Source: an uncultured Latescibacterota bacterium
GTDB taxonomy: Bacteria; Latescibacterota; UBA2968
NCBI GenBank assembly: GCA_958295785.1
Contig: OY282377.1
Span: 4,900,896-4,964,895, forward strand
Length of the DNA stretch: 64,000 bases
Direction: 5' to 3'
Numbering within the stretch: position 1 is the stretch's first letter; every line of letters starts with the position of its first letter. The notes below the pieces were generated by a model. The model saw only the letters and a list, made by a program, of their open reading frames with translations, was not told the origin of the DNA and searched no databases. The translations under genes were made by a program, and so were the position numbers. Below are positions 1-64,000 of the stretch, piece by piece.

Positions 1-1821
1 GTGTGGGCCGAGGGCGTCGCCCATCTTTACGAAAAAAGCCGCGATTTTGAGCGCGAAGGCCAGGGGGCATTTAGCAAATTTGAAGCACTCACGGTGTTGG
101 CCGCCCATCTCTTTGCACGGGCCAATGTGGATTGGGCGGTTTTTGAGGTGGGATTGGGTGGGCAATTTGACGCGACCAATGCGTGGGATTCACAAGTCGC
201 TGTATTGACCGCCATTCATCTGGATCACACGGCGGCGTTGGGCGATACGCTGCCCGAAATTGCGGCGGATAAAGTACATATTGCGCGAGCGGGAAGGCCC
301 TTATTCACGGGGTCGGAACAGGCGTCCGAAGTATTGGCTTTGCTAAAAAAAGAATGCGTGCAGCGAGGGACTGTGTTGCAGGTCATAGACACGGAAATTG
401 GCGATATGGCGGATCGACCCGTGACATTTCGGGAAAATGCCGCCCTCTCGGTCGAGGTGGCGCGTCGTATTCTGGATGGGCGAGGGATGGAATTGTCGGC
501 TGAACGGGTGCGGGAGGTGATTTTGAATTGCCATTTGCCCGGGCGGTTTGAAGTGGTTCGGAAAACGCCGCCCCTGATTTTGGATGGCGCGCACAATCCG
601 GCTGCGGTTCACGCATTGGTCGGGGACTTGCAAGCTCTGTCGAACGAGTGGCTCTTTGTGGTGGGGGTGAATGAAGGGCACGATGCGCGCGGGATTTTGC
701 AGGCACTATCGCCTTTGGCCGCCGAAGTCATTTTGACGCGGTCCGCGCATCCCAAAGCCATTTCTGCGGAGACCTTAAAATCACATGTTCCCAAAGGGTT
801 GCGCGTGCGGTGTGAACCAGGTGGCTTGGATTTTTTGACGGATGCGCCCATGCGCCCTGTGTGCGTGACGGGATCGCTGCATCTGATCGCGCTGGCCCGC
901 GAGGCATTAGATTTGCCCAGGGAACAGGACAGTTTCAGCGAAGATGTGATCCTCGAAAGCCTGCGGTGTCTCGAAATCGCCTGCCGCAATTTGGGCGTAA
1001 AATATGACGCCGTATCGGCAGATGGCAATGTGGTGCGCGTAACAAAATCGGGAAAACCGCTGTACTTTTTGCGAAATAAGCACCCGTTTAACGATTATGT
1101 GTCCGCAAAATTGGCCGAAGACAAAGGCTATCAATACGAGTTGTTTGGGCAGGCGAATCTTGCAATTCCCAAAACCATGACGGTGTTTAATCCGCTGGCT
1201 GACCGGCGATTTGATCGGTATAAGACGCACGCTTCTGTCGCGGATATCGTGGCGGATGCGGTGCAGCGCGTGTCTTTTCCAGTGGTGGTAAAACGCAACC
1301 ACGGGTCTATGGCGCAGGGCGTGTATTTGGAGGCGGATGCCGCGGGCTTGCAGTCGCGTTTGCGCGAATTGTGTATCGACAGCAGCCGATTTGACAATGT
1401 GCTGTTGATCCAAGCGTATATCGAGGGGCCTGAATACCGCATTGTGGGCAGCCGAGACGAGTTGTTGCTCGCCTATCAAAAGCAAAATGGCACGGCCCTT
1501 GAAGGCGCAGATCTCAATCCCCTGCATCGGGCGGGCGGCATTGCCGTGCCGGTTGCAGATGAGGGATTACGGGATGATTTTCGCGTGCTGATCCAAGCGT
1601 TGAATCGGGTATTGGATTTGGGTTTTTACGCGCTGGATCTGATCGCGGGTTGCGATGGGTTTTCCGTTTTGGAAGTCAATCCCAATCCCATTTGCCACTT
1701 CTATAACGCGCACAATGGACGAGGCGACTTTGTGCAAATTTACGAGTACCTGTTGCGGAAGTATTTGCTAAAAGCGGGGCCCTCTGTGCCGGCCTTGTCG
1801 GGAGTGAGTATCCGCAGATGA
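1..1821 (+). CDS. FolC-like Mur ligase fused to ATP-grasp domain (5' truncated by window edge)
   Basis: The first half (visible residues 1-305) matches folylpolyglutamate synthase/Mur ligase: EVGLGG near residue 49, an LDHT segment, DGAHNP near 195 and TGSLHL near 291. The P-loop (GTNGKGS-type) region is absent, so about 100 residues lie upstream of the window and the GTG at position 1 is not the true start. Residues 310-606 are a separate ATP-grasp ligase domain: VVKRNHGSMAQG near 429, EGPEYR near 475, and the metal-binding end ALDLI...EVNPNP near 543-562. The domain order is the reverse of cyanophycin synthetase (ATP-grasp then Mur ligase). I infer an ATP-dependent amide ligase, perhaps for a peptide or polyglutamate product; the substrate is unknown. 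A plain folC role is the alternative for the first domain alone. Confidence 0.8.
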   Translation: MWAEGVAHLYEKSRDFEREGQGAFSKFEALTVLAAHLFARANVDWAVFEVGLGGQFDATNAWDSQVAVLTAIHLDHTAALGDTLPEIAADKVHIARAGRPLFTGSEQASEVLALLKKECVQRGTVLQVIDTEIGDMADRPVTFRENAALSVEVARRILDGRGMELSAERVREVILNCHLPGRFEVVRKTPPLILDGAHNPAAVHALVGDLQALSNEWLFVVGVNEGHDARGILQALSPLAAEVILTRSAHPKAISAETLKSHVPKGLRVRCEPGGLDFLTDAPMRPVCVTGSLHLIALAREALDLPREQDSFSEDVILESLRCLEIACRNLGVKYDAVSADGNVVRVTKSGKPLYFLRNKHPFNDYVSAKLAEDKGYQYELFGQANLAIPKTMTVFNPLADRRFDRYKTHASVADIVADAVQRVSFPVVVKRNHGSMAQGVYLEADAAGLQSRLRELCIDSSRFDNVLLIQAYIEGPEYRIVGSRDELLLAYQKQNGTALEGADLNPLHRAGGIAVPVADEGLRDDFRVLIQALNRVLDLGFYALDLIAGCDGFSVLEVNPNPICHFYNAHNGRGDFVQIYEYLLRKYLLKAGPSVPALSGVSIRR

Positions 1822-1850
1822 ACGCATAAGAAAGAGGCGAAAATAAAAAC

Positions 1851-1880
1851 GTAGGGGCGGTGCCCCCGTGCCCGCCCGAA
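1851..1880. repeat. Dispersed GTAGGGGCG palindromic repeat, copy 1
   Basis: A short GC-rich imperfect palindrome (GTAGGGGCGGTGCCCC then CGTGCCCGCCC) between two convergent genes. The same unit occurs six more times in the window, near 7950, 11791, 33401, 36401, 45200 and 58596, in both orientations and often with conserved flanks. Confidence 0.85.
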
Positions 1881-1956
1881 GAGGTGGGGAGAGAGAGGCG
1901 GGTTTTGCCACAAAAGGCGAGAGGTGAGATGGGGTGGGCAGGCTGATCGCTGATTT

Positions 1957-4900
1957 TCAGATTTCAACCGGCACCATTTTGTGCGTTCGCGGGTGAAATG
2001 TCATGCCTGTAATCAATTTTTCGAGCGTGTTGGTAAGGCGAATAACAACGCGGTTTTTGCCTTGTCTGAGCCATGCTGTTTCGCCAGTCCAGCGATAAGG
2101 CGGCCAAGCGCGCACGCCTAGAGAGTGCCCGTTCATTTTAATTTCGACAACATCGGCGATATTTTTCATGGCGCGCTCGAAGTCGAGTTCAAAACGCTCG
2201 GTTTTGGGCAGGGTATCGATCTCAATGTCTCGGCTATATGCCACAGTGCCAGCGAAGAAAGGAAGCCCATGTGCTTGGAGGTCAAAAATGGAGCCGCTTT
2301 CTTGCAAGGGGGAGAGCCTGGGATAGACCCCCCGCCAGGATTTGATTTGAAAACGCCCGAAGAGATACATGGCATCCACGAGGCCATCGCCCGAGCGGTT
2401 GACTTCCAAGCGAATGGCGATCACATTTTTGCCTTTGGTGATGCGTTGTGCTACGGAGCATGTCGCGTTGGCGTGATCGTAACGGAAGGTGGGACGAAAC
2501 GCATTGTCGGGCAATTGAAACCCGTTGATGTAGATTTGATACGCGCCCCGAATCGCACTGCGGTCCATGACCAGCGACAATTTGTTGGGAACGAAGTCGG
2601 CGACAAAGCTCGTTCGGTACCAGTATACGGTTTTTTCTTTGGGATTCTCAAAAGGTCGTGGGCGCGTTTTGGACCACCTGTGGTCGGCATAAGTCGGTTG
2701 ATGCCAGTTCTGATGCGCTCCCCTATTTTCAGGATCGCGCTGTATTTTGAATTTGTCGAAACGCAGCGCGTTATCTTCTTCTAAATCGACTTTCCAAAGA
2801 CCGCCCAAATCGAGTTTGAGCGGTTCTGGTAAAGGGGCTTTGGGCCGCGCTTCTCGTTGCGGTTGAACACGGCCTTTGGATGTTGCGATCAGGTGCGATT
2901 GTAGCCGATCAAAGTGCAGGTTGAACCGGCTCATTTCTCCGGTAGATTCGGCCTGAAGGGGCGTGCGTTTGCCCGTTTCCAAATCCCATCGCTCTAGTTG
3001 TCCGGCGGAGGCGGGTATGTTGATTTGCGTTGTTATGGGCGCGTTTTCCGTGTTGACAAAAAAGAAGATGTGATGCTTTTCATCTGCGCGGTGGTGATAT
3101 TGTATGGCGTCGGCGTTTTTTCCATCTGCTATGATGTGTACGCGGCGAGGTAGGATTTCATCGAGCAGGCGTTCGAGCATGGATGTCGCCTGATTTTTTT
3201 CTATGGTTCCCCCCGTGCGGATGAACAGGAAGTTGTCTCGGTTCAACAAATGGACGCCCGATTCGTGCCCGGTATAATCGCGAATCATGCGCCCCGGTTC
3301 CATGTCGGTCAGCCGGGAAAATCCCTCGACAACCGATGCCCCCTCTTGAATATCCTCGATGGGCAATAACCCCAGCGCGATGACGAGGCCGCCCGTATTG
3401 ATAAATGTGCGTAGCTTCTCAAAAGCTGCGCGTTCCAAATTGGTGATGGGGGGGATAACCAGAACCGCGTAGCGCGCTTTGCCGATCTGCAATTGGCGGT
3501 TGACGATTTTTGCCTGGGCGAGGAGGGCCGGGTCAAGGCTGTGAAACGGACGTTGCATTTGGTACAAGGCACTGGTAATACAAGCCCAGTCCGCAACGAG
3601 GTGTTGGGCCAGGGTTTCTTCATCGGGATCATAGCCGACATAAGACCAGTTGTGATAGGGGTGCGATAGATGTGCCCACAGGCTGGTGACCGGATCGAGG
3701 AGCGCGATATCGGCGACTTGCTGGCCTTGTCGCAAAAGATGGGCAAGGCGGCCCGCGTAGTCAGACAGTAGGCGGAAGTGTTTCCAATAGGGATTTTGAT
3801 GGAACAGGGATGGCGATGTGCCGTGTTTCCGCAAGCTGTCGAGCGTGTAGTAGCAGGCGTTGGGGATAAAGAAATTGGTTCCCTGGGCGCCGAGGGTATC
3901 GAGTTGCACTTTCATATCTTGCAACGTGAGCCCCCAGCCCGTGTTTTGAAAACAGGTGTTGAGCACGCGGTCCGCGTTGGTTTGCGCGCCCAGCGCGGTT
4001 GCAAACCCCGCGCCGTAGCCATAGGATACGGCGTGTTCTTGACCGCTGCTCGTACCCGGTATGGGTATTGAACTGCGATGGGCATTGCGTAGCGGGGTGA
4101 TGTTGCTCGCGTAATGGAGGGTGTGTTCTTTGCACCAGTCCGCACAGCGCGCGTTGTTGTGCCGGTGTTGCAGTTCGCCCAGGGTTTGAAAATAATCGTA
4201 GCGAATGCGGCTCGTGTTGAGGCCAAAATAGGTTATGAGGGCGGGCAAGCATGCGAGGAGATCGTAGCCATTGCGCGATTTGAAGTATTCGGGCAAGATG
4301 GGCGACCACGGCAGGTGGTCGTGGGGAAAGCGCGTTTCTGCGGTTAAAATGCCTTTTAGGGTTTTGCTTTGATACGTGGCAAATCGTTCGATATAGGGGT
4401 GTTGAATGGTCTGATGCATGGTGCGGACAGACTCTGGGTTAAACCGGTCGAGATGTAATCCCGGGCATTCTGGGGTTGCCGATGGTTCTTGCAAAAAGAC
4501 GAGCACGCGCCAGCGGCCGGGAGGGGCTTTCCAATACAGGCGGCGGGTGGGATCAAAAGAGAGATATGTGGAGGGGTGATAGGCGGAAACAGAATCGTTG
4601 GCGCGCAATGCGTGGTGTTGGTGATTGACCCCCAAATACGCGCTGATGTCTTGTTTTTCTTCCCACAAGCAGCGGTCTCTTCGCACGGGAACGGCAAGTG
4701 CCTGCAACACGGGTGCCCAAGGTAGAACGAGATCGACGAGTTGTCCGCCTTGTACAACGGTTTCGCGGAAGGTGAGTTGTTGTGCGATGAATTGAGGATG
4801 GTTTAAGGTGATTTGGGTTGACCCAATGCTGCCGGGATAGCGGTATTCGTCGTGGATCCAAACATGGAGGCCGCAGGTTTCTGCTGTTTCGATAGCCAAT

Positions 4901-5100
4901 TTGACGCGGTCAAACCACACTTGAGACAAATAGGGCGTTTTGAGGCCAGGGCCCGTTGCCAAACAAAATCCGCCAAGCCCTTTTTCGCTCATTTCGCGGA
5001 TCTGACGCACGAGTTCGTTTTCTTCGATGGTGCCGTTCCATATCCAAAATGGCACGAGGCGGTCGGCAGCGGGTGGGTCGATAAAGTTTTTGGGGTTCAT
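1957..5100 (-). CDS. GH106-like glycoside hydrolase (alpha-L-rhamnosidase type)
   Basis: A 1047-residue protein. Its N-terminus (PFWIWNG near 17, then GGF, LKTPYLS, and HDEYRYPGS near 83) follows the pattern of large GH106 alpha-L-rhamnosidase-type TIM-barrel enzymes. The last roughly 250 residues look like the beta-jellyroll sugar-binding domain of GH2-like proteins (WYRTSF, NGFQLPDN, GKNVIAIRLEVNRSG). No convincing signal peptide is seen, so a cytoplasmic enzyme acting on imported oligosaccharides is possible. ATG start, 2 bp after a CC-rich stretch without a strong Shine-Dalgarno. It would release terminal deoxy-sugars from plant or algal glycans, which fits the sulfatases elsewhere. The family call is firm at the level of a GH106-like hydrolase; the exact substrate is inference. 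Confidence 0.75.
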   Translation of the reverse strand: MNPKNFIDPPAADRLVPFWIWNGTIEENELVRQIREMSEKGLGGFCLATGPGLKTPYLSQVWFDRVKLAIETAETCGLHVWIHDEYRYPGSIGSTQITLNHPQFIAQQLTFRETVVQGGQLVDLVLPWAPVLQALAVPVRRDRCLWEEKQDISAYLGVNHQHHALRANDSVSAYHPSTYLSFDPTRRLYWKAPPGRWRVLVFLQEPSATPECPGLHLDRFNPESVRTMHQTIQHPYIERFATYQSKTLKGILTAETRFPHDHLPWSPILPEYFKSRNGYDLLACLPALITYFGLNTSRIRYDYFQTLGELQHRHNNARCADWCKEHTLHYASNITPLRNAHRSSIPIPGTSSGQEHAVSYGYGAGFATALGAQTNADRVLNTCFQNTGWGLTLQDMKVQLDTLGAQGTNFFIPNACYYTLDSLRKHGTSPSLFHQNPYWKHFRLLSDYAGRLAHLLRQGQQVADIALLDPVTSLWAHLSHPYHNWSYVGYDPDEETLAQHLVADWACITSALYQMQRPFHSLDPALLAQAKIVNRQLQIGKARYAVLVIPPITNLERAAFEKLRTFINTGGLVIALGLLPIEDIQEGASVVEGFSRLTDMEPGRMIRDYTGHESGVHLLNRDNFLFIRTGGTIEKNQATSMLERLLDEILPRRVHIIADGKNADAIQYHHRADEKHHIFFFVNTENAPITTQINIPASAGQLERWDLETGKRTPLQAESTGEMSRFNLHFDRLQSHLIATSKGRVQPQREARPKAPLPEPLKLDLGGLWKVDLEEDNALRFDKFKIQRDPENRGAHQNWHQPTYADHRWSKTRPRPFENPKEKTVYWYRTSFVADFVPNKLSLVMDRSAIRGAYQIYINGFQLPDNAFRPTFRYDHANATCSVAQRITKGKNVIAIRLEVNRSGDGLVDAMYLFGRFQIKSWRGVYPRLSPLQESGSIFDLQAHGLPFFAGTVAYSRDIEIDTLPKTERFELDFERAMKNIADVVEIKMNGHSLGVRAWPPYRWTGETAWLRQGKNRVVIRLTNTLEKLITGMTFHPRTHKMVPVEI

Positions 5101-5169
5101 AAGTTTCGGGGAATGCGACTTGCGGTGAGGGGTGGCATGGGCGTTGGGACGCGGGACATAGGTACTGGC

Positions 5170-5406
5170 TTACACGATGCCAGCACACGCTTGGCAAACA
5201 TAAGTGACCACCCGACCATGCGGGCGCAAGCGGATGAATTTAATCTCGCCTTCGCGCTGTTTGCACTGCGCGCACGGGCGGTCTAATTTAGGGGCAGAGG
5301 AGAGGGCCGCACAGGTATCACAGCGATAGAGAACGCGCTTGATGCCGTTTTCGATATGCGTTTGTGCCTTTGTTGCCGGAACTTTGCCACACTGTTCGCA
5401 GATCAA
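5170..5406 (-). CDS. Small McsA-like double zinc-ribbon protein
   Basis: About 78 residues with four CxxC pairs: CEQC and CDTC in the first half, CAQC and CQAC in the second. The start MICEQCGKVPAT closely resembles the N-terminal treble-clef/zinc-ribbon of McsA (UvrB/UvrC-motif activator of the McsB arginine kinase), but the UVR motif is missing. I chose the TTG start at 5406 because GGAGGT lies 7 bases upstream and the protein then begins exactly where McsA does; a longer frame up to 5475 has no such support. Probably a cytoplasmic zinc-binding adaptor. It stands alone between the glycosidase and the nucleotidyltransferase, facing the former's direction. Confidence 0.65.
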   Translation of the reverse strand: MICEQCGKVPATKAQTHIENGIKRVLYRCDTCAALSSAPKLDRPCAQCKQREGEIKFIRLRPHGRVVTYVCQACAGIV

Positions 5407-5588
5407 TGCTGTCACCTCCGCGTTTGCACAGCGCAGGCGAGATGCCCACACTCCTACTTTGTCCGTGACCCCCAAAAATTTAATGCCTGTGAAAAAAAAG
5501 TCAAGGTATTTTAATAAATTATTGTTTTATAGAATTTTGTAAAAAGATCGGTAAGAGGCAAGAGGTGGGGGTTGGTGCAAATACGCGC

Positions 5589-5617
5589 TTGTCAATTTTT
5601 GAGCCTATCGGTATAAT
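5589..5617 (+). promoter_or_regulatory. Near-consensus sigma70 promoter for the MocA-like gene
   Basis: TTGTCA at 5589-5594, a 17-base spacer, and TATAAT at 5612-5617. The expected transcription start near 5624 is only about 3 bases from the ATG at 5627, and no Shine-Dalgarno is present, so the mRNA would be leaderless or nearly so. Confidence 0.75.
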
Positions 5618-5626
5618 GCGAATATT

Positions 5627-6232
5627 ATGGGCGATCAAATTTACGGTCTGGTGCTGGCGGCGGGTCTGGCGCGCCGCATGGGGGCAACCAAACAGTTGTT
5701 GCCTTTTGGCGATAAAACGGTTCTGCAAACAGTGGTCGATACGCTGTTGGGGGCAAAGCTCGCTGGCGTCTCGGTGATTTTGGGGCACGATGCAGAGGCC
5801 GTGCGCGACAGTCTGAAAGATCGACTCGTGCAATTTTGCGTAAATGATGCGTACCGCGAGGGGATGTTTTCCAGTGTGCTTTGCGGCCTTCGCGGTTTGC
5901 CGACAGATGCGGATGCCGCGCTTATTGCCCTCGGCGACCAACCCCAGATTGAATTGAACGTCGTTCGGGCCGTGGTGAGGGCCTACCGCGAAGGCAGTCG
6001 GGGTATTGTGATTCCCGTATCGGGTGGAAAGCGCGGGCATCCGGTGTTGATAAATTTACCGCGTTATCGCCGCGAGATTCTAAGCCTCTCGGGCGATCAG
6101 GGCCTCAAGCCAGTTATGCGCGGCCACCCGCAAGACACGCTGGAAGTACCGGTTGACGACGAGGGAATTTTGAGAGATTTGGACACGCCAGAAGATTATC
6201 GCGCGGAGGTCACAAGGATATTTAATCGGTAA
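5627..6232 (+). CDS. MocA/MobA-like nucleotidyltransferase (molybdopterin cytidylyl/guanylyltransferase family)
   Basis: A 201-residue GT-A fold nucleotidyltransferase. LAAGLARRMGATKQLLPFG at residues 10-28 is the family's nucleotide-binding signature (LAAGxSxRMGxxKxLLP). EGMFSSVLCGL near 79 and ALGDQPQ near 101 are the conserved MocA motifs, the latter with the metal-binding Asp, and GxRGHPVLI near 136 completes the pattern. The MocA branch normally transfers CMP to molybdopterin to make the cofactor of xanthine dehydrogenase-type enzymes. No molybdenum enzyme gene is in view. Transcription probably starts from the promoter just upstream, giving a leaderless message. Length is normal for the family. 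Confidence 0.85.
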   Translation: MGDQIYGLVLAAGLARRMGATKQLLPFGDKTVLQTVVDTLLGAKLAGVSVILGHDAEAVRDSLKDRLVQFCVNDAYREGMFSSVLCGLRGLPTDADAALIALGDQPQIELNVVRAVVRAYREGSRGIVIPVSGGKRGHPVLINLPRYRREILSLSGDQGLKPVMRGHPQDTLEVPVDDEGILRDLDTPEDYRAEVTRIFNR

Positions 6233-6237
6233 GATGG

Positions 6238-6280
6238 ATTTAGAAGTTGTCTTAAAACGAATCCCCGCAACGGGGAGGGG
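6238..6280 (+). repeat. Half copy of family-B miniature repeat
   Basis: TTAGAAGTTGTCTTAAAA followed by a GC-rich block. The same terminus occurs at 20932-21067, 56432-56512 and 57662-57732, where both inverted ends can be seen. Only one end is clear here, directly before the family-A element. Confidence 0.6.
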
Positions 6281-6285
6281 AGATG

Positions 6286-6776
6286 TTATACCAATTTGAT
6301 TTTTATTTTTTCGTATCCTGCCTCCCATCAAGGATGAATGAGGAACAGAAGTTCTGTATGGATCATGCGTTGCTCGTTTCAAGCGTTTGGTTCTCAGGCA
6401 TCGTTTGTTGCCTTTGATGCGTTGGCTACGCCTGTGCCTACGGCGTGCGGCGACTTCCTTTTTTTCATCAGCAAAAAAAAGGAAGCGAGCGGGGTACAAC
6501 TGCCCTAGCAGTTCAAAAATGCCGCTCTCATACGCCGAGGGACTGGCACAGCGCAAATCGCTTTTGTAATAGGACGACATGCGCTGGCCTGCAAGGTGGG
6601 TTGCCAGACGGCTGGGGGTTGCGAGACGGCCTTGCGCGCTGTGCGTGATGGCTTTATCTGATGGTTTTTTGGGATGGCATTTTTGCAATGGCTTCTCTGA
6701 ATGCCTGCGTAAGGTCAAGGGAATCATTTGCGGGTCGCATATCGCATCAGGTCAACAGAAAATCAATTTGGTATTA
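6286..6776. mobile_element. Family-A MITE-like element, full-length copy (about 490 bp)
   Basis: The ends form an imperfect terminal inverted repeat: TTATACCAATTTGATTTT on the left and AAAATCAATTTGGTATTA on the right. The interior has no convincing gene. Its left part recurs at 13432-13537, its middle and right part at 36449-36809 and its right end at 62984-63033. It contains the GGGGTACAACTGC hairpin motif near 6490. Its right end stops one base before the GAGG ribosome-binding site of the next gene, so insertion may have shaped that gene's leader. No transposase is inside, so it would depend on one in trans. Confidence 0.75.
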
Positions 6777-6789
6777 GAGGAAAAGGTCG

Positions 6790-7848
6790 ATGTCAAACGC
6801 GCTATCAAAAAATGTTGAAATGGCATTCAAAAAAGGGCAGGTGATTCCCGCGCATCCGCTGGCACTGACCGCGGAGCGAAAATTGGACGCACGCCGACAG
6901 CGAGCTTTGTCGCGCTATTACATCGCCGCGGGCGCGGGTGGGTTGGCCGTGGGCGTGCATACCACGCAGTTTGAAATCCGCGATCCCAAGTGGGATTTGT
7001 ATCGGTCTGTCTTGGAACTGGCCGCCTGTGTGATGGATGCCGAAGCCCCTGCTGATTTTGTCCGCGTGGCGGGCATTGTGGGCAACACGCGACAGGCCGT
7101 GTCAGAGGCAGAAACCGCGTGCGATTGCGGATATCAGATCGGATTGGTGAGTTTGCGCGCTTTTGCCGGTGCGAGGGTTGATGCGATGATCGCGCATTGC
7201 CGGGCCGTGGCCGATGTGATTCCGGTGATGGGTTTTTATTTGCAACCGGCTGTTGGCGGGTGTGTGTTGCCTTTTGATTTTTGGCGGCGTTTTGCCGAGA
7301 TCGAGTCAGTGGTGGGCATTAAGATCGCGCCGTTTAATCGGTATCAAACGCTGGATGTGATTCGCGGGGTTGTGGCGTCTGGACGCGCAAAACACATCGC
7401 GTTCTACACGGGCAACGATGACAATATTGTGATGGATTTGTTGACGACTCATCGGTTTATGCATGATGGCGCGGCTGTGGATGTGCGGATTGTGGGCGGG
7501 CTTTTGGGGCATTGGGCCGTGTGGACAAAGAAGGCTGTGAAGATGTTGCGCGCCTGCCAAAAAATCGCCCTATCGGAAAATGTGCCTCGGGAAATGCTCA
7601 CGCGGGCGATTGAGGTGACAGATTGCAATGCGGCGTTTTTTGACGCGCCCAATGCCTTTTCGGGATGTATTGCGGGTGTTCACGAGGTGTTGCGAAGGCA
7701 GGGGCTTCTCGAGGGGGTCTGGTGTCTCAATCCCAAAGAGGGCCTGTCTTGCGGACAAGCCGAAGAGATTGATCGCGTGTACGCGGCGTATCCGCATTTG
7801 AATGACGACGCTTTTGTGGCGCGACACTTGGACGAGTGGTTGCGGTGA
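6790..7848 (+). CDS. Dihydrodipicolinate synthase/N-acetylneuraminate lyase family aldolase
   Basis: A 352-residue TIM-barrel protein of the DapA/NAL family. GGLAVGVHTTQ near 50 replaces the usual GTTGE phosphate/carboxylate loop, FYLQPAVGG near 150 holds the catalytic Tyr, and VGIKIAPFNR near 178 holds the likely Schiff-base Lys. Members condense or cleave pyruvate with an aldehyde. The altered GTTGE loop and the aldehyde dehydrogenase gene downstream on the same strand argue against lysine synthesis and for sugar-acid or keto-acid breakdown (inference). ATG at 6790 has GAGG 9 bases upstream, at the very end of the MITE. A DUF993-like aldolase label is also possible. Confidence 0.75.
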   Translation: MSNALSKNVEMAFKKGQVIPAHPLALTAERKLDARRQRALSRYYIAAGAGGLAVGVHTTQFEIRDPKWDLYRSVLELAACVMDAEAPADFVRVAGIVGNTRQAVSEAETACDCGYQIGLVSLRAFAGARVDAMIAHCRAVADVIPVMGFYLQPAVGGCVLPFDFWRRFAEIESVVGIKIAPFNRYQTLDVIRGVVASGRAKHIAFYTGNDDNIVMDLLTTHRFMHDGAAVDVRIVGGLLGHWAVWTKKAVKMLRACQKIALSENVPREMLTRAIEVTDCNAAFFDAPNAFSGCIAGVHEVLRRQGLLEGVWCLNPKEGLSCGQAEEIDRVYAAYPHLNDDAFVARHLDEWLR

Positions 7849-8230
7849 GGAAACGGGGAGGAGAGGCAAGACGCGAAAAGCAACCCCAGGCATGGCCCCT
7901 TGATGACACCCTCAAGCGCAGGCTCTGTGAAGACGAAAATAAAAGATGCGTAGGGGCGGTGCCCCCGTGCTCGCCCAAAGATACAAGGAGGATCGAGATT
8001 TGCAAAATTTGCGGATGGACGGGGTTGAGATACAAAATGCGAGGAATAGGAACGTCCGCCTGAAGAACAAGAAGCGAGACGATCTCGCCTGTTGCCGTTG
8101 CACGCGAAAGCACAAAGTTGGAAAAGCTGAATTTTGTTGACTTGCAAAGTGTCGCTGTGCATGATGGATGGGCAGGGATGAAAACGGAGCCTGAGAATGG
8201 CAATTTTTAACTGATTCAAGGAGGTTTGTC
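7849..8230 (+). promoter_or_regulatory. Intergenic region: repeat copy 2 and probable promoter of the aldehyde dehydrogenase
   Basis: Holds palindromic repeat copy 2 at 7950-7978 and, further on, TTGACT (8137-8142), a 17-base spacer and CATGAT (8160-8165), a plausible promoter for the gene at 8231. No gene of its own is supported here. Confidence 0.45.
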
Positions 8231-9640
8231 GTGAAGATGTACGTTGGCGGTCAATGGGTGGATAAGGCGGAGAAGATCGACGTGGTCAATCCGTTTGACA
8301 ATGCGGTGGTGGATACGGTGCCAAAAGGCGATGTGGCAGATGCGGATGCGGTGATTGCATCGGCGGTGCGCGGGGCCAAAGCCATGGCGGCTTTGACGGC
8401 GTATGAGCGGTACGAAATTTTGCATCGGGCCGTGGATCTGATGGGCGAACGGGTCGAGGATTTGGGGCGCACGATTACGCTGGAAGAGGGCAAGGTTCTG
8501 TCCGAGGGCATTGGCGAAGCCAAGCGTTCGATTGAGACCATGACCCTGTCTGCCGAAGAGGCCAAGCGGCTGTACGGCGAGACCATTCCGCTGGATGGCG
8601 GGTCGGGGGTGCGCGATCAGTTTGGCTTTACGTTGCGCGTGCCATGCGGGGTGGTGTTGGCGATTACGCCGTTTAATTTTCCGCTGAATTTGGTGTGTCA
8701 CAAAGTGGGGCCGGCCCTGGCTGCGGGCAATGCGGTGATTGTGAAGCCGGCAACGGATACGCCGCTTTCCGCGCTGAAACTGGTCGAGATATTGGTGGAG
8801 GCCGGCGTGCCTGCGGAGGCGGTGCAGTGCATTACCGGGCCGGGAAGCACCTTGGGCGAAGCCCTGTGTTCGGATGGCCGCGTGCGAAAGATCAGTTTTA
8901 CGGGCAGCCGCGATGTGGGCGAGCAGATTTGCCACATGGCGGGCTTGAAGAAGGTGACGATGGAGTTGGGTTCTAACGCGCCTTTGATCGTGATGCCAGA
9001 CGCGGATTTGGATCAGGTGGCCGCCGCAACGGCAACAACGGGTTTTGCCAATGCCGGGCAGGTGTGTATTTCGGCGCAGCGGGTGATGGTCAACGATGCG
9101 GTGTATGGCGATTTTATCGACGCGTTGCGACCCAAGGTCGAGGCGTTGACGACGGGCAATCCCATTGCCGAGGGCGTGACGATGGGCCCGATGGTGCGGG
9201 AGAGCGATGCCGAGCGCGTGCAGGCTTGGATTCGGGATGCGGTTCATTCTGGCGCGCGTCTCGTAACAGGTGGCGAACGCGACGGGGCGATCCATCAAGC
9301 GACGGTGCTTGCCGATGTGGATCCGAGTATGAAAATTTCGTGCGATGAACTGTTTGGCCCCGCGGTGGGCATCACGCGGTTTGACGATATAGACGCTGCG
9401 ATTGCTATGGCCAATGATACGAATTACGGTTTGAGTGCGGCGTTGTTCACAAAAAATATCCACTGGGCCATGCAGTTTGCGCGGCAAGTGCATTCGGGCA
9501 ATATCCACGTCAACTGGGGCACGCAGTGGCGTGCCGATTTGATGCCTTATGGCGGGTTGAAGGAGAGCGGCATGGGCAAGGAAGGGCCGAAGTACGCGGT
9601 GGAAGAAATGACAGAAACAAAGATGGTGGTGTTTCATTAA
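8231..9640 (+). CDS. NAD(P)-dependent aldehyde dehydrogenase
   Basis: A 469-residue complete aldehyde dehydrogenase. TPFNFPLNLV near 145 is the cofactor-binding region, MELGSNAP near 242 carries the general-base Glu, GQVCIS near 276 carries the catalytic Cys, and ELFGP near 378 is the closing motif. GTG start with AAGGAGG 7-8 bases upstream. It oxidises an aldehyde to an acid in the cytoplasm. Pairing with the DapA-family aldolase suggests a semialdehyde from a sugar-acid pathway, as in alpha-ketoglutarate semialdehyde dehydrogenases, but lactaldehyde or GapN-like substrates are equally possible on sequence alone. Confidence 0.85.
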   Translation: MKMYVGGQWVDKAEKIDVVNPFDNAVVDTVPKGDVADADAVIASAVRGAKAMAALTAYERYEILHRAVDLMGERVEDLGRTITLEEGKVLSEGIGEAKRSIETMTLSAEEAKRLYGETIPLDGGSGVRDQFGFTLRVPCGVVLAITPFNFPLNLVCHKVGPALAAGNAVIVKPATDTPLSALKLVEILVEAGVPAEAVQCITGPGSTLGEALCSDGRVRKISFTGSRDVGEQICHMAGLKKVTMELGSNAPLIVMPDADLDQVAAATATTGFANAGQVCISAQRVMVNDAVYGDFIDALRPKVEALTTGNPIAEGVTMGPMVRESDAERVQAWIRDAVHSGARLVTGGERDGAIHQATVLADVDPSMKISCDELFGPAVGITRFDDIDAAIAMANDTNYGLSAALFTKNIHWAMQFARQVHSGNIHVNWGTQWRADLMPYGGLKESGMGKEGPKYAVEEMTETKMVVFH

Positions 9641-9717
9641 ACCACTTGTCGGTGCGTGCCCATCGCCATCCGAATGGGTACGCACTTCTCTTAAAATCAA
9701 ATTTGGAGGTGCTCATC

Positions 9718-9939
9718 ATGGCTGATACCCTGCCTTTCGGCGAAGTACTGGAAGTCGTCGATCAATTGTCGCTTCAAAAAAAAGAAGTACTGATTGAAGT
9801 TCTGAACCGCCGAATTATTGAAGCGCGTCAAGATGGCATCGGTTTCGAGGAATTGCGCCATCGTATTCAAGCATTGAACCTTTCCGAAGGCGGTCCCCAA
9901 GCTGTTGAAATAATCCGCGAGGAACGCGATGCCCGATAG
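9718..9939 (+). CDS. Small antitoxin-like protein paired with a PIN-toxin remnant
   Basis: A 73-residue protein beginning MADTLPFGEVLEVVDQLS. It is largely helical (DQLSLQKKEVLIEVLNRR, FEELRHRI) and ends with a charged EIIREERD segment. Many antitoxins of PIN-domain toxins in these bacteria have this layout. The ATG follows a GGAGGTGCTCATC leader, a strong ribosome-binding site, so I prefer 9718 to the longer frame. Its end overlaps by 11 bases the start of a truncated VapC-like gene, which is the main evidence for its role: it would bind and silence that nuclease. With the toxin broken it may now be an orphan. Confidence 0.6.
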   Translation: MADTLPFGEVLEVVDQLSLQKKEVLIEVLNRRIIEARQDGIGFEELRHRIQALNLSEGGPQAVEIIREERDAR

Positions 9940-10039
9940 AATAGTGGCCGATGCTTCGATGATCGCGGCATTTGCCTTTCAAGAAGAACGAGCGCGAGAA
10001 GCGGGTTCACTGCTTTCGACAATCGGCTGGACCGCGTAA
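9929..10039 (+). pseudogene. Truncated VapC-like PIN-domain toxin
   Basis: Only 36 codons (MPDRIVADASMIAAFAF... to a TAA). The start matches the first beta strand and helix of PIN ribonucleases, where VADAS contains the first catalytic Asp. The full domain needs about 130 residues. The three further acidic residues are missing, so it cannot be active. Overlap with the antitoxin-like gene is typical of intact vapBC pairs. The sequence after the stop runs into a terminator and then a convergent sulfatase. Confidence 0.6.
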
Positions 10040-10087
10040 GTCAGAACACGTTGTAGCAACCACCGCGGCGTCTTTCTTTTACAAAAA

Positions 10088-10120
10088 AACGGCTTCTCAA
10101 GAGAGAGGCCGTTTTCTTGT
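10088..10120 (+). terminator. Rho-independent terminator after the toxin remnant
   Basis: An 11-bp stem (AACGGCTTCTC with GAGAGGCCGTT, one G-T pair), an AAGA loop and a T-rich tail. It ends the plus-strand transcript before the convergent sulfatase gene. Confidence 0.8.
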
Positions 10121-10147
10121 TGTTGTTGAACTATTGGAACGCGCCCG

Positions 10148-11686
10148 CTAATTTTCTACGGGGCCGGCATACGGCGCGTGTTCAAACCGGCAGGGCGATT
10201 CGACGAGGCGGGGGTCGTTTTGGTCGCGCAGGGTTTGCATGAGGTTGGCCGCGAGTTCTTTGCGGATGGGGTCGTATTCGGGGTCATCGGCGATGTTGTT
10301 CATGTAGTGCGGATCGACGCGCAGGTCGTAGAGTTCTTCGCGCGGGCGTTTGCCAAAGCCAATTTCGAATACGGGGCGGATGGCGTCTTCTGCGCGGTGG
10401 TGAATCATATAGGCTTTTGTGGGGCTGGCGTCTAAGTCGGGATAGGCGATGCGCGTGTTCTGCGTGAGGTCTTCGACAGACGGGGCTGTTGCGTGGATGT
10501 CGTCGAGTCCCTGCGGGTCGCCCATGGGCCAGCGATCCGGGGCAAAGTTGTGGATGTAGAGAAAATCGCCGGTGCGAATGGCGCGTTGGGGATAGGGCAG
10601 TTGGCCTTCTCGCGCGGTGGCGACGTGTCGCTCGCGCCCGGTGACCACAAAGGTGCGCTGGGGATCGACTTGTCCATTTTGTTCGCTTTTGAGCACCGGG
10701 AGCAGGCTTTTGCCGGTCATGGTGGCGGGGATATCTACACCTGCGGCTTCGAGGAATGTGGGCGCGAGGTCCATGAGGTTGACAAAGTCGTGGACAGTGC
10801 GCCCTTTGGGGATGTGGTTGGGCCAGCGTGCGGCGAGGGCCACTTCGCAACCGATGTCGTAGAGGTTGCACTTGGCGCGCGGAAAGCCCGGAATCCCATG
10901 GTCGCCGCTGACGACGATGAGGGTGTTGTCGAGTTCGCCGATTTCTTCGAGGCGTTTGATCAACACGCCCAAGCCCGCATCCACTGCCTGACATTCGCCG
11001 AGGTAGTCGCACACGTCTTCCCGAACCGCGTGGACGTCGGGCAAGAAGTCGGGCAATCGGCCTTCGAGATCATCCGGGTCGAGGCCCCAAAGTGCTTTGC
11101 CCGATCCGCGTTCCCATGAGCGATGGGTGTTGGTGGGGCCCCACCAGTAGCAGAAGGGTTTGCCCGCGGACCTGGCGTTGAGGAAGGCGTTGAAGTTGTC
11201 GCGGGTTTCGTTTAAGAGAACTTGTTTGGCGGCTTCAACGCCCAATTCTTCGGCGTGTTCGGTGGCCCAATGGGAGAATCGCCGGTAGTTGGTGCCAGCG
11301 GATTCATAGCGCGTTCGTTCCGCGCCATAAGGGGCATTGGCGGTTTTTCCGGGGGACCAGACTTTGTACGTATAGCCGATGTGATAGCCGGCTTTTTCGA
11401 GTTCGAGCGGGTAGGTGGGAATGCGTTCGTCCCACAGTGCCCCTTGCAAAATCGCGCCGAGGCCGGTTTGCCAGAAGTATTGTCCCGAGAGAATGGAACT
11501 CCGGCAGGGCGTACAACTCGGCGCGGGTACAAAGGCGTTGGTGAACAAGGCACCTTCGCGGGCAATGCGGTCAAAGTTGGGGGTGTTGATGAGTTGGTTG
11601 AGCGAATTGGGGCCTTCAACGCGCCGATAGGCACTGGCATAACGGCCCCAGTCGTCGGCAAAGGCAAAGACGATGTTGGGTTGCAT
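10148..11686 (-). CDS. Type I sulfatase (formylglycine-dependent)
   Basis: About 512 residues from ATG at 11686. The start MQPNIVFAFADDWG gives the metal-binding DD pair, and CTPCRSSILSG at 58-68 is the sulfatase CxPxR signature, so Cys58 should be converted to formylglycine. SGDHG near 273 supplies further metal ligands. It hydrolyses sulfate esters, probably on a carbohydrate. I chose 11686 over the longer frame because GGAG lies 7 bases upstream and the family's proteins begin at this point. No signal peptide is visible, so an imported sulfated sugar is the likely substrate. No sulfatase-maturing enzyme gene is in the window. Confidence 0.9.
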   Translation of the reverse strand: MQPNIVFAFADDWGRYASAYRRVEGPNSLNQLINTPNFDRIAREGALFTNAFVPAPSCTPCRSSILSGQYFWQTGLGAILQGALWDERIPTYPLELEKAGYHIGYTYKVWSPGKTANAPYGAERTRYESAGTNYRRFSHWATEHAEELGVEAAKQVLLNETRDNFNAFLNARSAGKPFCYWWGPTNTHRSWERGSGKALWGLDPDDLEGRLPDFLPDVHAVREDVCDYLGECQAVDAGLGVLIKRLEEIGELDNTLIVVSGDHGIPGFPRAKCNLYDIGCEVALAARWPNHIPKGRTVHDFVNLMDLAPTFLEAAGVDIPATMTGKSLLPVLKSEQNGQVDPQRTFVVTGRERHVATAREGQLPYPQRAIRTGDFLYIHNFAPDRWPMGDPQGLDDIHATAPSVEDLTQNTRIAYPDLDASPTKAYMIHHRAEDAIRPVFEIGFGKRPREELYDLRVDPHYMNNIADDPEYDPIRKELAANLMQTLRDQNDPRLVESPCRFEHAPYAGPVEN

Positions 11687-11727
11687 GACGATCTCCATGA
11701 TTGATGAGGTGTTGCACATCTGCGGAA

Positions 11728-11755
11728 CGGGGTACAACTGCGTCAGTAGTTCATC
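11728..11755. repeat. GGGGTACAACTGC hairpin motif
   Basis: CGGGGTACAACTG followed by a short loop and an imperfect return arm (AGTAGTTCATC). One of six copies: also near 6490, 22848 (opposite strand), 36527, 45111 and 57451. It sits directly upstream of the sulfatase coding region. Confidence 0.6.
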
Positions 11756-11790
11756 CGTATAACTGAAGCACGCAGTTGCTTTTCGTCTAT

Positions 11791-11820
11791 TCGGGCGGGC
11801 ACTGGGGCACCGCCCCTACG
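11791..11820. repeat. Dispersed palindromic repeat, copy 3
   Basis: TCGGGCGGGCACTGGGGC then ACCGCCCCTACG, the reverse orientation of copy 1. It lies in the 267-bp gap between the FAD enzyme and the sulfatase; nothing else is recognised in that gap. Confidence 0.8.
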
Positions 11821-11953
11821 ATTTGTCCATTCGTCTGTCTATTCGTCTATTGCTCGTTGCGGTCATTGTAGGTTACGCCTGTGCGTGCTTTTTGTCGTGT
11901 ATTTTGGATGTGCTGAAAGGTTGCCGTTGATATACGCACACAATCCGGGGCTG

Positions 11954-13306
11954 TCAATCCGAAAGCCGAGCGTATTGGGCTGCGCCTTCGCCTGCGATGA
12001 GGCCGTAGGCGAGGCCCATGCTCAAGCCGCCCGTGTAGCCGCGGGTGTAGATGCCCCCGCAGTCGGCACCGGCCGCGAAGAGGCCGGGGATGGGGCGGTC
12101 GGTTTTGTCCAAGACTTGCGCGTTGGCATTGACTTTGGCGCCGCCGTAGGTAAAGGTGATGCCGGGCACGGTGCGGATGGCGTAATAGGGGGGCGTGTCG
12201 AGCGGGATGAGGCCGCCGGATTTGGGCACAGATAGGGTTTGCCCATTGCCCGAAGCGCAGGCCGCGGCGTATTCGGTCATTGTCTTTTCGAATGCGTGGG
12301 TGGGGATGTGCCAGCGGTTGGTCATTGTGCGGGCGAGTTCTGAAAGGGAGGGGGTTTCGATGACCTCGCCGCCCGCTTCGCGGATGTTTGTGACGCGGTC
12401 ATTGTCTGGGGCCGGCCATTGCGAGAGCGCGGCTTGGTTGTCGCGGATGTGTTGGTCAAAGACGAGGATGGCGGTGGCGCGGCGTTGTTGCACGAGGGTG
12501 TGGCAGGTGACTTCGTCGCCCAAATATTCGTCGTCGAATCGCTCGCCGTTGAGGTTGATCAACACGGCGTATTCGCTGAAGTCGGGTTTGACTTTGAGGA
12601 AATTGTGCAGGCCAACTTGCGCGGGAGGTGCGGGCAGGAGATGGCCGTAGAAGCGGTTGAACGGGCCGACGGGTTGCGCGCCTGCGGCAAGCGCGCTTTG
12701 GAAGCCGCCCCCTGTGTTTTGCGGCACGCCGCGCACGATCATGTGATCGGATTGCGTGCCAAAATATCGCGCCCGCAAGTTGGGGTTGCCCTGAAAGCCG
12801 CCAGTCGATAGGATGACAGCGCGGGATGTCCATTCTGAATGTGCGGTTTGAACGCCTGAGATGGGTTCGCCACGGCCGCCGAGCAATCCCCTCAAGTCGG
12901 TGTTTGTGAAGATGCGCCCGCCCCGCGCTTGAAATCGGTCGCTCAATGTTTCCATTGCCGTGCGCGCATCGGGCAGGAGTTGGTAGATGGTGCGCTGAAA
13001 TTTATAGGGGTTGGGTTCTTTGCGCGCTTGCAGGGAAACGCCTTGTTTGGAAAGCCAGTCGATGCCCGTGTGAAAATAATCGATCAGCGCCGCGCCGAGG
13101 GCCATATCGCCATGGGGTTGCACTTTGAGCCATTCGTCTGTGTTTGACGCACACCAGATCGTGCCGCCCGATGCCGCGGCTGATCCGCCGATTTTGTCGG
13201 CTTTTTCAAGAATGGCAACAGACGCCCCGTTTTCCCGAGCACGCAGGGCCGCGCACAACCCCCCAATGCCCGCGCCCGCGACAATGACGTCGTAATGGTC
13301 AGCCAT
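11954..13306 (-). CDS. FAD-dependent dehydrogenase (fumarate reductase/ketosteroid dehydrogenase type)
   Basis: 450 residues. VIVAGAGIGGLCAALRA near 6 is the Rossmann FAD-binding site and GGSAAASGGTIW near 42 is the FAD_binding_2 family's second contact. The C-terminus PGLFAAGADCGG...YTGGLSMG closes the FAD site. Members insert or remove a C-C double bond next to a carbonyl or carboxyl, as in fumarate reductase or 3-ketosteroid delta-1-dehydrogenase; the substrate here is unknown. ATG at 13306 follows AAGGAGAGAG. The longer upstream frame is rejected because it would run through the leader. It is probably monocistronic, as a terminator lies just upstream. Confidence 0.85.
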   Translation of the reverse strand: MADHYDVIVAGAGIGGLCAALRARENGASVAILEKADKIGGSAAASGGTIWCASNTDEWLKVQPHGDMALGAALIDYFHTGIDWLSKQGVSLQARKEPNPYKFQRTIYQLLPDARTAMETLSDRFQARGGRIFTNTDLRGLLGGRGEPISGVQTAHSEWTSRAVILSTGGFQGNPNLRARYFGTQSDHMIVRGVPQNTGGGFQSALAAGAQPVGPFNRFYGHLLPAPPAQVGLHNFLKVKPDFSEYAVLINLNGERFDDEYLGDEVTCHTLVQQRRATAILVFDQHIRDNQAALSQWPAPDNDRVTNIREAGGEVIETPSLSELARTMTNRWHIPTHAFEKTMTEYAAACASGNGQTLSVPKSGGLIPLDTPPYYAIRTVPGITFTYGGAKVNANAQVLDKTDRPIPGLFAAGADCGGIYTRGYTGGLSMGLAYGLIAGEGAAQYARLSD

Positions 13307-13373
13307 GCTCTCTCCTTTGCGCGATGACAAGGCGTGCATCCTAACGCGGTTTGCACCTGCTGTCAAGCGAAAC

Positions 13374-13408
13374 AAAAAAGGAGGCGACAGCACAAGGTGT
13401 CACCTCCT
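13374..13408 (-). terminator. Rho-independent terminator (minus strand)
   Basis: On the minus strand AGGAGGTGACA pairs with TGTCGCCTCCT (one G-T), followed by six T. It would stop leftward transcripts from the island before they reach the FAD dehydrogenase gene. Confidence 0.8.
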
Positions 13409-13431
13409 CGAAAAATGAATGTTGACCGTTG

Positions 13432-13537
13432 TAATACCAACTTGCTTTCAAGTTGTCCGTATCCTGCCTCCCATCAAGGATGAATGAGGAACAGACGTTC
13501 TGTACGGATCATGCGTTGCTTGTCTCAAGCGTTTGGC
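13432..13537. mobile_element. Left-end fragment of family-A MITE-like element
   Basis: Begins TAATACCAACTTG, then follows the full copy at 6286 closely through CGTATCCTGCCTCCC and the GCGTTTGG block, and diverges near 13537. The region from there to 13706 shows no gene. Confidence 0.7.
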
Positions 13538-13706
13538 CCTGTTTTCGCGCTTTGACAACTGCACATTCAAACGCTTCCCAAAGCTCTCGTTGTACGTTTT
13601 CAGGCTTCTTGGAGATTGTTGGACACATCAAAGTGATACTCCTTCACAGAATGCTATAAAGTCATTTCATCAAGACCAGTGCCCTTTTTTACCTTGCATT
13701 TGGCAG

Positions 13707-15419
13707 TTAGAAATTATCAACAATAAAGGCGATAATTTTTTCTTTTCTTTTTGCAATTATTTCCTTACTCCAGATCTCGTTCTTGGGATCTGGAACCAAC
13801 TGCTGAATCTCTCTTTGCTGTTCAAGACATCCATAGGATTTATGCTTCTCAGCGAATGGAAGATTGCCAATGGCACTATTGTGTGACCCGGATACGAGTA
13901 GGTAATTGCCCAAGCAATTGAGGTATTCATTTTTAAACTTTTCATCATATTCATCGTAGCCATGTGGTTTCTTTTGTGGTTCAGTACTTGGAGCAATGTG
14001 CTCCAACTCTGGATTTTCGATGTCGTCCAACCGACGAGGGGTATAACCTCGGTTGCCTTGCTGTTCCAAATGAATCTCATATTTCCAGAGCAAATATTTT
14101 GCAACTGGATTAGGTATCTCTCCTTGTAGCGACTCTTTCAACTTGTCATTGTTCCAATAAGCCCACCACCACCATTCCGATACTGTTTTCATTGACTCTA
14201 TCCGATCTATGATAGGTCTAATACATTTATTGCTTTTGTTGAACCCCTTAAATTTATCATTGATTCTTATACTCATATCAGCACGAGTTCCGATTAGACG
14301 ATGACGGAGCACCAGCTTTTCTAAAGACGAACATAATGTTGCTATATCATTCTTTGGCAGGCCATATTTATATGCCTTTATGATAAATGGGAGTGCAATA
14401 GCAATACCTCCAAGTGTTATCAGGGAATGTATTTCAAAGCAATTTCGCTCATCTTTGCCAAAGAACTCAGATAGATACTGAAAACTTTTTGCAAGCGAAT
14501 CTGTAAATTCTCGAATGAAATCAAGTGCCCCTTCTTCTGATAATTTTATATTTATTTTATCTAGAGCTAGAGCGTTGGTTTCTGAAAGTGAGTTAAAATA
14601 CACTCTTTGCGTATAAAGCAAAACATCGTCCTCATTGATATTATACTCAATCGAAGAGATTGATGAATAAATTTTCTCAAAACGATTCTTAATTTCCTTA
14701 ATAAGTGTAGATTTCTCATGACCGCCGTGCAGATGCACATTGTACATAAATTGAGCTTTTACAATCTCCAAGGTAGAGGGACGCTTACCCCTATTATTTT
14801 GAAATATAAACATTTGAATGGCTTCTGATTCATCTTGAACCTGATGAGTTGAGCAAGTTGATTTGCTAATTATGGAAAGCATTCTCGTCAGATATTCTTC
14901 ACATTTGCCTGATAGTTTTTCCTTGAAAAAATCAAATGCGCCAACAATACGGCGTTGAGATTCTGTATCAAGGACAGGGTGATCGCAATTTGTTCTTGCA
15001 ATTACATAGTCGACGAATAATTGATTATCGTAATCCACAGTGGAAAAACGGATTGTGCTACGCCGTTTGACCATGTCCTCATAACAATCTTCTTCATTCT
15101 CGCTCAAAGCTCTTATAGTTTTCAACTTTGCGAAAAGAGCCGACAAAAATATGACAATGGTTGTAAGACGCTGTTGACCATCTATCACGTAAAATTCATT
15201 ATCTTCCGCATTCCTTTTTTCAAAAAGAAAGTGACCAAAATAATACGGACTCCTTGCAATGCTTTTATTGTGTTCTTCCAAGTCTGACAGAAACACATCA
15301 GTATGAGTATTTCTATCTTCATTTTTACTGGGCGTATCCCATGAGTAAGCACGCTGATAGTTTGGCACGACAATTTTATTGCCAGCCATCATTTTTCTAA
15401 TTGTTGTTGATGCTTCCAT
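13707..15419 (-). CDS. GmrSD-like restriction protein (DUF262 plus DUF1524/HNH)
   Basis: 570 residues. The N-terminal DUF262 half has VPNYQRAYSW near 18, YVIDGQQRLTT near 76 and FQNNRGKRPST near 206, the GmrS-like nucleotide-binding signature. The C-terminal DUF1524 part has ELEHIAPST near 470 and LGNYLLVSGSHNSAIGN near 505, the HNH-type nuclease of GmrD. Single-chain proteins of this kind are type IV restriction systems that cut modified, often glucosylated hydroxymethylcytosine, phage DNA in an NTP-dependent manner. ATG preceded by AAGGAG. The gene is clearly more AT-rich than the metabolic genes, a sign of transfer. Its upstream DNA is repeated before the Mrr-like gene at 18577. Confidence 0.85.
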   Translation of the reverse strand: MEASTTIRKMMAGNKIVVPNYQRAYSWDTPSKNEDRNTHTDVFLSDLEEHNKSIARSPYYFGHFLFEKRNAEDNEFYVIDGQQRLTTIVIFLSALFAKLKTIRALSENEEDCYEDMVKRRSTIRFSTVDYDNQLFVDYVIARTNCDHPVLDTESQRRIVGAFDFFKEKLSGKCEEYLTRMLSIISKSTCSTHQVQDESEAIQMFIFQNNRGKRPSTLEIVKAQFMYNVHLHGGHEKSTLIKEIKNRFEKIYSSISSIEYNINEDDVLLYTQRVYFNSLSETNALALDKINIKLSEEGALDFIREFTDSLAKSFQYLSEFFGKDERNCFEIHSLITLGGIAIALPFIIKAYKYGLPKNDIATLCSSLEKLVLRHRLIGTRADMSIRINDKFKGFNKSNKCIRPIIDRIESMKTVSEWWWWAYWNNDKLKESLQGEIPNPVAKYLLWKYEIHLEQQGNRGYTPRRLDDIENPELEHIAPSTEPQKKPHGYDEYDEKFKNEYLNCLGNYLLVSGSHNSAIGNLPFAEKHKSYGCLEQQREIQQLVPDPKNEIWSKEIIAKRKEKIIAFIVDNF

Positions 15420-15484
15420 AAATTCTCCTTTGGTTATTGCGTTTGCAATTGAATTTCCAAGCCTCTCCTGTGAATGAATTTACC

Positions 15485-15540
15485 CTAAATAACGCTTTCT
15501 ATTTCGGATTGGGCTATGTCGCAGAGCAAGATAATTTCTA
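15485..15540 (-). promoter_or_regulatory. Shared upstream sequence of the two restriction genes, copy 1
   Basis: About 55 bp (AACGCTTT, GGATTGGGCT, GTCGCAGAGCAAGATAATT) recurs at 18640-18690. Each copy lies 70-110 bp upstream of a minus-strand restriction-type gene. It may carry a common promoter or operator, or be a scar of a duplication; no clear -35/-10 pair is defined. Confidence 0.55.
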
Positions 15541-15586
15541 CTCTCAGTCGGTGCATCGGGCGATTTTTGGCAGTTGAGCCGTGGTG

Positions 15587-15841
15587 TCATCCATTGGGCG
15601 CGAGCAAGCGTTTTGCCAACTCGAGGGCATCTACGGGCCAGAGGCTTTTGGGGCGAGGCCGGTATACGCTGGGTTGTCCTTCCTCTGGCCGGCAGTTGAG
15701 CGCGGTCTCAGTCCGCCGATTGGGCACGGCGTCCCCTGCGAATTGACCCAAGAGACATCCCTGCGCGCGGCAAAGCATGCCAGGGTCTTTGACATTGCGG
15801 AGAACGATCTTCATTTGAGGCCTAGATCCTGTTGTATTCAT
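15587..15841 (-). pseudogene. N-terminal fragment resembling ADP-ribosylglycohydrolase
   Basis: An open frame of 84 codons. RAQGCLLGQFAGDA near 25 matches the conserved opening of ADP-ribosylglycohydrolases (RxxGCLLGxxxGDALG), which remove ADP-ribose from proteins or DNA. After GDA the similarity fades and the frame stops after 84 codons instead of about 270, so the catalytic Asp pairs are missing. ATG at 15841 has GAGGAG upstream, inside the end of the M48 protease gene, so the two were probably coupled in one operon. The break falls next to the repeated sequence at 15485. The family call rests on one motif. Confidence 0.4.
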
Positions 15842-15843
15842 AT

Positions 15844-17511
15844 TCACTCCTCAATCATCTGCCAATTCAGCCCCGAGCCGGGCAGGGTGACGGACACTTT
15901 TTTCACCTCGAGGGCATCCAAAGTGCCCGGCAGTTCGCCGCGCAGCAGAAACCCCTGATCTTCGTACGGCCCGATGAGCGAATCTTCTTTGTTGTCCAAT
16001 TTGATCTTTTTGCCGGTTGCCGTGGTAAAAATGATGTCCTTAAATTTGCGGGGTTTGCCAATGTCAGCGGTGGCATAGACCTTGCCCAAGACCTGCGTGG
16101 GGTCCAAAGAAAAGCGACTGGCAACGGCGGACGTGGTCCAGCGTTGGCACGACATTTCAAGGGTCACGACAGCATCCCCCTTTTTGTTGCGCCCCACCAC
16201 GCGCACGGGGTTGTCAAACACTTTGACCTTTGACCCCGTGAAAGCCGCGATGCGGTCGTCGAGCAAGGGATGCGAGCGAAACGCCTGTAAGTTTTTCTCG
16301 TCGCCCCCGATATAATCGGTGTAATACCGCAGTTTCTTCAACACGCGCGTCATTTCAGATAGCCCTTCCTGCCCGTGTTGCCGTTCCAAATACAACGCGG
16401 CCATCGCATCGGCCTCTTCCTCCATTGAGCGCGGATACCCTTCAAAAAACACATCTGTCGCGGACTTGGCCAACGCAGCCGCCAACCCGCCCCAAATGAT
16501 CGCGTTTTCCATTTTGTTGTCTTTTGATTTGGCGCCAGCTATCACGCCGACCAGCACGCCCACGCCCGCTGCAATGGCCTGCTTCTTTTGCTCGTTGCGG
16601 TAAATCCGATAGCTGTGCCGGCGCTCGACATGCGCGATTTCATGGGCGATGACGCCCTCGATTTCCAAATCGCTCTCTGTGGTTTCCAACAACCCTCGGT
16701 TGACAAATACAAAGCCCGTGGGCAGCGCGTAGGCATTGATCTCATCGTCTTCCATGACCGAAAACCGATAGTGATACCCCTGCAAGGGCACGGGCCAATT
16801 GTCGAGCACCCGTTGTCCAATTTCTCGTGCGCGTACCTGCAAGGCGTGATCGGTTGACAACTGGCCCATGCCTTGCACTTGCTGAGACGCGTACAAGCCC
16901 AATGTGCGCTCGGTTGTGTAATCGCTTACCAGCGGCATTCGCATAAAACACAGTTTGCACGCCCGCATGCCCGCGCCTTCGGCCTCTAACTGCGTGTGAA
17001 ATGCCTGCTGTTTGTCTGCATCGGGCAGGTGATTGCACGAGGCCACATGAAACATGTTGCTCTGCGTATTGCCGATCAACGCGGGCAAAACCTCGGCGTC
17101 TTCACCGGTCTTGAAACACAGCGCGAAGCCCGCATCAAAAGCCGCGCGATTAAGGAGTGGCGAATGCAAGGGCGCCGAGAAGCGCGCCTGCCCCTTGCCC
17201 AACCGCACGCTCACAAACTCGACTTCTATCGCATCGTCTCGCGCTTTGACCGAGCGAATTTGCACCGGCTCGTCCTTTGCAATGCGAAACATCGTGGGAT
17301 ACCGCCGGGCATGCGCGTAATAATACACCGCGCCGCCGTGCTCGTAATACGTCATCGGATTTTGATGAATACTCCCGCGCAACGCCACATCGCGGCCCTT
17401 CCACGCTTTCTCCAATTCCTTGCCCAAACCCCCAGGCACTTTCCGCGCAAGCCCCTCACCACTCGCACACAGACACAACACAACAGCCATCAAACGAATG
17501 AAATTGATCAT
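15844..17511 (-). CDS. M48-family zinc metalloprotease with Ada-like zinc-binding module
   Basis: 555 residues. Residues 1-22 are a signal peptide (MINFIRLMAVVLCLCASGEGLA). Residues 153-190 (FHVASCNHLP...ACKLCF) resemble the Ada-type metal-binding domain, in which four Cys hold zinc. The M48 peptidase domain follows: HEIAH at 290-294, with EEEADAMA near 364 giving the third ligand; RSHPLLDDRIAA is typical of BepA/LoiP-like proteases. It should act in the periplasm on envelope proteins. ATG at 17511 with AAGGAG 9 bases upstream; the longer frame (to 17724) is rejected. The C-terminal 120 residues are not recognised. Confidence 0.8.
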   Translation of the reverse strand: MINFIRLMAVVLCLCASGEGLARKVPGGLGKELEKAWKGRDVALRGSIHQNPMTYYEHGGAVYYYAHARRYPTMFRIAKDEPVQIRSVKARDDAIEVEFVSVRLGKGQARFSAPLHSPLLNRAAFDAGFALCFKTGEDAEVLPALIGNTQSNMFHVASCNHLPDADKQQAFHTQLEAEGAGMRACKLCFMRMPLVSDYTTERTLGLYASQQVQGMGQLSTDHALQVRAREIGQRVLDNWPVPLQGYHYRFSVMEDDEINAYALPTGFVFVNRGLLETTESDLEIEGVIAHEIAHVERRHSYRIYRNEQKKQAIAAGVGVLVGVIAGAKSKDNKMENAIIWGGLAAALAKSATDVFFEGYPRSMEEEADAMAALYLERQHGQEGLSEMTRVLKKLRYYTDYIGGDEKNLQAFRSHPLLDDRIAAFTGSKVKVFDNPVRVVGRNKKGDAVVTLEMSCQRWTTSAVASRFSLDPTQVLGKVYATADIGKPRKFKDIIFTTATGKKIKLDNKEDSLIGPYEDQGFLLRGELPGTLDALEVKKVSVTLPGSGLNWQMIEE

Positions 17512-17578
17512 TGCGAAACTCCTTGTTGTGGGTTGCTTTGTTCGACCATTAAGCCAATGGCATTTTGGATTTGCAGGT

Positions 17579-18577
17579 TTAGAACAAATCAAGACCACCG
17601 AAACGCAACACAAAAGCGGCAACATCCTCGCCAATAAGCAAAGAGACGGGTTTTCCTTCTTCTTTTTCGAGTTCATTAAGGGCAGTGACAAATTTTTCTG
17701 AACAGGAATCAGCGGTGGATACAATCAGTCCCATGTCTGCTTCAGGGTAATAGCCAAATGCTCTTCGAATATCCTTCACAGCCTTGGTGTCCCGCAGCTC
17801 GCCAATAAATGATTTCACTTGGACGACGCAGGTGGATTGTTGCTGGAACCCCGGAATGGGCAGTCCCGATTCAAAGACCACAGTCAGATCTGCTCCGTGG
17901 TCTGCCTTGCCACGGTGTCGAATTACTTCTTGAACTCCAGGGACCTTCTTGAAGATTTCCTCAAGCAATCCCTCAAGGTCAAAGTTCGGGTGTGTACGCT
18001 GAATTTTCTTTGTAATACTCTTGAGGTCTGGTTGAATTTCCTGCACAAGCCAATGAAGGTTTGTCTCCAGTGTACTGTGTGAGCCTTGTTTGCCCTCTTT
18101 CAGTGTTTCTACAAGGTTCTCAAATTCCTCATGTAGAGAATAGATGCGCCAGAATCGTCCTTGGAGTTTCAGCCGCCTTCTCAGCGTAGGATGAACGATG
18201 GCGTCGTTTCGGTCAAAAACGAAAATTGACTCAGTGTCAACATAAAAACGATGGTTGAAATCCGCGCCATCACGGTGCCAAAAATAGGGGCTGGTGACAC
18301 GGGCGAGTGTACACTTACCCCATTCCGGCAAATTGATGTAAACCACATAGTCATTCTTTTTGATATCAAGCAAGAAGCGTTGATAACAGTCCTGTTCTTC
18401 TTCTGAAAGACTGTTCTTGCCCTCAGCCTTAATTTTGGCCTCCAACTCGTGCAAATTGGCGGTTGGGATATAGCTCCAACCAAAACGCCCTTCACCCTCT
18501 TTCAGAGACTTAAAGGTAACGTTGCACCAATGAAGATCGGGAGCTCCCCTCAGTGCATAGATCGTGTAATCGCTCAT
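17579..18577 (-). CDS. Mrr-type restriction endonuclease
   Basis: 332 residues. The C-terminal third is an Mrr_cat PD-(D/E)xK nuclease: GVQEVIRHRGKADHGADLTVVF near 226 holds the catalytic Asp, and CVVQVKSF near 262 replaces the QxK motif with VQVKS. The N-terminal 190 residues (WSYIPTANL, INLPEWGKCTLARVT, YVDTESIFVFDR) probably recognise DNA, but the domain is not one I can name. Mrr enzymes attack methylated foreign DNA. ATG at 18577 with AAGGAG 7 bases upstream; the longer frame to 18637 has none. Upstream DNA is shared with the GmrSD-like gene, so the two may be co-regulated. Confidence 0.8.
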   Translation of the reverse strand: MSDYTIYALRGAPDLHWCNVTFKSLKEGEGRFGWSYIPTANLHELEAKIKAEGKNSLSEEEQDCYQRFLLDIKKNDYVVYINLPEWGKCTLARVTSPYFWHRDGADFNHRFYVDTESIFVFDRNDAIVHPTLRRRLKLQGRFWRIYSLHEEFENLVETLKEGKQGSHSTLETNLHWLVQEIQPDLKSITKKIQRTHPNFDLEGLLEEIFKKVPGVQEVIRHRGKADHGADLTVVFESGLPIPGFQQQSTCVVQVKSFIGELRDTKAVKDIRRAFGYYPEADMGLIVSTADSCSEKFVTALNELEKEEGKPVSLLIGEDVAAFVLRFGGLDLF

Positions 18578-18639
18578 TTTACTTCTCCTTTGAAACAGGT
18601 GGCTTTCGACTCGTGCGACATTACCCAACCCAAACAACG

Positions 18640-18690
18640 CTTTGTGTTTTGGATTGGGCTGTCGCAGAGCAAGATAATTCTTATTTTCAA
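18640..18690 (-). promoter_or_regulatory. Shared upstream sequence of the two restriction genes, copy 2
   Basis: Matches 15485-15540 at roughly 80 percent over the aligned bases, including the GTCGCAGAGCAAGATAATT block, at a similar distance from the start codon of the Mrr-type gene. Confidence 0.55.
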
Positions 18691-18793
18691 AAAAGCGAAT
18701 CTTAAAATTCAGGTTACAAAGACGCCATTTCGACGGTGCTCAAGGCAGGTCGAGATGGCGTCCGAGAATATAGATACAAGCGGCTTGTTCGCT

Positions 18794-19195
18794 CTATTGT
18801 AGTTCACAATTTCTAACCAAGACATAGACCAGTTTGCCTGAGACTTTGCCTTTGACGCTTACACGCTGTCCTTTGGATAAATCCGCAACCAAAGACTCTT
18901 GGTCATCAGCAAAGACGCAGTGGACGCCATCAAGAAGTCCACTACCCCCAACGACAATAAACATATCGTTCATAACATCCTTGCCGATATTTTCGATTGT
19001 ACCGTGAACGAGGACGATCTCTCCCTTGTATTTTCTATCTGCGGCAATTTCATTGCCTTCGTATTCCATAAAAAGATCGTCTGCTGATACGATGTATTTT
19101 GGAGCGTGCTTTGCAGTTTCTTTCTGTTTCTCCAATGTTGCCTTGGCTACATTAGGAAAGGTTTGGGTATCGTCCGCAAGGTCGGGTGGCCTCAT
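18794..19195 (-). CDS. OB-fold protein of the tRNA_anti-like family
   Basis: 133 residues. From about residue 36, SADDLFMEYEGNEIAADRKYKGEIVLVHGTI, then CVFADDQESLVADLSKGQRVSVKGKV, fits the tRNA_anti-like OB-fold (PF12869), whose members are small, often secreted proteins of unknown role. No signal peptide is visible here. The ATG overlaps the stop of the LamG gene (ATGA), so translation is coupled and the two probably work together. Despite the family name there is no evidence for RNA binding. Confidence 0.6.
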   Translation of the reverse strand: MRPPDLADDTQTFPNVAKATLEKQKETAKHAPKYIVSADDLFMEYEGNEIAADRKYKGEIVLVHGTIENIGKDVMNDMFIVVGGSGLLDGVHCVFADDQESLVADLSKGQRVSVKGKVSGKLVYVLVRNCELQ

Positions 19196-20919
19196 GGGGA
19201 ATAGGATGACGTGAAACGGTTGATTTCAGTCGCTATTTTCTTTGCCAGACTTTTCAATGCTTCATTTCTCAATTCTTCGGTACTTCTGAGATCCCTCCGA
19301 GCATCGAATCTTCGCTCATACAGTGGAATAGCTTTCCATTTTCCATCGTCTCTATATACATGACTCATAAGCGTATTAACATCTCCGTAATATGTTGCAT
19401 ATTCTACCTCGTCACCAAGATTTTCACGCGCAGTGCCAGATCGGAGAACAGAACCTGTTTGCGTGTCCAGAATTTTATAGGTCGCTTCACAACTAACCTG
19501 CACGCTCTGTGATACAATATAGTAAGTTCGCTGTGGTCCTCTTCCTACAATCCGTCCTTCATACTCCATCGCTGTATAGGCCGTTTTACCTTCTCGATGA
19601 GGATATGATCTGGTCGCTGTGGCTGTCAGCAAGTCACCAAACACCACAACGCGAATATCTGCTTTTTGTGCCGCAGCTAAAGTCTGAGTGGGGGCAATCA
19701 TGCTGAAATCGATCCCATGCCTTATGAAAAGCCGGTTGAGCATCTGCTGATCTACATATTCGACAAAGACCGATTTACCATCTATCAAATTGGCCGTCAA
19801 TGCCTGTTGGAGAAGAGTGATATTGGCACCTAAAATTGACGATTTGAAGGGATAGATCGCAACGCGGTATTTGGCCTTTTCGAGTGCGGTTCGCATTTGC
19901 ATTTGTGCATCTTTGAAACCGGTTACTTGACGTAGTGCAGACTGGAAGTTGGAATATGCCTGTCGATATTTGCCTTGCTGGAAAGATCGGGTACCGGCCT
20001 GATAAAAGTTCTCGGCTTGCCGTTTGGCTTCAAGCCGGCGGGCCTGTGCATGCAAGATATTGGCGTTTTTGTAACCCGGGTATATGTCGATCAACTTCTC
20101 AAACTCCCTTATAGCCGCAACAAATTCCCGTGCGTCAAGGGCAGTCTTGGCCTTTTCGTAGTGTGTTGCAGCTACCTTATCAAGTTCCCCAGGTAACAAC
20201 AGAGGGGCTATGGCAGGAACATTTTCAAGTTTTGCTGTCCCTACCATTCTCGCCGGTGCGTTTGGATTAACAACATTGGGAACTTGATCGCCATCTGATT
20301 CCGTGAATCTATAGTATGCTAATAAGCCATCTTCTTTTCCTGATAAAGCCTGATACATTGAGAAACGTATCTCGTCTTGTGACCGTCTTTTTGACCAAAT
20401 GCGTAGGTCTGAAATATAACCCTCGAATAGCTTGTCATCGGACCAATTAGACTTACCGACATAATTCATTCCCCCAGCGGCTTCACTGAGAGAACCCTGA
20501 TACTTATCCTCATCAACAAATCGCCCATTGATATAAAATTCCATGCCCCCCGGTCCGCTTACAGTTGCGATATGATACCAAACGCCGGTATTAACTGCTT
20601 TTTTTGCTTGTGTCCCATGTCGTTTTCCCGATTTGTCCCAAATTCTGTAATTGAGCGTGTTAGAGGTTTTTTCATTTTGTAAAACAACCGCATTTCCTTC
20701 GCGTCCAAAATCAAAAACGCGAGACCATTTGTTGAAACGATGCCATTTTACCCAGACTTCAATCGTTGCCTTCGTTGTTCTATCAAAGAGATTTCTGGGC
20801 AACTCGACATGAGACTTGCCATCCAAAAAGAGCACTGGCATCTCTTGTGAGATGGCACAACTTACATTAAGTAGCAACCAAGAGGTTGCTATCACGAATG
20901 CACGGATAAGCCTTATCAT
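19192..20919 (-). CDS. Exported LamG / TPR / CsgG-like envelope protein
   Basis: 575 residues. A signal peptide (residues 1-25, with a possible but atypical lipobox ending in Cys20) is followed by a LamG/concanavalin-like lectin domain (about 28-225: VELPRNLFDRTTKATIEVWVKW, GVWYHIATVSG, MEFYINGRFV, ISDLRIW). A short TPR-like helical section covers 245-360. The last 210 residues (YRVAIYPFKSS, DIRVVVFGDLL, YKILDTQTG, LAKKIATEIN) look like a CsgG/TolB-N-type fold. I infer an outer-membrane-associated assembly or stress protein. ATG with AAGGAA upstream. AT-richer than the flanking metabolic genes. Confidence 0.65.
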   Translation of the reverse strand: MIRLIRAFVIATSWLLLNVSCAISQEMPVLFLDGKSHVELPRNLFDRTTKATIEVWVKWHRFNKWSRVFDFGREGNAVVLQNEKTSNTLNYRIWDKSGKRHGTQAKKAVNTGVWYHIATVSGPGGMEFYINGRFVDEDKYQGSLSEAAGGMNYVGKSNWSDDKLFEGYISDLRIWSKRRSQDEIRFSMYQALSGKEDGLLAYYRFTESDGDQVPNVVNPNAPARMVGTAKLENVPAIAPLLLPGELDKVAATHYEKAKTALDAREFVAAIREFEKLIDIYPGYKNANILHAQARRLEAKRQAENFYQAGTRSFQQGKYRQAYSNFQSALRQVTGFKDAQMQMRTALEKAKYRVAIYPFKSSILGANITLLQQALTANLIDGKSVFVEYVDQQMLNRLFIRHGIDFSMIAPTQTLAAAQKADIRVVVFGDLLTATATRSYPHREGKTAYTAMEYEGRIVGRGPQRTYYIVSQSVQVSCEATYKILDTQTGSVLRSGTARENLGDEVEYATYYGDVNTLMSHVYRDDGKWKAIPLYERRFDARRDLRSTEELRNEALKSLAKKIATEINRFTSSYSP

Positions 20920-20931
20920 TGCAAATTCCTT

Positions 20932-21067
20932 TCCAAGAAGCCATCTTAAAATTATCGAGACCTACCCCCCTAACCTCTCTTGGCAGTATAGGAGGTTTTG
21001 ACCTGCCAAAAGCGAATGTTTTTGTGACTATTCAATGGCTGTTAGGGTTTTTAAGACAGTTTCTAAG
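20932..21067. repeat. Family-B miniature inverted repeat, diverged copy
   Basis: Left end AAGAAGCCATCTTAAAATT, right end TTTTTAAGACAGTTTCTAAG, forming inverted termini. The interior ATCGAGACCTACCCCC block is shared with 57662-57732. Confidence 0.6.
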
Positions 21068-21078
21068 TGAAGCACCGC

Positions 21079-21522
21079 CTAAAAGATGGAAGCCCATAAA
21101 GTCATTTTCGTCACAGTATTTGCCACCTCAACCGTTGCCACTGATATGTAAAAGTTCCCTTGCCTTAAGTTGGTTTCTCCCGAACTGAGTGTTACTGTCT
21201 CTATTCCAGAGACGGGAGCATACTCGGCGATCTGGAACCCAGAAGCATCCTCAAAGGCCAGGCGGCCGATGGTTACCACATAGGGCAAAGAACTTGGATT
21301 GCGGAGCGTGATGTCCCAAGCTCCAGTGATAAAGACCCCGGATTGCGTCTCCTCCGATGAGATGAAACGCCACCTCGTATCCGCTGTTATTGGGCTACCC
21401 TGCCATGATACACCAAGGTGTTCATGGGACGTCGTATTGAGACTGACCTTCGGGGAAGAAATGCCGTCATTACCACATGCCAGCATCAAACAGACAGTCA
21501 AAGCATACATCAAAAAACGCAT
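21079..21522 (-). CDS. Small predicted lipoprotein
   Basis: 147 residues, not recognised. MRFLMYALTVCLMLAC is a clean lipoprotein signal with lipobox LMLAC and lipidated Cys16. The mature part is beta-rich (WRFISSEETQSGVFITGAWDITLRNPSSLPYVVTIGRLAF), as in immunoglobulin-like folds of the FxLYD kind. ATG preceded by AAGGAG. It lies just upstream, in transcription order, of the family-B repeat and the LamG gene, and may share their envelope context. Confidence 0.65.
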   Translation of the reverse strand: MRFLMYALTVCLMLACGNDGISSPKVSLNTTSHEHLGVSWQGSPITADTRWRFISSEETQSGVFITGAWDITLRNPSSLPYVVTIGRLAFEDASGFQIAEYAPVSGIETVTLSSGETNLRQGNFYISVATVEVANTVTKMTLWASIF

Positions 21523-21619
21523 GTCAAACTCCTTTGTTTGGATCAGTTAATTTTTTTCACGCGAGCAGGGGCGGGCGATGGAAGAAAGTAAACATCAGCC
21601 GACCCCTGCGATTTAGAGG

Positions 21620-22174
21620 CTAAAACAGATAGCCCAATACGAGGGAAAATTCATTGATGGCGGCTGTCACATTCTGAGAACTCAACGTATTCTCTTTTTG
21701 TACGAAACTCACTCCTCGGGTTTCCAGCCCCAGCGAAAACCGCTGACCTATAAAACGCTTCACGCCAACGGCTGCGGTAAATGCAAACTTGACGCCCGTG
21801 TCGTACAGCGGAATGGGATCGCTTACGCCCAACCCTGCTTCGAGATAGATGCGCGTGGGTTTCCCCGCTCGCCAACTGTAGCGGTAGGCCGCAAATATAT
21901 CGCCCATCCATGCTTCCGCATTGCCCAAGTTGCTACTGATTTCATAAGCCGCCGCGCCATAGCGCACGCCAATGGCTTGGGTTTCGGTCAAGTTGTAAAT
22001 GAGTTGGCCGCCCAAATAAGCGGTCATACCAGGGGGCGAGGGTTCCATATCGTTGAGAATGGTGTGACCGCCGAGGGAAAAAGAGACTTCGACACGTCCG
22101 GCTTGATCTTGGGCTTGAACATTCTGAAGCGAAAAGAACAAAATTGAAAACACAACCACCATGATGCGTGACAT
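21620..22174 (-). CDS. Outer-membrane beta-barrel protein (OmpA/OmpW-like size)
   Basis: 184 residues. The signal peptide MSRIMVVVFSILFFSLQNVQAQ is followed by alternating hydrophobic strands (VEVSFSLGGHT, QAIGVRYGAAAYE, IYLEAGLGVS, FAFTAAVGVKRFI, FSLVLGYLF). The terminal Phe and overall pattern are those of an eight-stranded outer-membrane barrel. Function unknown. ATG at 22174 has GGAGGT 5 bases upstream, which decides against the longer frame to 22240. Confidence 0.75.
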   Translation of the reverse strand: MSRIMVVVFSILFFSLQNVQAQDQAGRVEVSFSLGGHTILNDMEPSPPGMTAYLGGQLIYNLTETQAIGVRYGAAAYEISSNLGNAEAWMGDIFAAYRYSWRAGKPTRIYLEAGLGVSDPIPLYDTGVKFAFTAAVGVKRFIGQRFSLGLETRGVSFVQKENTLSSQNVTAAINEFSLVLGYLF

Positions 22175-22919
22175 AAAACCTCCAAAAAAAAGATTACCTA
22201 AGATGGAAAACTCAACTACAGGTGCCCATGTGCTACGCATACCTCATGCGTCATATCCGCCACTTTTGGACGCACGGGAAATTTGCGGACTATTTGTCAC
22301 TGACGTTACGCAGAGACGCGCAAGGGCGCGTGGTGCAAAACATTGCGTTAGGTCAGTTCAAAAAGAGAATGAAACGTATTGCGGAGGGGGTGGTTAGGTG
22401 AAGGCGTTCTTAAACATGAACATGGCATCTCTCCTTTGCGTGTCATGGGATTGACGTGGATGGTTGACAGTTGAAGGTGGGTTTTACCTCTGCGTCCAGC
22501 ACAGGGGCCGGGCAGTGTCAACCATCACGCAGAGAGATGCGGGAAGGGTCCTACTTATTTGCCTCGGCTCAGGGAGCGACCCGTCGCCAGTTGAGTAGGC
22601 TATTGTATTCAGCAGGCTACCCGACATGCGGGCTCTGCTCGATGGTTGACAATCCCAAGTTAGCGATTGTTTGAATTGAAATCAATATCAAAATGCCCCC
22701 GCTGTCCAACCGTCTAAAAGCAGTGGTTAGTCCTCGCCGCCCAACCCCCAAGCGGTCAGCAGTGAGCAAAACGAGTTGTTTTCAGGGATGGGATGGCGGA
22801 GGCTGAAAGTTGAACGCGAAACGCTGATAGCCGTTTTTCCGTGAACGGCTATCGCAGTTGTACCCCGATTCGCCGATGGCTTGAGAGGCGACCAGTTCCC
22901 CGTTCCGTTGTTTCGGCTG
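22175..22919. other. 745-bp intergenic region without a supported gene
   Basis: Contains several short TGGTTGACA direct and inverted repeats (22455, 22520, 22640), a perfect 10-bp hairpin GATAGCCGTT...AACGGCTATC (22826-22853) without a T tract, and a copy of the GGGGTACAACTGC motif on the minus strand (22848-22868). It looks like decayed accessory DNA at the start of the AAA-ATPase cluster's downstream side. Confidence 0.5.
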
Positions 22920-25814
22920 TCAGAAGCCCGTCGGGGTGCCGCCGGGTTTTGAGTGGCATTCCTTAGAGAGGGCGTCTGCGATGCGGTTTGGATCGTTCAG
23001 AAAGCCCAGCACCTCGGCGCGTTCGCGCACGTTGGCGAAATCCGCGGGGGTGAGTTTGGTCAGCGCGGGCACAGGGGCCGGGGTCTTGGCGTTGAAGAAC
23101 AACGCGAATGCGCGGCGGATGCGCGGCGGATCGAGGAAGCGGAACTCGGCGCGAAACAGAAAGCGGCGTGCGGCGGCCGGATCGAGGGCGTCGCGCTGAT
23201 TCGTGGTACAGGCAAACGGGAGGGGGTGACGCTCCATCTGACTGAGCAACTCGTTGACCATGCTCACTTCCCACGACCGCTGGGCAGATTGCCGATCCAT
23301 GAGGAGCGAATCCACCTCGTCGAACACCAGAAACGAGCGTGTCTCTATCGCTTCGGCAAAGGCCGAGGCAATCCGCTGTTCGGTTTCGCCGACGTATTTG
23401 TTCAAGAGATCAGACGCCCGCTTGGGCAAGAGGTCGATCCCCATCTGCTCGGCAATGTGGCGCACAAACGCGGTCTTGCCCGTGCCCGGCGGCCCGCTTA
23501 AGCAGAGCGCGAACCAGCGCGGGCCCAACGCGACCATCCGGTCGGCCAACGCCGCCATGTCTATATCGGCGTGGACCAAAGACGGGTCGTATTGCTCTAT
23601 CGGGCGCGTGTCGGGCGGGCGGATGCCATAGCGCAATTTTACCTTTTGGGCAACGCTGCGTCGAATGGTTTCGGTGTTCCCGTTGACCATAGCCGCTTGG
23701 TTGGCTGCCATCGTGACTTGCCGCGGCGTGACCTTGTTGCTGCGGGCCAATTCCTCGGCGAGTTGGTGCGTTTCAGGGGCCGGCATGTGCGTCTTGTGCA
23801 GGATGTCCGTGTACACGCGCTGTCGCGCTTGGGCGGACATGTGGCGGAACTCGATGGCGTGTAGCATGCGGTCGATGAAGAAGGGTTGCGCCATGCGGTA
23901 GTAGCCAATGGCGTTGCACGCCCAGATAATCGGCACGGGATTTTCTTCGACAATGCGATTCAGCCAGAGTTTTTCAACGCGGTGAAAGTCTTCCATCTCG
24001 TCGAAGAGGATCGCGGCGTTTTGCTCGTCTGCGAGGGCTTCAAGGGCGTAGTCCAAGGTCTTTGAGCGATTGACACTCAGGCGCGCCTCGGCGCCGATCT
24101 CGTTGTCGCCGATGGCGTAGAGCCGGGTCCCGGCCTCGCCGCAGAGGGTGCGGGCAAACTCGGTTTTGCCGGTTCCCGGCGGGCCGTAGAGAAGGATGTT
24201 GATCCCCTTTTGTCGATTTTGAACCGCAGCGGTGAGGGTGCGCCGCACGTCTTCGGCGTCTTGCCCAAGGTGCGAAAATGCCTGCCATTGGAGCCGTGCC
24301 TCGACCGGCGGCCCCAAGCGCGGACGGGCATACTGCGTGGCGATGGTGCGTTCGAGCCGTTCACTGAAACGGTAGAGATCGTCCGCATTGCCGTTGATGA
24401 GCCGAATGGCTTTGATGGTTTGCGCCAAGATGCCGGGCGGGCACTCGAGTTGATCCACGAGGCGGCGAGCGCACGGGGGTGCGTCAATGCCTTTGAGATC
24501 GCTTTTCTCGATCATCCGTTGCAAAATCGCGGTTTGGCGGGTGGGGTTGTGGGCCGTGAATCTGAGGGCCATGGGGAAACGCCGCAGCATGCTTTCGTCC
24601 CAAGCGGTTAGGCTGTTGGCGGTGTAGATTGTGGGCACGGGTGTTTCTTCTATCAGGCGGTGATTGGCAAGGCGGGTGCCGCGGGTGGATTCCAAGACAT
24701 CATCGGCTTCGTCGCAAAGGATCGCGGCGTCGGGCGCAGACCGAAGGAGGACCTGTGCCATGCGTAACTTGTTGCGTCGGTTGGCGCGCCGGTTGAATTC
24801 AGTGCCGCGCTCTTGCTCGCCTTTACGGTCGGGTTCGCCGATAGAATAGAGAGACGCACCTGCGGCGTGGGCCAGGGTTTTGGCAAATTCGGTTTTCCCA
24901 GTGCCAGCGCGCCCGACCAACAGGATGTTCACCCCGGACACGGGTTTGCCCTTGCCGCGCTTTTGCACTGCGGCGCGAAGCAGGCGGATGGCGTCGTCTC
25001 TGCCATTGAGGTGCGCGAAGTCGTCCATGCTCAACGCGGCCTCGCAGGGCTGGGAGACCAGACGCGCTTGCAATTCGTCCCTGTCTCGCACCGGTGGATG
25101 CCACACTATGGCGGCAAATTCGCGGGTTATGTATTCGTTGGGGGCGATACTTTTTGAGTGTCGGTATTCTCTATCGTACTCCTGGCAGGCGATGCCCCGG
25201 TCAGCTAGCTCGCAGAGCGCGTTCGCTACCTCGTTGGGAGAGCAACCTAGCAAGATGGCAGTTGTTGCGAGATGCCCTTTGATCGCGTCCTGGAGTTCGT
25301 CCCACAAATCTTCGACCATAGGGCAGATATAAGCGTGACGCACGAGTTCGACTAAAGACGCGGTCACAGGCCCCAGGGAGAAATGCTGGGCCACCAAGCT
25401 GGTCGCCATTGATTCGGGCGTCGGCGCAGGTTCCTCGCGGGTATTTTGCTCCAAAATTTTTATCGCGCAGTTGAAGAACTCGGTTAGCTTTGCTTGGATC
25501 GAGAGTGTCTTCAAGTAATCTGTTTCTTGTTTTGAGGGCCGACGATGCACATATCCTCTGGGCAGTCTGTCGTACTCTCGCATGAGAAAGTCGTCCAGTT
25601 TTTCCAATTTTTCCTCATTGTGTTTGAACCAGTCTAATAAATTCTTTCGGATAATCCGATCTTGCCGGGCGGCGCGGAGCGCGTTCCGCAGATAGATGCG
25701 CTTCATGTATTGGTCGTGTTCGGTCATGGATAGAAACCCCTTTTCTTTTTGTTGGGCGGCGCGAAACGCTCTCCGCAGATGGACGTGCTTCATGTATTGG
25801 TCGTGTTCGGTCAT
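22920..25814 (-). CDS. Triple-AAA ATPase (candidate accessory/defence motor)
   Basis: 964 residues from ATG 25814. Three AAA modules are visible. First: Walker A GRAGTGKTE near 301 and Walker B CDEADD near 367. Second: GPPGTGKTE near 544 and FDEMED near 604. Third: GPPGTGKTA near 774 and FDEVDS near 831. The third has a classical pore loop (NKYVGE) and Arg-finger region (AARRF), like Cdc48/FtsH-type AAA unfoldases; the second lacks a clear Arg finger. The N-terminal 250 residues are helical and unrecognised. The start is uncertain because an 87-bp tandem duplication repeats the ribosome-binding site and ATG, so 25727 is a second candidate. Last gene of a minus-strand set with a WYL regulator and a papain-like peptidase. 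Confidence 0.75.
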   Translation of the reverse strand: MTEHDQYMKHVHLRRAFRAAQQKEKGFLSMTEHDQYMKRIYLRNALRAARQDRIIRKNLLDWFKHNEEKLEKLDDFLMREYDRLPRGYVHRRPSKQETDYLKTLSIQAKLTEFFNCAIKILEQNTREEPAPTPESMATSLVAQHFSLGPVTASLVELVRHAYICPMVEDLWDELQDAIKGHLATTAILLGCSPNEVANALCELADRGIACQEYDREYRHSKSIAPNEYITREFAAIVWHPPVRDRDELQARLVSQPCEAALSMDDFAHLNGRDDAIRLLRAAVQKRGKGKPVSGVNILLVGRAGTGKTEFAKTLAHAAGASLYSIGEPDRKGEQERGTEFNRRANRRNKLRMAQVLLRSAPDAAILCDEADDVLESTRGTRLANHRLIEETPVPTIYTANSLTAWDESMLRRFPMALRFTAHNPTRQTAILQRMIEKSDLKGIDAPPCARRLVDQLECPPGILAQTIKAIRLINGNADDLYRFSERLERTIATQYARPRLGPPVEARLQWQAFSHLGQDAEDVRRTLTAAVQNRQKGINILLYGPPGTGKTEFARTLCGEAGTRLYAIGDNEIGAEARLSVNRSKTLDYALEALADEQNAAILFDEMEDFHRVEKLWLNRIVEENPVPIIWACNAIGYYRMAQPFFIDRMLHAIEFRHMSAQARQRVYTDILHKTHMPAPETHQLAEELARSNKVTPRQVTMAANQAAMVNGNTETIRRSVAQKVKLRYGIRPPDTRPIEQYDPSLVHADIDMAALADRMVALGPRWFALCLSGPPGTGKTAFVRHIAEQMGIDLLPKRASDLLNKYVGETEQRIASAFAEAIETRSFLVFDEVDSLLMDRQSAQRSWEVSMVNELLSQMERHPLPFACTTNQRDALDPAAARRFLFRAEFRFLDPPRIRRAFALFFNAKTPAPVPALTKLTPADFANVRERAEVLGFLNDPNRIADALSKECHSKPGGTPTGF

Positions 25815-25838
25815 AAATAGAAACCCTCTTTTCTTTTG
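25669..25838. repeat. 87-bp tandem duplication at the start of the AAA gene
   Basis: Two diverged copies with an 87-base period. Each holds a GGGTTTCTAT leader, an ATG and the codons for MTEHDQYMK. In frame, the protein starts with two 29-residue repeats (MTEHDQYMKHVHLRRAFRAA and MTEHDQYMKRIYLRNALRAA). Confidence 0.85.
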
Positions 25839-25952
25839 GGATCTGTGTCGTCTTCCGTATTTCTCAGGAAATTTTTGGAAAAAAAAGAGACGCATTCATT
25901 GGAACGCGCCTAAAAGATAAACAGGGAGTATGACAAGGTATGTCGTAGGTGA

Positions 25953-26930
25953 TCATGTTTTTTGATAAAAATTCAGATTTTTTTTGAGTTCCTCGATTAT
26001 TTTCTCGCGCAGGGCGGCTGGCTCGAGGACTTCTGCCTCGGCGCCATGGCTCAGAATCCACGATTTGATTTCATGAAGCCCGCCGGCTTGAAAGGACAGG
26101 ATGATCTCGCCGGTGTCCAATTCCTCGATCTCTTGCGAGGGGTGCCAAATCCGCTGTTTGACATAAGGGGCTTGCGATGCGGAAAATCGGACTTTGACCG
26201 GTATGGGGGCTTCGAGTACAATGCCGAATGCCTGTTGAACGCGGTCTTCGATGTTGAGGTCCTCGGGCGGCTCAAAGGTTTGATCTGTGATTTCGAGTGC
26301 CTGAATGCGTTCTGCGGCCAGTGTGAGCAAATTGTCGTAATTCGGATTGCGGCACAGAAGGTAAAATCCATTGTGATAATACAACAATCTCAAGGGCGTG
26401 ATGGGGTATGTTTTGGTTTGTCCGGTCGTGATCGCGCTGTAGGTGACGTTGCAAATTTTGCGTTCGTTGATTGCCTCATGAACTGTTTTGAATATTTGGG
26501 GCGGGATTTGCGCTTTTTGCCCGCGCTGGTGTGGGTGATAAACGGCCCCGGCCCGTTCTAAAAACGCACGCATTTTATCGGGCAGGGTTGTCCTGATTCT
26601 GTTCAGAGTCTTTTTGAATGCCTCGTTGAATGGCGTTCCCTCAAGCGGACTGACGATGCCCTCAATAAACGTCAGGGCGATGATTTCGTCGATGGGAAAG
26701 TTCAGGGGCGGCAAGTTTTTGTTTTGATCGAGTTTCCAATATTTTTTATTATCCCGCACGTCTGATTTGAGCAAGAAGCCCACTTCATCTATATTGGTGA
26801 GGTCTCTTTGTATGGTGCGCGTTGAGACGCCTTGTTGAGCGGCGAGTTCTCGAATGGTCACGCCGTATTTCCGAGTGCTAAATTCCCGGAGAATATCCAA
26901 TTGACGGACGATTTGTCTGGTGTTTGCCAT
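25953..26930 (-). CDS. HTH-WYL transcriptional regulator
   Basis: 325 residues. Residues 1-60 are a DeoR-type helix-turn-helix (VTIRELAAQQGVSTRTIQRDL), and about 140-220 is a WYL domain (ITPLRLLYYHNGFYLLCR) followed by the WCX extension. WYL domains sense nucleic-acid or nucleotide ligands and regulate many phage-defence loci (established knowledge). ATG at 26930 or 26939; neither has a strong ribosome-binding site. It sits 139 bp upstream of the AAA gene and 28-37 bp after the peptidase gene, all on one strand, so it probably controls this set. Confidence 0.85.
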   Translation of the reverse strand: MANTRQIVRQLDILREFSTRKYGVTIRELAAQQGVSTRTIQRDLTNIDEVGFLLKSDVRDNKKYWKLDQNKNLPPLNFPIDEIIALTFIEGIVSPLEGTPFNEAFKKTLNRIRTTLPDKMRAFLERAGAVYHPHQRGQKAQIPPQIFKTVHEAINERKICNVTYSAITTGQTKTYPITPLRLLYYHNGFYLLCRNPNYDNLLTLAAERIQALEITDQTFEPPEDLNIEDRVQQAFGIVLEAPIPVKVRFSASQAPYVKQRIWHPSQEIEELDTGEIILSFQAGGLHEIKSWILSHGAEAEVLEPAALREKIIEELKKNLNFYQKT

Positions 26931-26966
26931 GGGTATCACATTGAGGGTGTGGAGATTGCGGGAGCG

Positions 26967-28619
26967 TTACCATTCTAACAGCGGAATTTCTTCATCCCTG
27001 ATGAGTGGCAGGTGCGTCTGCACATTCCACGGAAAAATTTTGTGGTCTGATCCAAAATGTATAAAGCCAGGGAACCAAGCCAATTCAAAACTTTCGCCAG
27101 CGAGATATTCCTCGTCTGTGGCATTTGCGCGAATGATTACGTCCCCGAGTTTGTGTTTATTGCCGATATAAAGATGAGGCAAGGTAATTTCAGATACCCA
27201 GATATGTTCTGGCATATCGTCTAATCTCTGTTCAATTTCTGGCGTTAATATTACTTGTCCATTTTGAACGAGACCATCAATGTATTGCTTATAGGATGCT
27301 TTTGTTTGAAGCAAGGTCCGGCTTACTATGCTTTGGGATTGTTGAGCCAGTCTTTTAAGCCAAATAAGAGGTGGGTTTTGTATGCGAGAAATAAGAGATT
27401 GGGCAATCCGTACCGCCATCCCTTCTGCCGCAAGACCTGAGATTTGCACATCACTAGGCACTATGGCAACTGCCATTGTAGCGTGTAGGTTCGGATTTTT
27501 TGACGGAACGAGGTAGTTGCGTAGCATATCAGATGGCAAAGTCACGTACATACCAAAGTTATCGTCATTGATGATATAGTGCCCAACCCAACTGGTGACT
27601 GGCGTGTAAGGCTCCACGGGAAATCCGCCATATCCGGATCGGGCTTCTGGTTCCCATCTGTCTGAATTTAGTGTATGTCCCAAAACGGAAACAACATGGT
27701 TAATTCTCTTACTGCTGCGAAAATCCCAACCTTCTATTCCCAATATCACCGGACAAGCCGACTCGACGAATGGATAGATAAATTGGTCATATTCCACGGA
27801 AGTGTTTTGTACAAAATTTGCCGATATTATTTTTCCACCCAATTGGTGAATAACCTTTTCTAACTCTTGAATATCCAATCCCGCTTTGGTTTCTGGTGGA
27901 TCGCCCTCTATATGACCTACACATTTTTCGGGGCTACTGAAATCAATCCCGAGAATCTCATTGATCTTCTGATTTGTGAGCTTTTTAGTCGTAAGCGCAG
28001 ATGAGCTATTTATGGCCATTCTCAAGGCGGCATGGGCACAGACGTGGGTGATGCCATTTTGTTGGGCGAAAAAACTGCCAGTTAGCGTAAAGGTTCTCGA
28101 TTTCGCTGTTGTGCCGATGTTTGTCTCAAATTCTCTGGTGTTATGGACATAGTAATTTGTGATGGGTTCAATGGCCATGCGATCTTTTGCAACGGGCAAC
28201 CATATAGAAGGAGGACGGATCACAGCTTCCAAGAGGTAAGTTCTGTATTGATCGCAGGGTAGTTTAAGCGTTGCAATTACAGCGTAACCCAAGATATGAT
28301 CGTCCGGTAACTCAGCGGGATCGTCCCATTTTAAAGAAGAGGGCAGTGAAAAAAAGAAAGTCAGACGGGTAGCGGTAAGGCCGACATTTTGTTTCCATCG
28401 CGCAGTGGCCATATTCTGTTCTTCCAATAATTCCTCGTTTAATGCCAGTTCCTCTCTAATAAACGATTTGGCCTTCATCTTTCTCATCAGCGTGCATAGG
28501 CGATGCAGGGGATGTGAATTGGTTCCCCGATGCCAAAGATCATCTATAAATTGATAAAACGAGAAGGGGACTTGGCATGATTCCAATAGTTTTTGTTTGG
28601 TTGCGAAGGCGTTTTTCAT
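26967..28619 (-). CDS. Papain-like cysteine peptidase-type protein of unknown family
   Basis: 550 residues, no family that I recognise with certainty. A papain/C39-style active site can be read: Gln187 in FFAQQNG, Cys194 in THVCAHAALRMAIN, His308 in RINHVVSVLGHT and Asp352/353 in YIINDDNFG, with the usual Q-C-H-D order and spacing. Cys194 begins a hydrophobic helix as in papain-like folds. No signal peptide, so cytoplasmic. It is the first large gene of the minus-strand set with the WYL regulator and triple-AAA ATPase; an AAA motor plus a protease suggests regulated proteolysis. AT-rich. Function is inference only. Confidence 0.55.
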   Translation of the reverse strand: MKNAFATKQKLLESCQVPFSFYQFIDDLWHRGTNSHPLHRLCTLMRKMKAKSFIREELALNEELLEEQNMATARWKQNVGLTATRLTFFFSLPSSLKWDDPAELPDDHILGYAVIATLKLPCDQYRTYLLEAVIRPPSIWLPVAKDRMAIEPITNYYVHNTREFETNIGTTAKSRTFTLTGSFFAQQNGITHVCAHAALRMAINSSSALTTKKLTNQKINEILGIDFSSPEKCVGHIEGDPPETKAGLDIQELEKVIHQLGGKIISANFVQNTSVEYDQFIYPFVESACPVILGIEGWDFRSSKRINHVVSVLGHTLNSDRWEPEARSGYGGFPVEPYTPVTSWVGHYIINDDNFGMYVTLPSDMLRNYLVPSKNPNLHATMAVAIVPSDVQISGLAAEGMAVRIAQSLISRIQNPPLIWLKRLAQQSQSIVSRTLLQTKASYKQYIDGLVQNGQVILTPEIEQRLDDMPEHIWVSEITLPHLYIGNKHKLGDVIIRANATDEEYLAGESFELAWFPGFIHFGSDHKIFPWNVQTHLPLIRDEEIPLLEW

Positions 28620-28641
28620 TGGCTCGTCCTTGTCTTATATC

Positions 28642-28674
28642 AAAAAAGCCTCGCAAAAAATTACGAGACTTTTG
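28642..28674 (-). terminator. Terminator between the 62-residue gene and the peptidase gene
   Basis: On the minus strand AAAAGTCTCG pairs with CGAGGCTTTT (one G-T), followed by a T run. It would end the small gene's transcript; the T-rich other side could also work on the plus strand. Confidence 0.7.
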
Positions 28675-28698
28675 GTTTTTCTTGAGAGTGATATGAAC

Positions 28699-28887
28699 TC
28701 ATTTTCCTACAGGTTGTCCCAAGATCCAATGCGTTTTTGCAGACCTTTTTTCCCAAGCCAAAAGATCATCAAGTGCCTGTTTTTCTTGCGCGGTCAACTT
28801 AAAATCTTCGGGTTTGGGAGTGCGGAGAAATATGGCTTGGAGATCCTGTTGTGTCATCGATTCGTTTCGGGGTTGATGTTGGGGCAT
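28699..28887 (-). CDS. Small hypothetical protein (62 aa)
   Basis: Begins MPQHQPRNESMTQQDLQAIF and continues with a predicted helical stretch (LTAQEKQALDDLLAWEKRSAKTHW). Not recognised. GGAGGAGAATT directly before the ATG is a strong ribosome-binding site, and the frame ends just before a terminator, so it is likely real. It lies upstream of the peptidase/WYL/AAA set but behind its own terminator. Confidence 0.6.
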   Translation of the reverse strand: MPQHQPRNESMTQQDLQAIFLRTPKPEDFKLTAQEKQALDDLLAWEKRSAKTHWILGQPVGK

Positions 28888-29036
28888 AATTCTCCTCCAA
28901 AGAAAAGTAGGACGATCTCATACGAGCGATTTTGAAGCGAAATAAATTTTTGAAATATAAGAAAGAAATTCTCATGAACAAGTTAAAAATTACCTTTTGG
29001 GATCTGCCTGAACAGATACCCCCACCCATAAGCGAT

Positions 29037-30314
29037 TCATCGCACGCCTCGTGCCAAAGCGTCTGCGGTCTCCAAAATGACCGCTTCTTCGCCTTGAAAG
29101 GGCGCGGGTTCACCGTAATACGGAAAGGCGTTGGGTTCGTAGCCGCCCTCTTCGTACTGACGCGCTGTACACAAATATCCCACTTCGTCATTGGCGTAGC
29201 CCACGGGCCACAGGTCCGCGCTCAGGTGACGCAGATTTTTTTCAATGGCGTGCCCGATTTCCTGCACGGGTTCGCCCGGGATGGTGATCAGCATTAGCGG
29301 GCCTATTTGCATCATTTGCATCTCGGTGGGCTTTTCGGACGGTACGGTGCCGGACGCCGCCATTTCCAATACTTGCTTTGCCCAAGAGCCTGCCAACAAC
29401 TGCCCGCGTTGGCTCTCGTCTGTTGCCATTTCTTTCAACACATCTTCGGGCATCAGGTCGCCGTGGGGAATTGCGAGGTCCGTGCGCCGTGCGCGAATGC
29501 CCTTCGCGCTTTTGGGGCGCATCCCTGCGGCTACGCGGCACACCTCGTCGCCCAATTCGTATCCGCAAGCGTCCAACTGTTCTTTGGTGGCTGAGGCGAA
29601 TCCCCCGGTCTCGCTCAAAATTGCGGGGCGGATGTTGCCAAAGCATCCGCTCAAAAACAGGGCTTTGCAGTTGAGTACGCGTTCGATTCGGTTGCGGGCA
29701 ATGCCCGGAAAGTCGGATGAGATGAGGCCGTGCGAACCGCTTAGGGTGGTCGGATGGCATGAGTAGTGGAACAACGCGGCAAGGGGCGCGCCGTCCTCTT
29801 TGGTCACTTGCAACACGCGCACGCGGCGGTCCACAATCCCGCCGTAATTCAATGTCATGCTGGACGAGCCGGGCAGGGGACGGCGGTTGATGTTGAAATG
29901 CGCGGATCCGCAGCCCAAGCCAAAGGTCGCGGGTTGAAGCGTGCGCGCCGCTTCGGCAATGCACGCGGCTGTGGTGTTGACGAGGCGATCCATGAATTTG
30001 GGATCGGGCGTCATGCTCATGCACGGCAAGGTGGCGGGCGCGCAATGCGTGTGGCTACACACGATCATCACGCCGTCTTCGGGGATGCCGCACGTCTTTG
30101 CCACTTGTGCGCGAATCTGATCCGTGGTGGCCTTGGTCACGCCGATGACGTCCAGTGTGGCAATGGCGATTTGCGTGTCTCCTTCTGCAAATACAATGGC
30201 CCGCACCTCGAGCGGATACAGCACTGTGTGAGATGGATTGGTGTTCCAATGTCCCTGAAGCATAAGGCCCGGTTCGGGCGTGATGTCTCCGGTTGCAACG
30301 CCGCTTTGAATCAT
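29037..30314 (-). CDS. Neutral/alkaline ceramidase-like hydrolase
   Basis: 425 residues. The start GVATGDITPEPG, then VCSHTH near 92 and NINRRPLPG near 150, together with FHYSCHPTTL near 189, follow the N-terminal domain of neutral ceramidases (PF04734), including its zinc-binding His residues. The C-terminal immunoglobulin-like domain of true ceramidases is missing and no signal peptide is present, so the substrate may be another amide. Bacterial proteins of this short type are common and uncharacterised. ATG at 30314 follows GGAGG; the longer frame is rejected. 13 bp after the haloacid dehalogenase gene, so likely one operon. Confidence 0.75.
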   Translation of the reverse strand: MIQSGVATGDITPEPGLMLQGHWNTNPSHTVLYPLEVRAIVFAEGDTQIAIATLDVIGVTKATTDQIRAQVAKTCGIPEDGVMIVCSHTHCAPATLPCMSMTPDPKFMDRLVNTTAACIAEAARTLQPATFGLGCGSAHFNINRRPLPGSSSMTLNYGGIVDRRVRVLQVTKEDGAPLAALFHYSCHPTTLSGSHGLISSDFPGIARNRIERVLNCKALFLSGCFGNIRPAILSETGGFASATKEQLDACGYELGDEVCRVAAGMRPKSAKGIRARRTDLAIPHGDLMPEDVLKEMATDESQRGQLLAGSWAKQVLEMAASGTVPSEKPTEMQMMQIGPLMLITIPGEPVQEIGHAIEKNLRHLSADLWPVGYANDEVGYLCTARQYEEGGYEPNAFPYYGEPAPFQGEEAVILETADALARGVR

Positions 30315-30327
30315 GACAGCCTCCTTT

Positions 30328-31035
30328 TCAATAGCACCCCAATTTGTCCGCCAAGTCGTGAAAGTCGCGCGCCACAATGTCGAAATCCGGGTCGGGCGTC
30401 AAGTCATTCTTTCCATCGGGACCGCGCTCGAATGGCCGCAACACAAACGCCGTTTTCATGCCCACCTGTGTTGCGTGGCGCAAATCGCCCTGATGCGCCG
30501 CCACCATCATCACGTCAGACGGATCACAACTGAGCAACTCAATGGCTTTCAAATACGCCTCGGCATCGGGCTTGTAGTGCCGCGCCAATTCAGCCGACAA
30601 AATGCAATCCCACGGCAGCCCCGCGTATTTTGCCATGTTGGCGAGCAGCGACACATTGCCATTGGACAGCGTGGCGATCACGTACCGCGATTTCAACCGC
30701 AACAAGCCCCCTGCGGCATCGGGCCAGGGATCCAGCCGATGCCACACCCGGTTGAAGGTTTCGATTTCTTGTTCGGTCAAGCCCTCAATGCCAAATTCTG
30801 TTAGCAAGTCGTCCAAAATCATGCGGTGCAAATCATCGATCTTGGTCCACGGCAAGGCACCGGTACGCACGCGATTCATCGCCGGGCCATAGCCCGCGCG
30901 CCACGCATCGGCAAACGCGGCCCAATCCACATTCCATCCCTTGCCCGCGGCCAACCGCTCGCCATCGCGGATAACCGAACCGCGCCAATCCACCACCGTG
31001 CCAAATACGTCAAATGTCAATGCTCTGATCGCCAT
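30328..31035 (-). CDS. Type II haloacid dehalogenase-like hydrolase
   Basis: 235 residues of the HAD superfamily. ALTFDVFGTVVDWR at 5-18 carries the nucleophile Asp9, LSNGN near 119 gives motif II, and HYKPDAEAY near 147 gives the motif III Lys. AAHQGDL near 174 replaces the acidic motif IV in the manner of L-2-haloacid dehalogenases. It would remove halide from, or dephosphorylate, a small organic acid. The start overlaps the end of the IMP cyclohydrolase-like gene by 26 bases, so the two are co-transcribed. ATG at 31047 is a possible alternative start. Confidence 0.8.
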   Translation of the reverse strand: MAIRALTFDVFGTVVDWRGSVIRDGERLAAGKGWNVDWAAFADAWRAGYGPAMNRVRTGALPWTKIDDLHRMILDDLLTEFGIEGLTEQEIETFNRVWHRLDPWPDAAGGLLRLKSRYVIATLSNGNVSLLANMAKYAGLPWDCILSAELARHYKPDAEAYLKAIELLSCDPSDVMMVAAHQGDLRHATQVGMKTAFVLRPFERGPDGKNDLTPDPDFDIVARDFHDLADKLGCY

Positions 31036-31735
31036 TGTTTTTTCCATATTTGTTCACAATCACCAAATCGGAGGTTGTGGGACAGATGAATTTTACGAGG
31101 AGTGAAACGCGGTTGTCGCTGTCTAACAAGTCCCAAAATACGTCCGCTGTTTGCTGTATGTCATTAAATAAATTGACCGCAAAAGGTTCGCCTTCAAACG
31201 AGGGCAAGGGCGTGCCATCGTCCATATACGTCGTGATACAATGCCCCATTCCCGGGATCGCGGTTTCATAATCGAAAAATTGGCGCGAACAATAACGCGC
31301 ATCTCCAACAATGGTTTTCAATATTGCCAGCCGATAGGCGTGCGAATCTCCCAAATCGACAAGGCCGGAAATTCGCGGTGTAAAATTGGGCGCGTCGGGT
31401 TCATACGTGCGCGTTCTCAATGCCGATTCAAAGGACCCGGCATTTTGTAGGGCATGGGCTATAGTATCGGTCTGATCGCCATTGGTGACAATATGGGCAT
31501 CGCCCCATACCTCGATGGGATAATACGCGGTCAAGGGGTCAATGGCTTGCGATTTGTCTATCGCATCGGTCTTTACAGCATCGCCGTCGCGCACAAACAC
31601 GCGATTGCGGCTGCTCGCGCTGCGCCCCATAATCCAGTAGATCTGAACCATACACGCGCCATTAGGCGTTTGCCCAATCACGATCCCCCGACCGGGATAG
31701 GTCGCGTTTTTCAGGCGGTTCATGTCAGCGCCCAT
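31010..31735 (-). CDS. IMP cyclohydrolase-like protein (PF07826 family)
   Basis: 241 residues. TYPGRGIVIGQTPNG at 12-26, IMGRSASSRNRVF near 35 and TNGDQTDTI near 84 match the IMP cyclohydrolase family (archaeal PurO fold), which closes the purine ring at the last step of IMP synthesis. Bacterial members usually lie outside purine operons and their role is not established. GGGAGGT 5 bases before the ATG decides the start. Overlaps the downstream haloacid dehalogenase gene. Confidence 0.8.
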   Translation of the reverse strand: MGADMNRLKNATYPGRGIVIGQTPNGACMVQIYWIMGRSASSRNRVFVRDGDAVKTDAIDKSQAIDPLTAYYPIEVWGDAHIVTNGDQTDTIAHALQNAGSFESALRTRTYEPDAPNFTPRISGLVDLGDSHAYRLAILKTIVGDARYCSRQFFDYETAIPGMGHCITTYMDDGTPLPSFEGEPFAVNLFNDIQQTADVFWDLLDSDNRVSLLVKFICPTTSDLVIVNKYGKNNGDQSIDI

Positions 31736-31747
31736 AAAACCTCCCGA

Positions 31748-31954
31748 TTAGCTGGTTTTGGCAACGAACTTGGCCGCGTCGAGGATGGACCAGAGATGGA
31801 TAATCCAGCCCAGCAAGAAAAACCAGAGAACAAAAGCGAGCACAAAGTGGACGATTGCCATTCCGAGCCGGGCCTGTAATAGCTGACCGAGCCCGGGAAT
31901 AAAGAGACTGCACAGAGCGGCGAGTACATTCCCCGCAGAGCCTTGGCCTGCCAT
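31748..31954 (-). CDS. Small TM2-like membrane protein
   Basis: 68 residues. LCSLFIPGLGQLLQARLG near 14 is the first membrane segment with the Pro-Gly-Gly-Gln pattern of TM2-type proteins, and AIVHFVLAFVLWFFLLGWIIHLWSI is the second. ATG at 31954 follows AAGGAGAAG. It sits just before the IMP cyclohydrolase-like gene on the same strand. Function unknown. Confidence 0.7.
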   Translation of the reverse strand: MAGQGSAGNVLAALCSLFIPGLGQLLQARLGMAIVHFVLAFVLWFFLLGWIIHLWSILDAAKFVAKTS

Positions 31955-32042
31955 AATCTTCTCCTTTGATAATGGATTTCCCCGTTTGACAATCAAAAAA
32001 AATGCCCTTTAAGCCTGTACAAAATGAATGGGAATTATATAC

Positions 32043-32070
32043 TTGACAACCTAAACTTTCTTGTTATATT
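32043..32070 (+). promoter_or_regulatory. Transposase promoter inside the left terminal repeat
   Basis: TTGACA at 32043-32048, a 16-base spacer and TATATT at 32065-32070. It is followed by three tandem TACAAGT heptamers before the transposase start. The -35 box lies within the inverted repeat. Confidence 0.7.
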
Positions 32071-32113
32071 TATACAAGTTACAAGTTACAAGTTACGAAT
32101 TAACAAGGGGGTT

Positions 32114-33052
32114 ATGATGGCAAAGCAGCTTAGTTTCGTCGCGTTCACACAGAAGTTTGCCACGCCTGAAGCGTGTATTTTGCACCTTGAAAAGATCCGC
32201 TTTAAGGATGGCGAGTCTTGTCCGCATTGTGGTAGTATGGGAAAAATCTATCGTCGTTCTGATTTGGCGTATAGGTGCTCGGATTGTGGGCGTAATTTTC
32301 ATATTATTTATGGAACGATGTTTGGCAAGTCTAAAATCAAGATGTTGCCTAAATGGTTCGCCGCAATATGGATTGAAACGAACCACTCAAAAGGTATTTC
32401 AAGCGTTCAGTTGGCAAAAATGATCGGTACAACGCAAAAGACCGCTTGGTTTATGCTTCAAAGAATACGAAACGCTTTTGGCAACAAAGATGATGATGAT
32501 TTTCTGTCTGGTATCGTTGAAATTGATGAAACCTACATCGGTGGGAAAGAAAAGAACAAACATAAATCCAAAAAGTTGAATGCTGGTCGCGGAACAGGAG
32601 GTAAATCGGTTGCTTTCGGAATGCGGGAAAAAGGTGAAGATGGTGAGGCAATGGCGGTTCATGTGCAGGACGCAAAAGGGGCAACATTACACGAGAAGAT
32701 GTTGAACCGGGTCTTGACGGGCGCAACTATTCATGCAGACGAGAACCGCGCATACGGCGCATTGAGGGATGATTACGAAGTGGAACAAATCAATCATTCT
32801 GCCGACGAATATGAACGCGATGGGGTCCATACAAACGCCATTGAGAGTTTGTGGGCCCTGGTTAAGCGTGTCTATATGGGTATTCATCACCACTGGTCAG
32901 ACAAACACATGCAAAAGTACCTGAATGCTTGCGTGTTTCGCATCAATCGAAAAAAGGTTGATACCTTAAGTCGGGTTGATGAGATGTTGAATATGGCGAT
33001 GGGCGCACGGTTGACTTACAAGCAACTTGTAGCAAGTGAGGCGGTTGCATGA
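32114..33052 (+). CDS. IS1595-family (ISXO2-like) transposase
   Basis: 312 residues. An N-terminal zinc ribbon (CPHCG near 33, CSDCG near 53) precedes a DDE-type catalytic domain: IVEIDETYIGG near 133, HADENRAYG near 210 and NAIESLWALVKR near 240, where the third catalytic residue is Asn/Glu in this family. ATG at 32114 (or 32117) follows AAGGGGG. The stop overlaps the passenger gene's start (ATGA). Confidence 0.9.
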   Translation: MMAKQLSFVAFTQKFATPEACILHLEKIRFKDGESCPHCGSMGKIYRRSDLAYRCSDCGRNFHIIYGTMFGKSKIKMLPKWFAAIWIETNHSKGISSVQLAKMIGTTQKTAWFMLQRIRNAFGNKDDDDFLSGIVEIDETYIGGKEKNKHKSKKLNAGRGTGGKSVAFGMREKGEDGEAMAVHVQDAKGATLHEKMLNRVLTGATIHADENRAYGALRDDYEVEQINHSADEYERDGVHTNAIESLWALVKRVYMGIHHHWSDKHMQKYLNACVFRINRKKVDTLSRVDEMLNMAMGARLTYKQLVASEAVA

Positions 33053-33276
33053 ACAAACTTTATTCTGGCGATTGTATGACCATCATGCAACAGGAAATGA
33101 GGGCATCAAGCGTTGATCTTATCTCCCTTGATCCTCCGTTCAATTCCAATAGGGCTTACCACGCGATTTACAAGGATGAAACAGGGCGACCACTTCCCGA
33201 GCAGGTTGAGGCGTTTTGTGATAGGTGGACGCTTGACAGTGAACGGGAATGGGCGATCCGAAACAAGAAAATTTAG
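33049..33276 (+). pseudogene. Truncated DNA methyltransferase carried by the IS
   Basis: 75 residues: MNKLYSGDCMTIMQQ, then DLISLDPPFNSNRAY. DPPF is catalytic motif IV of N4-cytosine/N6-adenine methyltransferases of the type with motif IV first. The SAM-binding FxGxG motif, which should come some 150-200 residues later, is missing because the reading frame ends in the right terminal repeat. It cannot be an active enzyme as it stands. Coupled to the transposase by an ATGA overlap. Confidence 0.75.
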
Positions 33277-33400
33277 GTTGTCAAGTATATAATTCCCAAA
33301 TGAATGAAGGATAGTACCCAAAGCAGATAACGCTATGAGGCCTGGCTCCGTTCATCCGCGCAATCCGTTTCATCCGCGATCCGCCTTGTATCTTGCCTTT

Positions 33401-33430
33401 TCGGGCGGGCACGGGGGCACCGCCCCTACG
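33401..33430. repeat. Dispersed palindromic repeat, copy 4
   Basis: TCGGGCGGGCACGGGGGC then ACCGCCCCTACG. Its flanks (CCGCCTTGTATCTTGCC before, TTTCTATCCTC after) are also found around copy 7, giving a conserved block of about 75 bp. Confidence 0.85.
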
Positions 33431-33496
33431 TTTCTATCCTCTCATCTTTCTTATGCGCTCATCTGCGGATGCCTTTCACCTCTCGCCTTTCGCGTC

Positions 33497-36337
33497 TCAC
33501 CGCTCTCCTTCTTCCGGTAGCAACACAAATCGCGCGTAATTTTCCATGTTGAAATACCGCTGTGTGGCTTTTTGGACATCCGTTGCGGTCAGCTTTTTGA
33601 CGATCTCATCTTTGTACGTCAGCAGTGTCATCAGATCCTTATCGTGCTGGTAGTACCACTGCAACGTGCGGCGCCAGTATTGGTTTTCTTTTTGATTCGT
33701 CTCATGGCGGCGCAAATCCATCTCGGTCACTTTGTCGATATAAGATTGATCTATGGGCATTTGTTTTAGGCTGTCGATCTGGACAAAAACGAGTTGCGTC
33801 AATTCTTTCAACCGCTCGGGGTCGCATCCAAAGCTGATCGAAATGCGGTATTCGCCCTTGGGCCAGCGCGACACGGATGTGCGGACGCCCACGCCGTAAG
33901 TGCCGCCCTCGTCTTCTCGCAGCACTTCGCGCAACTTGATGTTTAAGACATCGCCCATAGAATCAAAAATGTACCGCCCGAACCGATCATCCCAGTCAAA
34001 AGGCCCGGTGAAGATCAAGCGCGTTCTGCTTTTGGGTTCGCGCCCTCTGTGCACGGTTTTTTCAATGACGCCCTTCGGGGGGCTAACGCCTGTATCGCGC
34101 CAGGTCTCTGGGCGATTGAGCGCGGGCAAACCGCCCAAATAGGTCTCCATCAGGGGTTTAATTTTTTCAGGTGCGAAGTTGCCGACGAACACAAAGGTAA
34201 AATCGCTGGCATCGGCGAATCGATCTTTGTAAAAGGCCAGGGATTTTTGAAGGTCCATTTCCGCTAAAATTTCGTTTGACAATGGGCGCGACCTGAAATG
34301 GTATTGCGACATCGTCACTTGAATGGTGTCCGAATAAGCGGTCTCTGGCCTCATCCCGCGATTTTGCAACATGCCCCGATAGCGATCTTGAAACGCGCGA
34401 AATGCCAGAGAATCTGCACGCGGCTCGGTGAACATGAGATAAATGAGTTGAAACATGGTCTCCAAATCTTCGGGAGACGCACTGCCTGATACGCGCTCGC
34501 TCAGGCCGCTGATGCCGGGGGACACGCGCACGACCTTACCGGCCAATTTTTTTTCCAATTCAATTTGGCTAAACTTGCCCAGCCCGCCTTCCATCACGGC
34601 GGCAGTCGCGGTGGAAGCGGCGATATAATTTTTATCGCTTGCCAACGAGTGACCGCCCGGACTGAATGCGGTGAACAGGATTTCGTCATTCTTAAAATCC
34701 GTGGGCTTCAGCACTACTTTGACCCCATTGCTCAAGGTCCATTCCGTGACGCCAAATGTATCGATGGTCGTTTCGCGCACCACAGGTCCGGGCGTGGGGA
34801 GATGTGCGATTAGGGGGTCGTCAGACACATCTTCCATGTATGGTTCAACCTCTTTTTGTTTCACCTTGTTGAGAACGCGCAGCAATTCTGCTTCAGAGGG
34901 AACGGCCAACCCCGCTTTTTCGGGCGCGCTGACCACAATCACGCGGTTCCCATCTGTAATCCATTCCCCGACCAAGCGGTTGATCTCCTCAACCTGAATG
35001 CCCGGCAGCAATTTTTGAAACAAGGCGCGTTCGATTTCAATGCCGGGAATCGGTTCATCGGTCAAAATGTGACGAATGTATTCCGATGCAAAATTGCGCG
35101 AACGCCGTTTGTCGCGCTCGCGGTAAGCGTGTTCCATGCCGCGTAACATATTGGTTTTTAAGCGATCTACTTCCGGTTGCGTAAAGCCGTGACGCTGCAC
35201 GCGAAGGGCTTCTGTTAGGATGGCTTCCAGCCCGCGTTCAATCCCGCCCTCTTTGACGCCCGCGCCCAAGATGTAGGCGGCTTTGGTTCTGACCAGATTT
35301 CCGTGGCTGGATCCCGCGCCCAAAAACGGCGGATCCGGCTTTTTGACCACCTCGCCAAAACGCTGGTTGAGCATGCTGTTGAACATGCTCCGAATCAACA
35401 TGCTGCGATAATTTTCCACTGTGCCTTCGGGCGCGACTTCTTGGAGAAAGTAAACCGAGACGGAAGACCGGGAATTTTCGGGATCGGTTGCGATGGCGAA
35501 CAGGGTTTCCGCGTGGTCGGGCACGGTATAGGCGGTGCGAACACGCGGGTTTTCGGCTTTGGGGATCGGCGCAAAGGTCTTTTTGATGAGGGCCTCAATC
35601 GCGTCCACATTAAAATCGCCCACCGCAACCACACCCATGAGATCGGGCCGATACCAGGCGCGGTAATAGCGCGTGAGGGATGCGTGCGTGAACGTATCGA
35701 GCAATGTTTTTTGACCGATGGGCAAACGCTCGGCATACCGCGAATCCTTCAGCAAGATCGGCAATTGCTTGTCGCGCATGCGCGCGCCTGCACCGCGTCC
35801 TGAACGCCATTCTTCAATGACCACGCCCCTTTCCTTTTCGATCTCTTCGGGGTCAAACTCGACCCGATGCGCCCAATCGCCCAAGATGCGAAATGCCTTT
35901 TCCACGACCTCCGCGCTGTCTGTGGGCACTTGCAGCATATAGACGGTTTCATCAAAACTCGTATAGGCATTCAAATCTGGGCCAAATCGCATGCCAATTC
36001 CCTCGAGGAAATTGACGATGTCTTGTTTGGGAAAATTGGCCGTGCCATTAAAGGCCATGTGTTCGACAAAATGGGCCAGCCCTTGTTGATCTTCATCTTC
36101 CAAAATGGAACCCGCATCCACCACGAGGCGCAACTCGGCGCGGTTTTCGGGCCGTTTGTTTTCCCGAATCAAATAGCGAAGCCCATTTGCCAGTTTGCCC
36201 GACCGCACCGCCGGGTCAATCGGCAATTTTTCAGGCTTTGGAACAACTTGTGGTTGCGGTGTTTCAACCGTCTGCGTGGTCGCACACGCCGCGACAACAC
36301 CCGCGCAACAAAGCAGACTGAACCATTTTTTGATCAT
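33497..36337 (-). CDS. M16-family (pitrilysin/insulinase) zinc protease lipoprotein
   Basis: 946 residues. A lipoprotein signal (MIKKWFSLLCCAGVVAAC, lipidated Cys18) precedes two M16 halves. The active half has the inverted zinc motif HFVEH at 89-93, with the third ligand Glu in ERGVVIEEW near 170. The second half lacks it, as usual in the pitrilysin-type two-domain enzymes. It should degrade peptides at the periplasmic face of a membrane. ATG at 36337 with GAGG upstream; the longer frame is rejected because the signal peptide starts here. Confidence 0.9.
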   Translation of the reverse strand: MIKKWFSLLCCAGVVAACATTQTVETPQPQVVPKPEKLPIDPAVRSGKLANGLRYLIRENKRPENRAELRLVVDAGSILEDEDQQGLAHFVEHMAFNGTANFPKQDIVNFLEGIGMRFGPDLNAYTSFDETVYMLQVPTDSAEVVEKAFRILGDWAHRVEFDPEEIEKERGVVIEEWRSGRGAGARMRDKQLPILLKDSRYAERLPIGQKTLLDTFTHASLTRYYRAWYRPDLMGVVAVGDFNVDAIEALIKKTFAPIPKAENPRVRTAYTVPDHAETLFAIATDPENSRSSVSVYFLQEVAPEGTVENYRSMLIRSMFNSMLNQRFGEVVKKPDPPFLGAGSSHGNLVRTKAAYILGAGVKEGGIERGLEAILTEALRVQRHGFTQPEVDRLKTNMLRGMEHAYRERDKRRSRNFASEYIRHILTDEPIPGIEIERALFQKLLPGIQVEEINRLVGEWITDGNRVIVVSAPEKAGLAVPSEAELLRVLNKVKQKEVEPYMEDVSDDPLIAHLPTPGPVVRETTIDTFGVTEWTLSNGVKVVLKPTDFKNDEILFTAFSPGGHSLASDKNYIAASTATAAVMEGGLGKFSQIELEKKLAGKVVRVSPGISGLSERVSGSASPEDLETMFQLIYLMFTEPRADSLAFRAFQDRYRGMLQNRGMRPETAYSDTIQVTMSQYHFRSRPLSNEILAEMDLQKSLAFYKDRFADASDFTFVFVGNFAPEKIKPLMETYLGGLPALNRPETWRDTGVSPPKGVIEKTVHRGREPKSRTRLIFTGPFDWDDRFGRYIFDSMGDVLNIKLREVLREDEGGTYGVGVRTSVSRWPKGEYRISISFGCDPERLKELTQLVFVQIDSLKQMPIDQSYIDKVTEMDLRRHETNQKENQYWRRTLQWYYQHDKDLMTLLTYKDEIVKKLTATDVQKATQRYFNMENYARFVLLPEEGER

Positions 36338-36400
36338 TGTATTCCTCAGGATGGAAGTGAGTAGAAGTGAGGCAGGGTTGGATGGCCCTCTTGTATCTTT

Positions 36401-36427
36401 GGGCGAGCACAGGGGCATCGCCCCTAC
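36401..36427. repeat. Dispersed palindromic repeat, copy 5
   Basis: GGGCGAGCACAGGGGC then ATCGCCCCTAC, preceded by TTGTATCTTT as in copy 6. It lies just upstream of the M16 gene. Confidence 0.8.
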
Positions 36428-36448
36428 ACACACCGCTCGCCTTTTGTG

Positions 36449-36809
36449 CCTTTGATGCGTTGGCTACGCCTGTGCCTACGGCGTGCGGCGACCTACTTTT
36501 TTCAACAGCAAAAAAAAGGAGGCGAGCGGGGTACAACTGCCTTAGCAGTTCAAAAATGCCGCTCTCATGCGCCGAGAGGCTGGCACAGCGCAAAGCGCTT
36601 TTGTAACAGCACGACATGCGCTGGCCTGCAAGGTGGGTTGCAAGAGGGAGGTGGGTTGCGAGACGGCCTTGCGCGCTGTGCGCGCTGGCTTTGGATGGTC
36701 TTTGGGGATGGCATTTTGCAATGGCTTCTCTGAATGACTGCGGAACGTCAAGGGGATCGCTTGCTGGCAACATATCGCACCAGGCCAATAGAAAATCAAT
36801 TTGGTATTA
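36449..36809. mobile_element. Family-A MITE-like element, left-truncated copy
   Basis: Follows the 6286-6776 copy from CCTTTGATGCGTTGGC to the right terminus TTGGTATTA, with scattered changes and a short extra GGTGGGTTGC block. Its last three bases, read on the minus strand, are the TAA stop codon of proA. Includes a GGGGTACAACTGC hairpin at 36527-36551. Confidence 0.75.
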
Positions 36810-38150
36810 CCTCTCGCGCTCTTCCCAGACCGCATTCAGTTTTCGGTGTGTGAATGTCTTGCTGGATTCGCCGATGTAATCGCCGGCAATATGCCCATCG
36901 CCCGTTACGATGTATTTGTAGATCACCAATCCCTCGAGGCCCACGGGCCCGCGGCTGTGCAAGCGGTTGGTGCTGATGCCCACCTCTGCGCCCAGGCCAT
37001 AGCGAAAGCCATCGGCAAAGCGCGTGGAAGCATTGTGCATGACCGACGCCGAATCCACGCCTTGCAAAAAACGATTTGCTGCCCGTTGATTCTCGGTGAC
37101 TATCGAATCGGTGTGGTGGCTGCTGTATTCGTTGATGTGCGCGATGGCCTCTGCGACCGAATCCACGACCTTGACCGAGAGGATGTAGTCGAGGTATTCG
37201 GTTGACCAGTCCGTGTCTGTGGCCGGGGTCAGGCCGCCTACATTGGTTGCCAGCTTTCGAGTGCGGGCGTCGCCGCGGATCAAGACGCCGTGGTCCGCGA
37301 GTTCCCGGAGTGCTGTGGCAAAAAAGGGTTCGGCGATCTCGGCGTGGACCAGCAGGGTTTCGGCGGCGTTGCAACTGGCTGCGTACTGCGTCTTTGAATC
37401 TACGACAATACGCACGGCCTTGTCCAAGTCGGCGTCCTTATCCACATACACATGGCAGATACCGTCGGCGTGCCCCATCACGGGGATTTTGGTGTGGTTC
37501 ATCACATGTTGCACCAGTTCATTGCCCCCGCGCGGGATGATCAGGTCGATGAGGGCGTGCAATTCGAGCATGCCCGCCACTTCTTCTCGGGCTTCCAAGA
37601 GGTGCATCCAGCCTTCGGGAATGCCGTCCATCCCGGCGGTGGCAGCCGCCATGACTTGGGCCAATGCGCGGTTGGTATGCAGGGCTTCGCTGCCGCCCTT
37701 GAGCATGACGGCGTTGCCCGATTTTAAGCACAGGGTCGCAATTTGCACGAGCGCGTCTGGGCGCGACTCGAAGACCACGCCGATCACGCCAATGGGCACG
37801 GTCACGCGATACAGGGTTAAGCCCGCGTCCAATTCGGTGGCGGCCTGCGTTTTGCCGATGGGGTCTTCCTGACCCGCAACGCTGCTAACACCAACCGCGA
37901 TTTCGCTGTTCAGTTTTTCGTCATCCACTTTCAGCCGCTTGATCAGCGGCAGGGTGATTTTCCCTTGGGCGAGCATCTCTTCTGCGGCTGCCATATCGCG
38001 TTTGTTGGCGTCCAAAATTTTATCGCGATTGGCGGTCAACGCTTGTGCAATGGCTTCGAGCGCGGCATTGCGCTGGTTTTCCGTGGCCTGACTCAATGCC
38101 AAAGCAGCCTGCCGTGCGGTTTTCGCAGCGGCTTTGATGTCATCTGCCAT
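36807..38150 (-). CDS. proA: Gamma-glutamyl phosphate reductase
   Basis: 447 residues, the length of ProA proteins with the C-terminal extension seen in cyanobacteria and plants (HIAGDYIGESSKTFTHRKL). Catalytic Cys in TQYAASCNAAETLLVH near 258; IGVIGVVFESRPDA near 118, KGGSEALHTN near 150 and NEYSSHHTDSI near 347 are ProA signatures. It reduces gamma-glutamyl phosphate to glutamate-5-semialdehyde with NADPH in proline synthesis. GGAGGAAAC before the ATG. The partner kinase gene proB is not in the window. The stop codon is supplied by the MITE end. Confidence 0.95.
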   Translation of the reverse strand: MADDIKAAAKTARQAALALSQATENQRNAALEAIAQALTANRDKILDANKRDMAAAEEMLAQGKITLPLIKRLKVDDEKLNSEIAVGVSSVAGQEDPIGKTQAATELDAGLTLYRVTVPIGVIGVVFESRPDALVQIATLCLKSGNAVMLKGGSEALHTNRALAQVMAAATAGMDGIPEGWMHLLEAREEVAGMLELHALIDLIIPRGGNELVQHVMNHTKIPVMGHADGICHVYVDKDADLDKAVRIVVDSKTQYAASCNAAETLLVHAEIAEPFFATALRELADHGVLIRGDARTRKLATNVGGLTPATDTDWSTEYLDYILSVKVVDSVAEAIAHINEYSSHHTDSIVTENQRAANRFLQGVDSASVMHNASTRFADGFRYGLGAEVGISTNRLHSRGPVGLEGLVIYKYIVTGDGHIAGDYIGESSKTFTHRKLNAVWEERER

Positions 38151-38203
38151 GTTTCCTCCTGATGGTGAGAAGGGATTTCATTTTCTGGTTGAAGCAATGG
38201 GTG

Positions 38204-38521
38204 TCAAATCAGATCCATTCCCTCTCGTAGTGCTCGGCGAATAAAAGTGTTTTTCGCGGTGTGCATCGCGTCCAATTCAGAGCGCGTGTACGCAAAAATA
38301 TCTATGCCGATGCCGATATTTTGGGGTGCGTAATAAACACTGCGTTCGCGGAAAGGCAGCGCGCTTTCTCGGAGGACCAGCAACACGTCGGCATCGCTTC
38401 CGGGAACGGCATCTCCGCGGCACAGAGAACCGAACAGAACCGCACGCTCAATCTCGGGATGCCGACTCTTCAACATCGCTATCGCCTGCCGAAGCCGCTG
38501 GATCGTCTTGGGGCGATTCAA
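38204..38521 (-). CDS. Minimal nucleotidyltransferase (MNT) of a HEPN/MNT pair
   Basis: About 105 residues. ERAVLFGSLCRGDAVPGSDADVLLVL has the GSxxRG and SDxD motifs of the nucleotidyltransferase fold; IDIFAYTRSELD gives the third Asp. MNT proteins act as antitoxins that AMPylate the HEPN RNase partner. I choose the TTG at 38521 (LNRPKTIQRLRQ), which overlaps the HEPN frame as expected; an ATG frame at 38602 is longer but runs inside HEPN coding sequence. Its own HEPN partner upstream is broken by an insertion. Confidence 0.7.
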   Translation of the reverse strand: MNRPKTIQRLRQAIAMLKSRHPEIERAVLFGSLCRGDAVPGSDADVLLVLRESALPFRERSVYYAPQNIGIGIDIFAYTRSELDAMHTAKNTFIRRALREGMDLI

Positions 38522-38678
38522 ATAGAAGACCCGAACAGAAGGCGATGATTTTGTCCGCGTTTGATACAGCACGCCGCGCTTCTCCTTGCGTATAGTATTC
38601 AAACGGCGCGCCTTGGGGATGCGAATTGGGAGACCGCGCCGGGATATAGTGTTTGTCCAATTCTTTTGCCGCGTCTAA
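38448..38678 (-). pseudogene. C-terminal half of a disrupted HEPN gene
   Basis: 76 codons starting LDAAKELDKHYIPARSPNSHPQG, nearly identical to the second half of the intact HEPN protein at 42485-42943, including the RxxxxH RNase motif (RSPNSH). The 5' half was separated by the inserted block 38678-42321 and is found fused at 42304-42558. Confidence 0.8.
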
Positions 38679-38793
38679 GAGTCCCTAACAAAAAGCGTTG
38701 ACATGGATTTGTGAGAGGTCGACTTTGAGGCGTTCCTGCGGGTGTTCACGCATCTGTTTCAGACGCTTGATTTCTTTAGGTTAGGGCTTCTAA
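38678..38793. repeat. 116-bp direct repeat R1 (MITE-like)
   Basis: Differs from R2 (42206-42321) at one position. The ends are short inverted repeats: AGAGTCCCTAAC on one side and GTTAGGGCTTCTAA on the other. R1 and R2 bracket the WD40 gene. Confidence 0.9.
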
Positions 38794-38977
38794 GATTAAA
38801 CAAGGGCTTTCTCCTTTGGATAGCGTGCCTCAGCGTACTGTAAGGAGGCGGTCGTCAATTTTTTTCTGACCACCAGCGCAGAGTGCTTCAAAACAATATA
38901 TTCAACGCCAAAAGAGCGTCAACAAATCGCTTTTTATCGCGTGCGGCGTAGAGGCTATCGCGTGTCCGGTGGCGCGG

Positions 38978-41872
38978 TTATGATCCTTCCCGATCAAAGG
39001 CACGGCCGAATATCAGGAAATCGCCGAAGCCAATGGTGCCATCGCCATCCAGATCGTACCGCGCATCGTATCCCGGGTCGCCTTGACGCAATCCGAATTG
39101 CGCGGTGAACAACACAAAGTCGGCGAAATCAACTCTGCCATCGCCATTGAAGTCGGGGGTCAGTGCCGCGGGTTGTAAGGTGATGTGGGTATCGGCAAAC
39201 GTCACGCGCTCGCGTTGCGTTCCTCGGCCGAGTTCGGCGCGCACCAACCGAAGCGTCGTGCCGGAAAACGCGCCCGTCGTGCGAAAGCGAATATTGCCCA
39301 CCAGGCCACTATCGGCTGTGGCTTGTCCGCCAAAAGAGACGAGATTGATCTCGACAGCCGTTGGATTCGTTGAAGGCACGGCAAGCACCTGTGCATTTGG
39401 CAAAAGACCGCCCGCGTCAAAGTCCTCGTAAGCCACCTGCGCTGAATCGTATTCAAAACGCGCAGAAATACCGTCGGCCTGCCGAATCCCTCTGCCAAAG
39501 ACCTGAATGGTCGCAACCGGCCCGGGCGAAACATCGAGCGTTGTCACCGCTTGATCGCCCGCTGCGCCATCTCCATCCAGAGAAAGTGAAAAGGAGGTGA
39601 GCGGCGTGATATACGGCGACATATCCCACAGCAGAACCACGCCATCCAATGACCCTGAAGCGAGCGTTGAACCATCGGGCGAAAACGAAACTGAACTGAC
39701 CGAACTCGTATGCCCCTCAAGCGTGGCGATGTTCCGTCTCGTTGCCACATCCCACAACTTGACCGTTTTATCCACTGACCCTGAAGCGAGGGTGCTACCA
39801 TCGGGCGAAAACGAAACTGAATAGACATAATGCCTATGCCCCGTGAGCGTGGCGATGTTCCGTCTCGTTGCCACATCCCACAACTTGACCGTGCGATCCG
39901 CTGACCCTGATGCAAGCGTTGAACCATCGGGCGAAAACGAAACTGAATTGACCGAAATCGTATGCCCCTCAAGCGTGGCGATGTTCCGTCTCGTTGCCAT
40001 ATCCCACAGCTTGATCGTGTCATCCGATGACCCAGATGCGAGCGTTGAACCATCGGGCGAAAACGTAACTGAACTGACCGAAATCGTATGCCCCTCAAGC
40101 GTGGCGATGTTCCGTCTCGTTGCCATATCCCACAACTTGACCGTGTTATCCCCTGACCCTGATGCAAGCGTTGAACCATCGGGCGAAAACGTAACTGAAT
40201 AGACATCCCTCGTATGCCCCTCAAGCGTGGCGATGTTCCGTCTCGTTGCCACATCCCACAACTTGACCGTGCGATCCGATGACCCTGATGCAAGCGTTGA
40301 ACCATCGGGCGAAAACGATACTGAATAGACATCACTCGTATGCCCCTTGAGCGTGGCGATGTTCCGTCTCGTTGCCACATCCCACAGCTTGATCGTTATA
40401 CCTGACCTTGAAGCGAGGGTGCTACCATCGGGCGAAAACGAAACTAAAGAGCCATCACTCGTATGCGCCTCAAGCGTGGCGGTGTTCTGTCTCGTTGCCA
40501 CATCCCACAACTTGACCGTGCCATCCCATGACCCTGATGCAAGCGTTGAACCATCGGGCGAAAACGATACTGAATTGACCCCCCTCGTATGCGCCTCAAG
40601 CGTGGCGGTGTTCTGTCTCGTTGCCACATCCCACAACTTGACCCCTCGATATGACCCTGAAGCGAGCGTTGAACCATCGGGCGAAAACGATACTGAATTG
40701 ACCCCCCTCGTATGCGCCTCAAGCGTGGCGGTGTTCCGTCTCGTTGCCACATCCCACAACTTGACCCCTCGATATGACCCTGAAGCGAGCGTTGAACCAT
40801 CGGGCGAAAACGATACTGACCTGACCTCACTCGTATGCGCCTCAAGCGTGGCGGTGTTCTGTCTCGTTGCCACATCCCACAACTTGACCGTTTTATCCAC
40901 TGACCCTGAAGCGAGGGTGCTACCATCGGGCGAAAACGAAACTGATTCGACCAGATCCGTATGCCCTGTAAGCGTGGCGATGTTCCGTCTCGTTGCCACA
41001 TCCCACAGTTTGACCGTGTTATCCCATGCCCCAGATGCAAGCGTTGAACCATCGGGCGAAAACGAAACTGAAAAGACCCGACGCGAATGTCCCTCAAGCG
41101 TGGCGATGTTCCGTCTCGTTGCCACATCCCACAACTTGACCGTGTTATCCAATGACCCTGAAGCGAGGGTGCTACCATCGGGCGAAAACGAAACTGAATA
41201 GACATCACTCGTATGCCCAAGGAGTAGCGCGAGTTCACGAGAGGTCGCCGCGTCATAAAGCCAAATGCCAATGCTACTTGCCACAGCGAGAAGTGAACCA
41301 TCAGGCGAAAACGCGACTTCCCAAATTGTTCCTTTTCCCAAGCGAGCGATTGCCCCTGCGGGTAAATGCCATGTCTGATAATCGCTCCCAATCGGCGGCG
41401 TAGGCGTTCCAACCCCCACGGCACTGAAGGCCCCCTTAAGGCCAGCGACAGATGCCGCCTCAACAGTGTTTGTGCCCGAATAGTCTCTAAGCGTCAATGT
41501 GCTTTGCGCCCTGCCATTGGCATCGGTTGTTGCGTTCTCACCACTGAACCGCCCGCTGAGTTTTCCATCGCCTGCGGTGACGGTAAATCTAACCGGAAAA
41601 CCAGTGCTCCCAACACCGTTTTTATCCCTCACTTCAACGACAAACGGGTTCGTCAGTGCTTCCCCTGATGCTCCTCGCTGGTTATCGCCTGAGATTTTTG
41701 CCAGCGTTATAGGACAGTTCCCGCAAGTTAGATCCTCTCTTGTAGTCCTCCCCACATTTCCAAAAATGTCAACTGCCTCGGCGGGTGGCGAAGAAGCCTG
41801 TGCGATAGACGCGAGGCAGAGCAACGCGAAAACGCAGGTGGTCAGTTTGGTTGGGATAGCGAAACGGTTCAT
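38978..41872 (-). CDS. Secreted 14-repeat WD40 protein with Ig-like, cohesin-like and dockerin-like domains
   Basis: 964 residues. Signal peptide (1-26); an invasin-type Big_1 Ig domain (about 57-155: NPFVVEVRDKNGVGSTGFPVRFTV); 14 WD40 repeats of mostly 42 residues (about 165-760; typical unit SVSFSPDGSTLASGS, then TVKLWDVATRRNIATL); a cohesin-like beta domain (about 770-885); and two dockerin-like EF-hand repeats (DFNGDGRVDFADF near 898, DLDGDGTIGFGDF near 935). Fourteen repeats would make two seven-bladed propellers. At DNA level the repeats are almost identical, so the array is recently expanded or homogenised. Likely an extracellular scaffold or binding protein. ATG preceded by GAGA. The whole gene lies in an inserted segment. 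Confidence 0.85.
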   Translation of the reverse strand: MNRFAIPTKLTTCVFALLCLASIAQASSPPAEAVDIFGNVGRTTREDLTCGNCPITLAKISGDNQRGASGEALTNPFVVEVRDKNGVGSTGFPVRFTVTAGDGKLSGRFSGENATTDANGRAQSTLTLRDYSGTNTVEAASVAGLKGAFSAVGVGTPTPPIGSDYQTWHLPAGAIARLGKGTIWEVAFSPDGSLLAVASSIGIWLYDAATSRELALLLGHTSDVYSVSFSPDGSTLASGSLDNTVKLWDVATRRNIATLEGHSRRVFSVSFSPDGSTLASGAWDNTVKLWDVATRRNIATLTGHTDLVESVSFSPDGSTLASGSVDKTVKLWDVATRQNTATLEAHTSEVRSVSFSPDGSTLASGSYRGVKLWDVATRRNTATLEAHTRGVNSVSFSPDGSTLASGSYRGVKLWDVATRQNTATLEAHTRGVNSVSFSPDGSTLASGSWDGTVKLWDVATRQNTATLEAHTSDGSLVSFSPDGSTLASRSGITIKLWDVATRRNIATLKGHTSDVYSVSFSPDGSTLASGSSDRTVKLWDVATRRNIATLEGHTRDVYSVTFSPDGSTLASGSGDNTVKLWDMATRRNIATLEGHTISVSSVTFSPDGSTLASGSSDDTIKLWDMATRRNIATLEGHTISVNSVSFSPDGSTLASGSADRTVKLWDVATRRNIATLTGHRHYVYSVSFSPDGSTLASGSVDKTVKLWDVATRRNIATLEGHTSSVSSVSFSPDGSTLASGSLDGVVLLWDMSPYITPLTSFSLSLDGDGAAGDQAVTTLDVSPGPVATIQVFGRGIRQADGISARFEYDSAQVAYEDFDAGGLLPNAQVLAVPSTNPTAVEINLVSFGGQATADSGLVGNIRFRTTGAFSGTTLRLVRAELGRGTQRERVTFADTHITLQPAALTPDFNGDGRVDFADFVLFTAQFGLRQGDPGYDARYDLDGDGTIGFGDFLIFGRAFDREGS
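39640..41330. repeat. DNA array of near-identical WD40 units
   Basis: Mostly 126-bp units carrying GAACCATCGGGCGAAAAC and CGTCTCGTTGCCA blocks. Two subtypes alternate in patches (RRNIATLEGH and RQNTATLEAH), and two units lack a codon pair (SYRG), consistent with slippage and gene conversion. Confidence 0.9.
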
Positions 41873-42205
41873 GGCTGTCTCATTTGTCTGAATCGCGGAT
41901 TAAACGGATTAAAGGATGACGCGGATTACCCTGCTACGGCCTTCCCACCTGTTGCATCCTCCGCTCTACCTGCAAGCCCCAATCCGCGTTCATCTGCGTT
42001 CATCATATTTTCTGACGGGCAGGATCGGGAGGTGTCTGTGAGAAAAAAAAGAGCGGGAAAGATTGAATATTTTTGATTATTTGCTTGTTTATCTTCTAGT
42101 ATATAGAAGGAAGCGAAGCCGGGTGTAGGTCTGTCTGTTCTGACAATTTTGTGAAAGCGATAGGTTTCAATACCTCAGTAGGCGGGTAGGACTTCCAAAT
42201 CTCTT
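41873..42205. other. Intergenic region upstream of the WD40 gene
   Basis: 333 bp, part of the inserted block. It has an AT-rich stretch (42060-42110) that probably holds the WD40 promoter on the minus strand. No gene is seen. Confidence 0.4.
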
Positions 42206-42321
42206 AGAGTCCCTAACAAAAAGCGTTGACATGGATTTGTGAGAGGCCGACTTTGAGGCGTTCCTGCGGGTGTTCACGCATCTGTTTCAGACGCTTGATT
42301 TCTTTAGGTTAGGGCTTCTAA
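42206..42321. repeat. 116-bp direct repeat R2 (MITE-like)
   Basis: Second copy of the repeat bracketing the WD40 gene; its outer end joins the broken HEPN reading frame (codons FESE then LLEALT and stop). Confidence 0.9.
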
Positions 42322-42558
42322 AAGTTCGGATTCAAAGGCGGAAGAATTGGGCAATGCCTCTAATAACACAGTGACGGAATGCCCCCAGGCTTCAGCACCG
42401 ATCTTTTGAAAGACGGCTTTAACCGCTTTCTCTGCCCCTTGTTGTGCGGCAAAACAGGCCCATTCATAATCGCCGTCCTCACGCTCAATCTCGGGATGCC
42501 GACTCTTCAACATCGCTATCGCCTGCCGAAGCCGCTGGATCGTCTTGGGGCGATTCAA
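42304..42558 (-). pseudogene. Chimeric fragment: MNT N-terminus fused in frame to HEPN interior
   Basis: The first part (LNRPKTIQRLRQ...SRHPEIER) is identical to the start of the MNT at 38521. It then switches in frame to HEPN residues from EDGDYEWACFAAQQGAEK to SAFESE and ends in repeat R2. The junction lies where the two genes share only a few bases. It marks the boundary of a tandem duplication of the HEPN-MNT pair followed by the insertion. Confidence 0.8.
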
Positions 42559-42943
42559 ATAGAAGACCCGAACAGAAGGCGATGATTTTGTCCGCGTTTG
42601 ATACAGCACGCCGCGCTTCTCCTTGCGTATAGTATTCAAACGGCGCGCCTTGGGGATGCGAATTGGGAGACCGCGCCGGGATATAGTGTTTGTCCAATCC
42701 TTTTGCCGCGTCTAAAAATTCGGATTCAAAGGCGGAAGAATTGGGCAATGCCTCTAATAACACAGTGACGGAATGCCCCCAGGCTTCAGCACCGATCTTT
42801 TGAAAGACAGCTTTAACCGCTTTCTCTGCCCCTTGTTGCGCGGCAAAACAGGCCCATTCACAATCGCCGTCCTCTATTGCTCTGCGAGCGTGCGCCAGGT
42901 CGCGCTGTCCCTGCCGAAACCAATCTGAGTGCCGACTTGCCAT
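42485..42943 (-). CDS. HEPN-domain RNase-like toxin (intact copy)
   Basis: 152 residues. ACFAAQQGAEKAVKAVFQ near 31 is the core helix of HEPN domains and RSPNSH at 91-96 is the RxxxxH catalytic motif. In HEPN/MNT modules this protein is the RNase toxin. ATG at 42943 starts 2 bp after the stop of the upstream nucleotidyltransferase gene, so the two are translated together. Its original MNT partner downstream is reduced to a 27-30-codon stub fused to another HEPN fragment, so the upstream nucleotidyltransferase may now control it. The longer frame to 43078 is rejected because it overlaps that gene. Confidence 0.8.
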   Translation of the reverse strand: MASRHSDWFRQGQRDLAHARRAIEDGDCEWACFAAQQGAEKAVKAVFQKIGAEAWGHSVTVLLEALPNSSAFESEFLDAAKGLDKHYIPARSPNSHPQGAPFEYYTQGEARRAVSNADKIIAFCSGLLFESPQDDPAASAGDSDVEESASRD

Positions 42944-42945
42944 GC

Positions 42946-43467
42946 TTACACCAGTTTTGAGAGAATTTCCGCGGGAACGAGCGACTGGAGAAAGGGGTGG
43001 GTTTCGATGAGGCGTGCGATGTCGGCCAGATCTTTTTGCCGTTTGCTGCTTCGGCGGTCCGCGTCTAGCGCGGCCCATATTTTTCTTTGCAGTGTATCTT
43101 CAAGAGAAGCGACCGGCAGTTCGAGACCGAGAATTTCGCGTGGTTCAGCGCGTTCTGGAAAATCAAAATATCGCGCATCGGTTTGAATTTGCACGCGCAA
43201 ATCCGATCTCTCTTGATACACGTTGAGGCTATGGGGAAATTGCTTGACCGCGAAGTTCGCTTTCAACAGAGCCACAGCCTGGTCGAGATGTGCAACGGCG
43301 ACGACCAAATCGAGATCGAGGCTGACCACTGGCTCGGCATAGGCATTGACAGCCTGCCCACCAATCGCGCAATACGCGATATCGTGCGCGGTCAGTAAAT
43401 CGATCAAACGCTCCAAAAAATGGCTTTGATCCATTGTCACGGTTTTCCAAAAATCGAGCGCGTGCAT
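42946..43467 (-). CDS. Nucleotidyltransferase (AbiEii/DUF6036-like)
   Basis: 173 residues. AIGGQAVNAYAEPVVSLDLDLVVAV near 33 contains the GGxA and DxD motifs of nucleotidyltransferases of the AbiEii/DUF6036 kind. The C-terminal KRQKDLADIARL (near 143) is typical of this group. These proteins occur in toxin-antitoxin and abortive-infection loci. Two starts are possible: the ATG at 43467 (weak ribosome-binding site) or 33 bases further in. Directly coupled to the intact HEPN gene. Confidence 0.75.
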   Translation of the reverse strand: MHALDFWKTVTMDQSHFLERLIDLLTAHDIAYCAIGGQAVNAYAEPVVSLDLDLVVAVAHLDQAVALLKANFAVKQFPHSLNVYQERSDLRVQIQTDARYFDFPERAEPREILGLELPVASLEDTLQRKIWAALDADRRSSKRQKDLADIARLIETHPFLQSLVPAEILSKLV

Positions 43468-43553
43468 AGGATCTGCCTAAAAAAATAGCGGTCGGTTATC
43501 GGCGGTCGGCGTTTAGCCCCTTCCGATTCAAGGGTCAGACACAGGGACATGCG

Positions 43554-45029
43554 CTAAAAGAATGGCCGCTTTGCGTCCATCCAACGGCTGATCGTGACCT
43601 TTTGCCGCGTGAAAAACGAAATCCCCTCGGCGCCTTGTACGTGCAGGTCGCCGAAGAACGAATTGTTCCATCCGGAAAAAGGGAAAAACGCCATGGGCGC
43701 GGGCACGCCGATGTTGATGCCCACCATGCCCGCGTTCACCTCGTGGCGAAACTTGCGCGCGGCCCCGCCGCTCGAGGTGAACAACACGGCGGCGTTGCCA
43801 TATCCGCTCGCATTGCACCGCGCAATGGCCTCGTCTAAATCGCGCGTGTGCATGGTCGATAATACCGGGCCGAAAATTTCTTCTCGCACAATCGACATCT
43901 GCGGTTGCACCTGATCGAAAATCGTCGCGCCCAAATAGAACCCATTTGGCGTTTCCTCGACCATGACATCGCGCCCATCTACGATCAGGTCCGCGCCTTC
44001 TTGCAGCCCATTTTCAATATGTTGATGGATGCGGTCCAGATGCGTTTTTGTCACCACAGGGCCCATATCCACCTCCGCATTGCGGTCGGTTGGCCCCACC
44101 CGAAACCCGCGCGCGCTTTCGCCGAGCGGATGCAAAAAGCGTTCGCCTGCGCCCTCGGCACAGACGAGCACGCTGCCGGCCATGCAGCGTTCACCCGCGC
44201 ATCCATAGGCGGACCCCATCACGGCATCTACGGTGGAATCCAAATCTGCATCGGGCAACACGATCAAATAATTCTTCGCGCCGCCTGCGGATTGCACGCG
44301 CTTGCCATTGCGCGTGGCCGTTTCATATATATAGCGCGCCACAGGTGTTGATCCCACAAACGAGACCGTCTCGACTTGGGGATGGGCGAGCAAGGCATTG
44401 ACCGCGTCTTTGCCCCCGTGTACGATGTTGAACACGCCGGGCGGCAACCCGGCTTCGGTCAGCAATTCGCCAATGCGAATCGCGCTCAAAGGCACGCGCT
44501 CAGATGGCTTTAACACGTAAGTATTGCCACAGACCAATGCAATCGGCAAGGTCCACATCGGCACCATAAACGGAAAGTTGAACGGCGTAATGCCCACCGA
44601 CACGCCCAGGGGCTGTCGAATTGTATCGCAATCAATGCCGCGTGCGATGTTTTCAAGCGAATCGCCCATCAGGAGCGCGGGCGCGCCGCACGCAAATTCC
44701 GCGACCTCGATCCCGCGCCGAATTTCCCCTCGCGCATCCTCGAGGGTTTTGCCATTTTCTCGCGTCACCAGTTGGGCCAATTCCTCAAAACGCGCTTCCA
44801 TGAGTGCCACGAGGCGAAACATGATGCGTGCGCGATCAACGGCAGGGGTATTCGCCCAGTCGGGAAAGGCGTCTGTTGCGGCTTGCACGGCGCGATGTAC
44901 GTCTGAGGTGCCACACAGGGGCGTTGCCGCGATCTGCGTTCCGTCCGATGGGTTGTAAACCGGCGCGGTTTCTGTCGCTTTAGACGATACCCATTCCCCA
45001 TTGACCAATAGCTTAACTGTTGTGGGCAT
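43554..45029 (-). CDS. mmsA: Methylmalonate-semialdehyde dehydrogenase (CoA-acylating)
   Basis: 491 residues. LLVNGEWV, ITPFNFPFMVPMW near 145, SAGGAKNY near 246 and CAGERCMA near 275 with the catalytic Cys. The general-base Glu of ordinary aldehyde dehydrogenases is replaced in SAGGAKN, which is diagnostic for the MmsA group. It converts methylmalonate semialdehyde or malonate semialdehyde to propionyl- or acetyl-CoA, in valine and inositol breakdown. No other valine or inositol genes are adjacent. ATG with GGAG in its upstream region. Confidence 0.9.
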   Translation of the reverse strand: MPTTVKLLVNGEWVSSKATETAPVYNPSDGTQIAATPLCGTSDVHRAVQAATDAFPDWANTPAVDRARIMFRLVALMEARFEELAQLVTRENGKTLEDARGEIRRGIEVAEFACGAPALLMGDSLENIARGIDCDTIRQPLGVSVGITPFNFPFMVPMWTLPIALVCGNTYVLKPSERVPLSAIRIGELLTEAGLPPGVFNIVHGGKDAVNALLAHPQVETVSFVGSTPVARYIYETATRNGKRVQSAGGAKNYLIVLPDADLDSTVDAVMGSAYGCAGERCMAGSVLVCAEGAGERFLHPLGESARGFRVGPTDRNAEVDMGPVVTKTHLDRIHQHIENGLQEGADLIVDGRDVMVEETPNGFYLGATIFDQVQPQMSIVREEIFGPVLSTMHTRDLDEAIARCNASGYGNAAVLFTSSGGAARKFRHEVNAGMVGINIGVPAPMAFFPFSGWNNSFFGDLHVQGAEGISFFTRQKVTISRWMDAKRPFF

Positions 45030-45110
45030 AGCGATCTCCTATCGGGTTTTTTAGTACGCGACAAAACGCACAGACACAGCGTACAATCAGCGAATCGACG
45101 AATCAGTGGA

Positions 45111-45139
45111 CGGGGTACAACTGCGATAGCAGGTCATCG
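45111..45139. repeat. GGGGTACAACTGC hairpin motif
   Basis: CGGGGTACAACTGCGATAGC then AGGTCATC, close to the copies near 36527 and 11728. Confidence 0.6.
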
Positions 45140-45199
45140 AAGTGCGCCGAGTTTTGGGATTGTGGGGTGGCCCTCTCACGTCTGGCTTCATGTATCTTT

Positions 45200-45226
45200 G
45201 GGCGAGCACGGGGGCATCGCCCCTAC
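45200..45226. repeat. Dispersed palindromic repeat, copy 6
   Basis: GGGCGAGCACGGGGGC then ATCGCCCCTAC, with ATGTATCTTT before and GTTTCTATCCTCGCATCT after, as around copies 4 and 7. Confidence 0.85.
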
Positions 45227-45264
45227 GTTTCTATCCTCGCATCTCACTTTAGGCTCTGATTTTT

Positions 45265-46722
45265 TTATTGCGTGCCGTGTTGCCGAAACGCGGGAGCTTC
45301 TCCGGGCACGGGCGAGTTGTCAAATGCCCCGCGTTGAATTACGGCTTCTTTGCCACCCAAGGCGTCTATGGTGGCTTTTTGCGCGGCTTTGGCACGGGCA
45401 TCTACGGCTTCGGGATCGATGATTTCGCGCAGTTTGTATTCCAGATTTTCCAGCACGTCCTGACTGTCGGGCAATGGCGCGAGATCATGGCACTCGTCGG
45501 GGTCCACTGTCGTGTCGAACAGTTGCGGCGGGTCGTTGACGTAGTAGATGTATTTGTATTGCAGATTTCGCAGCATGTACGCGCCATGCTTTGCCCCGAC
45601 CGCGTGGTATTCGCCAAATACCGTGCGGTCGCGGTTTCCGTCTTGGGCGATGGCCCACAGGGATTCGCCCGGCAAATCCGCGTCTGCGGCGGTTTGTTGC
45701 GCGCCCACGGCTTCCACAATTGTAGGAAAACTGTCTATGAGCGACACGGGGGTTGCCACCACTTTGCCGGCGGGCACATCGGGGCCGGCCATTAAAAAGG
45801 GCACGGCAACGGATTCTTCATACATGGTAAATTTGCCGTAAATCCCGCGGCCGCCCAGGTGTTCGCCGTGGTCAGACGTGTAAATCACGTGCGTTTTATC
45901 GCCCAACCCCAACTCGTCTATCGCATTGAGCACGCGACCAATCTGCCGATCCAGATATGTACACACGGCGTAGTAGGCCGCGTTCATCTGCCGTATGATG
46001 GGTTCTGCGAATTGGGGATCAAATGTGAAAAAACGCCTGAAATAGTCCATTGCGGGATGATCGGGCCAATCGGTTGCATGCCACTGCGGGGGCATGGGCA
46101 GTTCATCGGGGTCGTAAATATCATACAAATCTGGCGGCGCGATATACGGCGGATGTGGGCACACAAAGGACAAAAACAGGCACCATGGCTTTTCGTCATT
46201 CTGATGGGCGCGCAACCACTCAATCGCGTTGTTCGCATTGCGCTGGTCGTATTGCAAATACGTGGAATCCCCCGGCCCGGCTTCGCGGATGCCCGGTCGC
46301 TTGTTGCGAAAGGGCGGCAGGTCTCGAATGCAGCCCAAGACATCGCCCACACCGTCGACGACATTTAAGGGTTCGATTTCCTCCCCGAATCCGTGATCCG
46401 CGCTTTGCCCCTGAAAGTGCAATTTGCCGATTGACGCCGCGTGAATCCCCTGCTCGCGCAAGCGGTGATGCCAACTCGAAACGCTGCCATCATAGGGTTG
46501 TCCGTTGTCCCAGTTGCCGATTTGATGCACGTAGCGGCCCGTAGCCAAAGATGCGCGTGCGGGTACGCAAATCGGACAGTTGGTGTAGGCATTGGCAAAT
46601 CGCGTGCCGCGCTCGGCCAAGCGGTCCAGGTTGGGCGTTTGCACCATCGGGTGTCCATAACACCCGAGCAAATTGCGGTTGTGTTGGTCGGAAATGATGT
46701 ACAGCATGTTTGTCGGTTGCAT
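45265..46722 (-). CDS. Type I sulfatase
   Basis: 485 residues. NMLYIISDQHN at the start gives the first metal-binding Asp, and CVPARASLATG at 52-62 is the CxPxR signature, so Cys52 is the formylglycine precursor. YTSDHGEHLG near 289 carries the Asp-His metal ligands. The opening ISDQHNRNLLGCYG is typical of choline-sulfatase-like and heparan-type sulfatases. No signal peptide is visible. ATG at 46722 with GAGG 7 bases upstream. It stands 102 bp from the P-ATPase gene on the same strand. Substrate unknown. Confidence 0.9.
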   Translation of the reverse strand: MQPTNMLYIISDQHNRNLLGCYGHPMVQTPNLDRLAERGTRFANAYTNCPICVPARASLATGRYVHQIGNWDNGQPYDGSVSSWHHRLREQGIHAASIGKLHFQGQSADHGFGEEIEPLNVVDGVGDVLGCIRDLPPFRNKRPGIREAGPGDSTYLQYDQRNANNAIEWLRAHQNDEKPWCLFLSFVCPHPPYIAPPDLYDIYDPDELPMPPQWHATDWPDHPAMDYFRRFFTFDPQFAEPIIRQMNAAYYAVCTYLDRQIGRVLNAIDELGLGDKTHVIYTSDHGEHLGGRGIYGKFTMYEESVAVPFLMAGPDVPAGKVVATPVSLIDSFPTIVEAVGAQQTAADADLPGESLWAIAQDGNRDRTVFGEYHAVGAKHGAYMLRNLQYKYIYYVNDPPQLFDTTVDPDECHDLAPLPDSQDVLENLEYKLREIIDPEAVDARAKAAQKATIDALGGKEAVIQRGAFDNSPVPGEAPAFRQHGTQ

Positions 46723-46824
46723 GAAGACCTCGTAAGAAGCGAAAAGCGAAAAGCAACGACCGATGAAGGCGGATGAAGGCGAGATCCGAGAAGGATACGG
46801 ACGGGATACAATGGTGATGCTTTA

Positions 46825-49086
46825 TCAATCCTCAGTGAGTTTGGGTTGCCAAGATCGCAGCAAGAGCGAGTTGGTTACGACACTGACACTCGAAAAGGCC
46901 ATCGCTGCGCCGGCCAGAGACGGGCTTAGGAAGCCGAACGCGGCGAGGGGCAGGCCGATGACGTTGTACAAAAATGCCCAGAACAAATTTTGTTTGATTT
47001 TGCGGAAGGTTTTGCGGCTCGCTTCAATGGCGGCGGGCACGAGCCGGGGATCGGGGCGCATGAGGGTAATGGCGGCGGTTTCCATTGCCACATCGGTGCC
47101 CGAGCCCATGGCGATGCCCACTGTGGCTTGGGCGAGCGCGGGGGCGTCGTTGATTCCATCGCCCACCATGCCCACGCACGCGCCTTTGTCGGTCAGGCGT
47201 TGGATGATCGCGGCCTTGTCTTCTGGCCCGGCTTCGCCGTGTACATCGTCAATGCCCAATTCTTTGGCGATGCGCTCGGTTACAGACGCGGCGTCGCCAG
47301 ATACCAATAGGGGAATGACGCCGAGCCGTTTGAGTTGCTGGATAGCGACTTTGGCCTCTGCACGCAAGGCATCGACAACTTCAAACCGGGCGAGCAGGGC
47401 ATTCCCGTCTTTGAGACGAGCACCGAGATACACTTCTGCCCCGCCGTGCGACAACGCGCGTTGGGGTAAGCCCAGGCCCTTGTCCCGAAACAGGCGGTCG
47501 TTGCCGATGAAGTAGCGGACGCCGTCGATGTCGCCTTCAACGCCGCGTGCCACCGTGCTTTTGAAATGCTCGACCGTCGACAGTGCCAGGCCCCGATCTG
47601 CTATGGCTGCGCGAAATGCCTCGGCTATCGGGTGTTCGCTTCCCTGTTGCAATGTCGCCGCCACTTGGAGGACTTCGTTTTTTTTGAGATCGGACAGCAA
47701 TTCGATTTCGGCGACAGCCGGCTTGCCCTCGGTCAGTGTACCGGTTTTGTCGAAGACCACATGTGACAAGTTGTGTGCTCGCTCTAAGGTGGCGATGTCT
47801 TTGATCAAGACGCCGGCCCGCGCCGCCGCGCCAGAGCCGGTCATGATCGCGGTCGGCGTAGCCAATCCCAAGGCGCAGGGGCAGGCGATCACCAACACGG
47901 CGACGGCGCTGATGATCGCTTGTTCGATCATGTCGCCGGCAAAACTCGGGGGCGCGAAGCCCACGAGATGGGCGAAGTGAACGATCACTTGTTGCAAACG
48001 CTCACCGGCCAACCACCAACTCAGGAACGCGACCGCGCTGATGGAGACGACTACGGGTATGAAGATGGCGCTGATGCGATCCACGAGCCGCTGCACCGCT
48101 GGTTTGCTGACTTGCGCGTTTTCGACCAAGCGGATCATTTTGGCAAGCGTTGAATCGTCGCCGATGGCCCTGGTCTCAATGTCGATGAACCCATTGATGT
48201 TGATGGAACCGGCTGTGACCGGGTCGCCCGTCATTTTGGGGATGAGATTGCTTTCGCCGGTGATGAGGGATTCGTCAATTTCGGCTTCTCCGCGTGCGAT
48301 GATGCCATCGACAGCCACTTGGTCGCCAGGGCGGCATACGACGGTGTCGCCCACTTTTACGTCGCGCACTGGGCGTTCTACGAGTTCGCCATTCGGGAGT
48401 CGCATGAGGGCGGTGTCGGGCCGCAGGGCCAAGAGTGCCTGAATCGCTGCGGCTGCCCCGCGCTTGGCCCGCGCCTCGATGTGCTTGCCGACTATGACGA
48501 GGGTGATGATGACCGCCGATGCCTCGAAATAGAGATGGCCTGTTCCGGGCGTGACCATTTGATAGACGCTGTAAGCGAATGCCGCGGTGGTTCCCATCGC
48601 TACGAGCACGTCCATGTTGGCCCCGCCGCTACGCAGTGCGCTGATTGCGCCGCGGTAAAAGCGCAAGCCGAGTGCGAATTGTATGGGGATGACCAATGCC
48701 AGTTGGACCCACGGCGGCAGGTGCAAATATGGGGCGTTGGCGAACATGCCCGCCATTTGGATGATGAATGGCGCGGTCAAGATCGCTGCGACCAGAATCG
48801 CCCTGCGCTCGTCGCGCTCGGTAGAATGCTCGCCCGCATCTGACAAAGTGCCGGTTTGCATGCCGACGGCGAACCCACACCGGCGCACGGCATTGACGAC
48901 CGAATCGAGGTCGGTTTGCGTCGGGTCGATGCTGATCATCGCCCGTTCCAAAGCCAAGTTGACGGTGGCTTCCAGAACGCCGGGCGCATCGTTCAACGTC
49001 TGTTCGAGACGCGCCGAGCACGCGCTGCACGTCATGCCCTCTATCGCCAAGTCGAGTCGTTCGGGTTCTGCCAGTTGGACGGCCAT
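46825..49086 (-). CDS. copA: Copper-type heavy-metal P1B ATPase
   Basis: 753 residues. One N-terminal heavy-metal-associated domain (GMTCSACSAR, Cys20 and Cys23), then eight expected membrane helices; the transport site is ACPCALGLATPTA near 396. DKTGTLTEG near 440 holds the phosphorylated Asp, SEHPIAEA is the HP motif, and GDGINDAPAL near 645 is the hinge. CPC plus a single CxxC domain points to monovalent copper (or silver) export. ATG with GAGG upstream. It follows the cupin gene by 11 bp and may be co-transcribed with it. Confidence 0.9.
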   Translation of the reverse strand: MAVQLAEPERLDLAIEGMTCSACSARLEQTLNDAPGVLEATVNLALERAMISIDPTQTDLDSVVNAVRRCGFAVGMQTGTLSDAGEHSTERDERRAILVAAILTAPFIIQMAGMFANAPYLHLPPWVQLALVIPIQFALGLRFYRGAISALRSGGANMDVLVAMGTTAAFAYSVYQMVTPGTGHLYFEASAVIITLVIVGKHIEARAKRGAAAAIQALLALRPDTALMRLPNGELVERPVRDVKVGDTVVCRPGDQVAVDGIIARGEAEIDESLITGESNLIPKMTGDPVTAGSININGFIDIETRAIGDDSTLAKMIRLVENAQVSKPAVQRLVDRISAIFIPVVVSISAVAFLSWWLAGERLQQVIVHFAHLVGFAPPSFAGDMIEQAIISAVAVLVIACPCALGLATPTAIMTGSGAAARAGVLIKDIATLERAHNLSHVVFDKTGTLTEGKPAVAEIELLSDLKKNEVLQVAATLQQGSEHPIAEAFRAAIADRGLALSTVEHFKSTVARGVEGDIDGVRYFIGNDRLFRDKGLGLPQRALSHGGAEVYLGARLKDGNALLARFEVVDALRAEAKVAIQQLKRLGVIPLLVSGDAASVTERIAKELGIDDVHGEAGPEDKAAIIQRLTDKGACVGMVGDGINDAPALAQATVGIAMGSGTDVAMETAAITLMRPDPRLVPAAIEASRKTFRKIKQNLFWAFLYNVIGLPLAAFGFLSPSLAGAAMAFSSVSVVTNSLLLRSWQPKLTED

Positions 49087-49097
49087 TGTTTATCCTC

Positions 49098-49694
49098 TCA
49101 TCGCGTAGCGTCTGCCCGCAACTCGAATTTACGCAGGTCGGTGGGTTGTGTCAATGGCGTGCATCGGGTTTCGCGTTTCCACACTGTCACCAGCCCACCC
49201 GCCATGCCAAAGACCGGATCGGAATCCGGCATCGGCACGTTGGGGATATGATCCAGTGCATGCTCGTGTTCGCTCGCGCTGTCCCGACACAGGTCCGGAT
49301 GCTGCCCATCGGGATAGGCGCCTACCACCAACAAATCCGCGCTCGCGCCCAGATTTTTGTGTCCCACGCCCGCGGGAATGACCATCACATCCCCAGGCCC
49401 GATTGTCAACCGCGCCCCTTGTTCGCCTCCCATACACACCTCGGCACTTCCCCGTGCAATGCCCAGCACTTCATGGGCAGTCGCGTGATAGTGGTGAAAG
49501 GGGTAAATCCCATCGCGCCATGAGCGCGACCAGCGATTGGCCGCAAACACCTGTTCAAATGCGCGTGCGGGATCATCTGCGGGCAATGACAGGGCACCGC
49601 GATAGACCAACAGGGGAAATGCGCTGTTCGGAACCCTCCCGTCATCCTGAAAATAATGCGGTGTTATTTGTACATCTTTTTGAACAAAGTACAT
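49098..49694 (-). CDS. Cupin-domain protein (YjlB-like)
   Basis: 198 residues. YPFHHYHATAHEVLGIARG near 64 and IGPGDVMVIPAGVGHKNLG near 99 are the two cupin motifs with metal-binding His and Glu, and the start HYFQDDGRVPNS is typical of the YjlB-like family. Function unknown; these small metal-binding barrels are often placed near stress or metal genes. AAGGAAGG before the ATG. It precedes the copper ATPase gene with an 11-bp gap. Confidence 0.8.
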   Translation of the reverse strand: MYFVQKDVQITPHYFQDDGRVPNSAFPLLVYRGALSLPADDPARAFEQVFAANRWSRSWRDGIYPFHHYHATAHEVLGIARGSAEVCMGGEQGARLTIGPGDVMVIPAGVGHKNLGASADLLVVGAYPDGQHPDLCRDSASEHEHALDHIPNVPMPDSDPVFGMAGGLVTVWKRETRCTPLTQPTDLRKFELRADATR

Positions 49695-49751
49695 ATCCTT
49701 CCTTTCGCGTGGATGCAGGGGCTTCTAAGTTATCCTTTCAGATCGGGCGAC

Positions 49752-50753
49752 TTAAAGCGCGATGGCGATGGCTTTTCCCTCGTTGGACGAGCGATAGGCC
49801 CCCTCGCTCACCGCCACTTGCGCCAGCCCTTCTCGCAGGCTCGCCCCCGGCGACACATCGGTTCGCCCTTCTTGCACGCACCGCGCAAAATGCGTCCACA
49901 TATCCGTCCCTTGGTTGCTGGATCCCGTCCATTCGCCCGTTTTCAAATCAATCGGGGTTTTGTCTTCGTTAAATCCGCGATGGGTGACATATCGAATCCG
50001 GTTTCGATCTATGGCCGAGATATTGCCCCGCAAACCCGCCATCTGAAAGATGTTCTGCATTTGCAGCCCGGCCATGCTGCCCGTCATACACACAATTTGT
50101 CCGCCTTCGCACAGCGCTGTGATATTGACAAATTCCACGGCCCCTTTATCGGGCTTGAACAAGCCGCACCGCTCGTGCGCCATGACCTCTACGGGTAGCG
50201 TGCCCGTCCACCACAGGGCCAGATCCATCGTATGCGAAAGCGCGTCGAGAATGCCGCTGTAATGTTCGGGAAAAAAGTATTGCGGGTTGAAGAAGCCGCG
50301 CTGAAGCGAGACATTGGTCTGCACCAAGTCAATCTGCTCGGCGAGTGCTTTCATCTCTTGGGCAAAAGTGGTGAAGCGCGATTGATAGCCCACCATCGCT
50401 ACGACGCCTTGTCGCTCTGCAATCTCGCAAATTTCTTTGCCAGACTCAATGCTTTCGCAGTATGGCTTTTCGACCAGAAACGGCTTGCCCGCAGTGGCTG
50501 CGTCGCGCATAACCCCTGCGTGGTGGCGCGTGTGCGTTGCAATGGCCAGCGCGTCAATATCCTCTCGCGCTATCACCTCGCGGTGATCGAGCACGTACTT
50601 CACATTGAAATTTTCAGCCGCCTGTTTGGCCCGCGCTTCGTCTATATCGCACACGAGTGCGAGCTCGGCTTCATCGCATCCCAACAACTCGCGTGCATGC
50701 GCCGGCCCGCGCTGTCCCGTTCCAATCACTGCAACCCGAATTTTGTTTGCCAT
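49752..50753 (-). CDS. Gfo/Idh/MocA-family NAD(P)-dependent oxidoreductase
   Basis: 333 residues. RVAVIGTGQRGPAHARELL at 6-24 is the Rossmann site, and FLVEKPYCES near 90 has the family's EKP motif with the catalytic Lys. SHTMDLALWW near 174 provides the conserved His-x-x-Asp. Members oxidise or reduce sugars or cyclitols. ATG at 50753 with GAGGAG upstream; the longer frame (to 50792) is rejected. Divergent from the amidohydrolase/Rieske operon, so the 173-bp gap holds both promoters. Confidence 0.9.
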   Translation of the reverse strand: MANKIRVAVIGTGQRGPAHARELLGCDEAELALVCDIDEARAKQAAENFNVKYVLDHREVIAREDIDALAIATHTRHHAGVMRDAATAGKPFLVEKPYCESIESGKEICEIAERQGVVAMVGYQSRFTTFAQEMKALAEQIDLVQTNVSLQRGFFNPQYFFPEHYSGILDALSHTMDLALWWTGTLPVEVMAHERCGLFKPDKGAVEFVNITALCEGGQIVCMTGSMAGLQMQNIFQMAGLRGNISAIDRNRIRYVTHRGFNEDKTPIDLKTGEWTGSSNQGTDMWTHFARCVQEGRTDVSPGASLREGLAQVAVSEGAYRSSNEGKAIAIAL

Positions 50754-50846
50754 AACGCACTCCTCGTTATTTGTGAACACGCCATCAAACACAAAATAAT
50801 TGCCTATTGCGGTACGTCAACAAAAATAGCCCTTCGGCGTTCTGCC

Positions 50847-50876
50847 TTGACAAGTGCCCGACTGTATCCGTACTTT
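50847..50876 (+). promoter_or_regulatory. Possible promoter of the amidohydrolase-Rieske operon
   Basis: TTGACA at 50847-50852 and TACTTT at 50871-50876 with an 18-base spacer, 50 bases upstream of the ATG. The -10 box is weak. Confidence 0.35.
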
Positions 50877-50926
50877 GGCTTTGACGTAAGTTGGACGCGA
50901 CCCAACCGAATACACGGGAGATCGAA

Positions 50927-52072
50927 ATGAACCAAATAGGTGGGAAAATAGGCGCGGCACCCATCGCGGCGCCGGGCTGGACAGTCGAGCCCAAAGAGGG
51001 CGTTGCAATTGTCGATTGCGACGTCCACCACAATTTTCGCCGTGCCGAAGACCTGCTGCCGCATCTTTCCAAGTTCTATCAGGAGCACCTCTACGATCAA
51101 GGTCTCCACCTGCCCGGGGGCGGGTACCCCAACATGCCCTACCGCGCCAATCGCCCCGACCTAAAAGACCCGGACCTCAAAGAACGGGATTTCAATTTTT
51201 CCATTGAATTTCTGCAAAAAGAACACCTCGACCGCTGGCATATCGACTACGCGCTGTTGACCGGCCCTCCGCCTTTTTACGGGTATTCGGGATTGCCCGA
51301 TCCGGATTGGGCGGCTGCGCTGTGTCGCGCGTTCAACGATTGGACGATTGAACACTGGCTCAGGTGCGACGACCGGCTCGTCAACGCCATTCTCATTTCG
51401 CCCACCGATCCGAGGCAGGCGGTCGCTGAAATCAATCGCTTGGCCTATCGCAAAGACACGGTTGCGGCGATGGTGCCTATGGGCGCGATGATGCCCTTTG
51501 GCAATCGGTTTTACCATCCAATATGGGAGGCGTGCGAAAATCACGGGTTGCCGGTGGTCTCTCATGTGGGCGGCGGTGGCGGTGCAACGCGAACCGTCCC
51601 CACGCCCGTGGGCTTTCCCACTTACTACATGGAATCCCGAATGAGCCGCCCCTATATGGCGAGTGCCCATGCCGCGTCGTTGATCTGCGAAGGGGTGTTT
51701 GAGAAATTCCCGAATCTGAAATTTGCCCTCATCGAAGCGCAGCAGTTTTGGGCCGTTCCGCTTATGTGGCACATGGATGCGGATTGGAAGGCACTGCGCG
51801 ACCAGACGCCGTGGCTCAAACGCCTGCCGAGCGAGTACTTCCGCGACCATATTCGGATTGGCTCGCAGCCCTTGCACGAGGCCGAACACCCCGAACAAAT
51901 ACACCAGATGCTGGACATGCTCCACGCGGGCGAAACCCTCATTTATTGTTCGGACTTTCCCCATTTTGATTGGAACGATCCGGTCACGACATTTCCCAAG
52001 TTGTCAGCGGATTTGCACCAGCGCATTTTTGCTGATAACGCCCTTGAAATGCTGCGGATGGAGGAGGGGTAA
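50927..52072 (+). CDS. Amidohydrolase-family (Amidohydro_2) metal-dependent hydrolase
   Basis: 381 residues. IVDCDVHHNF near 27 is the HxH-type start of the barrel (here DVHH), VVSHVGGGGG near 205 and LIYCSDFPHFDWNDP near 341 complete the metal site of the ACMSD-like/Amidohydro_2 group. Such enzymes decarboxylate or hydrolyse aromatic and heterocyclic acids. ATG at 50927 follows GGGAGATCGAA; the upstream TTG at 50891 is less likely. Its stop overlaps the start of the Rieske gene (TAATG), so translation is coupled and the two probably serve one pathway. Confidence 0.8.
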   Translation: MNQIGGKIGAAPIAAPGWTVEPKEGVAIVDCDVHHNFRRAEDLLPHLSKFYQEHLYDQGLHLPGGGYPNMPYRANRPDLKDPDLKERDFNFSIEFLQKEHLDRWHIDYALLTGPPPFYGYSGLPDPDWAAALCRAFNDWTIEHWLRCDDRLVNAILISPTDPRQAVAEINRLAYRKDTVAAMVPMGAMMPFGNRFYHPIWEACENHGLPVVSHVGGGGGATRTVPTPVGFPTYYMESRMSRPYMASAHAASLICEGVFEKFPNLKFALIEAQQFWAVPLMWHMDADWKALRDQTPWLKRLPSEYFRDHIRIGSQPLHEAEHPEQIHQMLDMLHAGETLIYCSDFPHFDWNDPVTTFPKLSADLHQRIFADNALEMLRMEEG

Positions 52073-52449
52073 TGGCGCGCATCGCGGTTGCCAAGGTTTC
52101 GGATATTCCGCCCGGACAGCGCGAAATTGTGGTGCCATTTCGCGGGCGTGCGGGCATTGGCGTTTTTAATGTCGCGGGATCGTTCTACGCGGTACGCAAT
52201 ATCTGCCCCCACAAGAACGGCCCGCTTTGCACGGGCACACTCACGGGTCGGGTGACGACATCTGCGCCGCCCGCCGCGCAAGGGGCCGCCATTTCCATTG
52301 ATGGCGATGGCGAAATTCTGCACTGCCCGTGGCATCAATGGGCTTTTGAAATCGCAACCGGCCGGTGTCTGGTTGACCCAAAGGTGCGCGTCAAAACGTA
52401 CCCAGTAGAAATTGAGGGCGATGATGTCGTCGTTATTTATGAGGACTGA
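52072..52449 (+). CDS. Rieske [2Fe-2S] ferredoxin
   Basis: 125 residues. CPHKNG (Cys45, His47) and CPWHQW (Cys85, His88) are the two Rieske cluster-binding motifs. The 35-residue insert between them (PLCTGTLTGRVTTSAPPAAQ) is longer than in small dioxygenase ferredoxins. It transfers electrons, perhaps to an oxygenase acting with the coupled amidohydrolase. No ferredoxin reductase or oxygenase alpha subunit is adjacent. Confidence 0.9.
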   Translation: MARIAVAKVSDIPPGQREIVVPFRGRAGIGVFNVAGSFYAVRNICPHKNGPLCTGTLTGRVTTSAPPAAQGAAISIDGDGEILHCPWHQWAFEIATGRCLVDPKVRVKTYPVEIEGDDVVVIYED

Positions 52450-52493
52450 ACTGTACAGTGAGAGGCGCGTTTTGCCACAAAAAGCACAAAAGG

Positions 52494-52537
52494 CGAGCGG
52501 CGAGAGGACCATTCAGTCCCCGAGCCGCTCGTTTTTG
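52494..52537 (+). terminator. Terminator after the Rieske gene
   Basis: CGAGCGGC (52494-52501) pairs with GCCGCTCG (52524-52531), followed by TTTTT. It separates the operon from the convergent epimerase gene. Confidence 0.85.
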
Positions 52538-52555
52538 TGTGAGGCATTCGACCAC

Positions 52556-53356
52556 TTATAGTCCTGACAAAATCCCTTTGATATATCCAAGCGTAAATGC
52601 CAAGTCGCGGTCTATGCCCGCGTGTTCTTTGGAGCCGACGCACTCCACATAGAGCGGTCCTTTGAACCCGCCGCGGACCAATCCCGATAGGACGCGGTAA
52701 AAATCGACTTCGCCATCGCCTGCTGTGGTATTCACATTGGGATTGTTCTCGGCATCTAGCGCGCAGTCTTTTACAATGGCCGTTGACGTGTAGGGGGCAA
52801 TTTCATCCACTTCTTGCTCGGGGCGCACGTCGCCGCGCGTGTAGTGGATGATATTGCCCGGATCGTAACTCACCGCAAATGCCGGGCGATCCACCTGGTG
52901 ATAGAGGTCTATGAGTTCTTTCGCGGTCAGGCTGATGCCCCCGTGTGGCTTGAGAGAAATCCCCACGCCTACGGTCTCTGCGTGCTCGGCTGCTTGGCGC
53001 ATCACTTCGGGATAGATGCCGTAATGCGCCTCTTTGCCCGTTCCCAATTCCAAGATCCACTTTGCGCCCAGTTCGGCGGCGTTATCCAACAAGTGTTGAT
53101 ACGCGATCACCGCGCCTTCCACTCCGCGATCCAACCGCGTCTGGCCGAGCAACATAGAGGGCTTAAGCCCGGCTTGGGTTGCGGCATTTTTGGCATCTGC
53201 GACCTGTGTCGCGTTGCTTTCAGAATCCACGGGCATTGCCCTGTTGTGTGCAAATACAGCCACATCCGTATATCCCGCGCATGCGATCCGCTCGCACGCC
53301 TCGGCAAATGACAAGGCGTTATACGGTCGCGTGGTGCTGCCAATTACCCATTCCAT
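52556..53356 (-). CDS. Sugar phosphate isomerase/epimerase (xylose isomerase-like TIM barrel)
   Basis: 266 residues. WVIGSTTRPYNALSFAEA at the start, WILELGTG near 104, VGVGISLKPHGG near 129, FAVSYDPGNI near 158 and DGEVDFYRVL near 214 match AP_endonuc_2-type sugar isomerases. Metal ligands probably include the Glu of LELG, His of KPHGG and Asp of SYDPGN. Such genes usually act with Gfo/Idh dehydrogenases on cyclitols or keto-sugars, and two of those are in this window. Convergent with the Rieske operon. Confidence 0.8.
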   Translation of the reverse strand: MEWVIGSTTRPYNALSFAEACERIACAGYTDVAVFAHNRAMPVDSESNATQVADAKNAATQAGLKPSMLLGQTRLDRGVEGAVIAYQHLLDNAAELGAKWILELGTGKEAHYGIYPEVMRQAAEHAETVGVGISLKPHGGISLTAKELIDLYHQVDRPAFAVSYDPGNIIHYTRGDVRPEQEVDEIAPYTSTAIVKDCALDAENNPNVNTTAGDGEVDFYRVLSGLVRGGFKGPLYVECVGSKEHAGIDRDLAFTLGYIKGILSGL

Positions 53357-53383
53357 CGTCCAACTCCTTTCTCATCTTTGCGT

Positions 53384-54184
53384 TTATTTGGGGTTGCGGA
53401 TTTCTTTTCCGCAATGTGGGCACTTGTGGTCGCGGTCAGAATCCTGCATGGCTTCGACAAATCCGGAACTCAAAATGCCAGCGGGCAAGGCGAACATGCC
53501 CACGCCGAGCACGGCGATCAACGCGCCCAAGAATTTGCCCAATGGGGTGATGGGAAACACATCGCCATAGCCCACGGTCGTCAGGGTGACAATGCCCCAC
53601 CACATGGTTTTGGGGATGCTCGAAAATGCCTCGGGCTGTGCATGGTGTTCGACAAAATACATCAAGCTCGAGACGATCACCAACAAAAGCATCAATGCAA
53701 GTGCCACGATATAAAGCTCTTGGCGTTTTTGCCAGATGACCCCGCCAAACAAGCGCATCGAGTGCGAGTACCGCCCCACTTTGAGCAGGCGGAACAACCG
53801 CAACAAGCGCAAAGGCAGCGTGTAATTGGGCGGCACGGTCACCAACAAAAAAACGTAATAGGGAAAAATGGCGATCAGATCGATCATGGCCAAAGGCGTC
53901 AGCATAAATGCCAACCGCCCTTTGATGGGCCGCGCGAATTTTGCATCTGCGGTGCAACACCAGATCCGCAGCATGTATTCAGCCGTGAAGACCAGCACGC
54001 AGACCGCTTCAAAAATATCGACAAACCCACCGTAAACCTCTTTCATTCCTTTGACCGTCTCTAAAATGACCATGGTCACATTGAAAACGATGAGCGTCAC
54101 AATGCAAATATCAAATACGCGGCTCAGCCGATCCCCTTCTTCGGCCTTTTCCATAATCGCGTAGAGACGCGCTTTGGCAGACAT
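53384..54184 (-). CDS. Voltage-gated-type potassium channel
   Basis: 266 residues. Six membrane segments: S1 near 24 (IVTLIVFNVTMVIL), S2 near 60, S3 near 94 (MIDLIAIFPYYVFLL), S4 with regularly spaced Arg/Lys (LRLLRLFRLLKVGRYS near 121), S5 near 150, pore loop TLTTVGYGD near 200 and S6. TVGYGD is the K+ selectivity filter. The C-terminus has a short zinc-knuckle-like CPHCGKEI, unusual for such channels. ATG at 54184 with GGAGGT 7 bases upstream decides the start over 54193. Confidence 0.9.
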   Translation of the reverse strand: MSAKARLYAIMEKAEEGDRLSRVFDICIVTLIVFNVTMVILETVKGMKEVYGGFVDIFEAVCVLVFTAEYMLRIWCCTADAKFARPIKGRLAFMLTPLAMIDLIAIFPYYVFLLVTVPPNYTLPLRLLRLFRLLKVGRYSHSMRLFGGVIWQKRQELYIVALALMLLLVIVSSLMYFVEHHAQPEAFSSIPKTMWWGIVTLTTVGYGDVFPITPLGKFLGALIAVLGVGMFALPAGILSSGFVEAMQDSDRDHKCPHCGKEIRNPK

Positions 54185-54412
54185 TGAAATCACCTCCGTG
54201 CAAAAAATAGAATTATTCGGTCGTCTTCACAAGCGAAAAGGCGGGAGCCAAGGTCCACGAAGGGCACCAAGAACACGAAGAGAAAGCGGTAAGCACGCAG
54301 AGGCACGCTGGGATTAAGCATGTCCCGCAGGGCATAAATGCGGGAGGCTTTCCGACCACTTGACTCGCACAGAGGCACGCCCTATACTCTGGCATTCTAA
54401 AGGAGATTCCGT

Positions 54413-56362
54413 TTGCGCGACCTGTCAAAAAATCCAATTGTTCGAGCGATCTTTGCGATTGTGCTCGCGGCAATGCTTATCGCCATTTTACCGGCCAATC
54501 GGGAAGGCGTTTTGCACGAGCAACTGCTGAAAGCCATTCCCAGACTGGCCGCACAAATTGGGAATCACAACTGGACACTGTCGCCCGATGCGGATCGCCT
54601 TTTGCAAAAAGCCTTTGCCGAAGCGCGAAATCGCCGATCTGCCGCGCCTGATTCGGACATGCCAATCGCGTTGCGCGGCGCGGCGACCTCCGCGGGGTAT
54701 CACCTCTTGGCTGTGCGCGGTTCTGAGCAGCGCGAGGAAGTTATTTCACCGGTCACTGCGTGGAGTCTCTTTCCGCCCGTTGCCGCGATTTTGGTGGCGA
54801 TTATCAGCGGGCGGTTGATTCTCGGGTTGTCGCTGGCGATTCTCGCGGGTGGGTTTCTCGCGTCGCTGGGCGAACCCCTGTATTTGTGGCCCGTGATCGC
54901 CCTGAAAAAATCCACGGTGGGCTATGTTTGGACGCCTTTGGAAAGCGCGTTTCAACTCTATATTCTCGCGTTCACCGCCGGGCTTATCGGGATGGTGCGC
55001 GTGACCACGCTTTCGGGTGGCAATCGCGGCATTGCCGAGATTCTCTCTCGCCGCGCCGAGGGCGCCCGCTCAACGCGCCTCGCGGCATTTTTTATGGGCC
55101 TCGCCATTTTCTTTGACGACTATGCCAATTCCATTGTCGTTGGCTCCACGTTGCGGCCCATTGCGGATCGATTCAGAGTCTCGCGCGAAAAACTCGCGTA
55201 CATTGTCGATTCAACAGCCGCGCCCATCGCGGGCGTTGCGATCATCAGCACATGGATCGGATACGAAGTCAGCCTGTTTCAGGATTTGATGACCGAACTC
55301 AACACTGGGCTTTCGGGCTATCAACTCTTTTTCGCTGCTCTGCCTTTGCGCTTCTATTGCCTGCTGACCCTGGTCTTTGTTCTTCTGTCTGCCTATCTGA
55401 GCCGGGATTATGGCCCCATGCTCAAAGCCGAACGCCGCGCGCAAACGACGGGTCAGGTGATCCGCCCGGGTGCCGCGCCGATGACGGGTCGGGCACAGGA
55501 TGAAATCGGCCCTGCCCAAGGCGTGCGTCCGGTTTGGTGGGCCGCGGTGTTGCCGGTGCTGCTCGTTATTGCGGGCGTGATTGGGGGCATGGCTGTCGAT
55601 ACGTGGGGTCATGCGGATGTCATTGCGGCGCGGCGGAATTACGGCCTGATGAGCAGCGCGTTTTGGAGCGCGTGTTTTTCAAACGCCAAGAGCTCACAGG
55701 TGCTCTTTGTCGCGGCGATGCTCGGCTCTGCGCTCGCCATTGCCATTGCCATCACGCGCAGGCATGGCGAAACGGGCAGGCGCGTCATTTCTCTCGCCAA
55801 TGCGGTCTCGACGTGGGCGCGTGGGATCGTGGGGGTGTGGTATGCGATTGTCATTCTCATTCTCGCATGGGCGATCAAAGAAGTTTGCGCGGACGTGGGC
55901 ACGTCGATTTATCTCACGGCGGCGCTTTCCCCGCTCGTTTCCCCCGGCCTGTTGCCGCTTTTGATCTTTCTCCTCGCTGCCCTTGTCGCATTCTCCATTG
56001 GCACATCGTGGACGACCATGGCCATTCTCATCCCAACAGTCGTCCCGCTCGCACACGCTTTAGGAGGGCTGCCGCTGACCATTTTGGCCGCTGCCGCCGT
56101 GCTCGATGGCGCGATTTTTGGCGACCACTGTTCGCCCATCAGCGACACCACGGTTATGGCCAGCATCGCTTCTTCGTGCGATCACATGGATCACGTCAAA
56201 ACGCAATTTCCCTACGCGCTTACAACGATGAGTGTCGCGGGTATTTTTGGCTATTTGGGTTCTGCCCTGATCTATCCGGGCTGGATCGGCCTCCTCCTCG
56301 GCTTGATCGCCATTCCGACGATCCTGTTGACTCTCGGCAAAAATCCCGACACTTCGGCCTGA
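54413..56362 (+). CDS. NhaC-family Na+/H+ antiporter
   Basis: 649 residues, about 12 membrane helices. FFDDYANSIVVGSTLRPIADRF near 235 and GDHCSPISDTTVMAS near 571 are the NhaC conserved blocks with the transported-ion Asp residues. The N-terminal about 110 residues (with a single membrane helix and an exported segment, DADRLLQKAFAEARNRR) are extra compared with ordinary NhaC and unrecognised. TTG start supported by AAGGAG 7 bases upstream. It would exchange Na+ for H+ at the inner membrane, fitting a marine or saline habitat. Confidence 0.85.
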   Translation: MRDLSKNPIVRAIFAIVLAAMLIAILPANREGVLHEQLLKAIPRLAAQIGNHNWTLSPDADRLLQKAFAEARNRRSAAPDSDMPIALRGAATSAGYHLLAVRGSEQREEVISPVTAWSLFPPVAAILVAIISGRLILGLSLAILAGGFLASLGEPLYLWPVIALKKSTVGYVWTPLESAFQLYILAFTAGLIGMVRVTTLSGGNRGIAEILSRRAEGARSTRLAAFFMGLAIFFDDYANSIVVGSTLRPIADRFRVSREKLAYIVDSTAAPIAGVAIISTWIGYEVSLFQDLMTELNTGLSGYQLFFAALPLRFYCLLTLVFVLLSAYLSRDYGPMLKAERRAQTTGQVIRPGAAPMTGRAQDEIGPAQGVRPVWWAAVLPVLLVIAGVIGGMAVDTWGHADVIAARRNYGLMSSAFWSACFSNAKSSQVLFVAAMLGSALAIAIAITRRHGETGRRVISLANAVSTWARGIVGVWYAIVILILAWAIKEVCADVGTSIYLTAALSPLVSPGLLPLLIFLLAALVAFSIGTSWTTMAILIPTVVPLAHALGGLPLTILAAAAVLDGAIFGDHCSPISDTTVMASIASSCDHMDHVKTQFPYALTTMSVAGIFGYLGSALIYPGWIGLLLGLIAIPTILLTLGKNPDTSA

Positions 56363-56431
56363 TGTGCTTAATCCTTGTCATATTGCTCGGCGTTTTTGGA
56401 GGCGTCGATCCAAATATCGAAAACGCCATTG

Positions 56432-56512
56432 CTTAGAAGCTGTTTTGATTCTATCGGTACCTACCCCCCGTTGCGAGGAGGGGGCGTATTTCGGTTTAAG
56501 ACAGCTTCTTAG
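56432..56512. repeat. Family-B miniature inverted repeat, complete copy (81 bp)
   Basis: CTTAGAAGCTGTTTTGA at one end and TTTAAGACAGCTTCTTAG at the other, with CTACCCCCCGTTGC and GAGGAGGGGG forming an inner stem. The right end supplies the stop codon of the aminotransferase gene. Confidence 0.8.
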
Positions 56513-57414
56513 AACGGGATGGGTTCGCCTTGTGCGGCGGTGTGTTCGGCGTATTTCTGGCGCAGGCGATGGGTGATAGGCCCCGGTTTGCCGCTGCCAA
56601 TGGCGCGTCCGTCAACTTCGAGGATGGGCGAGAGTTCTCCCATCGTGCCTGTGGTGAAGCCCTCATCTGCGGTATAGACTTCGGCGAGCGACACATTGCG
56701 TTCAATCACTTCAATGCCCGTATCGCGTGCAATTTCGATTGTGACATATCTCGTAATGCCGGGCAAGCAGGAATCCGCGTGGGGGGTTATCAGCGCGTTC
56801 TTTTTGGCGATGAAGATGTTGGTGGCATTGGTTTCGGAAACATATCCAAAAATGTCGAGCATGATCGCGTCATCAACGCCCGCGACATTGGCCTCGATTT
56901 TGGCGAGGATATTGTTGATCAAATTGTTGTGGTGGATTTTGGAGTCAATGCACATGGGCGGATTGCGGCGCACAGAGGCGGTGATCAGGCGGATGCCTTC
57001 AGCGGCATAAACCGGCGGTTTCCATTCTGCTAGCACGATGAGGCAAGAACCGTATTGATTAAAGTGCGGACTCATGCCCGATGAGGTTTTTTTTCCCCGC
57101 GTGAGCGTGAGGCGAATATGCACGCCATCGCGCATGGCATTGGCTTTGAGCGTGTCAAAGATCGCGGTTTTGATCGCTTCAAGAGATGGAATATCCGCAA
57201 ATGCCATGGCTTTGGCCGAGTCGCAGAGGCGGTCGAGGTGTGCGTCGAGTTGAAAAATTTTGCCATCGTACACGCGCAATCCCTCCCAAACCGCGTCGCC
57301 GCCTTGAACCGCGCTGTCAAAGACCGATATTTTGGCGTCTTCCCGCGGAAGCAATTCGCCGCCGACATGGATGAGGATGTTTTCGTTGCGCGGATCGGGT
57401 AATTGGATAGACAT
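56509..57414 (-). CDS. Class IV aminotransferase (branched-chain/D-amino acid type)
   Basis: 301 residues. The PLP Lys lies in IDSKIHHNNLINN near 158; VSETNATNIFI near 193 and CLPGITRYVTIEIA near 217 are class IV signatures (EtxxxNif and lpGitR). It transfers an amino group between a branched-chain or D-amino acid and a keto acid. AAAGGAATC before the ATG. The stop codon TAA is part of the adjacent family-B repeat. It lies downstream of the sulfotransferase-like gene on the same strand, an arrangement that mirrors a plant fusion protein. Confidence 0.85.
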   Translation of the reverse strand: MSIQLPDPRNENILIHVGGELLPREDAKISVFDSAVQGGDAVWEGLRVYDGKIFQLDAHLDRLCDSAKAMAFADIPSLEAIKTAIFDTLKANAMRDGVHIRLTLTRGKKTSSGMSPHFNQYGSCLIVLAEWKPPVYAAEGIRLITASVRRNPPMCIDSKIHHNNLINNILAKIEANVAGVDDAIMLDIFGYVSETNATNIFIAKKNALITPHADSCLPGITRYVTIEIARDTGIEVIERNVSLAEVYTADEGFTTGTMGELSPILEVDGRAIGSGKPGPITHRLRQKYAEHTAAQGEPIPF

Positions 57415-57661
57415 AGAGATTCCTTTGGAGGAATAGACGAATAAACGGAACGGGGTACAACTGGCCGTTGCTCAGGCCAGTTCATCAGAAAATCGGAGAA
57501 TGGATGCACAGGCTTAGGATATAAAGGAGCGGAGCGAGATCCCGCCCTACCCATCCAGAGATGAGACGTGAATTTCGCCCCAAAAGCAGGTGCTGTGATG
57601 ATTCTACACAAAAGGGCTTTGCGCGCTACATGTACGCTATATTCTGCACACTTCATTCGGC
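57415..57661. other. Spacer between aminotransferase and sulfotransferase genes
   Basis: About 250 bp with a GGGGTACAACTGGCC hairpin at 57451-57486 (AACTGGCC pairs with GGCCAGTT) and no gene. Its length argues for separate promoters of the two genes. Confidence 0.6.
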
Positions 57662-57732
57662 CTTAGAACTCGATTCCCCCTTCCTTGTAGGGGGGTAGGG
57701 GGTAGGTCCCGATAATTTTAAGACAACTTCTC
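57662..57732. repeat. Family-B miniature repeat, third copy
   Basis: Starts CTTAGAACTCGATTCCCCC and ends AATTTTAAGACAACTTCTC, with GTAGGTCCCGAT inside. The last bases encode the end of the sulfotransferase-like protein (codons EKLS and stop). Confidence 0.7.
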
Positions 57733-58452
57733 AATCGCATGGGCGTAAAGTTGGTCGTAATAGGGTTGGCATGTATTGAGGAGCGGGCGCAAACGCTCGG
57801 GGAAGGGATCGGGTTTGGGGCGATAGGGTTCAAAGCCGGTGGATTTGTGGACATTGTGATACCAGTGTTTTGCCCAGATACCGTCTTCGGGACGCGGACT
57901 GGCTTTCCAGGTGAGCATCGCAGGATCAAAGGGCAGGTTTAGGGCCTCGCAGAGTTTTGTGAGCACCTGCTGTGGATTTTTGAGGAGTTCGCGGGCGTCG
58001 AGCACGGGATAGTTTTGACCTATAGCGTGAAATTCCCTCAATAGCTCGGCTTGCATTTTGTAGCCCGTATCGCGCAAGGTGGGGTTTTTGAGTTGATTGG
58101 CGAGGGAGGGTAGCATGTCAATGGGGTTGCGCGTGAGCAGGATATTGTGGGTGAATTTGAAAAAGTCGCGGTCAATTTCGACGAGGTGATGGGCCATCTG
58201 TTTCACAAAGAGCACGGGCCGAGGTGATGGGCCGAGCACGACGTTGCGAATGACGTTTTCCCCGTCGCAGTCCATGTGGGCCATCACTTCTTTTGCGCCC
58301 GGGTGTTTGGCACCTGAGACGCGCAGATAGTGACCGTAGAGGGGTTCGTCGACCACACAGGTGTCTGACCGTTGCGCGAAGGAATACAGGAGCGCGGTCG
58401 AGACATTGCGGGGACCGCTCCAGACATTGAGGCGCAGAATATCGGCAGCCAT
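57718..58452 (-). CDS. Sulfotransferase-like P-loop protein
   Basis: 244 residues. NVWSGPRNVSTALLYSFAQRSDT at 9-31 is the 5'-phosphosulfate-binding loop of sulfotransferases, and ILLTRNPIDMLPS near 109 is the 3'-phosphate-binding region. VVDEPLYGHYL and WKASPRPEDGIWAKHWYHNVHKSTGF near 195 closely follow the N-terminal half of the plant 'branched-chain aminotransferase-like protein 2', in which this domain is fused to a class IV aminotransferase. The class IV gene here is the next one downstream. ATG at 58452; the longer frame has no support. C-terminal codons come from a family-B repeat. Enzymatic activity unproven. Confidence 0.75.
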   Translation of the reverse strand: MAADILRLNVWSGPRNVSTALLYSFAQRSDTCVVDEPLYGHYLRVSGAKHPGAKEVMAHMDCDGENVIRNVVLGPSPRPVLFVKQMAHHLVEIDRDFFKFTHNILLTRNPIDMLPSLANQLKNPTLRDTGYKMQAELLREFHAIGQNYPVLDARELLKNPQQVLTKLCEALNLPFDPAMLTWKASPRPEDGIWAKHWYHNVHKSTGFEPYRPKPDPFPERLRPLLNTCQPYYDQLYAHAIEKLS

Positions 58453-58595
58453 TGTAAAATACAGAGCTAAATTGGACTCGGTGATGGCGTGGCGGTCAGC
58501 ATGGTAGAAATTTGGATTCGGGAAGTCAAGGAGGAGAAGCGAGGGTGATCCACGAAGGGCACGAAGGACAGAAAAAAAGATGCGAGGATAGAAAC

Positions 58596-58624
58596 GTAGG
58601 GGCGGTGCCCCTGTGCCCGCCCGA
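58596..58624. repeat. Dispersed palindromic repeat, copy 7
   Basis: GTAGGGGCGGTGCCCC then TGTGCCCGCCCG, with GATAGAAAC before and AAAAGGCAAGATACAAGG after: the reverse complement of copy 4 including its flanks. Confidence 0.85.
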
Positions 58625-58671
58625 AAAGGCAAGATACAAGGCGGATCATCGACAACCCCATGCAATCGCGT

Positions 58672-58700
58672 TTGACTTCAATTTAGGTGCGTGTTATTCT
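58672..58700 (+). promoter_or_regulatory. Promoter of the PhyH / Gfo-Idh / sulfatase-like operon
   Basis: TTGACT at 58672-58677, a 17-base spacer and TATTCT at 58695-58700, 33 bases upstream of the first ATG, which has AGGAGG before it. Confidence 0.6.
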
Positions 58701-58732
58701 AATACCACGACTCACCATAGGAGGGTTTTTCG

Positions 58733-59551
58733 ATGGGCATGACAGAAGAAGAGCGGTTTCGCTTTGATTTGGCGGGGTTTATGGTTCGACCAGCGATTTT
58801 ATCGGCGGATGAGGTGGCGGCAATTGTGGATCAGATCAATCGGATTAAGCACAACCCATCCTCTTTGCCTCCCGAATATCGAGCAGTGCCAGGTGGTCCG
58901 GCAAGCGTGTTGATCGATCATCCCGAGGTGATCGATGTGCTGCATGAAATTATCGGCGCAGACATTCGGTTAGAGGCTGCCGGGTGTGTTTGGCGAAAAA
59001 AGGGCGAATCCCATGGCGAATTGCACGGGGGTGGGCCGAAGCAGATCGACCCTATTTTCGGGTATCGGTTTCAAAATGGACGCATCCATGCGGGAATGGT
59101 TCGGGTGATTTTTGAACTGTCGGGGGTGAACAAAGGGGATGGAGGCACGCACTTTATTGTGGGCAGCCACAAGGCCAATTTCCCGATGCACGAGGCGCAT
59201 CTGGCACTGGCAGAGGGAAAGCGCAGCCCGTTTTTGATGACCTATCAATGTCCACCGGGTAGCGCGCTGTTTTTTACTGAAAATGTGTGTCACGCCGGCC
59301 CTGTGTGGCAACGCGATACGCCTCGGGTGACGGTTTTGCACGCCTATTCGCATTTGGCAACGCACTGGCATCGGTTGAATATTCCGCCGGTGGTGTTGGA
59401 AAATCTGCCGCGCGAGAAACAGGCGTATTTCAGGCCGACATGGATTGCGGATTTCAAGACCCGACCCGCAACGCGCAATACAATGGCGCGTTTTATTGCA
59501 GGAGACGATCCAGTTGTAGATACGAGCCATCGGTTGGAAGATGGGATATGA
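58733..59551 (+). CDS. Phytanoyl-CoA dioxygenase-family protein
   Basis: 272 residues. FDLAGFMVRPAILSADEV at the start, VIFELSGVNKGDGGTHFIVGSHK near 122 and NVCHAGPVWQRDTPRVTVLH near 183 are the PhyH (PF05721) pattern, with the distal iron-binding His and the 2-oxoglutarate-binding Arg in the last. The first HxD motif is not canonical: SHGELHGGGP near 96 occupies its place, so one ligand may be Glu or absent. These enzymes hydroxylate small molecules with Fe(II) and 2-oxoglutarate. First gene of a three-gene operon; 30 bp precede the next gene. Confidence 0.8.
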   Translation: MGMTEEERFRFDLAGFMVRPAILSADEVAAIVDQINRIKHNPSSLPPEYRAVPGGPASVLIDHPEVIDVLHEIIGADIRLEAAGCVWRKKGESHGELHGGGPKQIDPIFGYRFQNGRIHAGMVRVIFELSGVNKGDGGTHFIVGSHKANFPMHEAHLALAEGKRSPFLMTYQCPPGSALFFTENVCHAGPVWQRDTPRVTVLHAYSHLATHWHRLNIPPVVLENLPREKQAYFRPTWIADFKTRPATRNTMARFIAGDDPVVDTSHRLEDGI

Positions 59552-59581
59552 ACGCGCAGGACGAGTTGATAGGAGAGAGCG

Positions 59582-60571
59582 ATGATCAAGTTGGCGCAAT
59601 ACGGTACAAAACACGGGCACGCAGCCGGAAAATTGCGGGCCATGCAAACAAATGCCGAGGTTGAAGTGGTCGGCGTGTTTGAACCCGATGAGAGACAGCG
59701 CGAGGAGATGGCGCAATCGGACAGTTATGCAGGCGTGCATTGGTTTGAATCCGAAGCGGCGATGCTCGGCGATGCGTCCATTGTGGGCATTGCATCAGAG
59801 GGCGCGAATGTCGAAAGTCTGGCGCAGACAGAGGCCATTGTGCGAGCGGGCAAGCACGTTTGGTACGACAAGCCCGCAGGCGAAAATTGGGCTGGATGGC
59901 AGCGGGTCATCGCGCTGGCGCGAGAGCAGGAGTTGCTCGTGCAGATGGGGTACATGTTTCGGTATCACGCTGGGTATTGCAAAATCGCCGAGTGGGTGCA
60001 TTCGGGGCTGTTGGGCGATGTGTTTGCGGTTCGGGCGCACATGTCCACGTCATTGGGCAAAGCGCAAAAAGAAAAGGTCTCTGTCCATTGCGGTGGCGTC
60101 TTTTACGATCTGTCCAGCCATCAACTCGATCAAATTGTGTGGCTTTTGGGCAGGCCCGTGCGCGTGACGCCGTTTATGCGGAACGATATGCGCGAGGTCG
60201 AGGGCTTTACCGATAACGGGGTGGGCATTTTTGAATTTGAACGGGCCATTGCCATCGTCGATATCGCGGCGATGGAGCCGCGCCCCAATGCGCGGCGGTT
60301 TGAAGTGTATGGCGCGAAAGGAAGCGCGATTCTGGATCCGATGGAGCCTGCGGAGAATATTCGCCTGTGTTTGGATGCAGCACGCGACGGGTATGACGCG
60401 GGCGTTCAATTTGTCGAGGTGGCCCCACAATCGCGGCAGGATTTGTACGCATTGGAATTGGAAGCGTTTTTGGCAGCCATTCGAGGCAGGCGCGAGGCAG
60501 ACCGCTCTTATGACCACGAGTTGCTGGTTCAAGAGACCGTGTTGCGCGGCACTGGATTGCTGCGAGGGTAA
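59582..60571 (+). CDS. Gfo/Idh/MocA-family oxidoreductase
   Basis: 329 residues. KLAQYGTKHGHAAGKLRAMQ at the start is a degenerate Rossmann site (YGTKHGHA instead of GxGxxG), as in several family members with altered cofactor binding. VWYDKPAGENW near 93 has the catalytic Lys in a DKP variant of EKP, and DLSSHQLDQIVWLLG near 179 is the conserved substrate-site His segment. AGGAGAGAG before the ATG. Middle gene of the operon; 11 bp separate it from the sulfatase-like gene. Confidence 0.85.
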   Translation: MIKLAQYGTKHGHAAGKLRAMQTNAEVEVVGVFEPDERQREEMAQSDSYAGVHWFESEAAMLGDASIVGIASEGANVESLAQTEAIVRAGKHVWYDKPAGENWAGWQRVIALAREQELLVQMGYMFRYHAGYCKIAEWVHSGLLGDVFAVRAHMSTSLGKAQKEKVSVHCGGVFYDLSSHQLDQIVWLLGRPVRVTPFMRNDMREVEGFTDNGVGIFEFERAIAIVDIAAMEPRPNARRFEVYGAKGSAILDPMEPAENIRLCLDAARDGYDAGVQFVEVAPQSRQDLYALELEAFLAAIRGRREADRSYDHELLVQETVLRGTGLLRG

Positions 60572-60582
60572 AGGAGGCTGGC

Positions 60583-61998
60583 GTGAATATTATTTGCGTG
60601 ATGCTGGACTCGCTGAGGGCAGACCACGTCTATGGCAACCGCGCAAAGACGCCGAATATGGACCGCATCGCGTGCGAATCGCTGGTGTTTTCAAATGCGT
60701 ATGCGGGATCGTTTCCAACGTTGCCGTGCCGCCGCGATTTGTTCACCGGACGCTGGGGGCATCCGTTTCACACATGGGATGAACTGGAACGCGATGTGCC
60801 CACGATGGCCGAGCGTTTTCGCCGCGTTGGGTACACGACAGGGCTTGTTTTTGATACGCCGATGTTTATGACGCAGGGGAATTTTCTCGACCGGGGATTT
60901 GGGTCGATTGAGTGGATTCGCGGGCAGGGCGGGGAGCCGTGGATCAGCGACGCATTGGAGGAGATCGACTGGCCGGCCAGTGCGGATAAGGTCAAGCCCG
61001 GGGTGATTCGCTATTTGGCAAATCAGCGCGGGCGGTTGTTTGAATCCGATTATTTGGGGCCGCGCGTGTTCACAGAGGCGATGCACTGGCTGGAGAGGAA
61101 TTACGTGCGGGATGGATTTTTTCTATGGATCGATTCGTGGGATCCACACGAGCCGTGGGACCCGCCGCAGTATTATGTGGATATGTACGACGCGGGCTAT
61201 GAGGGCGATGAGATCATTTACCCGTGCTACGGGTTCAGCAATTACATGACGGATAGGGAACTCGAACATGTGCGCGCATTGTACGCGGCTGAAGTGACGA
61301 TGACGGACCGGTGGTTGGGGATGTTGTGGGATGCGGTTGAGGTGATGGGTTTGAAGAAGAATACTGTGTTTTTGGTGATGGCCGATCACGGGCACTACTT
61401 TGGCGACCACGGGTTACAGGGCAAGCCCTGGGGCGACTGGGGCCAGCTTTACGACCCGATGATTCACCTGCCGTTTATGGTCTATCACCCGGACAGGGCG
61501 ATGGCGGGCAAGCGCGTGGAGAGTTTGGTGCAACCCGTGGATGTGTTTCCCACGCTTTGCGAACTGGCCGGATTGGATGCGCCCGATAGCGCGCAGGGAA
61601 AATCGTTTGCCGATGTGTTGCTGGGCAAGACCGTGCAGCATCGGGAGTTCGCAATCAGCGGGCGCAATTTGGATGACTCGTGGGGCACAGTGCCCGCCAC
61701 AATAACCGATGGCACATGGACGCTGGTGTATTGGCCCAATAAAGACCTCGAGTACAAAAGCCCCAAGCCGATTCGCATTGAACGCTACGATTGCCGCAAT
61801 ATGCCAGCGCGTCGCGTGGATGAATTGTTTTATATGCCCGATGATCCCCATCAGCAAAACACTGTGATCGCCGACCATCCCAAAGAAGCGCGGCGGTTGC
61901 ACGATGCCCTTTTGAATCTGATCGCGGAGACCGACACCGATCCAGAAATAGCGAGAACGTACCAGCCCGATCCGGGAAAGCAATATCAGAATTTATGA
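60583..61998 (+). CDS. Sulfatase-superfamily hydrolase with Thr in place of the formylglycine Cys
   Basis: 471 residues. The fold is that of type I sulfatases: ICVMLDSLRADH at the start, MADHGHYFGDHG near 266 with metal ligands, and IHLPFMVYHP near 301. The active-site signature reads SFPTLPCRRDLFTGR near 43: at the Cys/Ser position of CxPxR there is Thr46. Thr is the nucleophile in related phosphodiesterases of the alkaline phosphatase superfamily, so a phosphoester substrate or loss of activity is possible. GTG start with GGAGG 5-6 bases upstream. Last gene of the operon, overlapping a convergent PhyH gene by 6 bp. Confidence 0.85.
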   Translation: MNIICVMLDSLRADHVYGNRAKTPNMDRIACESLVFSNAYAGSFPTLPCRRDLFTGRWGHPFHTWDELERDVPTMAERFRRVGYTTGLVFDTPMFMTQGNFLDRGFGSIEWIRGQGGEPWISDALEEIDWPASADKVKPGVIRYLANQRGRLFESDYLGPRVFTEAMHWLERNYVRDGFFLWIDSWDPHEPWDPPQYYVDMYDAGYEGDEIIYPCYGFSNYMTDRELEHVRALYAAEVTMTDRWLGMLWDAVEVMGLKKNTVFLVMADHGHYFGDHGLQGKPWGDWGQLYDPMIHLPFMVYHPDRAMAGKRVESLVQPVDVFPTLCELAGLDAPDSAQGKSFADVLLGKTVQHREFAISGRNLDDSWGTVPATITDGTWTLVYWPNKDLEYKSPKPIRIERYDCRNMPARRVDELFYMPDDPHQQNTVIADHPKEARRLHDALLNLIAETDTDPEIARTYQPDPGKQYQNL

Positions 61999-62895
61999 CC
62001 GCACATTTTGCCGGCCATCGCCGCAACCGCCATCGCCGGCAGATCGCACCTGGGGTTGTCCAGACATTTGCGTGCCCTTGTAAGCGTAAGGGTCTTCGCC
62101 TGCGACCATGACGATTTCGCGGCAATCAGCCGTTGCCATGCGCTCGCCGGGTTTGAGGTTGTGCCAGGGCAGAAGGGATTCCGCGCTCATGTAGTGGTTG
62201 ACGAGCACGCGGCGAAAACCCGATTTGGCGCGGTTGGGCAACGAGCGGTGGAGCAAGTAGCCGTGAAAGAGGACGAGCGCGCCGGTTTTGACTTCCACGG
62301 GTATGGCGTCGTCATCTGTATAGGGAAAACGGAAGGTTTCGTGGGCGCAATCAAAACGGGGGTCGTGTTGCACGCGCTGCGGCCACAAAATCCCGCGCTT
62401 GTGCGAGCCGGGAATGACCCACAAACAGCCGTTTTCCGGGGTGGCATCATCTAGGGCAAACCAGCCGCCGGTGAGCGAGCGGTCGCGGGTGGGAATGTAG
62501 ATTTCATCTTGGTGCCACGCTTGCCCGGGCTTGCCGTTGCTTTTGATAAAGAGCATGGATTGCATGCATTTGACATTGGGGCCAATGACGCGGGTGAGGG
62601 CCTCGACGAGCACGGGATGGGAGAGCGCGTCGTACATCATGGGCGAAATTCTGTGTACGTGGTGGATGCACAGAATGCGGTTGAGCACTTCGCCATCGGT
62701 ATCGCCAGGGGAAAAATCGGGCAACTGACTCACGGCACCGCGCTCGCCCCGACACAAGGCCGCGGTTTCAGCGCGCAGGGTTTTAACTTCTTTTTGGGTG
62801 AGGGCATCGGGGATTGCGAGATAGCCATTTTCGCGGTAAAAAGCCACGTCGTCTTCTGTTATGCGAGCAGTGGATTTTTTGAGAACGCTTGCCAT
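61993..62895 (-). CDS. Phytanoyl-CoA dioxygenase-family protein (canonical HxD)
   Basis: 300 residues. FYRENGYLAIPDAL near 18; AWHQDEIYIPTRD near 127 is the HxD iron site, and GALVLFHGYLLHRSLPN...GFRR near 205 holds the distal His and the 2-oxoglutarate Arg. A non-haem iron hydroxylase of unknown substrate. The last 25 residues are Gly-rich (AGDGGCGDGRQNV) and look like an extension into the convergent gene's end. ATG at 62895 with AGGAG upstream; the longer frame is rejected. Confidence 0.85.
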   Translation of the reverse strand: MASVLKKSTARITEDDVAFYRENGYLAIPDALTQKEVKTLRAETAALCRGERGAVSQLPDFSPGDTDGEVLNRILCIHHVHRISPMMYDALSHPVLVEALTRVIGPNVKCMQSMLFIKSNGKPGQAWHQDEIYIPTRDRSLTGGWFALDDATPENGCLWVIPGSHKRGILWPQRVQHDPRFDCAHETFRFPYTDDDAIPVEVKTGALVLFHGYLLHRSLPNRAKSGFRRVLVNHYMSAESLLPWHNLKPGERMATADCREIVMVAGEDPYAYKGTQMSGQPQVRSAGDGGCGDGRQNVRS

Positions 62896-62983
62896 TGCAG
62901 ACTCCTGAAAGATGAAGTGGGTAGCACGGTTGCACAATAATCGCTCAGGAGGGCGTTGGGGTCAAGGGAAATAGCGATGAGCG

Positions 62984-63033
62984 GTTAGCATATCGCATCA
63001 CATTAGGACAACAGCTATTCAATTTGGTATTAG
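62984..63033. mobile_element. Right-end fragment of family-A MITE-like element
   Basis: GCATATCGCATCA then CAACAG and CAATTTGGTATTA, as at the right ends of the 6776 and 36809 copies. Confidence 0.7.
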
Positions 63034-63039
63034 ACGAGG

Positions 63040-63148
63040 ACAGGCACGGGAGCCTGTCCCTACGATACGCTGTGATAGATGCGGGCAGGACCGAGCAACC
63101 CATCGATCCGGTGCGCGGCCTGTCCCTACGATACGCTATGATAGATAG
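63040..63148. repeat. GGACAGGC hairpin and 29-bp direct repeat
   Basis: GGACAGGC (near 63038) pairs with GCCTGTCC around a short loop. CCTGTCCCTACGATACGCT is then repeated (63053 and 63119), each followed by a GATAGAT block. No gene lies in the 361-bp gap 62896-63256. Confidence 0.75.
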
Positions 63149-63256
63149 GGGCTGATCGTTGCTGGCTGAGCGTCAACCATTGGATGGGGAACTGGAGTTG
63201 GCATGTGGGGTTGCGTTGTAGGCGACGCCTGTGCGTCTGGAAAGCGCGTTTTTGAG

Positions 63257-63937
63257 TTATCGCTTCAAGTTGCCCTGCATTTGGACGACCGCATACCAAT
63301 CCCGGCCAAAATCCCGAATCTCGTACAATCCGGCAAATCCGCTTGCGATCAGCGCGTCTTCCACATCGCGTTTGGCGTATAACCACAGCGGGCACCCGCG
63401 CAGGCGGTATCGGACGCGGCGTTGCCGGGCGAGAAAACCCTTCGACTTTGGAAAACTCGCGTAAAACGCGCCCGTCACTTCTGCGGTCAATTTCTTCAAA
63501 ACCGGGACGGGGTCTTCCACATAATCGAAAAATCCCATCAAACACGCCGCGTCAAATGTCCTGTCAAAACGCACGGCCAGGTAATCGCCCAAAACGAGTT
63601 CCACGCGCGAGGCCACATGGAGCGATGCGATGCTGTCCCGCGCAATCTCGAGCATCCCCGCTGCAATATCGATCCCCACGACCTCTTTTTTCTGCTGTGC
63701 AAACGCGACCGCGTAGCGACCCGAGCCACATCCGACGTCCAAGACCGAACGAATCGCCGGGTCTTGCGTTTGCCGCAGGGTTTCCTCAAAGCGGCGCACC
63801 ATCACCTGCCGAAACGCGCGGTCGATCCATCTGCCGAGCGCGTGCCTGCGCTTTGTATGCCCGTAGATCGCGTCGAAATTTGCGGCATACGCGTCGAAAA
63901 ATCGCCCGACTGCCCGCGTGGATTCTCGCGCTTTCAT
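63257..63937 (-). CDS. SAM-dependent methyltransferase (class I)
   Basis: 226 residues. VLDVGCGSGRYAVAFAQ near 65 is the SAM-binding motif I, and VVGIDIAAGMLEIAR near 86 holds the acidic motif II. The last 60 residues (CPLWLYAKRDVEDALIASGFAGLYEIRDFGRDWYAVV) resemble ubiquinone/tocopherol-type small-molecule methyltransferases. ATG at 63937 with AGAGGGGATCG upstream. It overlaps the upstream gene's stop (ATGA), so it is part of an operon with a probable glycosyltransferase, suggesting a role in polysaccharide or glycan modification. Confidence 0.8.
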   Translation of the reverse strand: MKARESTRAVGRFFDAYAANFDAIYGHTKRRHALGRWIDRAFRQVMVRRFEETLRQTQDPAIRSVLDVGCGSGRYAVAFAQQKKEVVGIDIAAGMLEIARDSIASLHVASRVELVLGDYLAVRFDRTFDAACLMGFFDYVEDPVPVLKKLTAEVTGAFYASFPKSKGFLARQRRVRYRLRGCPLWLYAKRDVEDALIASGFAGLYEIRDFGRDWYAVVQMQGNLKR

Positions 63938-64000
63938 CTCTCGATCCCCTCTCGATAAATGGCGTCCAATTCCCGCACCATCGCGCGGTGATCCCATCGT
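63934..64000 (-). CDS. C-terminus of a probable glycosyltransferase (cut by window edge)
   Basis: Only 21 residues are visible (RWDHRAMVRELDAIYREGIER). The pattern [FY]DWxxMVxELxAIY is a usual ending of family-1/4 glycosyltransferases. Its TGA overlaps the ATG of the methyltransferase gene. Confidence 0.5.
   Translation of the reverse strand, partial: RWDHRAMVRELDAIYREGIER

Follow-up and report, generated by a model that had tools for sequence, protein, structure and literature searches.

Three genes stand in a row on the minus strand at positions 22920–28887 of the window, by which we mean the whole 64,000-nucleotide stretch analysed here, part of the complete 5.66-Mb chromosome of an uncultured Latescibacterota bacterium. 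The original prediction read them as one undescribed set, a peptidase, a WYL-domain regulator and an ATPase with three AAA modules, with a 62-residue protein lying upstream. The question raised by the locus is which of these genes belong together, and what the resulting unit does. An ORF check placed all four genes on the minus strand as described: the small ORF (28699–28887), the 550-residue papain-like peptidase, here called PAP (26967–28619), the HTH-WYL-WCX regulator (25953–26939) and the ATPase (22920–25895). The calls for the latter two were confirmed by Pfam, which assigned WYL (5e-11) and WCX (5e-22) to the regulator; in the ATPase it recognised three PF00004 stretches, and Walker A motifs lie at residues 328, 571 and 801.

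In the neighbourhood survey, no other locus was found with the three genes adjacent, and recurrence of the trio, on which the original prediction had made its own case depend, was seen in no other genome. All five PAP homologues in the public genome set, two from Latescibacterota at 80% identity, two from Planctomycetota at 35–36% and one from Nitrospirota at 28%, lacked WYL and AAA genes next door, the 80%-identical copies from the genus included, and carried a short ORF directly upstream. More broadly, PAP was present and WYL+AAA absent next door in Planctomycetota, Nitrospirota and plasmids; genome G021 has WYL+AAA and no PAP. Because each pair recurs without the other elsewhere, WYL+AAA constitutes a module of its own, which adjoins the small ORF and PAP by happenstance here. 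The small ORF and PAP, in turn, are a conserved unit. A plausible but wrong call of a three-gene system is thereby corrected.

PAP is predicted to be a cysteine peptidase, resembling papain-like (C39-like) enzymes in its conserved residues and modelled fold. The Q-C-H-D site that had been read from the single protein held up when homologues were compared: Gln187 (oxyanion position, codon at 28059–28061), Cys194 (nucleophile, 28038–28040), His308 (27696–27698) and Asp352/Asp353 (Asp352, the third triad residue, at 27564–27566), all on the minus strand, were invariant in 10 divergent homologues. Cys194, His308 and Asp352 were invariant in every PAP reaching those positions, and Gln187 was replaced by K or R in two. 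The window PAP and the small ORF gave nothing significant in Pfam, and the window PAP belonged to no family in NCBIfam or PADLOC either. Its distant homologue from Pseudomonas aeruginosa (P0011), in contrast, scored 24.7 bits against the Pfam family Peptidase_C39_2 (PF13529; cut-off 24) over positions 4–141 of the 143-position profile, with the C, H and D all inside the match. PAP shares with this family the order Q...C, H, hydrophobic-x-D; it differs in that the window protein falls below every Pfam model, in its extra domains (a conserved N-terminal one, about 180 residues long, and a C-terminal one of about 170) and in occurring without an ABC transporter or a double-glycine leader.

The AlphaFold model of the window PAP, which rests on six sequences, reached a pLDDT of 65 and a pTM of 0.74, with pLDDT below 50 around Asp352; because this region is poorly modelled, the geometry of the triad is a prediction only. 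The best fold matches were staphopains and phytochelatin synthase, most with probabilities of 0.85–1.0 but E values of 0.015–0.1. The staphopain match had a probability of 0.99–1.0 and a TMt of 0.57–0.60, yet an E value of 0.015–0.02, and the top match was the staphopain–staphostatin complex 1y4h. No match was returned by sequence searches of the PDB or by the viral structure library. PAP evolves under purifying selection (dN 0.11, dS 0.74).

At almost all loci that could be read, PAP has a partner ORF of 50–77 residues beside it, in most cases directly upstream; a truncated contig (L048) and a broken copy (L058) could not be judged for this count, and L057 and L059 are uncertain. In the subclade of L063/L065 and L079/L080, a conserved 66-residue ORF lies directly downstream of PAP instead. 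With criteria set after inspection, a small ORF led by a Shine-Dalgarno sequence was found upstream of 13 of 23 PAPs, compared with 24 of 180 other genes of the same loci (p=1e-5); on dropping the Shine-Dalgarno requirement, likewise after inspection, the counts were 20 of 23 and 103 of 180 (p=0.004). The small partner gene is thus tightly linked to its effector gene, as is expected of type II toxin-antitoxin pairs. The position given for the 62-residue protein stands, whereas its status as a bystander does not: it is the actual partner of PAP.

Within the genus, the small ORF evolves under purifying selection (dN/dS 0.12–0.32, window against genus members). In the window it is preceded by a GGAGG ribosome site, and its product is predicted, with modest confidence, to form a helix at residues 33–51 followed by an unstructured tail; the C-terminal tail HWILGQPVGK is conserved. 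The tails of the small proteins are alike in style (GQPVG(K/R), GGPI(A/R), RPVG(S/H), PFTL, PLNI), but the proteins of distant loci barely align, and common homology of all the partners is unproven by sequence.

Between the small ORF and PAP lies an intrinsic terminator (28642–28673, minus strand) that the original prediction had overlooked; it consists of a 13-bp stem, a 4-nt loop and a T run, and stands 22 nt before the PAP ATG. An automated terminator scan missed this hairpin, presumably owing to pairing between the A-T arms of the hairpin and the T run. The hairpin is kept in the related genomes G030, G031, G034 and G038, where a stem variant preserves the pairing, and its folding z is -2.5 in the window and -3.4 to -4.3 in the relatives. 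In Shewanella, Hymenobacter and P. aeruginosa, the corresponding position is taken by hairpins that are unrelated to this one but likewise have T runs. Of the seven lineages in which 36 nt or more separate the two genes, four thus have an intrinsic terminator (the window genus, Shewanella, Hymenobacter and Pseudomonas); among co-oriented control gaps, the count was 2 of 54 (p=0.0009). The criteria of this comparison were set after inspection, the two control hits are orthologous to each other, and two of the seven lineages, L021 and L061, are relatives counted separately. These two and the lineage of L004/L005 are the three wide-gap lineages in which no terminator was found. In the terminator-bearing lineages, only about 11–31 nt are left between the T run and the PAP start, which leaves little room for a separate promoter, and PAP is therefore presumably expressed by read-through. 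At many other loci the small ORF and PAP are separated by at most 20 nt, or overlap. A terminator placed in this way should lead to an excess of the small protein, so that expression, as far as it can be judged from sequence, should favour the small partner over PAP.

A profile built from 10 PAP homologues detected PAP in 7 of the 64 genomes from the phylum of the window (two of these copies being remnants), in 12 of 392 Planctomycetota genomes and in 5 of 246 Nitrospirota genomes. PAP was also found on four plasmids, from Mesorhizobium, Shewanella, Hymenobacter and P. aeruginosa (Proteobacteria and Bacteroidota). PAP and the small ORF are hence a mobile gene pair with a sporadic distribution over at least five bacterial phyla. 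Several of the loci lie beside caspase, helicase, AAA_13 or TrlF genes. Queries with P0003 and P0011 gave no match in phage genomes, and viral contigs gave none. In G030 and G038, the intact 62-codon small ORF is kept and PAP is largely deleted; this fits a costly effector with a harmless partner, although there are just two such cases, and the small ORF, being a smaller target, could have been retained by chance.

The explanation that we favour, tentatively and at somewhat less than even confidence, is that the small ORF and PAP together make up a mobile, probably defence-linked module of the toxin-antitoxin type, in which a protease is restrained by its small partner. PAP would be a cytoplasmic cysteine protease of papain fold (C39-like). 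The small protein would bind it and keep it silent, probably by placing its conserved C-terminal tail inside the active-site cleft or close to it. An excess of the small protein would be secured by the terminator, with PAP made by read-through, or by an overlap or near contact of the two genes. A disturbance of this balance, most likely through infection or loss of the element, would free PAP to cleave a target of the host or the invader. The gene pair, the conserved catalytic residues, the predicted papain-type fold, the terminators and the sporadic, mobile distribution are observed; inhibition, toxicity, trigger, target and a role in defence are inferred.

Two known arrangements resemble this scheme. 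Staphopains are exported proteases, and staphostatins are larger than the partner of PAP. The scheme of the two is otherwise the same, in that the gene of a papain-fold protease has beside it the gene of a small cytoplasmic protein dedicated to that protease; the PAP partner differs in being mostly 50–77 residues long and in the terminator or overlap between the genes. In ToxIN, an attenuator separates an RNA antitoxin from an RNase toxin. As in such attenuator pairs, the PAP module mostly has the partner first and the effector second, with a terminator between, and is mobile and sporadic. The partner ORF of PAP, however, is under protein-level selection, and the predicted effector, a putative toxin, is a protease.

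No named system of the composition first proposed was found, in agreement with the original prediction, and no PAP-like defence gene was found in the open-licence PMC literature. The module is absent from NCBIfam, PADLOC and, the borderline C39_2 match excepted, Pfam-A. If the favoured explanation is right, the bacterial repertoire gains a protease-based module under the control of a small protein, one that occurs in at least five phyla and is also carried by conjugative plasmids. A bolder version, that the pair represents a new protease-based toxin-antitoxin or immune class, with an active site blocked by the tail, a ratio set by the read-through terminator and some lineages recruited to ubiquitin-like conjugation as a prokaryotic precedent for papain-fold deubiquitinases, is possible but doubtful.

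The main rival to the reading of PAP as a protease with an inhibitor is that it is a processing or deconjugating peptidase of bacterial poly-ubiquitin-like systems, a papain-fold counterpart to the deubiquitinases of eukaryotes, with window-type PAPs being detached descendants or acting in trans. An operon of Multi_ubiq, E2-like and JAB-ThiF(E1) genes adjoins PAP in L021, L061, L079 and L080, and in L027 (P. aeruginosa) PAP follows, in the same direction, a Multi_ubiq-E1(DUF6791)-DUF6527 series; in L054, a ThiF gene and a weak JAB-like gene lie about 3–4 kb away. On a maximum-likelihood tree of PAP, some branches of which are long, the operon-linked proteins, L054 apart, occupy three places within one of the two main clades; the window PAP belongs to the other. 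In addition, the window genome has a Multi_ubiq/E2/JAB-E1/DUF6527 operon of its own, 2 Mb from PAP, and Multi_ubiq was found in five of the seven PAP genomes of the phylum compared with 11 of all 64 (hypergeometric p=0.001, inflated by kinship). Iyer et al. (2006; PMC1779556) describe operons of this kind (type 6e: polyUbl, E2-like protein, JAB-E1 and a metal-binding protein) and raise the possibility of papain-fold peptidases working with ubiquitin-like systems in bacteria; among the components named in their passages on type 6e, PAP does not appear.

The evidence on the other side makes this role unlikely. The window PAP has no adjoining Ubl, E1 or E2 genes, a poly-ubiquitin-like operon is missing from the surroundings of most PAP loci, and beyond the phylum most genomes with PAP gave no Multi_ubiq match, in a search that missed the copy in L061. 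At four loci (the Mesorhizobium plasmid, a Nitrospirota genome, and G061 and G023, where the operon is a related one), the operon is convergent with PAP and thus not co-transcribed with it. The operons are mobile too, so that the sharing of islands could be chance. Furthermore, the E1s of L021, L061 and L079 carry the JAB-type motif H-x-H...D, so these operons already own a peptidase; PAP is therefore not a simple replacement for JAB in these three, whereas in L027, with its DUF6791, it may be one. The link to the operons in three lineages makes a bacterial partnership of papain-fold peptidases and ubiquitin-like systems testable.

It is still less probable that the small protein is a substrate or precursor of PAP. 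In that case its C-terminal tail would be trimmed, as in C39 leader processing, which would free a peptide or create a new end. The conserved tail (GQPVG, RPVG, GGPI), which lies beside an end predicted to be unstructured, and the likeness of PAP to C39 peptidases would suit such a role, and the terminator is equally compatible with an excess of substrate. Against it, the tails vary (PFTL, PLNI, ARL, ALR) and share no cleavage residue, the PAP neighbourhoods show no recurring transporter, maturase or export signal, and the loss of PAP with retention of the small ORF is not what it predicts.

Similarly improbable is an ordinary mobile pair of a regulatory or house-keeping peptidase and its partner, free of any defence role or toxicity. 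This is what the loci among core genes rather than in defence islands would suggest (L060, between gyrB and dnaN, L062 and L064), and these loci also count against the favoured explanation; sporadic presence, carriage on plasmids and loss remnants argue against an ordinary pair.

That the peptidase, the WYL regulator and the ATPase form one defence system is most improbable, since the adjacency and common direction of the genes in the window (gaps of 27 and 57 bp) and the hotspot shared by both modules in the genus stand against relatives in which the two modules lie several kilobases apart, or on other contigs, and in another order. A Pup-like system of the 62-residue protein, the AAA protein and the WYL protein was also set aside, because the partner of the small protein is PAP, WYL+AAA is separable and the HTH_PafC match is weak (E 0.09).

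As for the WYL+AAA pair itself, AAA homologues from the genus and order have a WYL gene beside them in G021, G031, G034 and G038; in G037 the association is looser. Plasmids of alpha- and betaproteobacteria also carry AAA homologues near WYL, in the company of ADP-ribosylglycohydrolase, DUF2779, HEPN or PD-(D/E)XK genes. The C-terminal AAA modules of the window ATPase (P0001) match the PADLOC IetA model (1.7e-30). The protein, however, has three AAA modules and scores 81 bits against 510, far below the NCBIfam IteA cut-off, and its neighbours are the WYL regulator and an outer-membrane-like protein; in IetAS, an ATPase that exceeds the curated cut-off is paired with an S8 subtilase, and neither was found here. 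Systems centred on an ADP-ribosylglycohydrolase (ADP-ribose systems) and equipped with WYL regulators have been described (PMC9503650). The plasmid homologues likewise adjoin WYL and ADP-ribosylglycohydrolase genes, whereas no such glycohydrolase gene was recognised beside the pair in the window.

The accessory island proposed for this region was borne out by an empty site in two genus members (G033 and G035), where the genes for proteins of 450, 329 and about 190 residues run straight into an FAD oxidoreductase. Its GmrSD-type and Mrr-type genes were also confirmed, the former at 13707–15419 as PADLOC HEC-06 (1e-40) and the latter at 17579–18637 as passing Pfam Mrr_cat; neighbouring genes are named here solely where a profile was run or the record is annotated. 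In the window the order is small ORF, PAP, WYL, AAA, outer-membrane protein, further genes, Mrr, M48, HEC-06 and oxidoreductase, and the left flank differs from that of the relatives. In G031, G034 and G038 (contig joining in the first two being inferred from contig ends), the WYL-AAA-outer-membrane protein series and further cargo are present, and the small ORF and PAP, or their remnants, adjoin the oxidoreductase. In G030, the site holds the small ORF and a PAP fragment only.

The island hotspot (window 11954-28887) is bounded on its right flank by an oxidoreductase gene (window 11954-13393) that is conserved throughout the genus. In the genus comparison, two genomes carry an empty site at this position, and the cargo varies among the others.

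At the N-terminus of the AAA protein encoded in the island, a stretch of about 27 residues occurs twice, in the near copies FLFMTEHDQYMKHVHLRRAFRAAQQ and FLSMTEHDQYMKRIYLRNALRAARQ (window 25600-25895). The alignments of its homologues to this protein start at about residue 9-57.

On proteobacterial plasmids (loci L099, L100, L102, and L103), AAA-WYL genes are accompanied by genes for ADP-ribosylglycohydrolase, DUF2779 (Cas4-like), HEPN, and PD-(D/E)XK proteins. PADLOC assigned the L102 ATPase to IetA and matched PDC-S26 at L103, along with generic WYL and weak Cas4 matches, and reported no complete defence system at these four loci. These gene groups possibly represent an undescribed defence cluster.

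The papain-like proteases (PAPs) of locus L025 (6899-9058) and the P. aeruginosa plasmid L027 (6830-9010) possess an additional C-terminal region of about 170-200 residues, which shares the motif GHP..TG..AARI.GE...SGRYS. In a Nitrospirota genome (L060:8829-10424), the PAP and its small partner are flanked by gyrB-like and dnaN-like genes, and the pair is an insertion in a core replication locus.

The genome of the window also encodes a Multi_ubiq, E2-like, JAB-E1, and DUF6527 operon (L097:5094-7703, corresponding to G000:C1 near 2.976-2.978 Mb).

Elsewhere in the window, a transposase-like gene is followed by the apparent start of a truncated DNA methyltransferase gene (32024-33276; 75 residues with a DPPF motif), and window 38978-41872 encodes a 964-residue protein with four HEAT-ARM-type matches (PADLOC, 6e-33).
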